NCBI GenBank assembly: GCA_037043015.1
Contig: CM073329.1
Span: forward strand, 554,448 to 618,447
Length of the DNA: 64,000 bases
Source: Bryum argenteum
Taxonomy: Eukaryota > Streptophyta > Bryopsida > Bryales > Bryaceae
Direction of reading: 5' to 3'
In this document: one piece after another, positions 1-64,000 of the stretch
How the letters are laid out: every line of letters starts with the position of its first letter
How positions within the stretch are numbered: the first letter of the stretch is position 1
Notes under the pieces: model-generated
What the model saw: only the letters and a program-made list of their open reading frames with translations
Database searches by the model: none
Told to the model about the DNA's origin: nothing
Translations under genes and position numbers: made by a program

Positions 1-2
1 AG

Positions 3-914
3 CCTCAAGAGCAGCCTCAGGAGCAGCACCAGGTACAGGAGCAGGATCCCATAGACCACCAGGATGAGCCAGTTGTGGATTTTCCCACAAGCTCGGGAGG
101 GACCAGGATTCAGCCAGGACCAGCAGGGATGGGGGACCAGCAGGATGTCACTAAGGAAGTGGACCAGTTGGTCCAGCAGTTGCAGGTGGCATTGGCCACA
201 GCATCTCGGGTGCAGATGTTACAGGGGCAGGAGGACCGGTCTGGACCAACTTACCAAGTGTTGTTGACCACCAGACAGGCCCAGGAGGAGCAGATTCGGC
301 AGTTGACTGATCAGCTGCAGCAGGCTCAGCACCAGCTGGTAGTACTCCAAGAGGACCATGATAGGGAGAGGCAGACTTGGGCGGATAAGGGGGTCCAGGC
401 AGAGGCAGTCAGGGCCCAGAGATTGGAGTTGGAGGCCAGGACCAGTGCCAGGTTCAGGGACTTTGATCGGCTGGCCAAGGAGAACCAGCAGCTCAGGCAG
501 AGGGTGGAGTTGGCGGAGGCCAGTTCTACCCAGGCTTCTAGGGGGTTGACCAGACATATGCTGTCTACCACCAAGAAGCAGGTACTGGACCAGATTCAGG
601 CCTACTCAGAGGACCAGGCCAGGTACTCCAGGTATTTGATGAGGTTTGCTGAGGCTTACCCATCTTTCGTATACTGGTCTGAGGATGAGAAGGATGAGGG
701 GGACCAGGAGATGCCTGATGGGGGGCAGTTTGCGGATGGTGGAGGGGCTTCCAGCAGTGGCCTGGGGACCACTTCTGGTATTGGATCGCAGTCAAGAGAT
801 GGACCAGCAGGTACCGCTTCTGCTGCACCACCAGTACCAGCACCACCAGGACTAGAGGCAACACCAGGGAGACCAGCATCGGCAGCAGGAGGGGCGGCAC
901 CAGTTAGTAACTAG
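3..914 (+). CDS. 3' part of a Ty3-type retroelement ORF (coiled-coil protein), 5' end outside window
   Basis: The frame is open from the window edge and ends at TAA 912-914. No ATG is needed inside the window, so this is the C-terminal part of a longer protein. It starts with a Gln/Glu/Pro-rich stretch, followed by a long heptad-like helical region rich in Gln, Leu and Arg (about residues 25-190 of the visible part), then an acidic patch and a Gly/Ala/Pro-rich tail. A polypurine tract and an LTR-like TGTTA start follow 120 bp downstream, so I infer it belongs to an LTR retroelement. No reverse transcriptase, integrase or zinc knuckle is visible in this piece. It could be a Gag-like or an extra 3' ORF product. 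Function is not recognised. Confidence 0.5.
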   Translation, partial: PQEQPQEQHQVQEQDPIDHQDEPVVDFPTSSGGTRIQPGPAGMGDQQDVTKEVDQLVQQLQVALATASRVQMLQGQEDRSGPTYQVLLTTRQAQEEQIRQLTDQLQQAQHQLVVLQEDHDRERQTWADKGVQAEAVRAQRLELEARTSARFRDFDRLAKENQQLRQRVELAEASSTQASRGLTRHMLSTTKKQVLDQIQAYSEDQARYSRYLMRFAEAYPSFVYWSEDEKDEGDQEMPDGGQFADGGGASSSGLGTTSGIGSQSRDGPAGTASAAPPVPAPPGLEATPGRPASAAGGAAPVSN

Positions 915-1036
915 ACAGTAGACGTATGACAGATTACTGGTATGACCAGTAGGATTTGTTTTATTTTTTGATACCTTAGTTTTTTTGGTTAACCCCATAA
1001 AACTTAAAACCGAGCATCTGAGGGCAGATGCAGACT

Positions 1037-1049
1037 AAAAGGGGGATAA
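1037..1049 (+). other. Polypurine tract of the Ty3-type element
   Basis: AAAAGGGGGATAA lies immediately before TGTTAACTGGG. A purine run directly followed by TG is the usual plus-strand priming site at the 3' LTR border. Confidence 0.6.
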
Positions 1050-1836
1050 TGTTAACTGGGAATTTAAGGTAGTATAATAGAGGGGCAGTAAAACTGTAGG
1101 GGAGCAGTAAAACTGCAATTACTGGGGGGGCAGTAAATTGTTAAGTTACTGTCATGCCCTGTAGTAACTCTGTTGGATGAAAACTGCCTGTTTTGGATGA
1201 AAACTTCCAGATGGATGAAATCTGGTGGTTGGATGAAGTCTGGTGGTCGGATGAAAACTGTTGGCAGTTAGGGTTTTGGGAGTGGCGGCTAGGGTTTTGG
1301 ATGGGGTTGTGGGAGAGGGGGTTGCAAAGCTCTCATTCTCTCTCTCTCAGTGACAGAACTCTCAGATGGGGAGTTTTTGGGGTGTAGGATATGTTGTAGG
1401 ACTGTAGGGAGATGTTGTTAGAGCAGTTTTCAGGACTCTGGGGGATCCAGATAGTGGTATCAGTAGGGAGCAGAATCATGTACAGATCTACAATGAGTAA
1501 AGAGAAGGAATTGATTACATTGGGTGTAATTGTCTGAAATTGCAATATGAGTGCTTGAGGAACCAGGTTAGTGGATTCACCTGGTGGGACCAGTAGATCT
1601 GGTGTTTAAATGAGTGAGTATTGTAGATCAGACCAAGGAGAGTAGAAAAATGTACCAGATCTAGAAAAATACCATCATGATTTGAGTAGATCTAAGTTGA
1701 CAGTTTCAGATCTAGGATCCGGATTTTGGGTAGTTTCAGGGCAGCTTCAGGGACAGTACAGAATTGTTCGCAGGATTTCAGAAGAGTTTTAGGACAGTAT
1801 TTATTTTTGAAGGAGTAAGAAAGAGATACCTTTCAC
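1050..1836 (+). mobile_element. 3' LTR of a Ty3-type element (right border uncertain)
   Basis: It begins TGTTAACTGGG after the polypurine tract. It contains short GCAGTAAAACTG repeats, a CT-rich stretch near 1340 and a purine-rich right part. The proposed end is TTTCACA near 1836. No second LTR copy is in the window to fix that border, and no target duplication can be checked. The next element (copia LTR) starts at 2021. Confidence 0.4.
1173..1265 (+). repeat. Degenerate tandem repeat of TTGGATGAAAACT
   Basis: Five near-copies of (T)GGATGAAAnCTG follow one another with 14-20 bp spacing inside the Ty3-type LTR. Such short repeats often lie in LTR U3 enhancers; that role is inference. Confidence 0.6.
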
Positions 1837-2015
1837 ACTTGCGAGTCGGACGGAAGGACACACACACGTTGTCACCCACTTGTAGTCAATGCTACCGGAC
1901 GTCAACAACGTGACCATTTTGTATGTCCGCCTGCCATTCCACTTGGCGCCCTAGGCCCTAAGCCTAGCCCAAGCCAGAGCAGGGGCTGAAAGTCAATGGG
2001 CAACTCTTTTAACAC
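1837..2015. other. Interval between Ty3-type LTR and copia LTR; no gene seen
   Basis: About 180 bp of ordinary-looking sequence without a supported ORF. It is either flanking genomic DNA or the rest of the Ty3-type LTR. Confidence 0.5.
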
Positions 2016-2020
2016 TTCAC

Positions 2021-2381
2021 TGTTGTGGAACTACTCGGCGCTACTCCCGGGTTGACTTTCACCCACCCACTTTTCTTATCCAGAGAATGAAGTTAGGCCA
2101 TCAGCGGCATTGATGAGCTTAGTTCACGGAGATCGTGGGACACGTGCATTGATTGCACAGGGCGGCCGAGCAGCCACTCCCCATTTACTTTTGTACCCAC
2201 TCATTCTCTACGGACTTAAGATTCTTCTTCCGCCCTTTTCGGGCTATTCTCCTCTCTTGCAATTCTGTCTCGCTTCCGGAGCTCTCACCGGCTCCTAACA
2301 TTCACCTCAAGTCTTCAACCCGATTTCGATTGAAACCTTCCATCAATCATTCGTAGAGCACTCAAGTGTACCTCCCCTGCA
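2021..2381 (+). repeat. 5' LTR of the copia element
   Basis: It starts TGTTGTGGAAC and ends near CCTGCA. It matches 61255-61608 along its whole length with about a dozen visible differences, including small indels around 2157-2175 and 2262-2278. An alternative end at CTAACA (2391-2395) cannot be excluded, but the 3' copy stops matching at TGCA. Confidence 0.85.
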
Positions 2382-2392
2382 CACCGGCTCCT

Positions 2393-2408
2393 AACACGTT
2401 ATCAGCAC
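2393..2408 (+). promoter_or_regulatory. Candidate copia primer-binding site
   Basis: ACACGTTATCAGCACC lies just inside the 5' LTR. It resembles the TTATCAGCAC-type primer-binding site seen in many plant copia elements. The roughly 10-nt gap from the LTR end is longer than usual. Confidence 0.5.
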
Positions 2409-2599
2409 CGCACCATTTGTTCTCTGAGCTAAGCGTTTTCATTTTTCTCGATTAGCCTTTTGATTCGTTGCTGCAGCTTGTCTTCACGATGTCCGCATGC
2501 TGTGAGTCCAGTTAGCAGTAGAGTGTAGATCTAGTTAGAAGTTCAGCCGCCGCAACAGTAAAAGTGCGTCGCCGCTTCACTTTCCGGTCACCGAACCTC

Positions 2600-2609
2600 C
2601 TTCCCACAG
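2600..2609 (+). repeat. Left target-site duplication of the outer MULE
   Basis: CTTCCCACAG recurs in the same orientation at 40770-40779. Each copy is 14 bp away from the GAGC-type terminal repeats (left repeat starts 2624, right repeat ends 40755). Confidence 0.6.
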
Positions 2610-2623
2610 GAGGATTGCAGCTC

Positions 2624-2692
2624 TGCGAGCAGTGAGCAGAAACCGATGAGCAGTGAGCAGACTTTTCTGCTCATTGAGCAGATTTTTAATGA
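2624..2692 (+). repeat. Left terminal inverted repeat region of outer MULE
   Basis: Several GAGCAGTGAGCAG-type units are followed by TTTTCTGCTCATTGAGCAG. The inverted counterpart is at 40701-40755. The units resemble those at both ends of the inner MULE. Confidence 0.75.
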
Positions 2693-2897
2693 CTATTTTA
2701 ACATTTGGAAGTCATCAAAGTGTATCCAAATTTTGAAAAGAAAGATAAAGAAGTGGTGTGCAATTCCGTGGAATGTCCTAAACCCGTGGAAATGGAGGTC
2801 AAAATCATCTTGATAATAGAGTGTTGCATACAGAAATTTAGTACCGCGTGGCACCGGCTAGTAGTTCAGGTCATTTGGAAATTGTAATGGAAGGACC

Positions 2898-2917
2898 AAA
2901 TTAGGGCTGACGTCATC
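2898..2917 (+). promoter_or_regulatory. Subterminal block with palindromic TGACGTCA, outer MULE
   Basis: AAATTAGGGCTGACGTCATC is identical to 17303-17322 at the same distance (about 270 bp) from the inner MULE's left repeats. TGACGTCA is a classic bZIP (CRE-type) core. A related block with GAGGTCATC lies near 17470. Confidence 0.6.
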
Positions 2918-3162
2918 AATCAGCCGAGATTTTTAGTTTAGGGTCTAGGGTTGCGAGGCGTACTCTCTTGTATTGGCCACGCTGCCGGAGGTGTATCTCC
3001 GACATTGTTTGCTGCTGCTACTTTGTGCCATCAATACGCTGACTGAGGGCATATTTTCTTGGAGAGTACACCAGACTGAAATATGAACACGGAGACAATC
3101 AAGTGTTTGTTTTGCCGTGTTTAGCACTTGGTATCTAGTGTTGGATGTGGTAGAGTGTAACG

Positions 3163-3255
3163 ATGATCAAGAAAAGTGAGGGCGTGGGTTGTGGTGTAAG
3201 ATTGGGAATGTGTGAACTTTATGTGGAGTTCTGGGATGAGGCGATTTGGACAAAG
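3163..3255 (+). pseudogene. Possible remnant of an ADD-like first finger exon
   Basis: A short frame ends in a good donor (AAG/GTAAGT at 3255/3256). Its end, WTK at the splice site, matches the end of exon 1 of the ADD-like gene at 36540-37123. Only one cysteine of the expected pair is kept, and the upstream frame (CLFC near 3095) is separated by stops. It may be a decayed extra copy; weakly supported. Confidence 0.25.
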
Positions 3256-4160
3256 GTAAGTGAAATATTTTGCTTTCTGCTCATTTGTGAATGTTCATTT
3301 GAGTTCCGAGTTTGTTTACTTGGAATTTTGATCGGTGGACACGTCCGCAATGAATGCAAGTTATGGAGTCCGTATCGTCGGCTTACAACAAGTCGGCTTG
3401 ATCCATGTAAGCAATCGGACGTAGATAGAAATAGCTGAATTGTCGAGAAGATTCATTGTCACCTCACAATCAATTGAAATGTGAACGAGTATTGTTTGGG
3501 GAGAGTAATCTAAAAAATAGAGGTAGAAATCTGATGTACATGCATAAGATGGGAGGATCGACGTAAGGAATTATTTATGGTACTCAAGAATAAATACTAT
3601 GGTAAGGTAGCTGTCAGCCACATTCCTGTCAGTCGCCCTCGAAGCATGCACCGAGGTGACAGCCACCTCTCTCATGCTAATCTCCGACATGTCAATGACG
3701 CACATATGGCGTACCAAAGGCTGGTCAATAGCATGTGCCGGCTTTTTGTATAATGGAGCGGTTGTCGCTGCTCTCATTATCTGGTCAAGGCTGAAAACTT
3801 GACTCTGGATTACAGTCAGCACGATTTGCGGGACTCATCGGTCTGCATTGTTTATGTTGGGAATCCAGCATTACTTGTTGTGCTCGATTTTGTACTGGAC
3901 TTCATCACATTTCTCGTGTACTTAGTTAATCGAAATTTGAGAGAGGTGTGTATTCGCAAGCGCATTTGCTGCACGACATAGAACATGTTAGAACTGAAGT
4001 GAGCGCAGTAAGGATCTTGTGATGGACAGTCGGTTGTCGACGTAGGTCGTAGAACCTTTTTTCTCGCACTTGAGATACCGGATGGTTAATTGACGATGTG
4101 TTTGTAGCAGTCCGGTTCACTTAGAAGCTCGGTTTGTATTTGCAGGTACTTATGCTGACA

Positions 4161-4641
4161 ATGGTGGAGAGGACATTGACATGCACAGCTTGCGGGGAAG
4201 AAAAAGAAAGTTTGGACGACCTGGATTTTCATGCGGAACTTGACGTTGTAATGTGTGCGATATGCGTGGCATTTATGGAGAATCGGATTGAGAGGAGCAA
4301 CGACGTTCAGGAGCATGTAAGGTGGTCAGGTTCGAGTTCGATTAATTGTGAGGTGCTTCTGATTGGGAATTGGTTCTGTGTAGGCAAAGGATGTCGATAC
4401 GTGCTATTGGTGTGGAAAGTCAGACGATCTCATTGCGTGCAGTTGCTGCGAATTATGTTGGTGCGCGACGTGCATCGTTCGTAATTATGGTGACGACCTA
4501 ATCGAAGAAGTGATAGCGGCCGGAGACATCTGCTGGACTTGTTTCGTATGCTTTCCTGAACATATGCATGGTTTGCTAGATGAGGCGGCATTTCAGAAGG
4601 GATATATTGCGCTTGAACAAATAGATATTAGTACGTCATGA
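4161..4641 (+). CDS. ADD/PHD-like double zinc-finger protein (137 aa, two exons)
   Basis: Exons are 4161-4316 and 4384-4641 with a GT-AG intron; the joined frame is open from ATG to TGA. Residues about 7-10 and 27-30 give two CxxC pairs (CTAC, CAIC), like the GATA-type finger of ADD domains. Exon 2 then gives a PHD-like series: CYWC, CSCC, a WCATC knuckle and CWTCFVC. ADD domains (ATRX/DNMT3 type) read the unmodified histone H3 tail; that activity is inference here. Two similar products lie in the right arm (36540-37123, 38530-38931). The protein is much shorter than ATRX or DNMT3 and has no catalytic part. It appears intact and sits in the left arm of the outer MULE. A cropped PHD/RING-type finger is the alternative reading. 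Confidence 0.65.
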
Positions 4642-4894
4642 AGCTTTGAAAGAAGGTGATAAAGCTATGTGAATTGAATGTAGACAATGCGGTTGACGAC
4701 TCTAAGCAATGAAAATGACTGGTAATGCTTGAGTACGAATTAGATGATCTGAATGTTTTGTGATTCGTGTGTAGAGGGCGGTTAAAACATGATCGGGAAC
4801 TTGTTGGAAATTTGGAATGCAATGAGACATTAACACATGAATGCTTGTTTTTTATATGGTGATGATGTAAAAATTACATGTCTAGTGCTGATGT
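4642..4894. other. Intergenic stretch between ADD-like gene and the convergent ParB-MTase-like gene
   Basis: About 250 bp, AT-rich, with no supported ORF; likely the shared 3' regions of two convergent genes. Confidence 0.5.
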
Positions 4895-7800
4895 CTAAAT
4901 TACTTCCAGCGCTGCCTCGTTTGACAATGCTAGAATGATACGATTTATGACATCGAGTGCATGCTTCTCAACTTCCTTGTGCAGTGCCTTTCTTGTAGAA
5001 ATAGAGAGTTTAGACCTTCTTCGCAGCAGTGGTAGTAGTGCGCTGTCACACGAAAAAGGTGAGTTTAATAACACTAAAACTGGATACATTTGGATTCTTT
5101 AGTCTCAAGCAATGTAGTATGAACTGCGGTATAAGATAAGAAAAAACACATAATACTGAATAGTAAACTCAAAAAAAACATGCTCAGGAGTCAGACTCCG
5201 AGGCGCTCAAGTCCAAGTAACGCTTCACCCCCGGATGATAACGAGGCTACCGCGGAACAATATCCGGGGAGGAGTGTGAGGAAACTATGGCGTAAGCCTC
5301 TGCTAAGCCTTCTGCGTACGAGGGAAGACTAAAAGATACTGGAGGACTGATTTGAAGCGAGGAGAGTCTATCAAAGACACTCTCACACTCACTAAACTGC
5401 ACAAAAAAGTACACAAGATGATTAGATTAATGAAAGAAGCACTTATCAAATTTCAAAAATCAATCACGCAGTTGAGTCGCACTCACAAAATCCATCGCGA
5501 TGTTCAGCCCGGATTGGAGAGTCGTCGCCATTGCCTGCGTTTGATGCAATCGGTGTGTTTGGTGGTGGTAGCGCTTCGACGGTGAGTGGTAATAGAACCT
5601 CAGTATAAATCTCGCGGTCCCCCTCCAGAGCAAGAATGTTGCGGTTGAGAGACCGCGCTGCCTGTACTGATGCGCCTGCGGTCAGATAAGAGTCAAAATT
5701 AGTTTCATTCAATAAATTCAATGACTAATTCCGAATAAGAAAGAACAAAATTTACATTAGAATTTGCAACCGATCACTAACCCGTCGAAGCCGCAAAGTC
5801 CCGTACTAAGCCACGCTCAGGACACATTCCATAAATCAGGGGCTTGAAGAAAAGCTCAGTGCGTTGTTTCGGACCCCGCCATGGCTTGCCATCCGACTTC
5901 CTCCGAAGAATACTCTGCTCGTCGATGGCGTTGAAGAGCATGTCTTGCTTGTTCAGGTCAAGGGCTGGTGTGAATGGATTGAGTTTGATGTCGAGCTGGA
6001 TAGGCTGACGACGACAAGTAGATGGCAGCGCCCGCACCATAACGACGGCTTTGGAGATAAAGGTCTGCACATCATATAAAATCAAAAGATATGATTTAGT
6101 ACTGACAAACCGAAAGCAATTAATAATAAAAAGTCAATCATCTCTTTAATACAAACTTCCAACAAGAATTCCTATTGCTCGCAAATATGCAATAGGGCTG
6201 GCAGTGCCAAATGAAGTGTCAAAGCCGGCATGAGAACGGAAGTCTTGGTGCTGCGACTGCTCATTGCCACAAACAGCGCTGAACTGGTCAGCCGAAGGTG
6301 GGACTCGAGACTTCTTAGGAGAGCCGGCACTTCCCCTTTCAACAATCAAGCTGAACCACGTGATGCCGGGTGACCACACCGCAGCGCACACCGCAGCCCA
6401 GACCGCAGCCCACACCGCAACCTACACCGCAGCCTACACCGCAGCTCACACCGCTGCCGACACCGCAGCCCACACCGCAGCCCGCACCGCAGCCCACGGC
6501 GCCTTCGACGACGACAATCATGCGCTCCTTGCGTAAGTATCGGAAAAACTTCTGGAGAACTGCCGTGGCTGCACGGGCGACAAGGGCTGCCGGGGCTTCA
6601 GGGCTGGCGGAGCTACACCAGTGACGGACTGAAGAGGCTTTCAAGGCTCGGCTGGGGTTTTATGAAGGACGGCCGACAGAGCTACTTCACCGCCGCCACT
6701 GGCAGAGGGACACAGCGCGGTGGAGTATCGGTCATCACGAATTGGAGGGGCTACAATCAGGCCTCTTGATAACATTCAAGGCACGGCCGGGGCATCAACG
6801 TCTAAAACGGCCTGTTGATATCGTTCGAGGCTATTGGGATTTTCATGCTGACATGGCTGCCGGGGCGTCAGCTAACGGGACTCATGCTGCCGAAGCTTCA
6901 ACTCGGACGAACTGAAGGGGTGGAGATCACCAACCGATTCACAGAGAGCAGTGCCGGGGCTTCAGTAGGCACTGCCGGCCAAGCCACAACAACGCCGACG
7001 CCGGCAGGGGGGCAGACCAAGGTGGTGCGTCGGGCAACAATAACGCTAACGGGCAGTTGGGTCTTCAGAGCTGCCGGGGCTGCCGGGGCTCCAAGGCTGC
7101 CTGTCCTCCAAGACCTGTCGGGGCTGGCGAGTCGAAGGGCTGGCGGTGCTGCACCCCCGATGGAATGGTGGAGCTTCAGCCTGCGGATTCTCCTCGGAAC
7201 ATTGCAAGGCTTCAGCGAGGATTATCGGTACTGCCATGCCAACAACGCCACCCGCAGAGGGTCGTAGTGCGGATGTTCATCCCAAACAATGCACGGGCTG
7301 CCGGATCGTAAAGGCTGCCGGAGTTTCGAGGTTGCTGAGGCTGCCGGGGCTTCAAGGCTGCAACGGCTGCCGGGACTGAATGCTGACGGGAGTAAACCTC
7401 CGTTGGACTGGAGGTGCATCGGGAAACCTATTCCCTGTCCAGGCACTGCCGGATCATCTAGAGGGACTACCGGCACTACAACGGCAACGCCGCCACCGGC
7501 ATTGGGCTGCAGCGAGGTGGATCTCAGTCACCACAAACGAGGGCTGGTTGCCGGGGCTTCAGGGCTGCCGGAGCTGGCGAAGGTTCAAAGAATTCCCGGC
7601 AAGTTCTAGAACGAGACCCAGCAAATTCCAATAGGAGCCCAGGTTCCACCAATTCTCTAATATTGTTTCAGTACAATGACTAACACATTCATCACAGAAA
7701 TAAAAAGCTAACTCAAAAAGCTAAGTCTGTGAAGAACTTACCGATCGTGCAGGGTTCAATGGGCTGCATAGAGGAAGCGAGTTGAGGATGTTCCACTCGA

Positions 7801-10800
7801 GCGCAATCTTGAGGTTGAAGTTCGATGTGAACGCCTCGATCTTCTTACGCACGGCATACGAATCCGGATAAAAGATTACAATCGCGCCGTCGTCATGCAG
7901 GTACCTGTAAGCAAATTCGGCAATTGTCTTCAAAAATGTTTCTTGATCAGAATTCCAACGGGGAATCTGGTGCTCGGGATCGGAGACCCCTGGAACACGT
8001 AGACCATCTGGGTACTCCGCTAGCATCAAATCTATGCCAGGCCGACCGACTTCGGGGACGCCTTCGAAGTACAAGCGGCGACCTACGGAAACCTGCCATT
8101 CAAAGGTATCAGTTTACAGCAAGACTTCATTTGAATACATGAAATGGAACTCAACAAGAAAGTAGTTGTTTACCTCTGAAAGGAAGCTCTTCGCAACCTT
8201 GAACTCCTCAGGAAAGGAGCCTGTCATCTTCTTCAGATCCCACCATCGCACTAACGTGTCGTTGATTATTTTGACACGAGCGCCAGTAGGCGCCCCGATT
8301 GGGTGAATATCAAGCATCATCCCACGAATTGCAGACGGAAGCATGGAACTTTCGGCTGCAATCATGGAATCGGTAGCGATTGAAGAAGACTTTCCCGAAA
8401 CATGACCGAGGCGGGCTTTCTTCTGTAGCGGACCACGTTCATTTTGAGCAGGACTGCTCTCAAAGTGGTCCTCAATGAACAGATCGGCGTCGATGGGAGG
8501 GTTGGCCCGTCTATCGAATTCGAGAGCACCTTCCTTCGGAATCAGTTGAGTATCGTTGTCAAGCTTCGCATCCAGAGGGGCGGCAGTAGGTGGGGACACC
8601 ACGGGAGGACGGGGTTTGCGCTTACGCCGACTCGTGGTGGCCTGACTGTCGTCAAGGTTTATGACTGCCTTCAACTTCATAAGCTCAGGCTCAAGCTTGG
8701 AAAGAAGGTCTTCTTCAAACTCAGGAAACATACCCTTCGGCATGTCCATGTACCAACCGCATGGTACATAGTGCTGCTTTTTGTACTCCTTCAGCTGCGC
8801 AGCAGTATACATACACTTCTCATCGCTCGTGTTCGTGTAGTTCACGAAGCTGGTTGGAGACTTTGAAATTGCCTTCACCGGGAGAAGAACATGCTTCACA
8901 TACCGGTAAAGCACTCTAGAGGATGCCTTCTCGAAATTCGGCTGCTTCTCGGGAGGGTTGTTCTTGTGAACGCCCTTCCCTCCCCCTTCCTTGTTCAGCT
9001 CCTTGTCTTTGATCGAGAATTCCCTGAAAAATGCGTTTTCCCATAACGCAATTCTCATCCTCTCGACATACTCGCTCACTGTGTCGACCGGCTCATCTAC
9101 ACCCGGTGGGTTGTAGTTTACCTCTTGCTTTCCCATGTCCATCTCGTCCTCGAAATCCTTTGCAACAGCAATGGATAACTGCGTAATTCCCATCACAAAG
9201 GATCGTTAGAAACAAATATGGCAGCAACATGAGACCAAAAAGAATTGCAAAATTGAAGGACTGGATACCTGAGACCACCACGTCGCCTTGTTCAGGAAAT
9301 TGAGGTATGTCTGCTCACTGAATCCAACCTTGGGAAACCGCTGATTCTCGCGGAACTTGGGAGGCTTGTTCCACCGTTCCAACCAAAGCAGCTTCGTGTC
9401 GATGTCCATCGCTGAGATCGCAAAATACCACAGTTTCTCTTGGGACATCTCAATCTCCCGGAACGTCTCGTAATGCTCCTTGATGAGTTCGAGGAACCTG
9501 GGAGTATTATCGGGGTGGCAAATCGGTAACTGCTTCCTCAACTCGCTCAACAGCGAAGTTTTCTTCTCCTGCACTCGTTTGTTGACTGCGTCGTGAATAC
9601 TTGCTGCTGTGTATTTGCCTGCCTGACAATCACGCCGAAAATCTGAGGCAGCCTTCGCTGCTTCTTGAGCGAACTCCGTCTGCAAAAACATTCCCATGTA
9701 AGTTGAGATTCAATAAAAATTTGGTGTCAATTAAGTAAGAGAATTGTACCTGATACAAGACGTTGCAAAGTGCACTGGCGGTTAGCTTAAACCAGGTGGA
9801 CTTCGTAAGGTTTTTGAGGTTGGATGCTGCTTCTTCCTCCGGTGTAATTATCCCTTTGAAGTAGGACACTTCTTGCCGCCCAATCCTCTGAACCCGGTAC
9901 AGCTTGTGCACAAGGTTCAACTGCACATGACTGTTCTCCACTCGCCTGCACATGGAACAAATTAGAACAAAATGTTGTTATTGAAAGTCACCTGAAACAT
10001 CCTGCTTCCAACACGAGGCCGAATACACACGCAAGATAAATAGCACGAACAAGTTGGAATTAGCACTTACCAGTTTATTTCATGGAGCGCCGTCAACGCC
10101 GTCATGTTGTCACCTTTGAGGTCTAGCAAGATGCAATCGACTCTGAAATGCCATGATGGATCATGGGATTTCTCTGCATTGATGTATGGGTACCAAGCCT
10201 CCAACCGGTGGTTTCCGTCCCAAACATGAAACATTTTCCCTGAAAACTTCTGAAGATCAGGATCGGCTTGCAAGAACTCTTCAAATTCGGCATTTACCTT
10301 CACCCAATTAGGGCTCCACGAGGCGACGATCTCAGCCGTCACGTCCACAGTGTTCACCTTGCCTGGCTCTTTGTTGTCGTTCTCGATCGCAACGTAAAAG
10401 ACTCCTTGACCTTCAACGTAGCCGACATCTCGAAAGTGATCCTGGAGCCTGGCTATGTCGGATTTCATTGCTGGCTTCACAACTGGCAGCCCCAACATTC
10501 GACAAAGCGGGATGCACATCCTTGATTTGTGAACGGGTTGGAAGCGCAACTGCTGAATTTTTGAGACACTTTTTGCAGCTTCCGAACTAACAAGGTTATT
10601 CACCTCCTTGTTCACATCGGCCTCCGATAGAATGTCAGCATCCGCTTGCTCTTCTTCCTCGATCTCGAGAGCAGGGAACTCGTCAGGTGGACATCCTTCA
10701 TTCGCAACGTCGGACGCCTTCGAGACGTTGCCCTCCGCCTCCTCAATGGCGTCATCACCACCTCCATCTGCAAAACAACACATACATTCAGGTTGGTACA

Positions 10801-13800
10801 CAATGAGGTTGTGTAATTGCAATACCCAACAGCCCCTTTGCCGGGACATCGCAATCAAGCTCCTCCGAGACGTGCAGCTGGTCTTCCGAAGAGGTGTGCC
10901 AGGATTCGTAGCTCTACGAGAAATTGGAATGACGTTGCCACGTGCGGGGTGTTGAGACTCTCATCGCTTGCATCTAGCAAGCACCACCTATTGCACTTGT
11001 GCCTTCATCCAGGCAACGGATCACAAAGTACATGTGAAGCTCTGTGCACATCTCGGCATGCTGACGACGGGCAAGATCACGATCTGCATCCCAACATCAC
11101 GACACAGTCAGTGCGGAGAATATTACCACTTATCATGGAATGGTTCATTACCAGATACTAACCCATTTTTGACTATTCTGGATGCAATGTGGAGCCTGTA
11201 CCGCCACTCAGGGCTCTCAATGCGCAAGCGTCCAGGTGCAAGACCTCGGCCGCCCCGCACTTTCCAAGCACAACGGTCACATCCTGATCTCATCAAGAAA
11301 TGGAAGCACGACCACGGTATCTATTCCGTACCTTGTAGCAGCTGAAATCTTGCTCAACGGGGGTGCTCGACAGTCTCGCCTTCTTGCAATAATGCAGCGA
11401 CAACGTCTAGCAGCTGCGAGCTTACGGCTTGGTACACCATGTACCCGTGAAGCCACTCGAAATCCGGATGCTGTCGAGGGACAATGCCGCCACTCAGGAA
11501 AACTCTAGCGCAAGCCTGTGCCTCTCTCGATGCCAGTGCCGCGACCCTATGCGACTCTCGATGCCAGTGCCGCGCCAAACGAAGCCTGTAATGCCACCAA
11601 GATAGCCCGTGCCGTTAGTTCACTGTCAATCTATTAAAAATGTAAGATGGGGATCCATTCCGGCTAATTTGATTACTAAACTGAAAATTGAGGTCATCCT
11701 TGCCGGAACATGTACAAACATGATCCTATCAACAAGAGATCTGTGCTGTCTGGGCACACGACGTTACATGATTAAGCTTGCGAGTTTGTAAGATTGCGAG
11801 CCAGTTTGATCACTGAGGTCAAAATCCAACATATTTGCTGGAGCAAGTATGAACTTCAAAGGTTCGAAAATAATGAATCTTGTGTTTACTTGTCACTTCC
11901 ACGTAATGGATTTGGAAGCGGGACAATTCCCTATGTGAAAAGCTTAAGAGAAATGCGAGAAGGTATCAGAGCCATAGAATGAGAATTAAAAACGAAGTAA
12001 ATTACCTTCCGACAGATCTGGACCTGCGTTTTCAATGAACCCAGTAGCTGCTGGCACATTGATGGAGGATGTCGGTCACATTGGCAGGGATCGCTGACAC
12101 GACCTATGCGCATCCACCCACGAAGCCGGTGCCGCGACGGAGCTGGTTCAGCAAGGACGTCAGTGCCTTGACCAACAAAGCAGGTGTCATTGTGGAGGAT
12201 GCTCGTAACGCGACAAACGACCAATGAGTAGTCCACATTAGAACCTGTACCGCCACGGGCGACTCCTGAGCACCCACCTTAGAAGCAGGTGCCGCGACGA
12301 AGTCCATTCCAACAACAACGACATTGCCTCGACAAACGAAGCATGTGACGATGCTATGGAAGCCCGTGCCGCCACGATCAACATCTGTGCAGCCTCTAAC
12401 GAAGCCTGTGCCGCGACGAACACGTCTCCAGCAAGGACGCGGCTGCGTGGACCTATGAAGCCATTAATGCCCGTATCGCTACACACGACGTATTAGTAGC
12501 CAGCCACGAAGCCTCTGCCGCCACTTACGAGTTATGAACAGCCACCCTTGATGCTAGTGCCGGCATGAGGCCTTTTGCAGCATGGACGCCAGTGGCGCGA
12601 CCACTGAAGCAAATGACGTTGAGCAGGAAGCCCGTGCCGCCACACCCGACCCTTGTGCAGCCACCCACGGAACCTCTGCCGCCACGGACGACGCCTGAGC
12701 ATCAACCCACGGAGCCTGCGCCGCGACGAATTTATTGAAGGATCGAGGACACTGCCGCCACTTTCGAAGCCACTGCCGCCACCGTATGAGCCACTGCCGC
12801 TACCATTGAAGTCAATGCGTGCATCTTCGATTCCCATGGTGGTACTCTTTCAGTAAAATTTGTGGCAAGTCGTCGTTGGAAGAGTCCCTCCGGAGCAAAA
12901 TGAGTGACTTTCGGAGCCAAGGGGGTGTCCGTCGGGGCTGGTAATGTGAATGCCGGGGCTGAGGTGGGTCTGCCGGGGCTGAGGTGGGTCTGCCGCTGCC
13001 GGCACTCCACGAGGGGTACCAGATTTGGCATGCTAGCGAACGCGGTCGAGGGCATGTGCCGCCACTCATAACCCTCCCGGCCAGCAACTTCCGAACACAA
13101 TAATATTATGATTTAACCGATGCACGACCCCAGGTAGCTCAACCGTACCTTGGAGCCCTCGCAGATATGCTGTCTTCGGCCTGTGCCGCCACTCCAGACT
13201 CAAGCGCCAGTGTCTCCGAGTAAGCGTGTCGGCAACCTCCACCCAGAAGTTCACAGCGGCTTGCACACATCCTCCTCTCATCCCCTGAGTGCCGCCACTT
13301 GAGTCGAAACACTCCATGTACTACTGAAGCCCCGTAAAAATTGAGTGTAGCTCGTGGATGCTATCAGATGCCTGTGCCGCCACTCCATCAATCCTCGTGG
13401 TGCTCGACATCTTCGCCATCTTGCCGTGATCAACTGACAACGTCAAGGAGCTTTGAGCTCAGCTCTGAGCCTGTGCCGCGACCTTAGGCTTCGTACACCA
13501 TCATCCCATTTACCCGAATGCTCATATGGGCTAGCCTGTGCAGGCTGTGTAGAATCTCTGGCGCCACTCAAGACTCTTGCGCGAGTGTCCACGACTAAGC
13601 GTCTGTAGTCCCCCGCTCACACTTTTCACAGCGCCTTCGACAAATCTTGTCTCATCATCATGCAGCTACGAGCCCATGCCGCCACTTTCGCCGTCATGCT
13701 CCATCTACCCTCGAAGCCCCGTGCAAATTTAGCGTATCTAGTGTCTGCTGTCGAATGTCTGTGCCGCGACTCTCATCTTTCCACGAGCGAACCTTGGAGC

Positions 13801-16519
13801 TCTCGAAGTCATGCTGGGCAGGGGTGCTACACAGCATCGCCTTCCTGCCATCGCGAGAATCTAAGCATAGTCCAGTTAGAACGTTTAGGAGCATTGAGCA
13901 TAGCTTGGAACCTACGCCGCGACCCAAGGATTTGGACACCATGTATCCGAGTACCCAAATGCACATATCACATACCCCTGCATGGTGTGTAGGGCCTGTG
14001 CCGCCACTAAGTACTAAAGCGCCAGTGTCTCCGAGTAAGCGTCTCGGCAATCACCGCCTTCAATATCACAGCGGCTTGCTCACATCCTCCTCTCATACTC
14101 TTGCAGCTGCGAGCCCGTGCCGCCACTTACGTAGTAATACTCCATGTACCCTTGAACCCCGTGAGAATTGAGCGTAGCTTGTGGATGCTGTCGAATGCCT
14201 GTGCCGCCACTCCCATCTATTTTCGTGCACGTCAAAGCATTAGGTACTTGTTCAGAAAGTCCAAAGATATCTGCGACTTCAATCCACGCACCAGATCATT
14301 CCCATGAAATCGGTGCTGCATTCTCGTGACACATCCACATCCCTTCTCTCCGCAAGCTCTCAGCCCACACCCAACCATGAAACACCCATCACTCCCTTAC
14401 CAACTATTGAAATTCCACATACGCATCCTACTGTCATCAAACAAATGTGAACATTCACGGGTAGGTGATACGTACCCTCGAGCTCTGGATGCTGGTGACG
14501 CCTATAGTCACAGGCTCGTATGTCACCCCACCCCACAGTGGTCGCAGGCTCGAATGTAACCCCATCCCACACAGGTCGTAGGAAGCCGTTCGTGATAGAA
14601 TGCTGACCTCGCAGTGTCCCGATAACCGCAAGTGGACTTGACTGGCGTACTGTCCCGAGTCCGGCTATCTCTCTAGTTCCGGCATATTACCCGCCCTTCT
14701 AAATTTACAACAGAATAAATGAAATGATAGAGTTCAATGCTCTTACCAGGAGTAGTTTCTGGCGTGTCATGAATACAAATGACTCCAGCTGGGACAGGTG
14801 AACTTGGTCCAGGTGAGGCCATTTCTTCGGCGTCCTCTCCCGAAAGATCTGGCGATCCATCATATGCATTCTTCGACGTGGCATGGTCCATATCGACTGG
14901 CGACCCTTGCGTCATGGCTTGACCTGCAGAGAAGTCAACGGTACTTTCTAAGTCGCCCATAAACATGAAAATACGGTCACTAAACTTCTTGCTCGCCTTG
15001 AACCTGCAAAGCCACGAGGATAAAACTTATCAGAGTAAAATCTTAGAGGCCAAGCTCGGTATAAATACCAGGTCTGAAATCAAGGCTGCAATTTAATCAT
15101 CTGCCAAAGAATCCTGCAACCTAGGGTTTGTCTAGAACGGTGACTCGTTCGCTCAGACCTATGTGGCAGTGACTGGCGGATGTGCCGCAACGGCTATGAG
15201 TACGAGATGAAGCAGCACTTGCCGTCAAGCTGTTTTCTCAAACAGCAATCGCCGTGTCTCCAACTGCACCGTCGAGACGACTTAGGTGCCTCCAGATTCC
15301 GGCGGGGCGAGTAGCCGACCAAGGCGAGGAGATGCCGTCTCCGCCGGCGAGATGAAATACGTTGCTGCGAGCTACAGCAGGTGCCGGCGAGGAGATTATC
15401 TCACCAATCCTACTAAACTCGAACTGCGCCGTCAGGATGATGAGTAGGGCCTGTGCCGCCACTCCGGAGCCTCTTCGATGAGATAATGATGCTGGGGGGT
15501 AGAGGAGTTCCGCTACCGAAGCTCTGACAAGAGCACTCCGGCGCTGGCCCCATGAAGCAATTGCCGCCTCCGCGACGGCCGCCACCTCGATGAAGCAGGT
15601 GCCTCGCTGAAGCAGGTGCCTCGTCGTAGCCGCGTCGATAGAGCACTATCGCACTATCACCAGATTCAGGAGCCCCGAAACCCTAAACCCCACAGCGTAC
15701 TTCGAAACGGTGATAAAATCGAGGTTGTGAGAAAAGTAGTTGCTAGAATCCTTTGTGCAAAGGGCAGCCCAAGGTACGATTGGCCTCGAGCAACGTTCAC
15801 TGCCGGAAGGCTGCCGCGAGAATTTCGCGCTCCCTAATGTGCCGCCGGTATGGAGAGGACGATTGCGCTGCTTTTCCCTCGTGCGATGTCCCTGAAGAAG
15901 AGCCGCTGTGATCATTAACATGGAAGATCGCAATCGAATCAACGGGTACAACTCGACATGAAGCTCCATGTTCCGTGCCGAGTGATTTTGTTGTCCATCG
16001 TAATCACGTATATCGAATAGGACATTTACCAAGAGCAATAATCCTCAACTAACAATTTATCGCGAAATTGTTCCTGTCTATGTTAGTTTAGAATACTGCT
16101 TACCTTCATCATCGTCCTTGCTGCTGCTCGTTTCATCTTTGTGATTCTCCATGTTGAGACTCTTTTCAACCTCACCCTCACTATCCTGCATATGTATTAT
16201 CAAATTAGCATACCTTTTCAAACATTAAATCTCAGATATTAGAGAATATGAGCAGTCATGCCTGATTCTTGCGCCTGGTGTACGTAGTTCAAGCGCGCCC
16301 CATCTCTGAATCCGAGCCCAAGTTCTCTAAAATCGGAAGTAAAGCTTTCGTTGTATCGCCTATATCGACTGTGTTGCCCCGACTATCTTTGTTCTTCATC
16401 TGCCTCGCACTGGATCGCTTTTTAGAGAAATACAAGCGACCCCCAGGTACTCTTTTTTTCCGCTTCTTACTTCTAGCACTCTTGCTACTTTGATCATACT
16501 CAGCTGTATTTCGCGGCAT
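4895..16519 (-). CDS. ParB-like / beta-class DNA methyltransferase-like nuclear protein of the outer MULE (about 12 exons)
   Basis: Exons read by eye: 16519-about 16281, 16185-16104, 15003-14747, 10767-10071, 9945-9750, 9679-9269, 9178-8174, 8093-7742, about 6348-6170, 6064-5782, 5675-5487, 5042-4895, roughly 1,300 residues. The first exon is Lys/Arg-rich (SKKRKKR, nuclear signal). Exons 2-4 start acidic. Exon 4 carries a ParB/Srx-type motif (VWDGNHRLEAW). Exon 8 has a Rossmann-like IDLMLAEYPDG and DGAIVIF. The last exons give GLVRDFAAST joined to GASVQAA and LALEGD, a methyltransferase motif I with acidic loop. Motif IV before motif I is the beta order of N6/N4 DNA methyltransferases, but DPPY is replaced by EYPD, so catalysis is doubtful. 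ParB-methyltransferase fusions are known from phages; capture from such a source is inference. A homologue lies in the inner MULE. The exon 1 donor and exon 9 borders are unsure. Confidence 0.7.
6376..6501 (+). repeat. 12-bp tandem repeat (ACCGCAGCCCAC)n in an intron
   Basis: About ten units of ACCGCAGCCCAC with single-base variants, directly beside the proposed exon at 6170-6348 of the ParB-MTase-like gene. Confidence 0.85.
6540..7600 (+). repeat. Dispersed GCTGCCGGGGCTTCA minisatellite in an intron
   Basis: Many copies of CTGCCGGGGCTTCA(AGG) or close variants recur at irregular 20-100 bp spacing (clear around 6585, 6950, 7065-7090, 7335-7375, 7550). They fill the intron between the exons ending at 7742 and beginning near 6348. 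The ORFs in this stretch are repeat-driven. Confidence 0.75.
10768..14746. repeat. 4-kb intron filled with GCCTGTGCCGCCAC-type dispersed repeats
   Basis: The motif (G)TGCCGC(C/G)AC recurs more than twenty times between about 11190 and 14215, at irregular 15-300 bp spacing, often as GCCTGTGCCGCCACTC or GTGCCGCGACGAA. One more copy is at 15440. A 20-bp unit GCCGGGGCTGAGGTGGGTCT is doubled near 12952-12991. No coding exon was found here; the ORFs are broken and repeat-derived. It lies between exons 3 and 4 of the ParB-MTase-like gene. Confidence 0.65.
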
Positions 16520-16522
16520 CAC

Positions 16523-17015
16523 TAAGACATACCTCCTGATGTGTAAAGCCCGGCAGATGCTCGGTTTCTTAACTCTAGGAGGTGTCCTATATGTCTACTG
16601 ACACTACGTGGACAGAAACCTTTAATTCTATGCACGTTTCCTTAAAAAAACGGCGCTGTTTTCTAATTAGTTAAGAAGCGTCCTTGTAACAAACCGCCGT
16701 CTCTCTTACTTAACTCTCATTAACCCCTAATCGTCAGTGCATGCCCCTGGGGCTTGGTATCCACTGTATTTTCAGAGGGGCTTGTCATTTAAGGGTGAAC
16801 ACTTCAAAGTAGCCGTCTTCGTTCGAAAGGCCTCAATATTTTATTCTCTGCATACCGGGCCATCAATGGCTGAAGAGGACATGAAACCGCCCATGGGATT
16901 TATTGAGCCATAGTATCCCACATCCTCTATTTTTTCCGTAGATCCTTTAATAATTTTTCCGGCCCATGCTTATTTCTGTGATCTGTCAGTTTACTAGAAT
17001 GACGTCCATTGAGTA
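16523..17015. other. Left half of the outer MULE's divergent promoter region
   Basis: No ORF supported. It lies upstream of the minus-strand start at 16519. The other half is 32541-32712, upstream of the outer transposase; the inner MULE separates them. Confidence 0.55.
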
Positions 17016-17026
17016 CGCTTCCAAGG
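17016..17026 (+). repeat. Left target-site duplication of the inner MULE
   Basis: CGCTTCCAAGG recurs in the same orientation at 32530-32540. The gaps to the terminal repeats are 12 bp on the left and 11 bp on the right. Confidence 0.65.
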
Positions 17027-17038
17027 GGAGAATGTAGA

Positions 17039-17073
17039 GGTGTGAGCGGTGAGCGTAGAGCGGTGAGCGGTGA
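17039..17073 (+). repeat. Left 35-bp TIR of inner MULE
   Basis: GGTGTGAGCGGTGAGCGTAG and 15 further bases are the exact reverse complement of 32484-32518. It contains four GAGCG(G) units. Confidence 0.9.
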
Positions 17074-17302
17074 GGTCCAAGATGGCATGGGTGGACTTGA
17101 ACATTTTAAAAAATTTCTGTTAAAGATATGGACCCTATGACCATTGATTTAAGCGTTTTCAAAATTTGTAAAGATTAATTTTGTCCAATTGAGTACCCCA
17201 AATCCGTGGATTTAGATCCTATTTCCATGTGAATGTGATCGTCGCCCCACTTTATAGATCATTAAGGAGGGAATTCTGGCCCCGTATTGTACTGTCGTAT
17301 AG

Positions 17303-17322
17303 AAATTAGGGCTGACGTCATC
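17303..17322 (+). promoter_or_regulatory. Subterminal TGACGTCA block, inner MULE
   Basis: Identical to 2898-2917 of the outer MULE. The surrounding CCGTGG-type motif (17204) also has counterparts in the other arms. Confidence 0.6.
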
Positions 17323-17756
17323 GTTCCCAAATAATATGAAATTGGGGGTCACCCATGTCTCTCAATATGATTTAATATTTTTTACACACTTTTATTTGAA
17401 TTGCGGTTTTTAGATTATATTTTATTTACTGACATTTAATTTGGAGCAGTGATTTGTAATTTTGTACATTAGAATTAGGGCTGAGGTCATCATTTCCATT
17501 ACACTGTATTTTCTTTCGTGAACCAGTTAATGTATGTTTAGATATCAACGATAATCACGATAGGTAATAATTCAATACCGAATTCAAAAACATATAAATG
17601 AATAGTATATTAGGGCAATCACAAATACATGGCGCTACAAAGTCTAGCACCTATCGGAAAACAAAGCACATACTACGCTGAAGGTGTAGTACCATTGAAG
17701 TCGCAGTCACACTCATCACCTCGAAGTCTATATACTTCAAAGACACTACTACGATA

Positions 17757-20700
17757 ACGTTGACGCAGAGCGTCGACAAGAAAGGGGATGGAGCTTCAAC
17801 AAACTCTTGTGCAAGACGCTCAAAGCGTAGGAAGGTAGGGTGAACGTTGACGGAGGGCTATTGTAGAGAGGAGCGTTGCGAGTCAAGCGCTCTTTCAGAC
17901 CTGCGATGCTAAAATCACATAGAAAGTCAGTACAATATATTTGTAAGAGCAGAATACGGATATTGAGAAAAAAATAGACTACGTTACTACGCACCAATAA
18001 ACTTCCGTGGCTTCTTCACGGGCGGTTCGTCAGAGTCATAATCTGCAGGTGGGGCCGATTCTCCACTTTCTTCATCACCGGGAGGACCATTCTTGTAATC
18101 CGCCAGTACACCATCAAAGATTTCTTCGTCGGGTTCCATTGCGATGAGGTGTCGGTTTGAGCGCGCGCAAGCAATTACAGATGCACCTAATAAATCAAAA
18201 GCCACATTAGAAATGCGAAATGTATAAACAGTTTCTAAAAATGCGTTTACGGATACGTTACTGCATTTTTGCGCTCCGGTCGAAGACTATACCCCGTCGT
18301 CCGTGAGACAATTTAAACATTGAATGAAGGACGGGTCCTTCTTCTCGTGAAGCCTCGCCACGGCGTATCGTCCAACGAAGTACGCAATGTGTCTTTGTGT
18401 CGCAAAGTTCGAGAGGTGCTTCTTCCTCATCCGGAATGATTGCCACACCCGCATATGCGTGCGCCACTTGCCGAGTTTGGAACTTCGACACATAATCTTT
18501 ACGAACATAAACTTTTTGATATGGAAGCGGTGAGTCTAAGAAAACACAAGATAGACATATTAATATAGAAGCATAGAGGGACATTAAACATAAACTTTGA
18601 GAATGAAAAACAACAAACCGCTCCGTCACTCTTTTGGGTGCAGATGCAGTAGAGCCATTGGGAGTGGATTATATCCCCACCAATCTCGAACAACACGAAA
18701 ACCATATGTATGGGATTCGAGTCGAGAAAGACGCTCGATTCTACGACATTTGGGATGCATCGGAAGAATCGCTCCAACGTCTGTCAGTGGTATGCGGCAA
18801 AGATAAAAAGGCTCTCAAAGTAGTTTTTATCGCGCGGGTTCGAAGGAAACTGTTGGAGACACACCCGTCTTGCAAGTTAAGGAGCGTCGCAAAAATGAGA
18901 TCAATCCTGGGACGCTTGGGATCATACTCCATCGCCGAACACGGGTACTTTCGGTCTTTTCCAATCAAATACAAGGCAATAATTAGATAGTGGCATATAT
19001 ATTGAGAAGTACAAAACGTAAATATGAAGATTATAAATGACCAATGTATGAAATAATACCTTCGATGTCTTCGATGATATCGAGGATTTGCGAATCCCAT
19101 TTTGCGATCTTGACGATTGATGAACCAAATCTCCAATGTTGCCCTTCTCAAATCATAGGTAGAGTATTTGTAATTTTTTGAGGATTGCTACCAATGTGAT
19201 TGGGTTTCGGAAGAGGCGTTTGGCGAATTTTGGCCGCCCGAGACGGCGAGGCGACCGCGGCGAGTTGTGGTCAGTGATAAAGGACACGGGGAGGATCCCG
19301 CATTCGTAAGTCTACTCCTCCGGGAAAGCACGAGTCGATCGTCACCGCGTCGACGACATTGGATCGCGTCGTACCATGTGAAGTTTGAGTAAGATCGGGT
19401 TCTCGGGACCTTCCGGTTGGAGAGGAGCAATGTCTCCAGAATGTTGTTGAACATCTTCTACAGGGGTCCGCACCAGCGTTGCGTCGCTTCTTCTTTCTCG
19501 AGCTTTAGGCGGTGCGGTAGGAGACGGTGGTGGAGAGCCCGAGGCAGTGCGGTTGGCGGAGAATCGAGAGGTCGTCGTCGTCGTCATCATCGATTTACGT
19601 GGGTCATCGTCGGCTCCAAGTGAACCGAGGTTTGAACAAGCTCTTTCTCCTCCTTGTCGCGCACGAAGTTCGCGCGACATTTCAAGCGAACCAACCCTGT
19701 CTGCTCGCAATGCGTTAGTGAATTCGCTCTGTTGTGATTCGGAGAAGAAAGCTCGAAGGATCGTTGGTGATCGCAACGTCTTCTAACTCAAAGGAATAGA
19801 CCATGAAGCTAGAGCCTCGCAGCAATGTCTCTTCTGGCAATCTCTACAATCGGAAGAAAGAAATTAGAACATTGGAATTGCATGTGTGAAACAGAAATTG
19901 ATAGAAGAGAGTAGGTAGCGGATGGCATACCGGAATAACAATCGTTTGATGGTGACTTTGCCACCCCCAATCTTATAAATATTTGTGCCTTTGATGAATT
20001 TTGGTGGCAGAGATTTGGAAGCGAGTAGTTGCAAATGCCTTCTCCCAGTATAACAACCTCCACTTCTCGATATATGCGGATGGTTTGAGGACGGCGTCCG
20101 ACCACTGAATGGTGAGATTCTCTTTCTCAACAAGCTTCTCTAATTCACTTTCAAGGGATTTCTCCAACTGCACATACAGAGAAAACGTTGAGAAATGTAT
20201 TACTTAGACGGCATTAGTTAGGAAACCACACAAGTAGAGACTAAATTACCTGTGCCCATAGAGAAGCGCGATGAAGAAATGTAATCAAACTTTTATCCTT
20301 CATGGGGCGGTCCTCCGGGAAGTGAACTGATCGACGAACATCGTTTGGTGAGTTCCACCATTGCAACCACTTCGCCTTGAAATCAAAGTGAACATTGGTA
20401 GTTCTTACGTATGCAGTCATCAATGTCATATCCGGTTTGAGGTTTTTGCTGTAGTGTGCATAAATCTGCACACAATAAAGATTGGAATATTGAATTTAGT
20501 AATGTTCGCAAATTTGCAGATTCTGTAGTCCTCTGGACTTATGAGATCTTTAAAATCATGCAACTTCAGCTTACCAAATTTCCTTATGCGTTGAAGTTTT
20601 AAAGAAAGCGTCGCCTTCAACGTGGCCATATTCGATGAGACTTACATAGCCGAATCAGACATTAGTAACGTTGTAGAAAGAAAAAACATATAACAAATTG

Positions 20701-21541
20701 AAAATAAAGAAGATATGATATCTCTTACCAATTAATGCTATTCATAAGCGTCGAAAGAAATCGCTTTCGAAGATCAAGGATGATGCGATCGATCAAATAC
20801 GCCACGCAAGACGTTTCGTTGCATTTTCGACGCGTCGAGATCCACGCTCGTGAATATCGATGGTTACCTTCATATACGTAGAAATTTTTGCCGAGATAAG
20901 ATGATGGAGATCAGGATCCAGCGCAACGTCTTCACAAACTCGTCATTCGCTTCTCTCCAAAGCAGATCAAAACACATCATCTCCTAAGATCAACAGTGTT
21001 TTTTTCTCCTTTCCTATCGGAAGCGTAAACGATACGACCCGTCGCGCTCGCGATAGCTTTGTTTAACTCATTCTCCAATTTTTCGACGCCTTGTTCGAGA
21101 GACGGTCGAACCTGTGATAACAAACAAAGCGACACAATGGAATAAAGTCGCGAGACTTTCTCGAGCGAGTTTCAGATCGCAACGCGTTGATGATGGCGAT
21201 TGAATCGCTCTTGTGAATCATTCGTGATCTCATTTCAGACTCGGCCCTGGATCTTTGTCTTGGAGATGAGGGGGCATGTGGACAATCCCGACGTTGACAC
21301 TTCCCGGCAATGCTGGTTCCTCATCATCGGATAGACAATCATCTCCATCATCAGAATGTAATATTGGAGGTTGATGAGCGGCTTCCAACGGACTTTCATG
21401 ATGTACCGCAATACTTGGGCCTTCTAGTCGTTGTTGAAGTGGAACGATCTCGTCATCACCAATGATGTTATCATTTTGATCGGTTAGAGGAGGTTGAGCA
21501 TCCTCATCAACTTCGACTGGAGAGGCAGGTGATAATCTCAT
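17757..21541 (-). pseudogene. Decayed ParB-like / methyltransferase-like gene of the inner MULE
   Basis: The exon order parallels the outer copy. An acidic exon (21541-21237) is followed by a ParB-type exon (about 21112-20745) with YEGNHRYSRAW and INW at its splice end, as in the outer gene. Next are exons with SPEDY (about 20632-20478) and LHRASLWAQV (about 20463-20270), an exon at about 20172-19930, a long linker exon (about 19776-19342) and a motif I exon (about 18204-17998) with GASVIACAR and AMEPDEEIF. The last exon ends at about 17757. The ParB exon has adjacent stop codons and a frameshift before YEGNHR, and the region 18200-19150 is read only across frame changes. It is homologous to the outer gene at low identity. 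The motif IV site cannot be read confidently. Confidence 0.6.
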
Positions 21542-21679
21542 CTGTCAAAAAGAAAAGCAAGTACAACAACGCAACTAGATAATAAGAATATGTCGAGTTT
21601 AAAACAAAAGCTGAATCCAATCATGAAATTGATATTTGATGAAGTTAACAACAAAGTATCATATAAAGTGAACAGAAAT

Positions 21680-22045
21680 CTAATCGGACTTGGACTTTGC
21701 AGCAAGTCGAGGTGATCGTCGTGGAGCAACTCTGGCTAATGCCTTTGCTTCTAGACGACGTGCTTTTGCTTGTGCGTAATAGTATCGCATGTAACTTCCT
21801 CGTGCAACCCGATCAACGCCATCACTTGAAGTGTGACGGACAGGAGAAGCAGCAGAGAAGATTTCTGCATCCGCCGGCAAGGCCAAAACTAAACGACGAG
21901 ACTGCACTACTTTCTGAACACGGGCTCTAATTTCTGATAAGTCGCTATCCGCGTCAGATTCTTTGTCCTCCACAACGGAATCTCTCTTAATAGGATCCTG
22001 CATTCCCACAAATAAAAATTCAGAAACACAGATATGAACTTCCAT
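21680..22045 (-). pseudogene. Isolated methyltransferase motif I-like exon with basic tail
   Basis: The exon follows an acceptor (TGCAG near 21999) and ends with a stop at 21680. A 23-residue stretch (ARVQK...LALPADAEIF) aligns without gaps to ASVQA...LALEGDREIY of the outer gene, then gives way to a basic end (SPRLAAKSKSD). It lies upstream of the acidic exon at 21541. It may be the tail of a third, broken copy of the ParB-MTase-like gene, or a chance match in a nuclear basic exon. Confidence 0.35.
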
Positions 22046-22099
22046 ATTGAATTCACCAAAAACACCGACGCATTACAAGAGTAAATGATAGATATTAGG

Positions 22100-24535
22100 G
22101 AGTACCACAAGGAGGCCACGACACCGCCATCCTCAGCATTTCGAACAATTCACCGAGGTTCACTCCCAACGAGCATCAGGGACCCTCAGAGAAACAGTAA
22201 CGAAGAGATCATGAAAAAAAAAATTTAAAAAAATTGGACGCTCCGAGGTCAGCCTTGCGTCCACGCAAGGCTGGCCCTCCCCGGAGCAATCCATCACATC
22301 TCGTCCACAACGGACCTCCCATTCACCACGACGAGCCCACGAACACAACAGGTCTCCCAGATTGACCAGCGGGGAGCACGACGAGGAGGCCACGACACCG
22401 CCATCCTCAGCAATCAATCCAGCAGGGAGCACGACGAGGAGGCCACGACACCGCCATCCTCAGCATTCACAACCATCCACAGAGGTTCACACCCAACGAG
22501 CACCAGGGTCCCCTCAGCGAAGCAACATGAAAGAGATCTTAAAAAAAAATATTACACAACAATGGGACGCTCCGAGGTCAACCTTGCGTCCACGCAAGGC
22601 TGGCCGTCCCCGGAGCAATCCATCACATCTCGTCCACAACGGACCTCCCATTCACCACGACGAGCCCACGAACACACAATAGGTCTCCCAGATTGAACCA
22701 GCGAGGAGCACGAGGAGGAGGCTACGACACCGCCATCCTCCCGATTTGAACCAGCAGGGACCACGACGAGGAGGCCACGACACCGCCATCCTCAGCATTC
22801 ACAACCATCCACCGAGGTTCACACCCAACGAGCACCAGGGTCCCCTCAGCGAAGCAACAGGAAAGAGATCATGAAAATAATTTAGAACCAAAATGAGACG
22901 CTCCGAGGTCAGCCTTGCGTCCACGCAAGGCTAGCCCTCCCCGGAGCAATCCAACACATCTCGTCCACACAGACCTCCCATTCACCATGACGAGCCCACG
23001 AACACAACAGGTCTCCCAGATTGACCAGCGGGGAGCACGACAAGGAGGCCACGACACCGCCATCCTCAGGAATCAATCCAGCAGGGACCACGACGAGGAG
23101 GCCACGACACCGCCATCCTCAGCATTCACAACCATCCACCGAGGTTCACACCCAACGAGCACCAGGGTCCCCTCAGCGAAGCAACAGGGAAGAGATCATT
23201 AAAAAAGAATTTAAACAACAATGGGACGCTCCGAGGTCAGTCTTGCGTCCACGCAAGGCTGGCCCTCCCCGGAGCAATCCAACACATCTCGTCCACAACG
23301 GACCTGCCATTCACCACGCCGAGCCCACGAACACACAACAGGTCTCCCAAATTGAACCAGCAAGGAGCACGAGGAGGAGGCTACGACACCGCCATCCTCC
23401 CGATTTGAACCAGCAGGGAGCACCACAAGGAGGCCACGACACCCCATCGTCAGCATTCACATCATCCACCGAGGTTCACACCCAACGAGCACCAGGGTCC
23501 CCTCAGCGAAGCAACAGGAAAGAGATCATGAAAATAATTTAGAACCAAAATGAGACGCTCCGAGGTCAGCCTTGCGTCCACGCAAGGCTGGCCCTCCCCG
23601 GAGCAATCCATCACATCTCGTCCACAACGGACCTCCCATTCACCACGACGAGCCCACGAACACAACAGGTCTCCCAGATTGACCAGCGGGGAGCACGACG
23701 AGGAGGCCACGACACCGCCATCCTCAGCAATCAATCCAGCAGGGAGCACGACGAGGAGGCCACGACACCGCCATCCTCAGCATTCACAACCATCCACCGA
23801 GGTTCACACCCAACGAGCACCAGGGTCCTCTCAGCGAAGCAACAGGAACGAGATCATAAAAAATAAAAAAATTAAACAACAATGGGACGCTCCGAGGTCA
23901 GCCTTGCGTCCACGCAAGGCTGGCCGTCCCCGGAGCAGTCCATCACATCTCGTCCACACCGGACCTGCCATTCACCTTGACGAGCCCACGAACACACAAC
24001 ACGTCTCCTAGGAGCACGAGGAGGAGGCTACGACACCGCCATCCTTCCGATTTGAACCAGCAGGGAGCACCACAAGGAGGCCAGGACACCGCCATCCTCA
24101 GTATTCACAACCATGCACCGAGGTTCACACCCAATGAGCACCAGGGTCCCCTCAGCGAAGCAACAGGAAAGAGATCATGAAAAAAATTTAGAACCAAAAT
24201 GAGACGCTCCGAAGTCAGCCTTGCGTCCACGCAAGGCTGACCCTCCCCGGAGCAATCCAACACATCTCGTCCACACAGACCTCCCATTCACCATGACGAG
24301 CCCACGAACACAACAAGTCTCCCAGATTGACCAGCAGGGAGCACGACGAGGAGGCCACGACACCGCCATCCTCAGCAATCAATCTAGCAGGGACCACGAC
24401 GAGGAGGTCACGACACCCATCCTCAGCATTCAGAACCATCCACCGAGGTTTACACCCAACGAGCACCAGGGTCCCCTCAGAGAAGCAACAGGGAAGAGAT
24501 CATGAAAAAAAATTTAAACAACAATTGGACGCATT
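22100..24535 (+). repeat. Array of about 330-bp tandem repeats with an internal hairpin
   Basis: A unit marked by GACGCTCCGAGGTCA recurs at 22237, 22566, 22897, 23225, 23554, 23886 and 24203 (spacing 317-332), with a broken eighth at 24524. Each unit holds the inverted repeat CCTTGCGTCCACGCAAGG and internal doublets of GAGGAGGCCACGACACCGCC. Long open frames on both strands follow the repeat and vary with indels, so I do not call them genes. Confidence 0.9.
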
Positions 24536-25135
24536 CTTAGCATTCAGAACCATTCACCGAAGTCACACCCAACGAGCACCAGAGACCCCTCACAGAAACA
24601 GCAGGAAAGAGTTCATGATACAAATTTAAAGGTCCATGACATTTCCTTTCACAACGGACCTCCCGTTGACCACGAGGAGGCGACAGTACCAGCAAGGGTC
24701 TCACTTTGAACCATCACTGAGCATCACGAGGAGGCCACGATCCTCCACAGAATCGACAGGGGTCTCACACCGAACAACTAGGGAGCAACACGAGACGTCG
24801 ACATTCAAAATCAGCTTACTCTGCAATCACAACCATTCAGCAGGATTGACTCGGAACGAGGACCTCCGAGGTCTCACTTAAACAGCCGGAAGCACAACGA
24901 GGAAGCCCCAAAACAAGTAGGAATCTCACACTGAACTTGCTGGGAGCAAAACCAGGAGGCCACGAGTCGGAATTTCTGAGCAAGATGAGCCATTCACCAC
25001 AAGGATGCCATGAAAATTCAAATCACTCCGCCCAGGTGGACATCGACCAGCAGCTATGATCAACGATGGACCTTTACAGGGCACCTCATTTTGACAACGA
25101 ACTACGTACATTTAAGATTAAGGAGAGCAAAACAC

Positions 25136-25329
25136 ACCTTCACTTTGCTCGACTGCCAGCTCTCCAGCTCTGCACGAGATTTCAGCGGATCTCCAAGAGC
25201 ATAACGACGACGTTTATAAAATTCATCCCAAACGGCCGACTCTGAATCAGTACTCACATTCTGCAGATCTGTTTGAATGTTCTCTCCACCGCTTTGCACT
25301 CCCTCCTCCTCCTCGATTCCGTTCGCCAT
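25136..25329 (-). CDS. Possible first exon of an unrecognised gene
   Basis: The ATG at 25327-25329 opens a frame starting MANGIEEEE, with WDEFYKRRR in the middle and a donor (AAG/GTGTG) near 25136. Composition is acidic then basic. It sits between the 330-bp array and the GC-rich block at 25560-25790, and no second exon is found on the far side of the array. It could be a gene fragment captured by the inner MULE. Not recognised. Confidence 0.3.
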
Positions 25330-25559
25330 TTCTCCTTCCTCTGAAATCGCTACTCCGCCCTACATTCCGCGCTTGTATTCGATGAAGTACACAAACACTT
25401 TCTCTCACTGATTCCACTACAAGACAAACATTTAAACTCTCCATTCTATTTTCTACCGGCATCTTCTTTTGTCAGAGCTACATCAAACTATAATCCAAGA
25501 ATTCGATGCCGAGCAGGGATCTGAAGCTATGGCAGGCGCTACGATTTCGGCAGGGAACT

Positions 25560-25790
25560 GTTAGGGTTTCGGCACTCCAGGAGGCGTTCAGAGGATTCCC
25601 GATCCTACTTTTCCTCGGCGCGCCGGCGATGCCAGCCTTAGCCTTAAGCAGCTGGCGAGCCTGCCTCAGCCCCGGCCAGCCCGCGTCCAGTCCAAGGCTC
25701 GGCCAGGCGGCGTCATCGGCCAGCCCGCGTCATCCGCCAGGCCACGTCATCCGCCAGCCCGCGTCATCGGATAAGGTTTAAAGCCCCGCC
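25560..25790 (+). repeat. GC-rich short repeat block (CCAGCCCGCGTCATC)
   Basis: About four near-copies of GCCAGCCCGCGTCATC(C/G)G occur in 25674-25768, within a strongly GC-rich island in the inner MULE. No gene is supported across it. 25800-26389 is AT-rich with nothing recognised. Confidence 0.65.
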
Positions 25791-26389
25791 CGCGCCAAGC
25801 TATCTTCCTGATCCCCCCCTGCGAAGCTGTTTACCGGCCATCTCCCAAGTGAAGCTGCCTTACAGGTATGAATTTTTTCGTTTTGTTATATTTGTTTTCC
25901 TTTTGTTTTTCCGTATGCACACACACCTGAATAATTACAGGATATAAATGGTAAAAAATTGTTGAGAAAAAATCTAAAACATATACAACCTTAAGGAAAA
26001 ATGAATTACGATTTTTTATTTTAGTTGTTTCAAAGGACCAATGGTTGCCACATAGGCAAGAGAAGGGTGAAAACTAGTTGCAATTTTTTTCCAGAAAATT
26101 TTCATCAAACTACTGATTGCCACGTAATTTATGAAATGGGGGAAAATCAAGTTAAAGGTTTGTGAAACTTAATCAACAATTCGTACCCGCAAGTGGTTTT
26201 AATTGTTGCAAGTGGGAAATTATTGCCAGTTAAGGTGGTTAAAGAAGGCACCCGAGGCCATTGCATTGCATCGGTACATTGCATAGAATTACGACAGAAC
26301 GTAGCCTCTAAACTAAGGATGTGAAGGCTAAGATAGGCCCAGTTTCATTCATGACACTTAGAAAAAAGGACATATCAGTTACCTCCTCC

Positions 26390-27041
26390 TCTAAAACTTG
26401 ATCACTGTTGTCCTTCTCGGAAGCAGTGAGATCCTTCAATGGATCTACTCGGTCTTCATCAGGACTATCTTTACCATCTTCTTCATCATCGCCGACGCTT
26501 ACGTTTTCATCACCATCATCTTTGTACGTCCTACTTGCATAGTCCTATGTTTTCAAAAGAATATGTCAATTAGCACAAAGTACACAATTTGCGACGTTTA
26601 AGCTTTGAGATATCAACAAACCTGTCTTTCAGAATCGACCGGAACACCATCATCACCAATGTAATAACTCAGTGACTCGCTCGATATTGAGGTCCGCCTC
26701 CCACGCTCTAGCTCATCGACTATACTCTTCCACTCTGTCAGTCCTTGAGATTTCTCCGTCTGCGCGATCTCCACAACCGTGTCAAGATTGATAGACCGCA
26801 TCTTCACACTCCGCCTAAACTGTGGCCCAACCTCCTCATCGTCCCCGTCGATATCTGCAAGACCACGCTCGTCTTCACTAGACCGAGACACTCCACCCTT
26901 ACGCAAGGCGCTCCGCTTCAGCGCCTTTGTATTACTAAACCTTGTCCCACCCCTCCTTTTCTTCCTCTTAGGCATACTCTCATTCGATCTCTCAGATCCG
27001 TGGCTCACAGCATCCATGACCTCAAGTCCTCGTAGGATCAC
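26390..27041 (-). CDS. N-terminal exons of the inner MULE's minus-strand gene
   Basis: Exon 1 runs 27041 (first ATG; a second in-frame ATG at 26976) to about 26624, with donor CAG/GTTTG. Exon 2 is about 26547-26390, ending before GTAACTG. Exon 1 has a Lys/Arg-rich nuclear-type start (PKRKKRRGG) and exon 2 is strongly acidic. This basic-then-acidic layout parallels exons 1-3 of the outer ParB-MTase-like gene (16519-14747), so these are probably the 5' exons of the inner homologue, now far from the ParB part (21112) because of the repeat array. Whether they still splice together is unknown. Confidence 0.45.
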
Positions 27042-27543
27042 ACCCCAAAATCACCAAAAACACAACAGACAATGAAAGGGTCGATATAGTCGTCCTCCCT
27101 CTATTTAAACACTTTACACTACCATGCGACGGACCTAGTACCTTAATTTCATCATTAATTATAGCAACTGCAATGACGGCTCCCAGAGCGCCATATATGA
27201 CAGTATCTGACAAAGGATACTAATCAGAATTTTAAATAAGCATCCAGCAACTCTGACAAAGACGGCCGCCGTCACTTTTCCCAAATTAAAGACTGCACAA
27301 TTTAATGTTCCTGTTTAATCTTGCCCATTCACTGACATGATCAAATTTTATGAAATAAACCAATTAGGTAATTTAATACAATTCACTTACTACTCAATTA
27401 TTACTTACTAACGCTACCGTCAAATTCTACCAAATGGGGACCCGTGGTAGCCTCTTCTTGCTATTATAAATACCTCTAATCATATGGTTCAGGGTTCTCT
27501 CACCTTCACACAACACATCTCCTCTGGCTTATGATCAAGCACG
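27042..27543. promoter_or_regulatory. Divergent promoter region of the inner MULE
   Basis: 500 bp between the two head-to-head starts. TATAAATAC at 27465-27473 lies 70-80 bp before the transposase ATG. In the other direction TTTAAATAG (complement of 27101-27110) lies about 60 bp before the minus-strand ATG at 27041. Both are plausible TATA elements. Confidence 0.6.
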
Positions 27544-30500
27544 ATGGATTCAATTCCGAATGTTATAGAGATTAGTTCCAACATTTCGACCGCTCCTACA
27601 CGCATTCCACCTGGGCCAAACGGCGTGGCTGTTGTCACGCCCCAGTGGCTTGCCCTTCGATTTGGATACGATGAGTCTTCCCTATGGTTAGAACGCGAGG
27701 TACTAGATCCATCTTCTCTTCTTGTTCAGTACTCTGAGTTTGAAGCACCTGTGCTTCACGATAACAACAGAAGTATTTGGAAGCTTAGACCAGGCAAATA
27801 TCGCCTCTATGGTATTACGGAGTCTTTCATGAACGCAAGTACTGTTCTCTTAACTCCTCGTACTTCTTCTACTATCTCAAATGCAGCTCCGCTCCTAGCT
27901 CGTGTCAAAATCGAACCAGGCCGTCGCATTAGTATAGATTTGTCAGATTCCTCTAGCGACGAAAAAACATCTCCCGTTCAACCATGTCGCCCTGCGTCCA
28001 AGCTCCCTTCTCCGAGTCCTCTTTCGATCCCCTCTCTGAATTTAAGTCCGTCGCCTTTTCAAGTGTCACAGTCTAGAAAACCCATAAAAATTCTTCCTTC
28101 TCTTCTGAAATTAAGTTCCATGTCAGGTAGCAAAACTATCTTGAAGAAAATCAACTTTGAAACCATCCGTACTGTCTGCACCCCATCTCTTCCTCCGTCG
28201 TTCAATGGAAATGTTCTATACATCCTACCTCCAGTCACCCCCTCCTCTATTCATAGGAATGCCAAGTCTATGGAAGGAATGGACAAGCGCTTCGATGGGC
28301 ACGTGTGGACGAGAACGATGACTACAAACATCACCAACACCCTTGGCTTATCCTTTCGCTATTCAAGTTGTGTTGGTCATCTGCAATGCCACAATCAAAA
28401 TTGCGATTTCTTGGAGCGGCCGGATCGGACTTCAGGAGTAAACGAGGTGGAGTTCGAAGGCATTACCAAAGTTCCATTTGCCGTTGGCGAAGTTCATCCA
28501 CCATCATCCACCATTGTCTGTAAGATTTGCAAAGAACCTCCAGTCTGTGTTGCTCAGTGCTCCGCTAGAATCTTCTATATCTTCGGGAATGATGATCAAG
28601 AGCGTGCTTGTATTCATCTCGGTACGCACGATCACCCTGTCAAGGTCGGAGTGTATAGATGCACGAAAAAAAAGATAGATGAGTTATTGAAGGAGCATGT
28701 AGACCGGAATCCCCAAGCGACAGTTTCCAAAATCGTCATGGAAACTAGCAAAGATCTGTTAGGTAATATCCTACTCCGTGATGAAGGTGATCCTATAACC
28801 TCGCAGCTATCTCTCCAAGAGTTAGAGCCTGTTTTCGAACAATGTAGAGAGTTGAACTCTCCTGCCATACGGCACCGTGTCTACACCTTCAGATATTTGC
28901 GCAGGTATGGAGTTCTGGATGGAATCACCAAGCTCAGAGGGCTTAGCAACTGGGCCTTTGTGCAACGAAACATGTTCCCCGGCCAAGGAGACGACTCCGA
29001 CAAAGTCTTCATCTTCAAGATGTCAGAGGTCGGCCCTGCTAGTGGTGTTGACCTCGTACGCCGAATGCAACCTGGCGGCAACCTCTCCCACGCTTGGATG
29101 ATGTTCGACCACCTCAAACGTGTCAAGAACTGGACCACGATGGCATGCCACTGTTACCCGACTGACGTCATCGGGTAACCACGGCGGCCAGAGCGGAGGC
29201 AACAACGGCAACAGGGATAGCCCAGCAACTTCGGCGGAGGCACCAGCAGTTAACTGCAGATGCCTCGGCAGTCGATAAGGGGCACCGTCTGGTTGCCAAG
29301 ATATCCGCGGTAGTCGTAGTATAAAAGGAAGTAGAAAATAGGAGAGAGCGTTCTTGGGTAGCCACCGTAGAAGCATAGTTTCGCCATACACTGAGCACAC
29401 ACTCACATGTATCTTGAATCTGATGTTTTGAATACAAAGGCCAAGAGCCGAAGCTTTTCTCTCCCATGCTTGTATTCCGAATTCCCTCTCTCTCTCTTTC
29501 ACTCAGTCTGCTGCCGAGGATTCCGACAGTCAACCTCGGTTAAACCCTAACCTCCTACTTGATTGTGTGTCCCTGGAGTCCCTGGCCTTGCTGGGTCACC
29601 GCGGTATTTTCCGTTGCCTTGTCGTAACACCGAACCAGGGAAACAGCCTCGGTTAGACTCGGTAACCGAGGCTTCGGGGCTTTCACACCAACGACAGAAC
29701 ACTGTGACTATCACCCACCTCCGCGGTATCAGAAGAAACCGTGGTCTCTGTATCCCGTCGATCTCCATCGGTGCCACAAAAGTCAACTCCGACGCTCTGG
29801 CTTAAACAGGGCACGACCCAGCCCCCGACCGATTTCCTCAGAATCACAGAAAAAAAGCTATCTTCGGCGCCTTGAGCTCGTAAAGCATTCCATCCCTTGT
29901 TAACCCATGACAACAGCCACGTGTACGACTCTCGATACCAACGCATTCTAACTATTGCGTGTTGTGATTTCTAGTCCGAGGATAGAGAAGCTCAACTTGT
30001 ATTTTGGAAGAACCTAAACCATGTTATGGCTAGGCACGGAGTACCAAAGCCAGAGTTCCAAGGATTTATGGCTGACAGTGCTCAAGCCAATTGGAATGCT
30101 GTGCGCATCATTTATGGGTCGGGGAACCCTACTGTTATCATGGAAGGCCGTGAGCGAACGTGTTACTTCCATTGGACGCAGTCCCTTGAGAAACACACCA
30201 AACAGTACATCGTCCACGAACTACAAGATCAACACAAGGTTCTTTGTAAGCAGTACAAAGACGCCCGCACTATGGAAGAAGCTGAGACTCGCTACTGGGC
30301 CATCAGGGCGTGGTGGTCGTCATCGAACGCCACTTCCGAAAGTGGGCTCCAATACCTAGGCCATTGGCTTGCCTACTGGCATTTCCGCTATAGACAGTGG
30401 GGTGGATTTATGGAATTAGTGAGTTTCCTTACTTATACTTTTTATTTCTTAATTATGATATCGTATTTTATTATGTTCATTACATAGGTAAATGATTCTA

Positions 30501-32083
30501 TTACTTTATTATAGATTTCATAAATTACTGTTCTGCCACGGATCTACCCCTCATAGAGTTAGGGAAAACAAAGTTGTTGAAGCATGTATTTAACTGTGAT
30601 GGCAAATACAATGCAGGAAAAAAAATACTCTCCCGAAGAGTTAGCGGAGATGCCGTCCTGTAACCTTGCTGAGACTGTACACAACAAATGGTTACAGGCC
30701 TCCGGCAATAAGGGAGGGAACCTCTACGTCGCCGCTGTTGACGATTATGTTCGCGCATTCCTCCAAGTAGTGGCTTATCATCAATTCAACAAAGGTGGCG
30801 AAGGTGGTTGTGGTCCATCTACAAAGGAACTTCAACTTCGCGCAGCTCGACGCAAAGCTCTTCGCACCGCTCAACGCAAGGCTCATCGAACAAGAAATCC
30901 ATTAGATATCAACAAGGCAGTACTGAATTTTCCTGAAGCTCAAGTTTTCTGTACTCGCGACGCCCACTTGGAAGGAGCTGAGGTCTTTGGTACAAAGAAA
31001 CGGAAGGCAAATGTTCCAATTGGAGCTGAAGAAGAAACACATCGTCCTGACACCGTGAGCTTTTCACGTCCTCAAATCGGGAGAAGGGTTACCCGAGCTT
31101 GTGCTGTGAGTTTGGGTACTATCTACGAGGAAGAAGAAGTTCAAGAATGCCCTCAGGAACCATCTACCTCTCCGGGACCGAGTATCCAACGCGTGACTGC
31201 GGTTCAAGAGACTAAGGTGAACGAGAGGTTGTGGCACATTTCTCGACTCAACGGCAACTCCTCCAAGGCTTGTTGGGCAAATATGGCAGTGACTAAGAAG
31301 AAATGTACATCACGCATAGTTCAGAACGGGAAGGCTACCCCGGCTCCAACTTACACTGGAATCTGGAAGCCTCCTCAGCGTCGCAAAGTTGAAGAACAAT
31401 TCTTTTTCTGTGCAGACGATATTGAGAGATGCGTAAAGGGTTATCGTCGGAGATGGATTGAGCAGTTCTCTCGGACCCAAGATCGACCACCTATCCCTTC
31501 AGTGTGGCCTGTCAAAATAGGGACAAATCTGACACGTACTGAAATCGAGGCCTTAGAGAATGCAGGATTCCAACTCCCACAGAAGGAGCGCCTTCCTATA
31601 AACCGGACATTCAATAACATTATCCCTCCACGGGACTTGTCACACATCCCGGTGCCGGACGATGCGAACGTTTTCCCCAAATCTCGAAAATCGAAGAATC
31701 TCCGTCGAGTCAATACTGCAACACCGAAGTTGATGAAGGGAGTCGATTCGGCTCGGGCTTTGCAAGCCACCATACTCAAGGTGACCATGATACCGCAGCC
31801 TGGTTTTGGTTGTATTGTTGACTTGGAGTCGGATTCGGGGTCGGTTTATCAAGTTTCAATAAGTGCATTGCCTAATTGTACTTGCCCAGTGATGAAAGAC
31901 ACACTTGCTAAGTTGGGTAGAAAATGATGTCCATATAGACCCTGTAAGCACCTATACTATATCTTTGTTAGGGTCTGTAATTTTGATGCTGATAGCGACC
32001 TTTTTATGCACGCGCCTACCTTCAGTTTCAATGAGGTCAAAAGGATTCTAGAGTGTGGTGTCCTAGACCATGCCAGAGATTAG
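27544..32083 (+). pseudogene. MULE-like transposase with SWIM finger, inner copy (interrupted)
   Basis: Exon 1 is 27544-29151 plus 29921-30419; exon 2 starts at about 30617. The N-terminal part has a ssDNA/DNA-binding-like region, then VKIEP and ISIDLSDSSSDE (about residues 121-140). A Cys/His finger follows (CHNQNC ... CIHLGTHDHP, like the GCM/FLYWCH class). The MULE RNase-H-like core has YDSRY, GFMADSAQANWNAVR and CYFHW (CxxH). A SWIM motif closes it (CTCP ... CKH). Breaks are a solo LTR in exon 1 (29152-29915), TAG at 29955-29957 where the outer copy has a residue, and TGA at 31925-31927 inside the SWIM region. Both stops fit single C-to-T changes. Without them the frame is continuous, so decay is recent relative to the outer copy. 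Confidence 0.75.
29152..29915 (+). mobile_element. Solo LTR (764 bp) inside the inner transposase
   Basis: It begins TGTTACCCGACTG and ends CATGACAACA. A perfect 5-bp target duplication GCCAC flanks it (29147-29151, 29916-29920). TATAAAAG at 29320-29327 and a CT-rich stretch near 29480 fit a promoter-bearing LTR. Removing it and one GCCAC restores the transposase frame (Cys-His-Val-Tyr-Asp). No internal region remains, so LTR-LTR recombination is inferred. Confidence 0.9.
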
Positions 32084-32483
32084 AGGACACTCTACACATA
32101 CTCTATATGTTCTACGATAATATTGTGTCTTTCCTATCTTATGTACTATGATTTCACAATTTAGTGAAAATCAATATATTTAATTACACATGTTCCCAAA
32201 CCATATGTCTCTATTTAACAGATTTTATGCTGGTAAGTAGGTATCCTGCACATGTAATATTATCGTTTGGGGTAAAAACTGGCTCTATGTGCATCTCAAG
32301 CATGCATAATCGTAAAATTCTGTCTCCTAATTCCGCGGGTTTAGGATCCAAAATCCACGGTAATAAGTCAAGAATATTCGAATATTCTCAGGAATATTCT
32401 TCTCAAATGTAAAAAAACTAAATTTTTTTACAATTTCTTACAAAAAATACGAAATCACCGCTCTAAAATCAGAATTTCTGCAA
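32084..32483. other. Right subterminal region of inner MULE; no gene seen
   Basis: AT-rich sequence after the transposase stop. It contains an inverted pair of CCGCGGGTTTAGGATCC/ATCCACGG motifs near 32334-32362, AATATTC repeats near 32373-32400 and then the TIR. Confidence 0.6.
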
Positions 32484-32518
32484 TCACCGCTCACCGCTCT
32501 ACGCTCACCGCTCACACC
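32484..32518 (-). repeat. Right 35-bp TIR of inner MULE
   Basis: Exact inverse of 17039-17073. Confidence 0.9.
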
Positions 32519-32529
32519 CCGGCTACGTC

Positions 32530-32540
32530 CGCTTCCAAGG
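32530..32540 (+). repeat. Right target-site duplication of the inner MULE
   Basis: Second copy of CGCTTCCAAGG, 11 bp outside the right TIR. Confidence 0.65.
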
Positions 32541-32712
32541 CCATCAATGTCAGTGGAGACTCCACTTCGATAGTTCATAGTACTACCACTTATAGCACTT
32601 ATTATCCTCGTCAGCTACTATTATTCTAAATTTGAACCGGTTTCGAATGAACTGCAAGCTTGTCTAAGTAGTGCTTGTTGCATGCCTTGTTTGTGTCTTG
32701 TGTTTCTCACGA

Positions 32713-35700
32713 ATGGCAACGATTCGAGTAGATGCTGGGCGAGCCCCTTTACGTGTACTACCGCAATTTGATGGTCGCATTGTCGTAACTGCTAGAATGT
32801 TGTCTGCAAAGTTCAATTTGGGATTAGATTCGATCTTCCTTGAGGAAGAAGTCATGGATGATGTAGGCAAGTTGTCTTATACTGTGCACATGGAGCCCAT
32901 CGTCGAGAAAGATGTATACTGGATATTACAATCCTCGCAGTATCGTGTTCAGGGTGCTGTCATCCAATCTCATCCGGTAGTTGTAACGTCCGTGTCGGAG
33001 TGCGAGGTCGTCCCGTCATGTGCAACGATGACCCCTATTATCAAGCTAGATGATAGTGATGTTGAGTCTTCAAAAGAGACGGTTGTACCAGCCTTCCAGG
33101 ATTCTCACCTACTAAAGACTAATCAAACTATGTCAGAACACATTCTCCTTCTAAGTCCGAGAGTTTAAGCAAGAAGCCTCCGCGCCCACCATCAATCAAG
33201 GAATCTGTCGGTCTTGCCACATGCATTCGGAATCAGATTCGGGAAGGGGGCCAAGAGCGAACTCGTAGGTTAGATCTAAGTATGTATCGATACTCATTTG
33301 TTGATTCTTGCCGCCCCAAAGATGACGGCAATGTAATTTTCGAGTTTCCGCCCCCACCTCACGGAAGCCAAGACAAACTCGCGAAGAGATCTGTTGGGGA
33401 TGGACAAGCAATACGACGGTCACACATGGTGCCATTTGCGGACTCGAAACATTCAAAACGACCATGGTCTTACGCCCGCATGACTTCTTGTCTTTGGTCA
33501 TTTGCGATGTGAGAATCCAGTGCGGATTTCTTCACGAGGCCGGGCGAGCCGATGAGATAAATGAGAAGTTGTGGGATGGCTTTGCAAAGAAGCCGTTCCT
33601 TGGGAAATGCCTGGACTACGAGTCGACACGATGTGCGCTATATGCAAGGCAAAACCGACTTGTATCTTTGCAATGCTCGCTATCATGTATTATGTCACGG
33701 GTGATACCAATACAACCAGGAGCATGTATCCATATTGGATACCACACTCACCCGGTAGGAGAAGGTACATGTAGGAAGTCCTTAGAGAGCTCCGTGACCA
33801 ATTGTTAAAGGGTGCGCTTGAAAGATCACCGAAGGTCTCACCCTCTGCGATTGCATTGTCTGCAAGCACGGAGTTCCTTGGAGATTACCTATTGAAGAAG
33901 GATGGCGAGTCCCAATCATTCTTAACGGAATCTGAAATGCAGGATGTTATGTTCAAGTTTGAGAGCTTCACGAGTCCCACTATTCGACACAATGTGTCCC
34001 ACTTTGAAGGATGGGAAAGAAGGGCATAATCGATGGAGTGTGCGAATTGAGAGGCACCTCTCGGTGGCCCTATGTGCAGGAGAACAGATTTCCTGGCCAA
34101 GGTAGTAAGACCGACAAGGTGTTCGTCTTCAAAATGTCGGAGATCGGACCGGGATCTGGCGTTGATCTCGTTAAGAGAAATCAACCAGGAGGGGATCGGA
34201 GCATGCATGGGTGATGTTTGATCACGTCAAGCGCATCAAACGGTACACAACTTTTGCCTGCCACATTTACGACTCAGCGTATCGCAAGGTGATGACGATT
34301 GCAATCTGCGATATGATGTCAAAAACCCAAGATGCTCAATCATACCGTGGAGAGGGATCAATCTTTGTCATGGCCGAGCACGGGGTTCACAACGTTAATT
34401 TTCGGGATTCACGGGTCGACGGCCGCGCAGCTAACCGGAATGCTGTTCGAGAGATCTACGGTTCAGGTGATAAGACCGTTCCAATGCCTAATAAGGAACG
34501 CTCATGTCTACTATATTGGACTACTTGCATGCAAAGAGCAACAAACTCTTACATTAAGCCCGAGCTTTGAGACGAGCACAAGCGAATCTGCACCAATCTG
34601 ACGCGCGCACACACCGATGAAGCGGAGTCCCGATACATGGCGATTCGTTCATGGTGGTCTACGAGTGGAGCAGCAAGTGACTCTGACATTCGTGCGCTAG
34701 ACAACTGGTTGGCATGGTGGCACTTTCGATATTGGTAGTGGGGCGGATACATGAACATGGTATGTTCTATCACGTTTCATCATTACTTTTTCGATATTCT
34801 GTCATTTCAACCTGCCTTTAAATTACCGTCCCGTGTTTCCAGTTCACTTACTCCATATTGTCATCTTCTCCAAATTTTTTTTGTTGCGAGGATCTTACAG
34901 AGGAACAAAGGGCGGAGATGCCGATGTGCAACTTGTCAGAGACTGTCCATGCCTCATGGAGCAAGCAATCTGGCAAAGCTTGTGATAACATTTTCGAAGC
35001 TACTATTGAAGACTATTGTCGTGCCTTTGTTGATGCACCGGTACAATGCCTACGATAAAGGTCGAGGATCGTCTTGGTCCCACCAAAGAGGAGTTGCGGT
35101 TCCGTGCGGCAACTTGCTCGCTACTACGATTTGGTAATTTGAAGTCGATATCCGCAATGGACCTAATCCCTGGAGCGGAGAAATTTCTCGGTGGAGCCGC
35201 ATCGTTCGCAGGAGAAGAGATTTTGGATCCACGAAGCGGAGGCTCGATGCCGAACCAGGCTGCGACGACGACTCTCACCGGTTCGACAAGGTCAACTTTT
35301 CGCAACCAAAGACTATGAAGACCGGCAACAAGGTTCGCCTTCAACTCCGATTCGGCTCAAGATAACGGTGACGACGAGCGATGATGACCATGTTGTAGAG
35401 GAGACAACACATGTTCCATCACGACCGGTGGAGCACGTCACGAAGGTTTTGGAAGAGGATCGCCACCAAAGATGTGGCACATTCGCCGCCCGCTTGATGG
35501 GTTCCCGTATTTGTACCGCCATAATTCCCGACTCCAACCGAAAGTGCAATCGTGGGCTTCAAAATGGTGATCGTGCTCCCCGCATACCACGGCGTGAAGC
35601 ATGTCCGCTCTAAGAACAAGAATTATGCACAATTCTTCTATTTTCGTGCGGCACAATGTTGCGAAGTGCGTAGCGGGAAGCGGCGGAGGTGGTTCCCCGA

Positions 35701-36322
35701 TTCGCCCAAGGTTCCACGTATCGGCGGTGTTAAAGGGAACTAACCTCACGACGCGCGAGATTTTGACTTTGGAGGATGCAGGATTCCACCGCAAAGAGAC
35801 CACCTATGCCAAGCGAGAGGCGATTCGGCGATGACATGGCGATTGCCGCGAGTATTGCAAGCATTCCAAAGACCGGAGAAACCCAATAAGTTCTCGAACA
35901 TACGAAGCTCTCGTCCTTGTCGACGCAACGCTACAAAGAGGGTGGCGACTGAGCAATTAAACAAGTGGGAATCGGCAATGCTACTCGATGTCCAGCTGAC
36001 ACGGATTATGTTGGTGCCAAGCCCGGGACTCGGGGCCGTCATTGATTTCATTTCCAAGAAAGGTCCCGATCAAGATGCTCAGAAATACAAGGTCAGCATT
36101 GGTACATTTCCTGAGTGTACTTGCCCTAGCTTTACAAGCATGTACGTCAAGTTCAAGTCACGTGGATCCTATGCAAATTGCAATCACCTGTACTACATTT
36201 ACCGTGTGGTTTGTGGCCTTGATCGTGAGAGAGATCGGTTTGTCCATGCTCCGACTCTTAGTTTCAACGAGATCAAGCGACTTCTCCTAGGTGGAATTGT
36301 CCAATGTGTTCCGCGCACTTGA
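32713..36322 (+). pseudogene. MULE-like transposase with SWIM finger, outer copy (multiply broken)
   Basis: It is homologous to the inner copy along its length. The N-terminal region starts at ATG 32713 and carries IIKLDDSDVESS at the place of the inner SUMO-type tract. FPGQGSKTDKVFVFKMSEIG (34090-34145) matches the inner copy almost word for word. HVKRI, YDSAYRKV, RNAVREIYGSG and WTTCMQR (34220-34540) follow, then EMPMCNLSETVH (34917-34952). The SWIM motif CTCP ... CNH sits at 36118-36186 with a natural end at 36322. Stops and frame changes occur near 33168, 33500, 33775, 34030, 34215, 34570 and 35060, among others. It is far more decayed than the inner copy, as expected for the older insertion. 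It once shared a divergent promoter with the minus-strand gene starting at 16519. Confidence 0.7.
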
Positions 36323-36539
36323 TGCTCTTCTAGAGGTTACGTATGGCAATGTAGAGAGCTTTAATTTGACACTGTGGTTTAAACAACATTCCACATTAAA
36401 AGTAAAATGTTGCGCCTGATTTGATATGGAGTCAGCTTACACCTGACATATATAAATATATATATATCAATATATCGAGCCATACTATTCTATGTCTACA
36501 GAAATACTTCACACCTCTATATTCACATTGAAATTATAC
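36323..36539. other. Intergenic stretch after outer transposase
   Basis: AT-rich, with a (TA)n-like run near 36450-36475; no gene. It separates convergent transposase and ADD-like gene ends. Confidence 0.5.
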
Positions 36540-37123
36540 TCACCAACGGTTACTATTATCTTCACTACATTCCTCTACGGCATCTTCCCAAATGGATGGT
36601 GATAGTGGAGGGTCGTACTTCTTTGCAGTGTCTCGGAACTCTTCCCATGTCTTCGTCAATTCGGTGTACGTGCTGTTGTCACAACTGAAGCACTTCCAAA
36701 TCTCTGCAGAGCGTTGGATCTCTACTAAGTACTCGTCACCTTTGTTGTTCGATACACAACCAGTACACCACACCTTCGGACAAGCTCCACAGCTAATCAT
36801 ATTGTAGTGATGGTCGAAGCACCAACTGCAGTACTCTTCCTTCCCAACCTCATTCTGCCATACGCAAGTGGAACACGAATGGCACCAATTTTGAGAGATC
36901 ATTATATTGAACAGAAACTGTAACATCAGACAACAAGATGTCCACAACACATTCCATTCTGTGACATTCCTACCTTAGTCCACTTCTTCTTTGCGTAGTC
37001 TGCACGGCATTCACAACAGAGACCAACTGCAAGACGGGGGTGCTGCTGAAAGGAAATCTGAAACCTAGTATCCCCACAAGCGGAACAATCGTAGGTTGGA
37101 CCACTGAGGGTGACCGAAGCCAT
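36540..37123 (-). CDS. ADD/PHD-like double zinc-finger protein (154 aa, two exons)
   Basis: Exon 1 is 37123-36974 and exon 2 is 36854-36540, with GT-AG borders and an in-frame join. Exon 1 has CSAC and CCEC pairs around HPRLAVG, a GATA-like finger. Exon 2 has CSWC, CGAC, VWCTGC and WKCFSC, an imperfect PHD finger. This order is that of ADD domains. The C-terminal 30 residues are acidic and end at TGA 36540. The whole frame is intact. Its closest partner in the window is the broken copy at 38530-38931 (shared HPRLxVG and NKGD). Reading of histone H3 tails or use as a transposition accessory factor are inferences. Confidence 0.65.
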
Positions 37124-37296
37124 ACTAAAGAATCCCAGCGTTCTAGCACCAAGAGCACACAGAAATGAACATTCCGTGGCCACTCTATATACTTATGTAA
37201 TATGATCTCTCAACCACTCGTTTGTCAACCACTCCTTTGTCAGACAATATCTATTTGTCAGTAGATCATAATCTCCCACGAAGATTTCTAGAATTT

Positions 37297-37490
37297 ACAA
37301 GTGCGCTACGTCCAAAGCCTTGTATGCCGGCCCCACCAACACGCGCTAGGTCCACCGCGCCGGCCCCACCAACAAGCGCTACATACATCGCGTTGTGCGC
37401 CGGCCCCACCAACAAGCGCTACGTCCATGGCGTTGTGCGCCGGCCCCACAAACATGCGCTACGTCCATCGCCTTGTGCGTCGGTCCCACA
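37297..37490 (+). repeat. 39-bp tandem repeat (GCGCTACGTCCATGGCGTTG...)
   Basis: About five units contain GCGCTACGTCCA and CGCCGGCCCCACCAACA. The first two are shortened. The ORFs across it on both strands are repeat-driven. Confidence 0.85.
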
Positions 37491-37920
37491 ATGGGCTTCG
37501 CCGGAGCAAGCTTAGGGTCCGCCGGTGTCATAGATGGTGAGCCGGCGCCGGTGGGATCCACATTTGGGTGCTCCCCGTACTTTGCCGGCCCATGACCACT
37601 CGCGGCGGGTGCTGGGCTGGTGGCAGTAGACACATGGAGGTGCCGGCGGTGCATGCTCGGCCCCCCTTTCACGGCCACTGCAGGCACTTTGCTGCGCAGC
37701 CGGCCATTGCCGAGACTTAAGCAACACCTCCTTATGGATGCCGGGACTTATGATGTGCTCGGTCTTGCTTAAATGCCAAACTCTACTGACGTCTAGCACA
37801 TGCTAATATTGGCCGGGTAGGCGCGTGCCAAGGCAGAAACATGTGCGTCCAAAAATGCTTTCATTGTGTCCGTAATTTACACGCAATTGAAAATATGGTA
37901 ACGCAAAGTGTGGTGCTGTG

Positions 37921-38151
37921 GCAATACAGTTTGAGCAGCTGTATCATGACATGAGAGCATTGGGACTTATTGTACCCACTGAGGCTAGCATTCCCAAGTT
38001 CATAAGCGGCGTTATCAGACCTTCACAGTATCCCGAATTCTTCTACTAGGAAGGAGCTGCTAACTTCCTCCCTGCCATCTTGAAATACAAGCCTCTTGAA
38101 AATCATCTCGATTTTCCGAAATACTTACCATCCCCATTCAGTATCCTCCAG
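37921..38151 (+). pseudogene. Fragment of an unrecognised protein-coding exon
   Basis: A frame reading QFEQLYHDMRALGL, then PKFISGVIRPSQYPEFF, a TAG (38047-38049), and FLPAILKYKPLENHLDFPKY, stops at a GT donor (38152). An acceptor-like TACAG precedes it at 37929. Composition and length look like a genuine exon with one nonsense change. It has no partner exons nearby and no homologue elsewhere in the window. It could be a host gene piece captured by the outer MULE. Family not recognised. Confidence 0.4.
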
Positions 38152-38189
38152 GTACCGTCATTCTTCTTCTGGAAATTCTTAAGCAGTCA

Positions 38190-38480
38190 CGCAAGGGTCC
38201 TCGCAGTGCCGAAGTCTGTAATATGTATTTCAAAATTCTAGCACATTCAAAGCCAACACACATTCCATAAGTAAGCCGTGACCTTACAACTACTATTACT
38301 ATCAAACAGAAAAGCCGCGGTGGACTTGAACTTCACAAAGATCGGGTCAGCAAGTCATGAGGAGTCCTCGGCAATGTCAAGATCGAAACTTGTATTTAGA
38401 AACCGAGCACATTCACAAACCAACTCTCATTTCAAATGTGAGTTGTAGCAATCCAACCGCTATAACTATCAAACCGCTAC
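38190..38480 (+). repeat. Diverged direct duplication of about 165 bp
   Basis: Two stretches (about 38190-38310 and 38355-38480) share CTCGGCAATGTCAAGA-like, ATTTnnAAAnnnnAGCACATTCA and ACTATCAAAC blocks in the same order. Confidence 0.5.
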
Positions 38481-38529
38481 TCGTAGTTGGAATCACTATC
38501 GTAGTCATTCTTCGCTGCGATCACGATCA

Positions 38530-38931
38530 CACCAAGTGAATTCCAAGAAATCCTCACAAATCGTCTGCAGAGGCACTATCTCATACTTGTTGCAGCTGAA
38601 GCACCCCCAATTCTTGCCCGTCATGTCCTTCGTAGTCGTCGTCTCCCTTGTTCCGTGCGATACACCCCTACACACCACGCCTTGTTACAATAATCACACG
38701 GGATCACAAATGAATTCCCCACACCAATTGCATTGCTCATCATCGCATCGAGCGCGTTCTTCGTGAATACAACGTCATCCAACACAAGTTTGCACGAAAT
38801 GCATATGCCAACACCGAGACGAGGATGCTCCAACAAACAAGCACGGATTTTTTTCCCCACAGCGTCGGTGCAAGAATACAAATACAAGGGATCGAAATCG
38901 GCCGAATGCCCCGCCATTTGATCTACAACAG
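38530..38931 (-). pseudogene. Broken ADD/PHD-like finger gene
   Basis: The frame starting MAGHSADFDPL (about 38925) runs through HPRLGVGICISC, CDYC and KAWCVG, matching the intact copy at 36540-37123. Right after KAWCVG an extra G shifts the frame. The matching continuation (CIARNKGDD) is in the next frame, and GCFSC in a third. Thus at least two frameshifts. The intron seen in the intact copy is not obvious here. Confidence 0.55.
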
Positions 38932-39164
38932 CAAGAGTAAGAATTTTCGAATGAGAGATGGCCAACGACTTGCTTTGAGATGGTTGCAAACCTGCTCTTC
39001 CATTCTTGTATATACCAAGAGGGCCCCGGATTTCATTGATCTCACTTCGGAGTCCCATCCAACCTCACCAACCCATCTTCACATCACACGGGGCCGCCGA
39101 CCGGGAGCGGCAAAGACGGCAGCTTTTTGCGAATACCCTCGAAGGCACCGACATTCCTCCAACG

Positions 39165-39690
39165 AATTGGAATCCGACACTTCACAGCACCGACACAACA
39201 CCGACACAATTTCGCATGACAATGGACATAAAATCTCAGAGCAACATCGCACATTTTCACGAGGTCGGCAGGGACTCAAATCACTCGAGCATCCTTCTCC
39301 ATCAGTACCCGCAATCACAATGACCACCAACATGGCACAGTTAAGTGGGACGTATTCACCGACACTCCGACACTCCTTATCACTTGACCCATCCCCTCTC
39401 ATGAAGTTCAACATCACAACGAATTAGAATCCGACACTTCACAGCACCGACACAATTTCGCATGACAATGGACATAAAATCTCAGTGCAACACTGCATTC
39501 TCTTACATTTTCACGAGGTCGGCAGGGACTCAAATCACTCGAGCATCATTTCCTTCCATCTGTACCCGCAATCACAATAAGCACCAACATGGCACAGTTA
39601 AGTGGGACGTTTTCACCGACACTCCGACACTCCGACACTCCTTATCACTTGACCCATCCCCTCTCATGAGGTTCAACATTACAATGAGCA
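39165..39690 (+). repeat. Tandem duplication of about 260 bp
   Basis: The block CACAGCACCGACACAA ... CATCCCCTCTCATGA(A/G)GTTCAACAT occurs at about 39180-39420 and again at about 39436-39690. The copies differ by small indels, including an extra CTCCGACA. The ORFs here are parts of this repeat. Confidence 0.8.
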
Positions 39691-39991
39691 CCGACATCTT
39701 GTTCCAAGACCATGCTCTTTACTTCACCAACGTCACGGTACATGGGGCGTGTTCACTGGCCGGCCGGTTTGATAATCGAGATTGATTTTTTAGACACGAT
39801 GATGCTGGGACCGGCCTCCACACGGAAAATAAGAAATTTGTTTCAGCTCCAATTCACCATTTTAGGGGTGCCGAGTGTGAGCTTGTCGGTAGACTGTATA
39901 ACTTGAAAAATTCACGCAGTGCCATCCACTGTCATGCAGCCCTCAAAATCATGCTCGGCCTTAAAGGGTCGATAGGCAAACAGCTGATTCA

Positions 39992-40476
39992 GGGCCGATT
40001 CACACCTAGGGGTCGGGCCAAGTTTTCTTGGGGCCAATTGCTTGAAATTTCAGCCCGTTTTTGGGATGGGGCCGGCCTCATGTCCTCATTATAATATGAT
40101 TAGAATGGGGGCTGATTTTCCCATATGTAATGGCCTTCGGGCCAAAAAGCCTGGCCAATTCAATAAAGTCCAAAAAAATTCAGCACTTCTCAAAAAATGG
40201 ACGGATTTGATTTGGTGAAAAAAAAATTTTAAAAATAATAAAAGGTTTTTTTAGACAAATCTGACATTGGCTTTCCATTCTCGATGCACCCAATTCACCG
40301 AGCTCAGGCCATGTCAGAACTTGCATTTCTTGATTAAAAAATTTCTGCCACCAAATTGGCCCGGCCTTTAGGTGTAAGGGGGTTGAGCCTAATTTTTGCC
40401 TTTCGGCCAATCACGAGTGAGGATTTCAGCCCTCAAACGGGCTGAATTGGCCCGTCCCCTAGGTGTAAATCGGCCC
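39992..40476 (+). mobile_element. MITE, PIF/Harbinger-like (485 bp)
   Basis: Left end GGGCCGATTCACACCTAGGG and right end CCCTAGGTGTAAATCGGCCC form terminal inverted repeats of at least 30 bp with two mismatches. A 3-bp direct repeat TCA flanks them (39989-39991, 40477-40479). A GGGCC start and 3-bp duplication fit the Tourist/PIF-Harbinger group. No ORF inside. Confidence 0.75.
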
Positions 40477-40700
40477 TCATGGAGGCAATTTACCACGGAT
40501 GTAGGGTCTGGATTCGAATTTAAACCTTAAAACTGTGGCGTTTTGACAATTGGTCTAAATTCCAATTCCAATTCTCCACGGTTGTAGGGTCTAAATTGTT
40601 ATGTACCGGCACCATTCCCACGGTTATAGGGGTACACTCATACAAATTTTGTTCGAATAAAATCATTTTATATTCACTTTTGGACCTGAATATTCCCTCG
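40477..40700. other. Right subterminal region of outer MULE with CCACGG repeats
   Basis: Three copies of CCACGG(A/T)TnTAGGG lie at 40493, 40576 and 40617, followed by AnnTnTAAATT-type sequence. Related CCGTGG motifs in opposite orientation lie in the left arm (2766, 2783). They may be transposase-binding sites; that is inference. Confidence 0.5.
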
Positions 40701-40755
40701 AAATCTGCTCAATGAGCGTAAAAATCTGCTCACCGCTCACCGCTCACCGCTCGCA
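40701..40755 (-). repeat. Right terminal inverted repeat region of outer MULE
   Basis: AAATCTGCTCAATGAGC followed by CTCACCGCTCACCGCTCACC and GCTCGCA. It is the inverse of the 2624-2692 pattern. Confidence 0.75.
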
Positions 40756-40769
40756 CCGTAATCACATTG

Positions 40770-40779
40770 CTTCCCACAG
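40770..40779 (+). repeat. Right target-site duplication of the outer MULE
   Basis: Second copy of CTTCCCACAG. From 40780 the copia leader resumes. Confidence 0.6.
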
Positions 40780-41072
40780 ATAGCACAAAATACCGCAACA
40801 TTGCAGACAAAGCAGCGGCTTCTCGTGGACAGCTCCGATCTTTCCGGACAGCGCCGGAAATACTACACTTCGGCCCGAGCTCCAGTACTTGTTAGCAGCT
40901 CCTTGTCGACAACCCCGACCTTCCCGGACAGTGCGGATACCCCACACTCGAGTCCTAACCTCAGCGTTTTCATAAGCGGCACCTCGTTGACAGCCCCGAC
41001 AGTTCCGGACAGTGCCGGAACCACCACTTCACGCCGGAACTTCACCAGTGCCTCATGCTGAATCCGGTTATC

Positions 41073-44000
41073 ATGGCTACCTTGCGTGAGACGCGTACCC
41101 AGACCTTGATGTTCGATCCGCTCGCACCAGATGGCACGAACTTTCTCGAATGGAACAGCGACGTCACGACGTACTTGTGCGCGGAGGAGTTGGACGGCGC
41201 GCTTGATCGAGTGACAGCAGCAGAGATGACCACGAAGTGGCGATACCAAGCGCTCATGCTCATCAAACGCCACCTCGATCCTTCACTCCGCCAACAGTAC
41301 ATAGAGTGTCAGGACCCCGCGGATCTCTAGCATCAGCTCCAAGAACGCTTCCGTCACGGTACGAGCCTATTACTCCCACAAGCTCATAGCGAATGGATGA
41401 ATCTCCGCGTCTTGGATTTCCCTAACATGCAGGGCTTTAACGCCGAACTCCACCGAATCGCCGCGCAACTCCGAATGTGTGGGGACCGTGTCACTGATGC
41501 GGAGCTAATCGACAAGACACTGTCCACGTTCCCGCCGGCCACTGCGATTCTGTCACAGCAATACAGGAACATGAGGTTCACGACGCATTCCGAACTCATG
41601 TCATACCTACTGATGGCCGAGAAGCAGCAGGTGATTTTACTCAAGAATGCGGAGTCCCGCCCTGCCCGCGAAATTCACAGTACGGAGCCAACACCGACGC
41701 CCCAGGCCGCGGTTACTCCCGTGCCGATACCAGTCAGCGCCACCGCCACGACTAACAGCGATCGAGAGACCCACAGCACGGAGGCCGCGAAGCGCAACCC
41801 GCCTGGACACGGTGGTCGAGGAGGAGGCCGCGGTCGAGACTCCCGAGGTGAGCACTATCGAAACTATTACCGTGACAACCGCAGGGACGGGCACCGGAGT
41901 GACAACCGTGATCGTGATTCAACCCAGAGGTACTCACATGACTCTAGGCCAAACTCTCACTATGAGAGAGATGGCCAGTCCAGTAGGTCATCAAAATCTG
42001 ATCACGGTCCCGGTCCGTGTCATAAGTGCGGGCGTCACGGGCATTTTGCCCGGGAATGTCGTACCGCACCTTACTTCGTCGACATGTACCAAGAATTACG
42101 AAAACTAAAGGAGGAGAAGAGGGAAGTGCACACCCTCGATGCTCCCTCCTTTAGCAACGTCGACCTTGAGAATTATATGACACAGTTAAGTCCTGACATT
42201 GTGTCAAATCCGAGTTTTGCACTGCTTGATAGTGCATCTACTCACACAATCTTAAGGAGTCCCGTCTTCTTTGAGTCCTCATGTATGCGCGGACCCTGGC
42301 AAGAGTGCAAGGTACTCACTATCGCCGGAAGCCGGAACTTCAAGTTCCGGGAGGGCCGGGCAATGATTGAATTGCCCGGGGGATTCCCCCTCGTATGTGA
42401 CCGGGCCATGTATGCCCCTGACGCACCCCGGAGCTTGATCAGCTACTGGGACTTGCGCAAAAACGGGATCCATATCTCCACCTCAGTGGAAGATAATGAT
42501 GGCACGGAGGTGCTAAAACTCCAACCCAAAACGGGCGCCCCAATAGAAGTGAGAGCAACCACGACAGGACTCTACCCACTACACGTGAAGGTGCCTACCT
42601 CGACTCAACTCGAGTGCCACTTCACTGCGTTGCCTCGGGCGCAACTTTGGCACCGGAGATTCGGTCACCCCGGCACCACCATACTACGCCGAATGCTACC
42701 GATCCTCAAAGGTCACCCGTTGAGCACAAGTGATGCGGACAAGGCGCCAGACTGTGTTGCTTGCATCCAAGGCAAGTACTCCAAGCACCCAGCGAAGTGG
42801 AAGCTCCCCACCGAACTCCCACAACCGCTGGAGCGTCTACACGGGGACATCTGTGGACCGATCAACCCTCAATCGGGTCAGTTCTCATACTTTCTGGTCC
42901 TCGTAGATGCTTCTGGTAGCCACGCCGAGGTGTCATTGTTGACAACTCGTAACATGGCGTTTCCCAAACTCCTAGCCATGCTCATTAAGTTTAGAGTACA
43001 CTTCCCTGATAAACCAATAAAAACTTTGAGGATGGATAACGCCATGGAATTCCGCTCACATTCATTTGAGGACTATTGTACGGCGTCCGGAATCGCACTT
43101 ACATATGCGGTTCCGTACGAACACGCACAGAACGGCCTTGCTGAGGCCTACATTAAGAAGATTCAATTAGTTGCTAGACCCTTGCTTATCCATGCTAATC
43201 TTCCCTCAACCATGTGGGGACATGCAGTCTTGCATGCCGCCACGTTGCTTAGGTTCCGCCCAACACTAATCAATTCTCAAACGCCCTTAGAACTGATCTC
43301 GGGAAGGACCCCAAACGTAAGACACTTGCGTGTCTTCGGGTGCCAAGTATTCATACCGGCACCCGAACCTCAAGTCAAAACAATTAGCGTCCATCGAATT
43401 GAAGGTGTGTACGTGGGCTTTGACAGCCCAAGTATCATTCGCTACTTAGATCCCAAAACCGGGGCCCTTCACAAGGCCCGGTTTGAGAATTGCCGTTTCA
43501 TAGAACATGTCTTCCCCTCGGTTCCCAACCAAGGAGAAAACAAGCCTCTTCTCTTCCGTGCCACCCAGAGTTTCACAATGAACCCAGACCCTAGAACCGC
43601 AATTTCTGAGACCGAAGTCCAGAAATTGCTCCAGCTTCAAAGTATCGCCAGTCGGGTGCCGGACGGATTTGACTCCGGCCCCAGAATCTTACGTAACCCC
43701 ATCCCGGGCGCCGAAAATCCCAAACCGGCACCCGGAATGAAACCGGTCAAGGAAACCAACACCCAAGGTCCTAATAACGCCAAAACCCCGAAGCAGCATA
43801 AACCACCCAAGGCACCCACAGCAAAACGAGCCAAGATCGCTAATGGTAGTGGTTCCCTTGAAAATCCAGCCGGTCCTTCATCACATGTAGAAGCCCCACC
43901 ACCCACAGAACTGCATTTTTCTCAACCTGAAGAGTTGAACCTCATGATAGGGCCCGATCACCCAGTTGAGGTGATGGGATTAAACCAAGGCCACTACACC

Positions 44001-44558
44001 CGATCCCATCGGAACTCGGAAGTGGAGTACACTCCCGGAGTTCAAGTATCCATAGAACTAGAAGTTGAAGCATTTGTAACCCAGTTATCATCTCTCGATA
44101 ATGATCCCCTAACTCTTGAACAAGCCCAGAAGCGGCCAGATTGGCCACAATGGAAACTCGCGCTTGAAGCCGAGTATCACTCCCTTCGCAAGCGCGAGGT
44201 ATTCGGTTCATTGCGCACGGATCTTAAGATCAAACCCATTGGCTATAAACTAGTATTCACAAGGAAACGAAATGAGCATGGGCAAGTGACACGATACAAA
44301 ATACGATGTGTCGCCCAAGGCTTTAACCAAAGACCAGGAGTGGACTTTGACCAGACTTACTCCCCGGTCATGGATTGTTCCTCTTTTCGTTTCCTCCTTG
44401 CCCTAGCTGTGCAGATGACTCTCACTACAAAGCTACTTGATGTGGTGACCGCCTACCTCTACGGCGAGCTTGATGAGGAGATATTCATCAAGCCCCCACC
44501 GCAATTTCTCGAAACAACTCCAACACCCCTTGCGGGAAGGTACAACGGGGTGAAAGCA
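41073..44558 (+). pseudogene. Copia gag-pol, N-terminal part (Gag, protease, integrase, start of RT)
   Basis: A single frame from ATG 41073 is broken by one TAG (41328-41330, where DLWHQL is usual) and then cut at the insertion near 44558. Gag carries a CCHC knuckle (CHKCGRHGHFAREC, near 42017). The protease has LLDSAST. A GAG-pre-integrase block has LWHRRFGHPG. The integrase shows LHGDICGP, RMDNAMEF and AQNGLAEAY (D,D,E). The RT opens with GYKLVFTRKR and VTRYKIRCVAQGFNQ and stops after FIKPPPQFLE. All enzymes of a copia polyprotein are present up to the cut. The TAG is one transition from TGG. Confidence 0.9.
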
Positions 44559-44565
44559 CACTAGA

Positions 44566-45772
44566 CCCATGTACTTTGGGGGTCACAAACACAAATTCTG
44601 GAAGGTCTCAACTTTGTACTTCAGTTTTGCATATGTAAAACTTATATTTTTTGATATGTTTTGCATGATTTGGGTGACATAATGCTTGAGGATGATTTTC
44701 CAACAACCAAAGTCTAAAAATTCCTTAGATTTCTATGTGTACTAAGTAGATTTGTCATTTTGTTCCTGGGGTCACAGTGAAATGAAGAATGCAAATGTAC
44801 TCACCACGGGCTTGTTAGAACATTAAAGTTGTCAACTGTACTTGTTTTGAAAGCATAACATGAAGCTCTTTTAGATACTTGAAGTTGATATAGAGTGGAG
44901 AGCCTTAATTTTTGTGGTTTTGCAGTAAAAGACCAAAATTCTTCATCAAAGCATAAAAGCCTCAAATTTTGACATTTTTTGGTTTTTTAAAGTGGAATCC
45001 TGCGTACCGGAAGGAGTTCTTCTCTGTAACGATGTCAAAATTGTGAAAAAATCATCGTAATGGCAATTCCAGTTTTTGCCGTTCTTGGGCATGAAAAGTA
45101 CTGTTGTGTTCACTCAGTACATCATGTACACCATTTTGATGACGTGGCAAACTGCCGTCCGAGTTGTGCAGTAAAGGCGCCCGTCAAGCCGTCACCTGCC
45201 ACCAAGTCGGGGGCGGCCACCTCTGACGTAGTATTGAATTTGGCGGTTATCTTCTCCGATCCAATGTACGCATGTTTGCTTCGAATTCGTGTTCTACGTT
45301 GTTACGGAAAAGTTTCTTGTGCACGCATGTTCTCGTTCATGGAGTCGGAGCAAAACATTTGCATGCTTGTACCGATAAGTCCTAGGTAGATTGTCTATCT
45401 TCAACGTCAAATACTGTTAGTTGGCCATCAGTTATCTACTTTTCTGCGCTTCTTTTGCATTTAGGTTTGATCCAGGGCTGGCAGGCCAAAGGCACCCACG
45501 TCTTCGGAGGGACAATCGCACGCAGACTTGGCTATGGCTGTAATGAAGTGAAGGGACGATCGATCGACGTGTAAGCCGGTGAGGTGCACTTCGGCTGTTG
45601 CGTGCACTTCGGCTGTTGCGTAACTTGCGTTGTGCTGTCGTAGCAAGGCTCAGCTGAGTTTGATTCAGCCGAAAGTTGACCGCAGCCAGGTCTTTGGCTC
45701 TTTGCGCTGCCAATCTCGCGGTGGCAGTCGATGTGCCCCTGCCCTTCCGTTTCGCTCTGCTCTGCACTCTCG
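44566..45772. other. Left arm of the 44.6-60 kb insertion; no gene supported
   Basis: AT-rich to about 45050, then mixed. It contains a doubled GTGCACTTCGGCTGTTGC (45584-45620). Small ORFs on both strands look fortuitous. Confidence 0.45.
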
Positions 45773-45814
45773 GTAGTCACACAGTACACGCAGGCTACTT
45801 CTAAACCCATCCAT
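45773..45814 (+). repeat. 42-bp duplicate of transposase coding sequence, upstream copy
   Basis: It matches 48588-48629 with one mismatch. The downstream copy lies inside the C-terminal coding part; this one lies just before the likely start codon at 45840, in frame with it. Confidence 0.85.
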
Positions 45815-45839
45815 TCTGAAATTTGCTTACGCTTTGTAA

Positions 45840-48800
45840 TGGGTGATATTGCAAAGAGACGCCGCGTGCGTGAGGGAGTGTCTCGTCCAGGTCCTGCCCA
45901 AAGACTTGCAGAATGTGCAGAACGTGAGGCGCGTAGAGTAGAAGTTGCTGAAGCAGCTCGAGAGAGGAAGCGTAAGCAGAGGTTACGTGATAGGGAGAGA
46001 AAAGAGTTCCTTACTGATTCACCAGAACATGCTGCGATTTCACCCCTCTCTGTCAGAAACTCATATAGGATTGCAAAGAGCGTTTCCAATGCGATTGTAG
46101 ACCTTCTTAGTGCATGTCCTGACCTCATTAGCAAGAAACAAGTTATGGAAAGGGTCTTGGATCACCAGCTAGTTTCCGGATTTTTGCCTGATTGTTACCA
46201 CCCTCCTCAGGAAGCACATGCTAGGGATGCGTTCATAGAGAGCTTTAGGCATGAGTTTTCAATCGTGAAAGTTGCAAACTCCCATGATCTACTAGCTAGA
46301 AAATCAGCGTTGTTAGATGCAGCTGTGAGTAGTGGTTTTTCAGGAGTTGCTGCTTTGTCCAAAGTAGTAGGATCTACTCGAGAAAGTATTTCTATTGCTT
46401 ACAAGAGAAGGAATCAAGAAGTTGTACAAGATGGTTCAGTTCCATCAATTCCAAAGTTACGTTTGTGTAGGCTAAAAAGAGGAGGCATCTCTGACTATGT
46501 CAAAGATTGTGTAGTGGCTTGGTGGACACTGCAAACCAAGGTTTCTCCTAACAAGAAGGATGTTGTGAGACACAGAGTAGGAAGGAACGATTGGCTTCCC
46601 CCGCACCCTACTCACTATCTCTGTGAGACCCAGGTATTTCGACTTAAACTTGTTGCAAGTGTATTTGGCGTTTACTGCAAGGTTTGCCTGCAAATGTAGT
46701 TTTGCAGGAAGTAGGGTTTATGTGAGTTTTACGTTTATGTAAGTTTCTGTTTGGAGGTTTCATTCAATAACTCGGAAGTGTAGTAACTACTTGTGCTATG
46801 TACGAGTTCATATTAGTGTAAAGTTTTCACACTCTTGTAGTATCTATGCGTTACTTAGTGTGTACTTGCCTAGTAATTCAGTATTGTGTCCTCATACTTC
46901 ATTACCGTCTCGTGAACTTTCAATGTGAATCTCTGCACTACAGTGAATTACATCAGTACTTTTGTATTGAAGCACTGGCCTAAATGTCCTTTATATCATG
47001 TTGTAGTACATGTTGTAGTTGGAGTTCATCGTTATATACACTTAGGTGTCATCTGACCTATGAATTTGTACATTTGTAGTTTTATCAGTACTGTTGCTGT
47101 GAACTATAAGAAAGAGTACAGTTTGTGTAAGGGTTTTGTACAGTTTGTAGTGGATGAACTACAGTCTGTAGATGATTGACTACATTCAATAGCAATGCAG
47201 TGAGTCTTGTACTTGGTGTCTTAGTTCTTGTAGCTCATGAGGTACTTCTTGTAGTTCATGGATAGATATTGTATACAAGTAGGTACTCTTGTTGTGAACA
47301 TTGTTGTTGTGTACGTGAGGTTTGTTTTTATTAATGTGTATACACGTAATCAGTAATTACTTTCATTGCATGTTGGATGTAGGCGAGGTAAAGGTGCCCT
47401 GATTAGTGTGTACTTTGTCTTGTACTTTTGCAGACATCGTTTTTTCAGCGGTTTATGGAGGCACATCCGGAATGTAAAATTAGGTTAAGAGCTTTTGAGA
47501 AGTTGAAACCATGGTGGGTGAAGAAGTTGAAAGAGCGGAACACGTGCTTCGGTATCTACCACGTGGAAATGGACATGATGAAGATTGGTTTGACCAATCT
47601 TAGAGATAAGTTGAGGGGATTCCATTCTACAACAAATTGTGCTTGTAGTTGTTTGGTATGTGCAGGGCAAGAGCATGACGATGGTTGTCAAGCACATGAT
47701 CGAGTGTACAAGCATATTACTCTTATGTGGGAAAGTTGTATGTGCCCGAAAGGAGAATTTGATAGGTTCCACAAATTAGATTGTCTTGTGGGTCTGTGTC
47801 CCGATTGTGGTTTTCGTAACTTTGATATTTGTCCTCGTGAAGTAAATCGATGAATCGTTCTTATTGAAGTGGAAATGTTTTGAGTACTACATAGTTGGAA
47901 ACCATGGTGAAACAGTCAACCAAAGAAACGCCTTCGAGAGGCTTTTAGGGAGACTCATCCTAGATTTTTGGCTTACATGGAGAAGACGGTGACTAAATTC
48001 ATTGGTCACAATTTTTGAGCTAGGTGGCAAGATGAGCAAAGTGCCGGATAATGATGAAGAACATACCGAAGGAGTACTTGTTTCTCATATTGATTACTAC
48101 CGAGAATTATACATTTGCTATTCGAGAATGAAGTACAGAGTATGTATTACTTGAAGACATCCGTGACTATTCTTGTGCACATTTCGATGTTCGAGAGAAG
48201 GTGACGTTGTACATAAGAGTACACACTACTACATTTTCGACGACAAATGTCACGATTCTCGCATTTGTTCAACATTGTTTATCAAACATTGGAAGTGGGC
48301 TGAAAGTTTAGGTGTTCCATTCCAAGAGCATTGGATGTTTTCAGATGGGTGCAGTTCGCAATTCAAGTGTGCCACGGCGATGTATTTTGTGGCGAGGTTC
48401 CCTTATTTAATCGGGGTTGTTTGATGCGATGGAATTACTTGAATCCGCTCACGGGAAGGGCGAGTGGGATGGTGCAGGTGCTGTCGTTAAAAGGGCACTA
48501 CGGCAAGAACAGATTCAAAATCCTGGGAGGCCTCTCCAGAATGCAGCCCAAGTTGTGGAATTCCTTAGAGAAAATTACTCTAACCGTGTAGTCACACACT
48601 ACACGCAGGCTACTTCTAAACCCATCCATCGTGAATTTTGGCATGTTGAATCAAATGAAGTCAATCATGCGGACAATACTGTGAAATGTCGTACACTCTT
48701 GGGATCTAAGAGTTTGTATTCCATCATGGGTTTCTCGATGACTGATCCAACTCTATTGAAAACTCGTGAGTTATCATGTTTCTGTGTTTCGTGTGTAGAT

Positions 48801-49340
48801 TGTGATTGGAATAACTGTGAGAACAAGCCCCATGTGAAGGAGTGGAAAGTAGAACGTCTGAACCCCTTTATTGCAGGGACACTACCTATACAAGTTGCAC
48901 ACGATGATGATGAAGTTAACTGGCAAAATGATGGGTTGTGTGAAGACCAGGGTTCCTTGCTGAGTGTTGGGGACAATTTCATGGTGCCTGCTGAAGTGGA
49001 CAACGATGAAGGTGTCGATTACCACATCCTGCAATGTCACCGTGAGAAGCATGTCTTGGAGGAAGATCATACTTGCCCGTGGGGAAACGTTTTCAGTGCG
49101 GGAGATGAAGTCGTGGTTGGGAAGTACTACAAGAAACGCGGAAAAAGTGATAAGACATATGTGCTTTGTAATAAAGCCGTTGTTGCAACCCTGGATGCCA
49201 ATCTGGTAAGGGTTATTAAATTCCCTATGATACTTGCATCTTACAGAAGTAAGGGATCACCAGTGTATCAAATAACAGCCGACGCGAAAAGGCTATGTGA
49301 GAACGCGATGAGCGACTGGTGGGCCTTTAATTCGGTATGA
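45840..49340 (+). pseudogene. DDE-type transposase of the HGKG-DGxG class (decayed)
   Basis: Exon 1 is 45840-46633 (MGDIAKRRRVREG start, donor CAG/GTATTT); exon 2 starts at 47434. Exon 1 has a basic helical segment (AARERKRKQRLRDRERK). Exon 2 holds many Cys (CACSCLVC, CMCP, CPDC). Between 47853 and 48420 several stops and frame changes occur. HIDYYRELY, then FSDGCSSQFKC, then SAHGKGEWDGAGAVVKR match the three catalytic-region motifs of a eukaryotic transposase class with HxDFAENY, FSDGxxxQY and HGKGxxDGxGxxKR. The C-terminal part (48417-49340) is open. Superfamily name not assigned. It cannot make a full protein as read. Confidence 0.65.
46640..47430. other. Intron of the DDE transposase, TGTAGT-rich
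   Basis: About 800 bp with frequent TGTAGT/GTACTT words and no supported exon. Confidence 0.5.
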
Positions 49341-49346
49341 ATCATG

Positions 49347-49441
49347 GAGTATAAGTTTGTACATTGAGTATAAGTTTGTACATTGAGTATAAGTTTTTAC
49401 ATTGAGTATAAGTTTGTACATTGAGTATAAGTTTGTACATT
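49347..49441 (+). repeat. 19-bp tandem repeat, five units
   Basis: GAGTATAAGTTTGTACATT is repeated five times with one variant base, directly after the transposase stop and before the convergent SET gene end. Confidence 0.9.
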
Positions 49442-50826
49442 GAGTACATTATGTTTATGTTATGTTCAGTTGATGCATTAAGCAATTTTATGGAAAGTAA
49501 ATCAAGTTTCGATATAATGTACTGAGAAGGTTAATCAACTATAGAAGAGTAAAAGTCATCTACCTAATTGTATATTTAGTATGCATGTGAATGGTGTATA
49601 CTAGATATACAACATGTAGTTCTTATTGACTAGTACTTGTCACGGACCCCTGCAAGACGGACTTTTGCACTTGCAACCGAATGTAGGCACGTCTGGGTCA
49701 TGTGTTAAAAAGTCGGTTTTATAGTCCCACGTGAGTTCTTCGTTGGGCTCAATTTCACGTAGGGTAAAAAAGGCAATCCGGTAGAAGCTCCTATCACTTC
49801 TCCCTACCAACACTGGGATGTCAATCAAATTTGCATCTCCACACCTGTGCACACATTGAATTTGTACAATATGTATTAGCTGTGGTGGAGGAAATACTCA
49901 CCATAGTGCAAAACAATGAATCCAAAATAACACATGGGCACAGTATGGAGCCTTACCGGTGGTTTACGAACCTCGCTACATTTCCGAACCTAGTTGCATC
50001 CAGACATAAGGCAGAGTTGTCATCCGCACTTGTCTCCAATATCCAATTAGCATCACAGTGTACACTATAACCCGAGACCCCACCGTTTTCCTCGTTTCTC
50101 TCCATCTGCTCGGCATTTGTCAGTATCTCCCCAGTCATTTCAAATACAAATGCAGCCTTCGGAATGCGGTCTCTTGCTCAAACACCCCACCCTTTCTCGT
50201 CAGTAAGGAATACCTCCACTCGATATGTCATCCCTCGTTGCACAATTCGATTTCCACACATCTTATGACACCCGCACTTGATATTACACTCAGCTATAAA
50301 CGTCGGGCGCACAACGGAGTCACACAACAAACCCGTCCCAAAATGGGCCTTGTTGAAACAGTAGCACTCCTCGGATCCATCGGGCTTTCGCTCCTTTTGT
50401 TTGGCCTTGAGAAATGAATTGCGGAGTATTCCTCCGTGAGTGTAAGCAAACCGGCCACTTGGGTCTGAGGTCGCACACTCACAATAAAACTTCATGAGGC
50501 AATCTCCCTCAGGAGGGCACTTACAGTATGCACCCTCGTCAATCTCAGAAAGCACCTCGTTCACCTTAGCATCTTTGTGTACTACGCTTGTAGTTACATA
50601 TTGGAATACGGGAAATGGAGTATCTGAAACCACAACGGGAATTGGGAAATTCTCGAGTCCTCTGGAAATGTCTTCAATCATGTATTTGGGCTGGTCTGGA
50701 TCTATTTCCTATTGTTACAGCCCACATACAAACAACATGAGATCCCCCCCTCAAACCCAATCATCTGCATTTACCAAGAGAAGTCAAATATACAGAAAAT
50801 GATGCATTCTTAGATATGAACTTGGT

Positions 50827-50906
50827 GTACAGTAAGTGTCCATATTGTACAAGGTACTGTCCACAGTGTACCAAAGGATTACATACAATATGGACACTTA
50901 CTGTAC
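50827..50906. repeat. Perfect 23-bp inverted repeat in a SET-gene intron
   Basis: The arms 50827-50849 and 50884-50906 (GTACAGTAAGTGTCCATA...) are exact inverses with a 34-bp loop; part of one arm is repeated again just after. Confidence 0.9.
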
Positions 50907-51041
50907 AGTATGGACACTTATGTTCGCCAAGAATTGGCTGCCAGACTACAAGTACCGAAAATGAAGGCAATACCGTGCAATAGTAGTGAAGAGAACTCAA
51001 AGAGAAAACGAGCTCTTAATTCAGTTGGAACCCATTACATC

Positions 51042-51194
51042 CATGGACACACTTAATATGGCCCATGTCACAACTACGCAACCCAAAAACCTCTGGCATG
51101 TTTACACGCCAGAAAAAGCATGGACACACTGAATGTCCCCATGTCACAACTACGCAATTCAAAAACCTCTAGCATGTGTACACGCCAGAAAGAA
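51042..51194 (+). repeat. 77-bp tandem duplication in a SET-gene intron
   Basis: Two copies (from 51042 and 51119) share CATGGACACAC ... CATGTCACAACTACGCAA ... ACACGCCAGAAA with a few substitutions. Confidence 0.85.
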
Positions 51195-53348
51195 TGGATC
51201 TCGTGAACACTCATCGAAATCTAACACCTAGGCCGAGTGCACATAGTGGATAGTGCACATACAAACTTCTAAATATGCTAACTCTTTGACTTCCTTGTAC
51301 TACGACCACGACTCGTATTGGCGCCTTTGGATTTGACAGTAGGAATTACCTTGCGCTTCTTCTTATGATATTTTTGCTTCGGTGAAGGTGATTCTGAATT
51401 GCCCCCACCTTCGTTGTTCACCTTCCTACGACCTCGCTTATTTGGCCCTGAGGATGGTGACTCGCATCTCCTAGAATCCGGCCCACCCGAAGTTGCCAAA
51501 TCAGAAAGGGACTTGTAATTTTGGCCCACCGAATGTAGGTTCTCCACCGCTATGTCCTCGTCGAGACTCCAACATCGGGTCATCGGGATTGACTTCCCCC
51601 TTTCCGCCACTCGCTCTGTCTCCTTCTTGCGCGGCACAACGACGAAATTTTCCGCTGCATTCGCCATCACTTGATCCATTCTGACCTCCTCGGGCTCCAC
51701 TCCTTGAGGTACCGGGGTTTGCACTTCGGGTTCATCAGCCTCAGGTACCGCGGTTTCCACTCCGGGTTCATCAGCCACCGCAGCCACAGTGTTCTTTTGC
51801 AACAACGACTTCTCTAACACTCTTGGCTTCCCTAAACTCCAAATCCAAGATTAAGTCAATACATTACAACATGCACGAAAGCTACAAGCCAATGTTGGTT
51901 TCAATTTGTACCTGCGGTTTTCGGTGAGGCTTCATTTCGGCATGCTTGAGGAGAAGATTTCCGCTGCTCTAGAGGGGTTGTAGCTGCTCCGGGTTTTGGC
52001 TGACCCGTTTGGCTGCCTGCTGCGGTTTTACTTGGGCTAATGGCTGCAATCGCGTGCACCACAACTCCGGGCTTTGGGGCTGACCGGGGCTGCACCTCAG
52101 GGTTCGGGGTCGGGGCCGACGGGGGCTGCACCTCAGGGTTCGGGGTCGGTCGGGTCGGGCGACGGGCCGCACCTCGGGGTTCGGGTCGGGGCCGACGGGG
52201 CCGCACTCGATCCTTGGTGCCTGGGTCGGGGCTGACGGGGGCTGCACCTCAGTCCTTGGTGCTTGGACGGTGGCTGCAGGGCGTTGTACAGACTTCGGTG
52301 CAGCAAGAGGTTCCGCTTCTGCCACGGCGGGGTTCGGGGTTGGGGCTGACCGGGGCTGCTCCGAAGTCGTGGGTGCTTCGACGATGGCTGCAGGGGATTT
52401 ACGGCAATTTGCTGGAGCAAGAGGTTGCGCTTCTCCAAGGGCGGATTTGAGGTGCACAAGTACTCCGGGTTGTACATTGGTGACGGCGGGGACGTCATCC
52501 TCCTCTGCGTCAGACTCCTCCTCTTCACCGGATCCCGCTTCTTCCTCACTGCCCCCCTCTTCTTCGTCTGATTCCTCCCCTTCTTTCTCAGACTCCTCAC
52601 CCTTGCTTGCTTTAACCTCGTTCCCTTGGACGGTGGTGGGTGTGCCCTCTGCCTCCTCAGAATTGCCCTGCTCTACGCCGCTACTCGGTGCAGGACCATC
52701 TAGCGACCTGTGCTCGAAGGGCTCAGGGCTTGGAGCAATTGCAGCGTCGCCCTCGTCAGAGTCGATACTATCTCCCGAGGTGGATGGCAATTCACGAGGC
52801 ATCTCCGGATCTGGCGCGTCATCATCTGAATCCTCGTCCTCGTCACTGCCTAAAATGGGCTCTTCTCCTACCGGCTTCTTCAAAGACTCTGGCTGTAAGC
52901 ATTCGAAGACGACAGGCTCCACTCTCTTGCGCTTGTCTACACTCGAGGACGGCAAAGCAACAATTGCAAGAGTTGTGTCGGATTGCTTAACTGCAGTCAG
53001 TGTAGTAGCAGGTGCGGGAAGCGTGGAATTCAGGACATCTGAAACACACAACAACCATCACAATGTACACAAATTAGGTCCAAAATGTATGCGGATGTCT
53101 TTGCGGTTTGCAAAGTGAAGGTAAGATTGCTCGAAGTACCTCTTACGCCTATTCGCATTCACCGGAATTGACCGATTCGTATCCTGCAAAGGAGTATTAC
53201 TATGATTGATGTAGCTAATATACACTTTTGTATTGTCAGTAGTAGCGTATGAGTACCAATGTGTACTTACGAAGCACATCCCTTCATAGGGTATAGTTGG
53301 CCACTGAATTGTACACAACACAAATAGGTCTAAGTCACCTAAAGTGAA

Positions 53349-53399
53349 CAATGGGTACTTACATTGTGTAGAAAGTTTACAGAATGTAAGTACCCATTG
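53349..53399. repeat. Perfect 17-bp inverted repeat
   Basis: CAATGGGTACTTACATT (53349-53365) and its exact inverse (53383-53399) with a 17-bp loop, in the intron upstream of the exon at 53183. Confidence 0.9.
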
Positions 53400-54012
53400 C
53401 ACACTCTGTAGTTCAACGACACGAGAAATGGACGCTAGTACAACTTCTCTCCTTCTTGTAGAGCTGGCTACTACACAATAGAAGTACTGGACCACAAATG
53501 ACAAACATTATGTACCTGTAGTACTTATATTTTACTTATCATGTTTCATGTTGTATACTTATAGTAGCAAACCAGTGTAGAACAAGTAGATGGGTAATAT
53601 GCCATTGTAGACACCCCGCTACTTAGGTACACTCTAATTCGTGAACTATTACTTTTACAGCTATCCTCGTACACACTCCCACGATAGCTAAGTACTCAGC
53701 TCGTAATATGGGTATGCTACACGATAACAACACTACTGAACTGCTTACCGCCATGCATGTCGTGGACAAAGACTACTCATGTAGTGGCAAGAGTAGAATT
53801 CATCTGTACTTCTAGTACAAAACGGGCAGCACATAGACATCAGTATGCTAAAATTGCAGCATGTATCCTAAACAGACAATTACTACCTTGCAATGAGCTT
53901 GAAGTGCACACACCTTCATGTACTGTGGATGGAAAGTACATGCACACACAGTAAATGGAGACTGTGCAAGACGATGATTTTGATGTTAGCCAATATAAAG
54001 TAGCTCACTCAC

Positions 54013-54743
54013 CGAAATTGAGAGGCAGGAACGCTCTTGCTCGATCTGCCCTTGCATGAAGAACCTTCCCTCGCTCCTCACTTAATCGCAGGGCTATCGA
54101 ACGCTCCTTCAGCTGGGCGCTTGGCTCACCCCAACCGAAACTCCTAAACCAATTTGGGTGGGGCAACTCGCCACATCCATCTGCCTTACATTTATGTCCA
54201 TTTGCAAAAAGCATCCAAGCACAATACGGATGGTATGCATGTCTACAGCTAGAAAGGACAAGGTCGAATTCAGGAAATGGAAACAAACAAAAACAGCAAG
54301 TGCTGAAATCGAATGTCTGCTCCGAGGAATTGTCGTCCTGATAAACCATGGGCATCGGCCACACCGTTGAGTTGGTCTTCCCTCTTTTGATCTGGAACAC
54401 CTCGTTCGTGATCGAATCGAATTGCCTCTCCCGAGCTGCACTCAACATCCGGACCTCCTCAAGCTCAAGGTCCACGAGACTCAATTCCGCCCTCTCCTTG
54501 CAAGTCTTCTTCTGTGCCCTTGCCAATTGTTCTTGGGAGCCCTCCAACTTGATCACGTCCTTGTGCGTATCTGCGCCCGCCGCCTTCAACTTCTCAATTG
54601 CCTCCTTCCTTTCTTCAACGTCCTCCTTGAAATTTTCCACCAAGTCCTGCAGCCGATCGAGTCTCTTCTTCACACCTTCTCTTCTCTCAGTGATCTCAGC
54701 CCTCCTGTGAGAGCGTGTAAGCTCTCTTTTGCTTAAGTGTTAC
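54013..54743 (-). CDS. Coiled-coil plus RING-like zinc-finger exon
   Basis: The frame is open from 54743 to a donor (TTTCG/GTGAGT) at 54013/54012. The first half is a charged coiled coil (LQDLVENFKEDVEERKEAIE and on). The second half has CCFC, CRHAYHPYCAW, HKCKADGC and HPNWF, a RING/PHD-like C-x2-C, C-H-H-C, C-C pattern. The C-terminus is helical and basic. No convincing ATG in this exon: an acceptor-like CACAG at its start suggests upstream exons. It may be a separate ubiquitin-ligase-type gene or the 5' part of the SET gene transcript. The next downstream candidate exon is 53183. Confidence 0.55.
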
Positions 54744-55324
54744 TAATAATGGATTTTTATTAATGAATTGTTTGCAAACCATGACATCTTGAGGTAATTT
54801 GATGAATTTATGATAATTGAGTTTTGAATGCAATAGGTATATTAAAGATTAGTTGTCGCAAGGCCTTTGGTAGATTATTTAGCATGAATTTTTAGCTTAG
54901 TTTAGATTAGGAGTGATTGGTTCGATAAGGAAGGACTAGAGGAGGTAAAAAGCCCCCTAGTGGATCCTTGGTTTGATTAGCGTAAGAATTAGGGACTTGG
55001 AGTTGGGTTAGAAATTTACCATGGGCCTTGTACAAGTAGTCTTTGATGTCCTTGTTGTGTTTGAAATTTGGTTGTTGAGAGATTCATTCATCTAACCTTG
55101 TGGTAGCATGTGGGAGCTACATCCATTGATGAAGTCGTTGATAGGATGGAGGCTTCAAGGACGGAGCGCATGGAGTGGCGGTCATTCATCCATGCCTTAG
55201 TTAGGGCTTAGGCCTTAGTTAGGGTTATGGTGAGCCGCCTCTTTGGCGGCTCCCATTTGGTACTTAATAGCTTGTTTCAAGCTATCATCACCTCTTCCAT
55301 TTCCTCTTAGTTTAGGTTAGAGTA

Positions 55325-55354
55325 GGAGAAGGGAGGCCTTGGGCCCCCTTCTCC
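55325..55354. repeat. Inverted repeat GGAGAAGGG / CCCTTCTCC
   Basis: 9-bp arms with a 12-bp loop; the same arm sequence is reused in the tandem repeat just downstream. Confidence 0.7.
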
Positions 55355-55447
55355 TCCATTTTGTTCACCTACCTATTCATCTATGTAGTTAGGAGGAGGA
55401 AAGGCGGGGGCCTCCTTTTTCTCTTTGTTCACCTTGATCATCTTTCT

Positions 55448-55594
55448 TGAAGTGTTAGTAGTTAGGAGAAGGAGAGCCCTTCTCAAAATGATCTTGTTGT
55501 TGAAGTGTTAGTAGTTAGGAGAAGGAGAGCCCTTCTCAAAATGATTTTGTTGTTGAAGTGTTAGTAGTTAGGAGAAGGAGAGCCCTTCTCAAAT
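55448..55594 (+). repeat. 53-bp tandem repeat, nearly three units, each with a hairpin
   Basis: Units start at 55448, 55501 and 55554 (TGAAGTGTTAGTAGTTAGGA). Each contains GAGAAGGAGAGCCCTTCTC, an inverted repeat with 7-bp arms. Confidence 0.9.
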
Positions 55595-56127
55595 TGCTTG
55601 TCTTGCCTCACTCATCTCCCTCCTCCTTATTTAGTTCCTTTGTTATTAAGATAAGAGCTTGTTCTTGCCCTATGAAAGCCAGCCAGATTGTTTCCCCCAT
55701 AACTCACTCGATTTTTCTTCAACTCCTTTGAGATTTCTACACTAGATAGAGCTCCAGTAGAGCTTTCCAATGGTATAAAGCATGCTCATTTCCGAGTTGT
55801 AGAGAGGGAGATATGAGCTTCCAAAGTCGGGGTGTTGAAAAAGTTTTCCCCCCGGCAGTGGCAAAAACCGCCACAGTCAAACAGCAATCAGTCTTAGATC
55901 GTTGATCTTCTGCCTTTGAGATTTTAGGGGCGGGTGCACATTGAGCTTAGCTTTCCAAAAAGCTATGGCACGCCCCATTTGGACCTAAGACGAAGGAATG
56001 GCAATCAAAAGAGTAGAGACCACTTCCAAGCCATCCGGCCGGTGGTTCTCTTCTTCTTCTTCCCTATTTCCTTGTCTTCTTCTTGTCTTCCTTCTTCCTC
56101 TCTTCTTTTCTCATCTAATCTTGCTCT

Positions 56128-56600
56128 TCAAAACCCCTTGTGACCAAATGCCACCTCATGGTGGTTTTTGGGTTCACACCTCCTATGCTGCAAACCCTTG
56201 CATTCGAGGTGCACAACTTCCAACAACCCCTGCAAATCAGCAACCCTCTCAATACTCGCGTCCTTCTTCCAACCTTGCAGATCACCCTCCTGGTCTTTCG
56301 AGGTTCCCTGCACACAAACGGCAGACCCCAGCCCGCTCTCCGTTTTGCACTCAAACCCGCCTCCTTCCGTTTCGCCGTATTGCGAAATAACAATTACTTC
56401 GCAATCCGTCTCCTTCCCCTTCTTGCGAGGGTATGTCACCTTCCTGTCAATCGATCCCTTCACGGGCTGCACAACCAGACTTCGCCATTCTTGGCCGCGA
56501 ACGTCGTGCTCGAGTTTCCGCTCCACTACCGACCGCAATGCCTGCAGCTTCTTCGGTCGTCGGCACCTTTTTTTTGCCGCCGTTGGTCAATTCACCGAAC
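56128..56600 (-). CDS. Possible internal exon, unrecognised
   Basis: An open frame reads QALRSVVERKLEHDVRG and CEVIVISQYGE and ends at a stop at 56128. Charged, moderately protein-like, no known domain. It lies between the nuclear N-terminal exon (57142) and the coiled-coil exon. Splice borders are not clear. 54750-55930 upstream of the coiled-coil exon shows only repeats and no gene. Confidence 0.25.
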
Positions 56601-56905
56601 TCTTTTGATTAACTTGACCCTCCTTCTCCATGTCACGCACCACTCCTCGGCAAACTTGCCCTCGATCTGTATTTGGAATTTTTTGATTGGGGCAAGAGTA
56701 CACAATGGGGTGTAGGTACTTCACCCCGCAATCACGCGTCCTTGTTGGGTGTTTGCTCCACACGAAGCCATTCCGTCCGCAATCGCCAATTCATTTGCCA
56801 AAAAGTTTCTTCATCTTGTCATAGTGGAAGTCCTTCGGGGCTAGTTTGTGGGGATTGACTCTGTGTCGCTTAACTCCGCCACTCCCTCTTAAAATCGCGC
56901 CGTCG

Positions 56906-57142
56906 TCATCTTCTCGGTGGCGGCTTCAAACGTCGGATCTCGGCATCAACATCCTGCAGGCTGTTGTAAACCTTCTCTGGCTTACTCGATCTCCTCACAT
57001 ACGGCCGCTTCGATTTTGCTGCGACCTCCTCTTCAACCGCTCTATCCGAATCGCTCTCCTCTACTTCTGTCACGGACTTCGAAGCAGCAATACGGCGATC
57101 GGAAGTAGTCGCCTTCCGCTTAGTCGCCCCTGCCCCTGCCAT
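56906..57142 (-). CDS. Nuclear-type N-terminal exon
   Basis: The ATG at 57140-57142 opens MAGAGATKRKATTSDRR, then an acidic patch (EVEESDSDRAVEEE), KSKRPYVRRSSK and LQDVDAEIRRLKPPPRR to a stop at 56906. Start context and composition fit a nuclear protein; the basic-acidic start resembles those of the MULE minus-strand genes in style only. It probably begins the transcript that reads toward the coiled-coil and SET exons; donor not identified. Confidence 0.45.
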   Translation of the reverse strand: MAGAGATKRKATTSDRRIAASKSVTEVEESDSDRAVEEEVAAKSKRPYVRRSSKPEKVYNSLQDVDAEIRRLKPPPRR

Positions 57143-57615
57143 CGACTAATCTGCAAACGTAATAGCAAAACCCTAAGAACTGAGCACTCCAGCAGGTACA
57201 AAGAAATGGCAACAACGGCTCAAAAACTAACTACAGTGGCGAACTCCTGCGGCTCACCCTACAACTAAAAGCGCGTTCTCTGAACACACACACTCACAGT
57301 GCCGTCACCTTTCCTCGCTCTACGTGCGATCGCCTTTCGTAACTACGTCAATCAGAGCTCTCCCTAAACGACACTCAAAAACTCACAGACGACACTCACA
57401 AACGAAACTCACAAAATCCCGAACTCTCACACACTCATGAATGCCGCCAATGTGATAACACTCACTCGTACTCAATCGGAAAGGCTGAAACAAACGGCGG
57501 CGGGGATAGCTAAACTGCAGCGCGGCGGCGGGGAAAAATCAGCTGCGAAAAAAAACACAAACCAGGCGCGCTCCCCCTCTCCCGCCAAATGTCCTGCTCG
57601 ACGTGCGAGACGGTG

Positions 57616-57661
57616 ACCGGTGGTCACCGGTCGTCCACACTCATGACCGGTGATCACCGGT
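57616..57661. promoter_or_regulatory. Two 16-bp palindromes ACCGGTGxTCACCGGT
   Basis: ACCGGTGATCACCGGT at 57646-57661 is a perfect palindrome. ACCGGTGGTCACCGGT at 57616-57631 differs by one base. They are exactly 30 bp apart, about 500 bp upstream of the ATG at 57142. A degenerate third (ACACCGGCTATCCCCGGTGG) follows near 57686. They may bind a dimeric factor or the transposase; inference. Confidence 0.6.
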
Positions 57662-57789
57662 TGCAAACAAATAGAGTTAACGCGTACACCGGCTATCCCC
57701 GGTGGTAAATTTATGAAAATCTTCACCCACTGAATTGAAAATCAAATAAAATCAATACATGCGGTTCTAGTATGTCAAATCCTAAATGG

Positions 57790-58030
57790 CCATAATTGTA
57801 GTTATGAATTTACCAAATTATGAATTCACCTAATTATGAATTTACCTAATATTGCACCCATTAATCCTAGTTATGAATTTACCTAATATTATAGCGATTA
57901 ATCCTAGTTATGAATTTACCTAATTTTGTACCCATTAATCCTAGTTATGAATTTACCTAATTTTGTACCCATTAATCCTAGTTATGAATTTATCTAATTT
58001 TGTACCCATTAATCCTACTTATGAATTTAC
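57790..58030 (+). repeat. 37-bp AT-rich tandem repeat
   Basis: About six units of TTATGAATTTACCTAATTTT followed by GTACCCATTAATCCTAG. Confidence 0.85.
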
Positions 58031-58089
58031 CTGATTTTGAACCTGTTTTAGTATACAATACACATATATGTAATCTTAGTGTAAACGCA

Positions 58090-58350
58090 CATTTACTAAT
58101 TAAACACTATTATTTGTTGATGTAGATTTGTTAGTAAAGAAGATCAGGTGTGGCACATTTACTATTTACAAACTAATGTTTCTTAATTTAGATTTGTTAG
58201 TAAAGAAGATTACAAGTGGCACATTTACTATTTAAACACTATTATTTCTTAATATAGATTTGTTAGTAAGGAAAATCAAGTGTGGCACATTTACTATGAT
58301 TTAAACACTATTATTTATTAAATTAGATTTGTTAGTGAAGGAGATCAAGT
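58090..58350 (+). repeat. About 66-bp AT-rich tandem repeat
   Basis: Four units share CACATTTACTATTTAAACAC and AGATTTGTTAGTAAAGAAGA. Confidence 0.75.
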
Positions 58351-58734
58351 GTGACTGGTGAAGGTTTTAATCTAACTCATGAACTTCTATGGTAGTTCGA
58401 TGTTCAAGTACGTTTCTAAGATTTATTCTCTGAATTCATTCTAAAAAGTATTGTAATTTCTTTCAAATTGCATACAACGAATATGTGATTCCTATATCTC
58501 CAAAATTTAGTATTCAATTAATGCACCAAGACTGAATACATACACAATCATGTATTTTCTATATAAATTGTAATTTGAGATAATTTATTCTTTATATCCA
58601 TTTGGAAAAGTCTTTTCAATAAATATTTGGGTTTAGATCAAAACATGTCTACACTAAGTATGATATACAATATTTAGTCTTCAATAATTACTCATTATTA
58701 GATTCCTAAACTTGCACAGCAGTACATGAATTTG

Positions 58735-59979
58735 GTTTGAAATACATATTTAATATCTACATAAAATTATGTATGATGTTAATAAAGTAGATATAAAACC
58801 ATCCATGTTCATTTCTTGAAACCTCCAAATATGTCATATCCAATAATATAAAGTAGAATACAATACTACACTTTTTGATAAGATATTATAATAGCCACAC
58901 AATTATTACATATGCATTGTTCAAAATTTATGTATGATTAAAATCCACATTCTAAGCTCCTGTTATGAATGCAAACAATGAATATTCAACTATTCAAATG
59001 CCTTTTTAGACTAAATGTATGTGTTCCATGTATTCCTTCTTACACTTTATGTATGAGAATAAGTGATCATAAATATTCATCCTTCATTCATCCATATTAA
59101 TCTTATACATCCAGGGAGAAGCATAGTTTTACATATGCAAACAATTCACATGCATTTTAGAAAGGATGAAGTTCATTCTTTAGGCACGTGGCAGAAAAAA
59201 GTGTTTCATCATCATCTATATTATGTATAAATTAAGTGTTTGTTCATAGCTTTCAGGACCTTATATTTTCTACCTAAAAAACCCTATATACTAGATAATT
59301 AGGGTTTCAGAATACATATTTATTCTTTAGATAAAATTATGTATGATGTCAATAAAGTAGCTATAAAAACACCTACGCTCATTTCTTGAAACCTCCAAAT
59401 ATATCATATCCAATAATATAAAATAAAATACAATACTGAATTTTTGATAAGATATTAAAATTGTACGAGGGTTATTCAACATGGGTCATATCTAAACCCT
59501 AATTATAAGAAATGCACTGAAATTAATGCATGAACATGCCCTTATACTTCCAATTTCGCTACCATTCCCAAACCATCACCTACTCAGTCATGATTCATCT
59601 TAACCCCTACACTATGAATTTCTAGAGTAGTCTAAAGAATGGCCATTATAAGTATTGTAGGAAAAATAATTAAGGACATTAAACAAAGGCCACAAAATTA
59701 TTACATATGCATGGTTCAAAATTTATATATGATTAAAATCCACATTCTAAGCCCATGTTATGAATGCAATCAATGAATATTCAATCATTCAAATGCCTTT
59801 TTAGAGTAAATGTATGTGTTCCATGTATTCCTTCCTACAAATTATGTATGAGAATAAGTGATAATAAATATTCATCCTTCATTCATCCATATTAATCTTA
59901 TACTTAGTAGAAAAGCATAGGTTTATATATGCAAACTATTCATATGCATTCTTGAAAGGATGAAGTTCATTCTCTAGTG
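58735..59979 (+). repeat. Large direct duplication (two copies, offset about 580-780 bp)
   Basis: AATTATGTATGATGT(T/C)AATAAAGTAG ... AAACCTCCAAATAT near 58765-58860 recurs near 59335-59460. CACATTCTAAGC ... AAAGGATGAAGTTCATTCT near 58945-59180 recurs near 59730-59973. The second copy has about 200 bp of extra sequence in between. No ORF; the region is AT-rich throughout. Confidence 0.8.
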
Positions 59980-61170
59980 ACGTGGCCAAAAAGATGCATT
60001 GGATCCATCTTATGCAAGGCGTTGTACGGGCTTAAACAAGCCGGGAGGGCATGGTACCATCACCTCCGTCGTTTTCTAACTAAAAACGGCTTCACCTGCA
60101 ACCAGGCACTCCCTTGCATCTTCGTCCGGGCCGCACAGGGTGAGTTTGTCATTTTAGCCGTTTATGTCGATGACATCAACCTTGTTGGCTCACCAGACTT
60201 GTGCCAGAAAGTTGAGCAACTCCTCGTAGCCCGCTTCGAGATGAAGCTCCTCGGGCGAACAACATTCTGTCTAGGACTCCAGGTTCACCACTGCCCCGAC
60301 GGCAGTATTCTCTTACACCAAGAAACCTACACGAAGAAGCTTCTCAAGAGCTTCAACATGGCGGAATCGAATTCCGTATCCGCACCAATGATAGGTCGAA
60401 GCAAGAGCGGCGACGACCCCTACCGACCTTGCGAGGAGGAGGAGGACGAGGTCGATAAGACCAAGTACCTCGCCGCGGTCGGTGCCATCTTGTACCTGGC
60501 CACACACACACGCCCCGACATAGCTTTTGCAACGAGCGTCCTCGCCAGGCATAGCAAGAAACCAGCTCAACGCCACTGGAACGCCATCAAGCATCTGCTT
60601 AAGTACCTCCACGGCACGGAGGACTTAGGCCTTCATTTCACGAAGACCGCCGACTCGACCATATCCGGCTATGCAGATGCAGGTTACAAGACCGATGAGA
60701 CAAGCGGCAAATCCCAGACTCGCTACATCTTCATCAAATGCGGAGCTCCCATCTCGTGGCGCTCAGTGAAGCAGACCGTGACGGCCACTTCAACAAACCA
60801 CGCCGAACTCATAGCGCTTCATGAGGCGGTACGTGAAGCCGTGTGGCTCCGCACCATGGTGAGTTCGATTTCTGAGATGTGCAGGTTCCAGCAGACTCCA
60901 GGAGCAACAACAATCTATGAGGACAATGCCGCCGCTGTCGCTCAAGTCGGCGCGGGCTTCATCAAGGCAGATAGAGTCAAGCACATCAGCCCGACGCTCT
61001 TCGGCTATATGCAGGACTTGATTGAAAGCGACCAAGTGAAGGTGCACAAGATCGAGTCAGCCCGGAACATTTCCGACATGTTAACCAAAGCTTTGCCTGC
61101 TTACAAACACCGTCACCTCACTCGCGCCGCCGGCATGAGAACACTTCAGGAGCTTGAGTCTTCCACTTAG
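59980..61170 (+). pseudogene. Copia gag-pol, C-terminal part (RT palm and RNase H)
   Basis: The frame resumes with ILCKALYGLKQAGRAW. The RT active site is VYVDDINLVG. YLAAVGAILYLATHTRPDIAFA and HWNAIKHLLKYLHGTEDLGL follow, then RNase H (GYADAGYKTDE, SWRSVKQTVTATSTNHAELIAL, IYEDNAAAV). It ends KALPAYKHRHL and TAG near 61170. The frame is intact after the insertion. A purine-rich tract (GAGGAGGAG, 61246-61254) and the 3' LTR follow at 61255. Confidence 0.9.
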
Positions 61171-61254
61171 AAGCGAATGGGGAGAAAACTCTTTTCTCCT
61201 CCCGAGACCTTCCGGGGAGGAGTTTTTAGTGAGTCTCCCTCGTTCGAGGAGGAG

Positions 61255-61608
61255 TGTTGTGGAACTACTCGGCGCTACTCCCGGGTTGACTTTCACCCAC
61301 CCAATTTTCTTATCCAGAGAATGAAGTTAGGCCATTAGCGGCATTGATGAGCTTAGTTCACGGAGATCGTGGGACACGTGCATTGATTGCGGGCGGCCGG
61401 CGACCACTCCCCATTTACTTTTGTACCCACTCATTCTCTACGGACTTAAGATTCTTCTTCCGCCCTTTTCGGGCTATTCTCCTCTCTTGCACTCGTCTCG
61501 CTTAGGAGCTCTCACCGGCTCCTAACATTCACCTCAAGTCTTCAACCCGATTTCGATTGAAACCTTCCATCAATCATTCGTAGTGCACTCAAGTGTACCT
61601 CCCATGCA
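61255..61608 (+). repeat. 3' LTR of the copia element
   Basis: TGTTGTGGAAC to CCCATGCA; pairs with 2021-2381. Confidence 0.9.
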
Positions 61609-61613
61609 TTCAT

Positions 61614-63600
61614 CAGATCTTGTACATCAAGTTCCCTACTCACTCCATAGGTCCAACTTCCTTCCCACTTTCTTGAGCCTCGTGCATTTCATTCTCCCCT
61701 TTTGATCGTGACCGCTCCACGCATGCCTCATCCTATCACTTTCTACTCTTGGTATGCGTTCCACAGAAAAAACGGATCAATCAGTTGTGCTCTCACATTC
61801 TTTTCTTCCGGTTTGCATCTACAAAGGGTAAGTTTCGAGCTTTACTTGATGTGCTCATACACGTCGCAGATAAGTCCATGTCCATACATAGTAAACACGA
61901 ATCTCTCGAGTATCGAGGTGCAATTTTGAATACAACACCTCATTGAAAGTACGGATTTAAGCTTCTACATCAAACGGCATCGGTGATACAATTGACACCT
62001 TCGGTCGGCTTCGTTTGAGGTTACTACCCTCTTCATTTCGCGTACCGAACACATACATAGCGCGACGTCACACAAACATATCGCCGCAATTCAATTAGGT
62101 CACTTGATTCTGAGCGATGACGGCGTCACGAAATGGATTGCATGACCGCTTTGCGCGGGGGCTGCCGTGTCCGTAGAGACGACATTTACATGAAGTATAA
62201 GGCACGACTCCATTCGTAGTAGCAGCGAGTGGAGCACGATCACCTCTTGTGTAAGCGAAACAACTCTACCCGTCGATTCGTCTCGAATAGTCTATTGTGG
62301 CCATGTCCCCACCCCCGCATTCCCGCCTTGCACTTTGGAAGGCTCTTTTCGCCCGCTAGCCCACCGAGCCCGCATGCCCTTGACTCCACAAATTTCTACG
62401 GTTTTACAATCACTAGTAGATCTCTATAAGGTTAGTTTTCCACGCAAAATGGTTCAAACCGTGATTATGTTCAATTAGACATATCACCAGTGTCATTTCG
62501 AGAAATAATGATATCGAATAAGAAACTCAACCTCTCTAAAGTGGTGGTAATCCATGAGCAATTTTCCTTAGTCATCGTTATGGAGTGAGGGATCGTGCTA
62601 TCACAAAATGAAATGACTCAATTTACCGCCTTTAAACTTGCATGTCAGGTTTCATAGCATGAAAATGCTCAATTTCTCCTCCTAAGTCTCCACACTCTTG
62701 CTTCCCTACAGATTGCCATGTGTTATAATAAAGTGCCAAATTGATGAAGCTGAGGTTATCAGCTTTCCATTCGGTGCTACTGTAGCTAGTGCAGGAGCTC
62801 CAAAGTCCAAACAGGGAGCGGTGCAGCCAGCCGCTTTATGACGTTGGACCTGGTCAGTGACCCTTCTATAAGAAGATTAAGCAACTGTCGGACTACTGTG
62901 ACGGCTTACACATCCTTGCTTTGTACGAAACCATCAGAATCACAATCGGATGACTTCGATAATTTTCAGTCTATTTTGTAACTGAAGAAATGAAATTGAA
63001 TTTTAGCAACCTCAACGATTAAATAGTGAATTGCAGCACGCATTCGCTACAACTGAGTCCAGTGAGATGATTCTCTAGACTGATACACGAACAAGACAAA
63101 CACTGATAAATCTGACCATGGAACCTTGGCTGACGTGACGATCCTAATGTTTTAGGTAGTTTCTCTACCGCGTGCAATAATGAATGCAATGACGTTTTGC
63201 TACTTGAGTCAACAAGGAAGGTTAAAGTCCAGTCCGGGCTCTCAGGAGGATGAAAATGAACAATTCTCATCTGTATTCTGGATTCAAGCAGTCAAGAAGT
63301 AACACATTAGGGCTCTCTCGATAGCTTCGTGAACAAAAAATATGAATTGAAGAGTAAAATCCACTGGGGATTCCTCGAAAATGAACAGATACTCAAATCC
63401 AAGATGTCCCCTGTCCCCGATGTTAGTCTTCGATACAGAATGTACTAGTCTGAACTTCTTGAATGAGTCCAGATTGAGTTAAATGTGGATCAGTTTATTG
63501 CGATATGAAGTACACATGGTTGAAGGAGCTGTGAGTGCCCAGGAGAAGCGTCTCGCAGTTCATTCTACCAGCCTTCCTGAATCTTTTCTGAAGGTTCACC
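61614..63600. other. Right flank; no gene recognised
   Basis: About 2 kb of mixed composition. Short ORFs (for example minus strand 63019-63270 with CLSCSC and CSEC) have no supporting splice or family signal. No terminal repeats or RNA genes were seen. Confidence 0.45.
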
Positions 63601-63606
63601 AGAGAA

Positions 63607-63981
63607 GAGAAGATAGCGTTGGGGAGCTGGGACCCCTGAAAGGATACTTATTAGGCTGTAGTCAAAACAGAATGAAGCATTAATTTGTTGCCGCTGGCAC
63701 CACCAGCCACTTCATAAGTTTGTATTGTACTTCCAAATTTACCTGTTGTACGATTGGTCATCTAATTGTTCGTACCAGATGAAAATCTTCACGGGGTCAC
63801 CCTCGAAATTATGCTTGCATATTGAAAACTGAACTTCCTCAAGAAGAGCAAGCTCACAGTATTGAAGGTATTCACAATCTCCTTGCATGAAATTGGTGGG
63901 AGGGGAAGGGAGGGGAAGGGAAGGGGTGGCACAAGGTGTCAGGAGGGTTAGAGGAATTGTTGGCTGAGTTTTAAAGTGCAA
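63607..63981 (-). CDS. Possible last exons of an unrecognised gene extending past the window
   Basis: A frame with YLQYCELALLEEVQFSIC and KHNFEGDPVKIFIWYEQLDD ends at a donor (AACAG/GTAAAT) near 63744. An acceptor (TTTCAG) near 63666 begins a short last exon whose in-phase reading stops near 63607. The protein-like composition supports a real exon, but the family is not recognised and the 5' part is outside the window. Confidence 0.3.
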
Positions 63982-64000
63982 TCCTGAGGAGGGACGCAGG

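Follow-up and report, generated by a model that had tools for sequence, protein, structure and literature searches.

Giant MULE-type transposons in the moss Bryum argenteum do carry a conserved accessory gene, one with many exons that joins a predicted ParB/Srx domain to a methyltransferase-like domain. We regard it as a standing component of a giant transposon family because it recurs many times, lies mostly in divergent orientation where a transposase partner was listed, and is under strong purifying selection; given the genome-wide recurrence of the pair, it is probably part of the element's working. Its sequence, predicted fold and analogy to a known system suggest that it may be an element-encoded self-recognition or anti-silencing factor, a reading for which we hold belief and doubt to be evenly balanced.

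Two nested elements and their divergent genes

The window, i.e. the whole stretch of 64,000 nt analysed here (G000:C9:554448-618447, in an assembly of 258.8 Mb and 25 contigs), contains two elements, the only ones that were followed to both ends. The outer element (2610-40769) is flanked by an exact 10-bp target duplication, CTTCCCACAG (2600-2609 and 40770-40779), and the inner element (17027-32529) by an exact 11-bp one, CGCTTCCAAGG (17016-17026 and 32530-32540). The inner element interrupts the outer one, its landing site lying between the divergent genes of the latter (the probable start of gene A at 16519 and the outer transposase at 32713). Both have GAGC-repeat inverted ends; their terminal inverted repeats span only ~50-65 nt, where MULEs have long ones. 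The left repeat of the outer element (2626-2697, plus strand) pairs over 64 nt with the right one (40689-40752, minus strand), positions 2634-2697 being 78% identical to the complement of the latter; sequence comparison places the left repeat of the inner element at 17027-17073 (plus strand) and its right arm at 32484-32529. The GAGC-type end repeat was found 281 times forward and 281 times in reverse across the genome (≤ 3 mismatches; reversed control, 0), so that the GAGC-type ends named in the preliminary description do recur; end-to-end tracing concerns the two window elements.

We class both as giant inverted-repeat transposons of the MULE type. This membership rests on the target duplications, which measure ~9-11 bp in MULEs and here are exact, at 11 bp for the inner element and 10 bp for the outer one. 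The earlier designation as MULEs was supported on this count but not by the Pfam MULE profile PF10551, which gave no match at E ≤ 1 to six window transposase pieces and one open relative; there are 52 other PF10551 matches in the genome. The SWIM zinc-finger profile (PF04434), expected after the DDE domain of a MULE transposase, scored E 0.71 on the open relative, below the cut-off.

Each window element has a transposase and, head to head with it, a many-exon ParB-methyltransferase-like gene. That of the outer element, gene A, lies on the minus strand and has an uninterrupted frame of 1131 residues across spliced exons whose splice sites were predicted from the sequence and from homologous copies. 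It starts near 16519 and its exons extend over ~11 kb, with one 4-kb intron. Its product runs from a basic and acidic start through the ParB/Srx domain, the middle part and a low-complexity linker to the methyltransferase-like domain. Sequence reading gives a probable first exon with the basic start, ahead of the open frame (16304-16519, donor site provisional), an acidic exon (16104-16185) and a further 5' exon (14747-14923). The exon at 10071-10767 carries an acidic stretch and, by sequence and predicted fold, the ParB/Srx domain (DGNHR ... HEINW, the latter at the splice border); it is followed by an exon at 9750-9945 and by two exons of the middle part, one ending in WWSQ (9269-9679) and one running into the low-complexity linker (8174-9178). 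The methyltransferase-like domain is spread over exons at 7742-8092 (motif IV, IDLMLAEYPDGLRVPG), 5782-6064 (KPWRGPKQR ... DFAASTG) and 5487-5675 (motif I, ASVQAARSLNRN, with GASVQAA divided after the G), the stop codon being in the next exon. The 1.7-kb intron between two of these methyltransferase exons contains a 12-bp tandem repeat, CCACACCGCAGC, in 10.3 copies (6374-6497).

Gene B of the inner element (minus strand, approximately 17700-27017) is a decayed homologue of gene A. It retains EGNHR..SINW in its ParB remnant (20728-21194), ..LWAQ (20250) and the motif I remnant GASVIACARSNRHLIAM (18187-18137), so every motif of the many-exon minus-strand gene previously reported in both elements (DGNHR or EGNHR, INW border, WWSQ or LWAQ, motif I) was found. 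Gene B itself is decayed, its ParB exon lying in three frames with stops. The ParB exon is open in a relative of gene B on another contig (C3:10280001-10294000; L074, L075), a locus that another element, with a transposase of its own, appears to interrupt. The transposases, both on the plus strand, differ in the other direction: that of the inner element (27571-32053) is nearly open, with two stops, and that of the outer element (32713-36286) is frame-broken, in several frames and with 12 stops in the aligned pieces. From the reading frames of genes A and B and of both transposases, the outer element thus combines an open partner gene with a broken transposase, and the inner element is nearly the opposite.

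Recurrence, pairing and selection

The gene A ParB exon had 151 listed genome matches, 150 of them at E ≤ 4.1e-38 and many without an internal stop (best 150 of 1069 candidates scored), and a query from a second subfamily gave 150 matches (best 150 of 1121 candidates scored); three transposase queries gave at least 150 each among the matches listed. Within 25 kb, 58 of the 150 gene A-type exons used for counting (from 151 rows) had a listed transposase, comprising 53 divergent, 4 same-strand and 1 convergent pairs, against random means of 6.9 pairs and 1.7 divergent pairs (500 placements). When lists were merged (268 ParB exons from two subfamily queries and 269 transposases from two queries, among the matches listed), 109 ParB exons were paired within 25 kb and 97 of these pairs were divergent, where 300 random placements gave 19.1 and 4.7 respectively. 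Both sets of placements used guessed lengths for contigs C7 and C8. The recurrence beside transposases anticipated for a profile search was therefore observed in this genome. The other 159 of the 268 ParB exons had no transposase partner among the matches listed; since the partner lists hold about the best 150, these rows are not readable as solitary genes. One subfamily was represented by 25 ParB rows picked by identity from the second ParB query and 24 transposase rows from the third transposase query. Of its 25 ParB exons, 19 lay no more than 30 kb from a transposase of the subfamily, each in divergent orientation, leaving 6 ParB rows and 5 transposases. By eye, the largest contig (C1, 44.1 Mb) is home to many of the listed interrupted ParB, transposase and ADD-like copies.

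Median dN/dS, taken by identity class, was ~0.04-0.11 across the exons compared, with dS saturated for the more distant classes: 0.05-0.10 for the ParB exon (23 of 34 copies without stops), 0.06-0.11 for the middle exon (41 of 45 copies) and 0.04-0.11 for the methyltransferase exon (31 of 32 copies). The window gene entered these comparisons twice, from the window and from its fetched locus, and identical pairs were skipped. Purifying selection and divergent pairing disfavour chance capture, and the long association with the transposase proposed in the preliminary description is upheld by the 97 divergent pairs among 109 and by these ratios.

The ParB/Srx and methyltransferase-like domains

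The predicted fold of the ParB exon is that of the ParB/Srx superfamily, as the preliminary description had foreseen. An AlphaFold2 model built on an alignment of the window exon with 23 metagenome relatives reached a pLDDT of 87.3 and a pTM of 0.80; a single-sequence fold (pLDDT 39) was dropped in favour of this 24-sequence alignment, in which GNHR is invariant (24/24). In a Foldseek search of the PDB (best 50 of 127 matches), the top 28 rows all belong to the Srx/ParB superfamily, namely sulfiredoxin, ParB, Noc, PadC, SbnI and free serine kinase (the last two presumably sharing the ParB/Srx fold), with probabilities up to 1.00, E-values of 0.014 to 0.14 and TM scores of 0.25-0.59; no match to the model reached E ≤ 0.001. 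In bacterial ParB this fold holds a nucleotide and acts as a clamp on specific DNA sites. Assignment to ParB from sequence alone is weak: the Pfam ParB profile did not match this domain of the partner gene, and the ParB-like profile phrog_1033 matched 3 of 24 members (best E 0.0098) and 1 of 7 in another set (E 0.0045). None of 21 pattern matches to ParB relatives in viral contigs was confirmed. With gene A from residue 140 as the query, 5.8 billion proteins yielded 6438 candidates but no match at E ≤ 0.001; the probable reason is the length rule, by which single-exon predictions are excluded. A protein search with a shorter joined profile found 30 relatives, 23 of which were used for the fold alignment.

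The N6_N4_Mtase profile matched 5 of 6 members of the methyltransferase part (best E 4.8e-6; member 1 scored 23.3 bits against a cut-off of 26.7) and phrog_3008 matched all 6 (best E 3.5e-7). This part also matches the beta-class amino-methyltransferases DpnA (E 7.9e-5) and CcrM (E 4.4e-4), with which it shares the order motif IV then motif I. It differs from them in motif IV, canonically (D/N/S)PP(Y/F/W) in the beta class. The 32 own-genome sites caught by pattern read EYPDG (16), DYPDG (13), DIPEN, DYPDA and DYPVG (1 each), i.e. 31 of 32 are EYPDG-like and none is DPPY, and the 7 metagenome relatives caught by pattern all have (D/E)YPDG. The methyltransferase part claimed earlier has support from sequence, and since motif IV is non-canonical, 'methyltransferase-like' is the furthest label that can be given.

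A comparable motif occurs in a phage and metagenome clade of N6_N4_Mtase proteins reached via the viral-contig scan (L076-L080, P0002-P0113; 125 homologues, 120 of them listed). Among the 120, motif IV is DPPD in 82, DIPD in 19, DVPD in 1, DPPF in 6 and DPPY in 2, with 10 uncaught, and its last residue is acidic in 102 (the tally covered 121 sequences, with the window exon assumed to be among 11 uncaught ones). A DxP-permitting pattern had served to find the seed loci of this clade but not the 120 homologues. The moss elements and the clade are alike in the acidic, non-aromatic last residue of motif IV; being common in the clade, this residue has the look of a conserved variant and not of decay. 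The clade members differ in being single-domain proteins of ~230-270 aa, and by eye no ParB gene lies beside two of them among neighbouring ORFs of at least 110 aa. The clade did not stand out as the nearest relative: in profile-profile comparison the methyltransferase part scored 94.6% with it and 88.3% with a canonical set, without separation and with alignment confined to the motif I region.

Arrays, companion genes and possible function

The large intron of gene A (10768-14746) holds 20 of the 21 same-strand copies (plus strand, ≤ 2 mismatches) of a motif, GCCTGTGCCGCCAC, that form an array at 11194-15462; the window as a whole has 22 such matches, 21 plus and 1 minus, where 0.24 are expected. 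Across 259 Mb there are 32 exact copies of the 15-mer GCCTGTGCCGCCACT (reversed control, 0), and 31 of these sites lie within 10 kb of a listed gene A-family ParB exon, on its 5' side and opposite strand, in 8 elements; the remaining copy is at C10:3124822. These 31 sites are common by descent among near-identical copies. The inner element has a 327-bp tandem array of 7.4 copies between the gene B exon remnants (22097-24532, tandem-repeat reading) and a motif, GAGGAGGCCACG, with 24 forward and 1 reverse copies. Elsewhere, 117-bp units lie 5' of the ParB exon of L071, and one-direction 12-mers reach 27:1 and 27:0 in L074/L075 and 15:0 in L069/L070; in an element on contig C4 the commonest motif is two-directional (12:12) and others are 16:1 and 15:1. 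A control stretch of the window (46000-64000) has a 12:0 motif too, and tandem copying alone could produce one-direction arrays. Conservation of the motif copies did not clearly exceed that of the intron (P 0.002, 0.14 and 0.058 against random 13-mers; 0.05, 0.20 and 0.36 against GC-rich 13-mers). A first, positive-looking test, with copies chosen by their match to the window, was set aside for this fairer three-way test, which was weak.

Putative ADD-like zinc proteins accompany some elements. The outer element has ADD-like Cys-rich exons at its left end (4125-4638, plus strand; matching the right-hand ADD-like exon in tblastn at E 7e-5) and two such stretches at 36543-39064 (minus strand), the label being based on cysteine-pattern reading and on a match of one of two ORFs to ADD_ATRX (PF17981) at E 0.025, below the cut-off. 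In the genome, 78 of the 149 ADD-like rows used (of 150) have a listed transposase at most 15 kb away and 61 of them are convergent downstream, many at ~2.4 kb, against 7.7 in 200 random placements. No ADD-like gene was found downstream of the transposase in the ~6 kb searched of the C4 element or the 3 kb searched of an element on contig C6.

If the partner is a self-recognition or anti-silencing factor, its ParB/Srx domain would settle on the array that the element itself carries 5' of the ParB exon, on the GAGC end repeats or on both; its altered methyltransferase domain would bind or modify the array or end DNA, and heterochromatin would be engaged by the ADD-like proteins that some elements have. 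Host silencing would thereby be countered, much as VANC does for VANDAL elements in Arabidopsis, and the element would stay expressed and mobile. We counted against such a role the ParB exons with no listed transposase, the C4 and C6 elements where ADD-like genes were not found, the common descent of the GCCTGTGCCGCCACT sites and the Foldseek E-values, the best of which was 0.014. It is unlikely that these parts amount to a transposon address system, in which the ParB/Srx clamp would read the family array, the methyltransferase with altered motif IV would set a non-canonical mark and the ADD partners would read heterochromatin, so keeping the family's epigenetic identity.

Selection on the methyltransferase domain, its match to DpnA and CcrM and the acidic motif IV residue of the 102 phage and metagenome homologues would also suit an active DNA amino-methyltransferase that marks its own element DNA (N6-adenine or N4-cytosine) under ParB targeting, and the authors of PMC12477816 propose that a comparable protein modifies its own element. 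Against it, all 32 own-genome sites and the 7 metagenome relatives caught lack the aromatic residue with which motif IV canonically ends, and we consider this activity rather unlikely. A transposition helper with no silencing role, bridging the ends or targeting, could explain the divergent pairing with the transposase and would have possible sites in the GAGC end repeats, but internal arrays and ADD-like companions are unexpected for a mere end-binder, which makes it quite unlikely. In rice, Pack-MULEs commonly capture genes (PMC13317346), and the partner might by analogy be captured cargo, functionless for the element and spread by hitch-hiking; a dN/dS of ~0.04-0.11 and one divergent arrangement across many copies render this very improbable.

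The self-recognition reading can be set beside second genes of other MULEs. We know of no ParB or methyltransferase domain in VANC. The second gene of maize MuDR is mudrB, whose protein and arrangement differ from those of the ParB-methyltransferase partner. According to PMC6446971, the function of its product is not known, although integration apparently requires it. The likeness is that of a helper gene beside a transposase. VANC resembles the partner as the second gene of a MULE with family-differing one-direction arrays in introns and non-coding parts: according to the available part of PMC5735166, VANC21 binds one-orientation motif arrays in non-coding DNA, some of it within vanB and vanC introns. 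Binding and hypomethylation are demonstrated for VANC (PMC5735166, same part), whereas the moss genes are known from sequence.

The closest published case is Sola1-1_Ec32 of Ectocarpus, a 21.5-kb element reported in 2025, in which a single 1104-aa protein, encoded on the strand opposite to the transposase, combines a ParB-like domain with a DNA methyltransferase domain of predicted N4C or N6A type (PMC12477816). Compared by description only, the two accessories share the ParB and methyltransferase parts and the opposite strand, but Sola1-1_Ec32 belongs to the Sola1 superfamily and to a brown alga, and the available portion of the account makes no mention of arrays, ADD-like companions or a change in motif IV. 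The kind of accessory is thus already known from Sola1 (PMC12477816), the only source for a ParB-methyltransferase transposon gene in our partial literature survey. The statement that the gene is not a described MULE component holds to this extent: the survey found no account of such a protein in MULE-type elements, of its altered motif IV, of ADD-like companions or of family-specific arrays. If the self-recognition reading is true, the moss elements would be a second VANC-like transposon system, built of prokaryotic-type parts and present as a large family, and if the Sola1 and other algal proteins are homologous, unlike transposon superfamilies would have taken up one accessory. The one-direction arrays open the way to a direct binding test, and the altered motif IV points to a type of methyltransferase that has yet to be studied and that has a phage counterpart.

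To the right of the outer element, the window contains a Copia polyprotein (41331-44564 and 59956-61170), which we take to be of plant type, apparently split by ~15 kb of other sequence, suggesting a further nested insertion. A Pre-SET exon (50178-50708, minus strand; PF05033, E 1.2e-12) lies within the splitting stretch, and its carrier may be another giant element.
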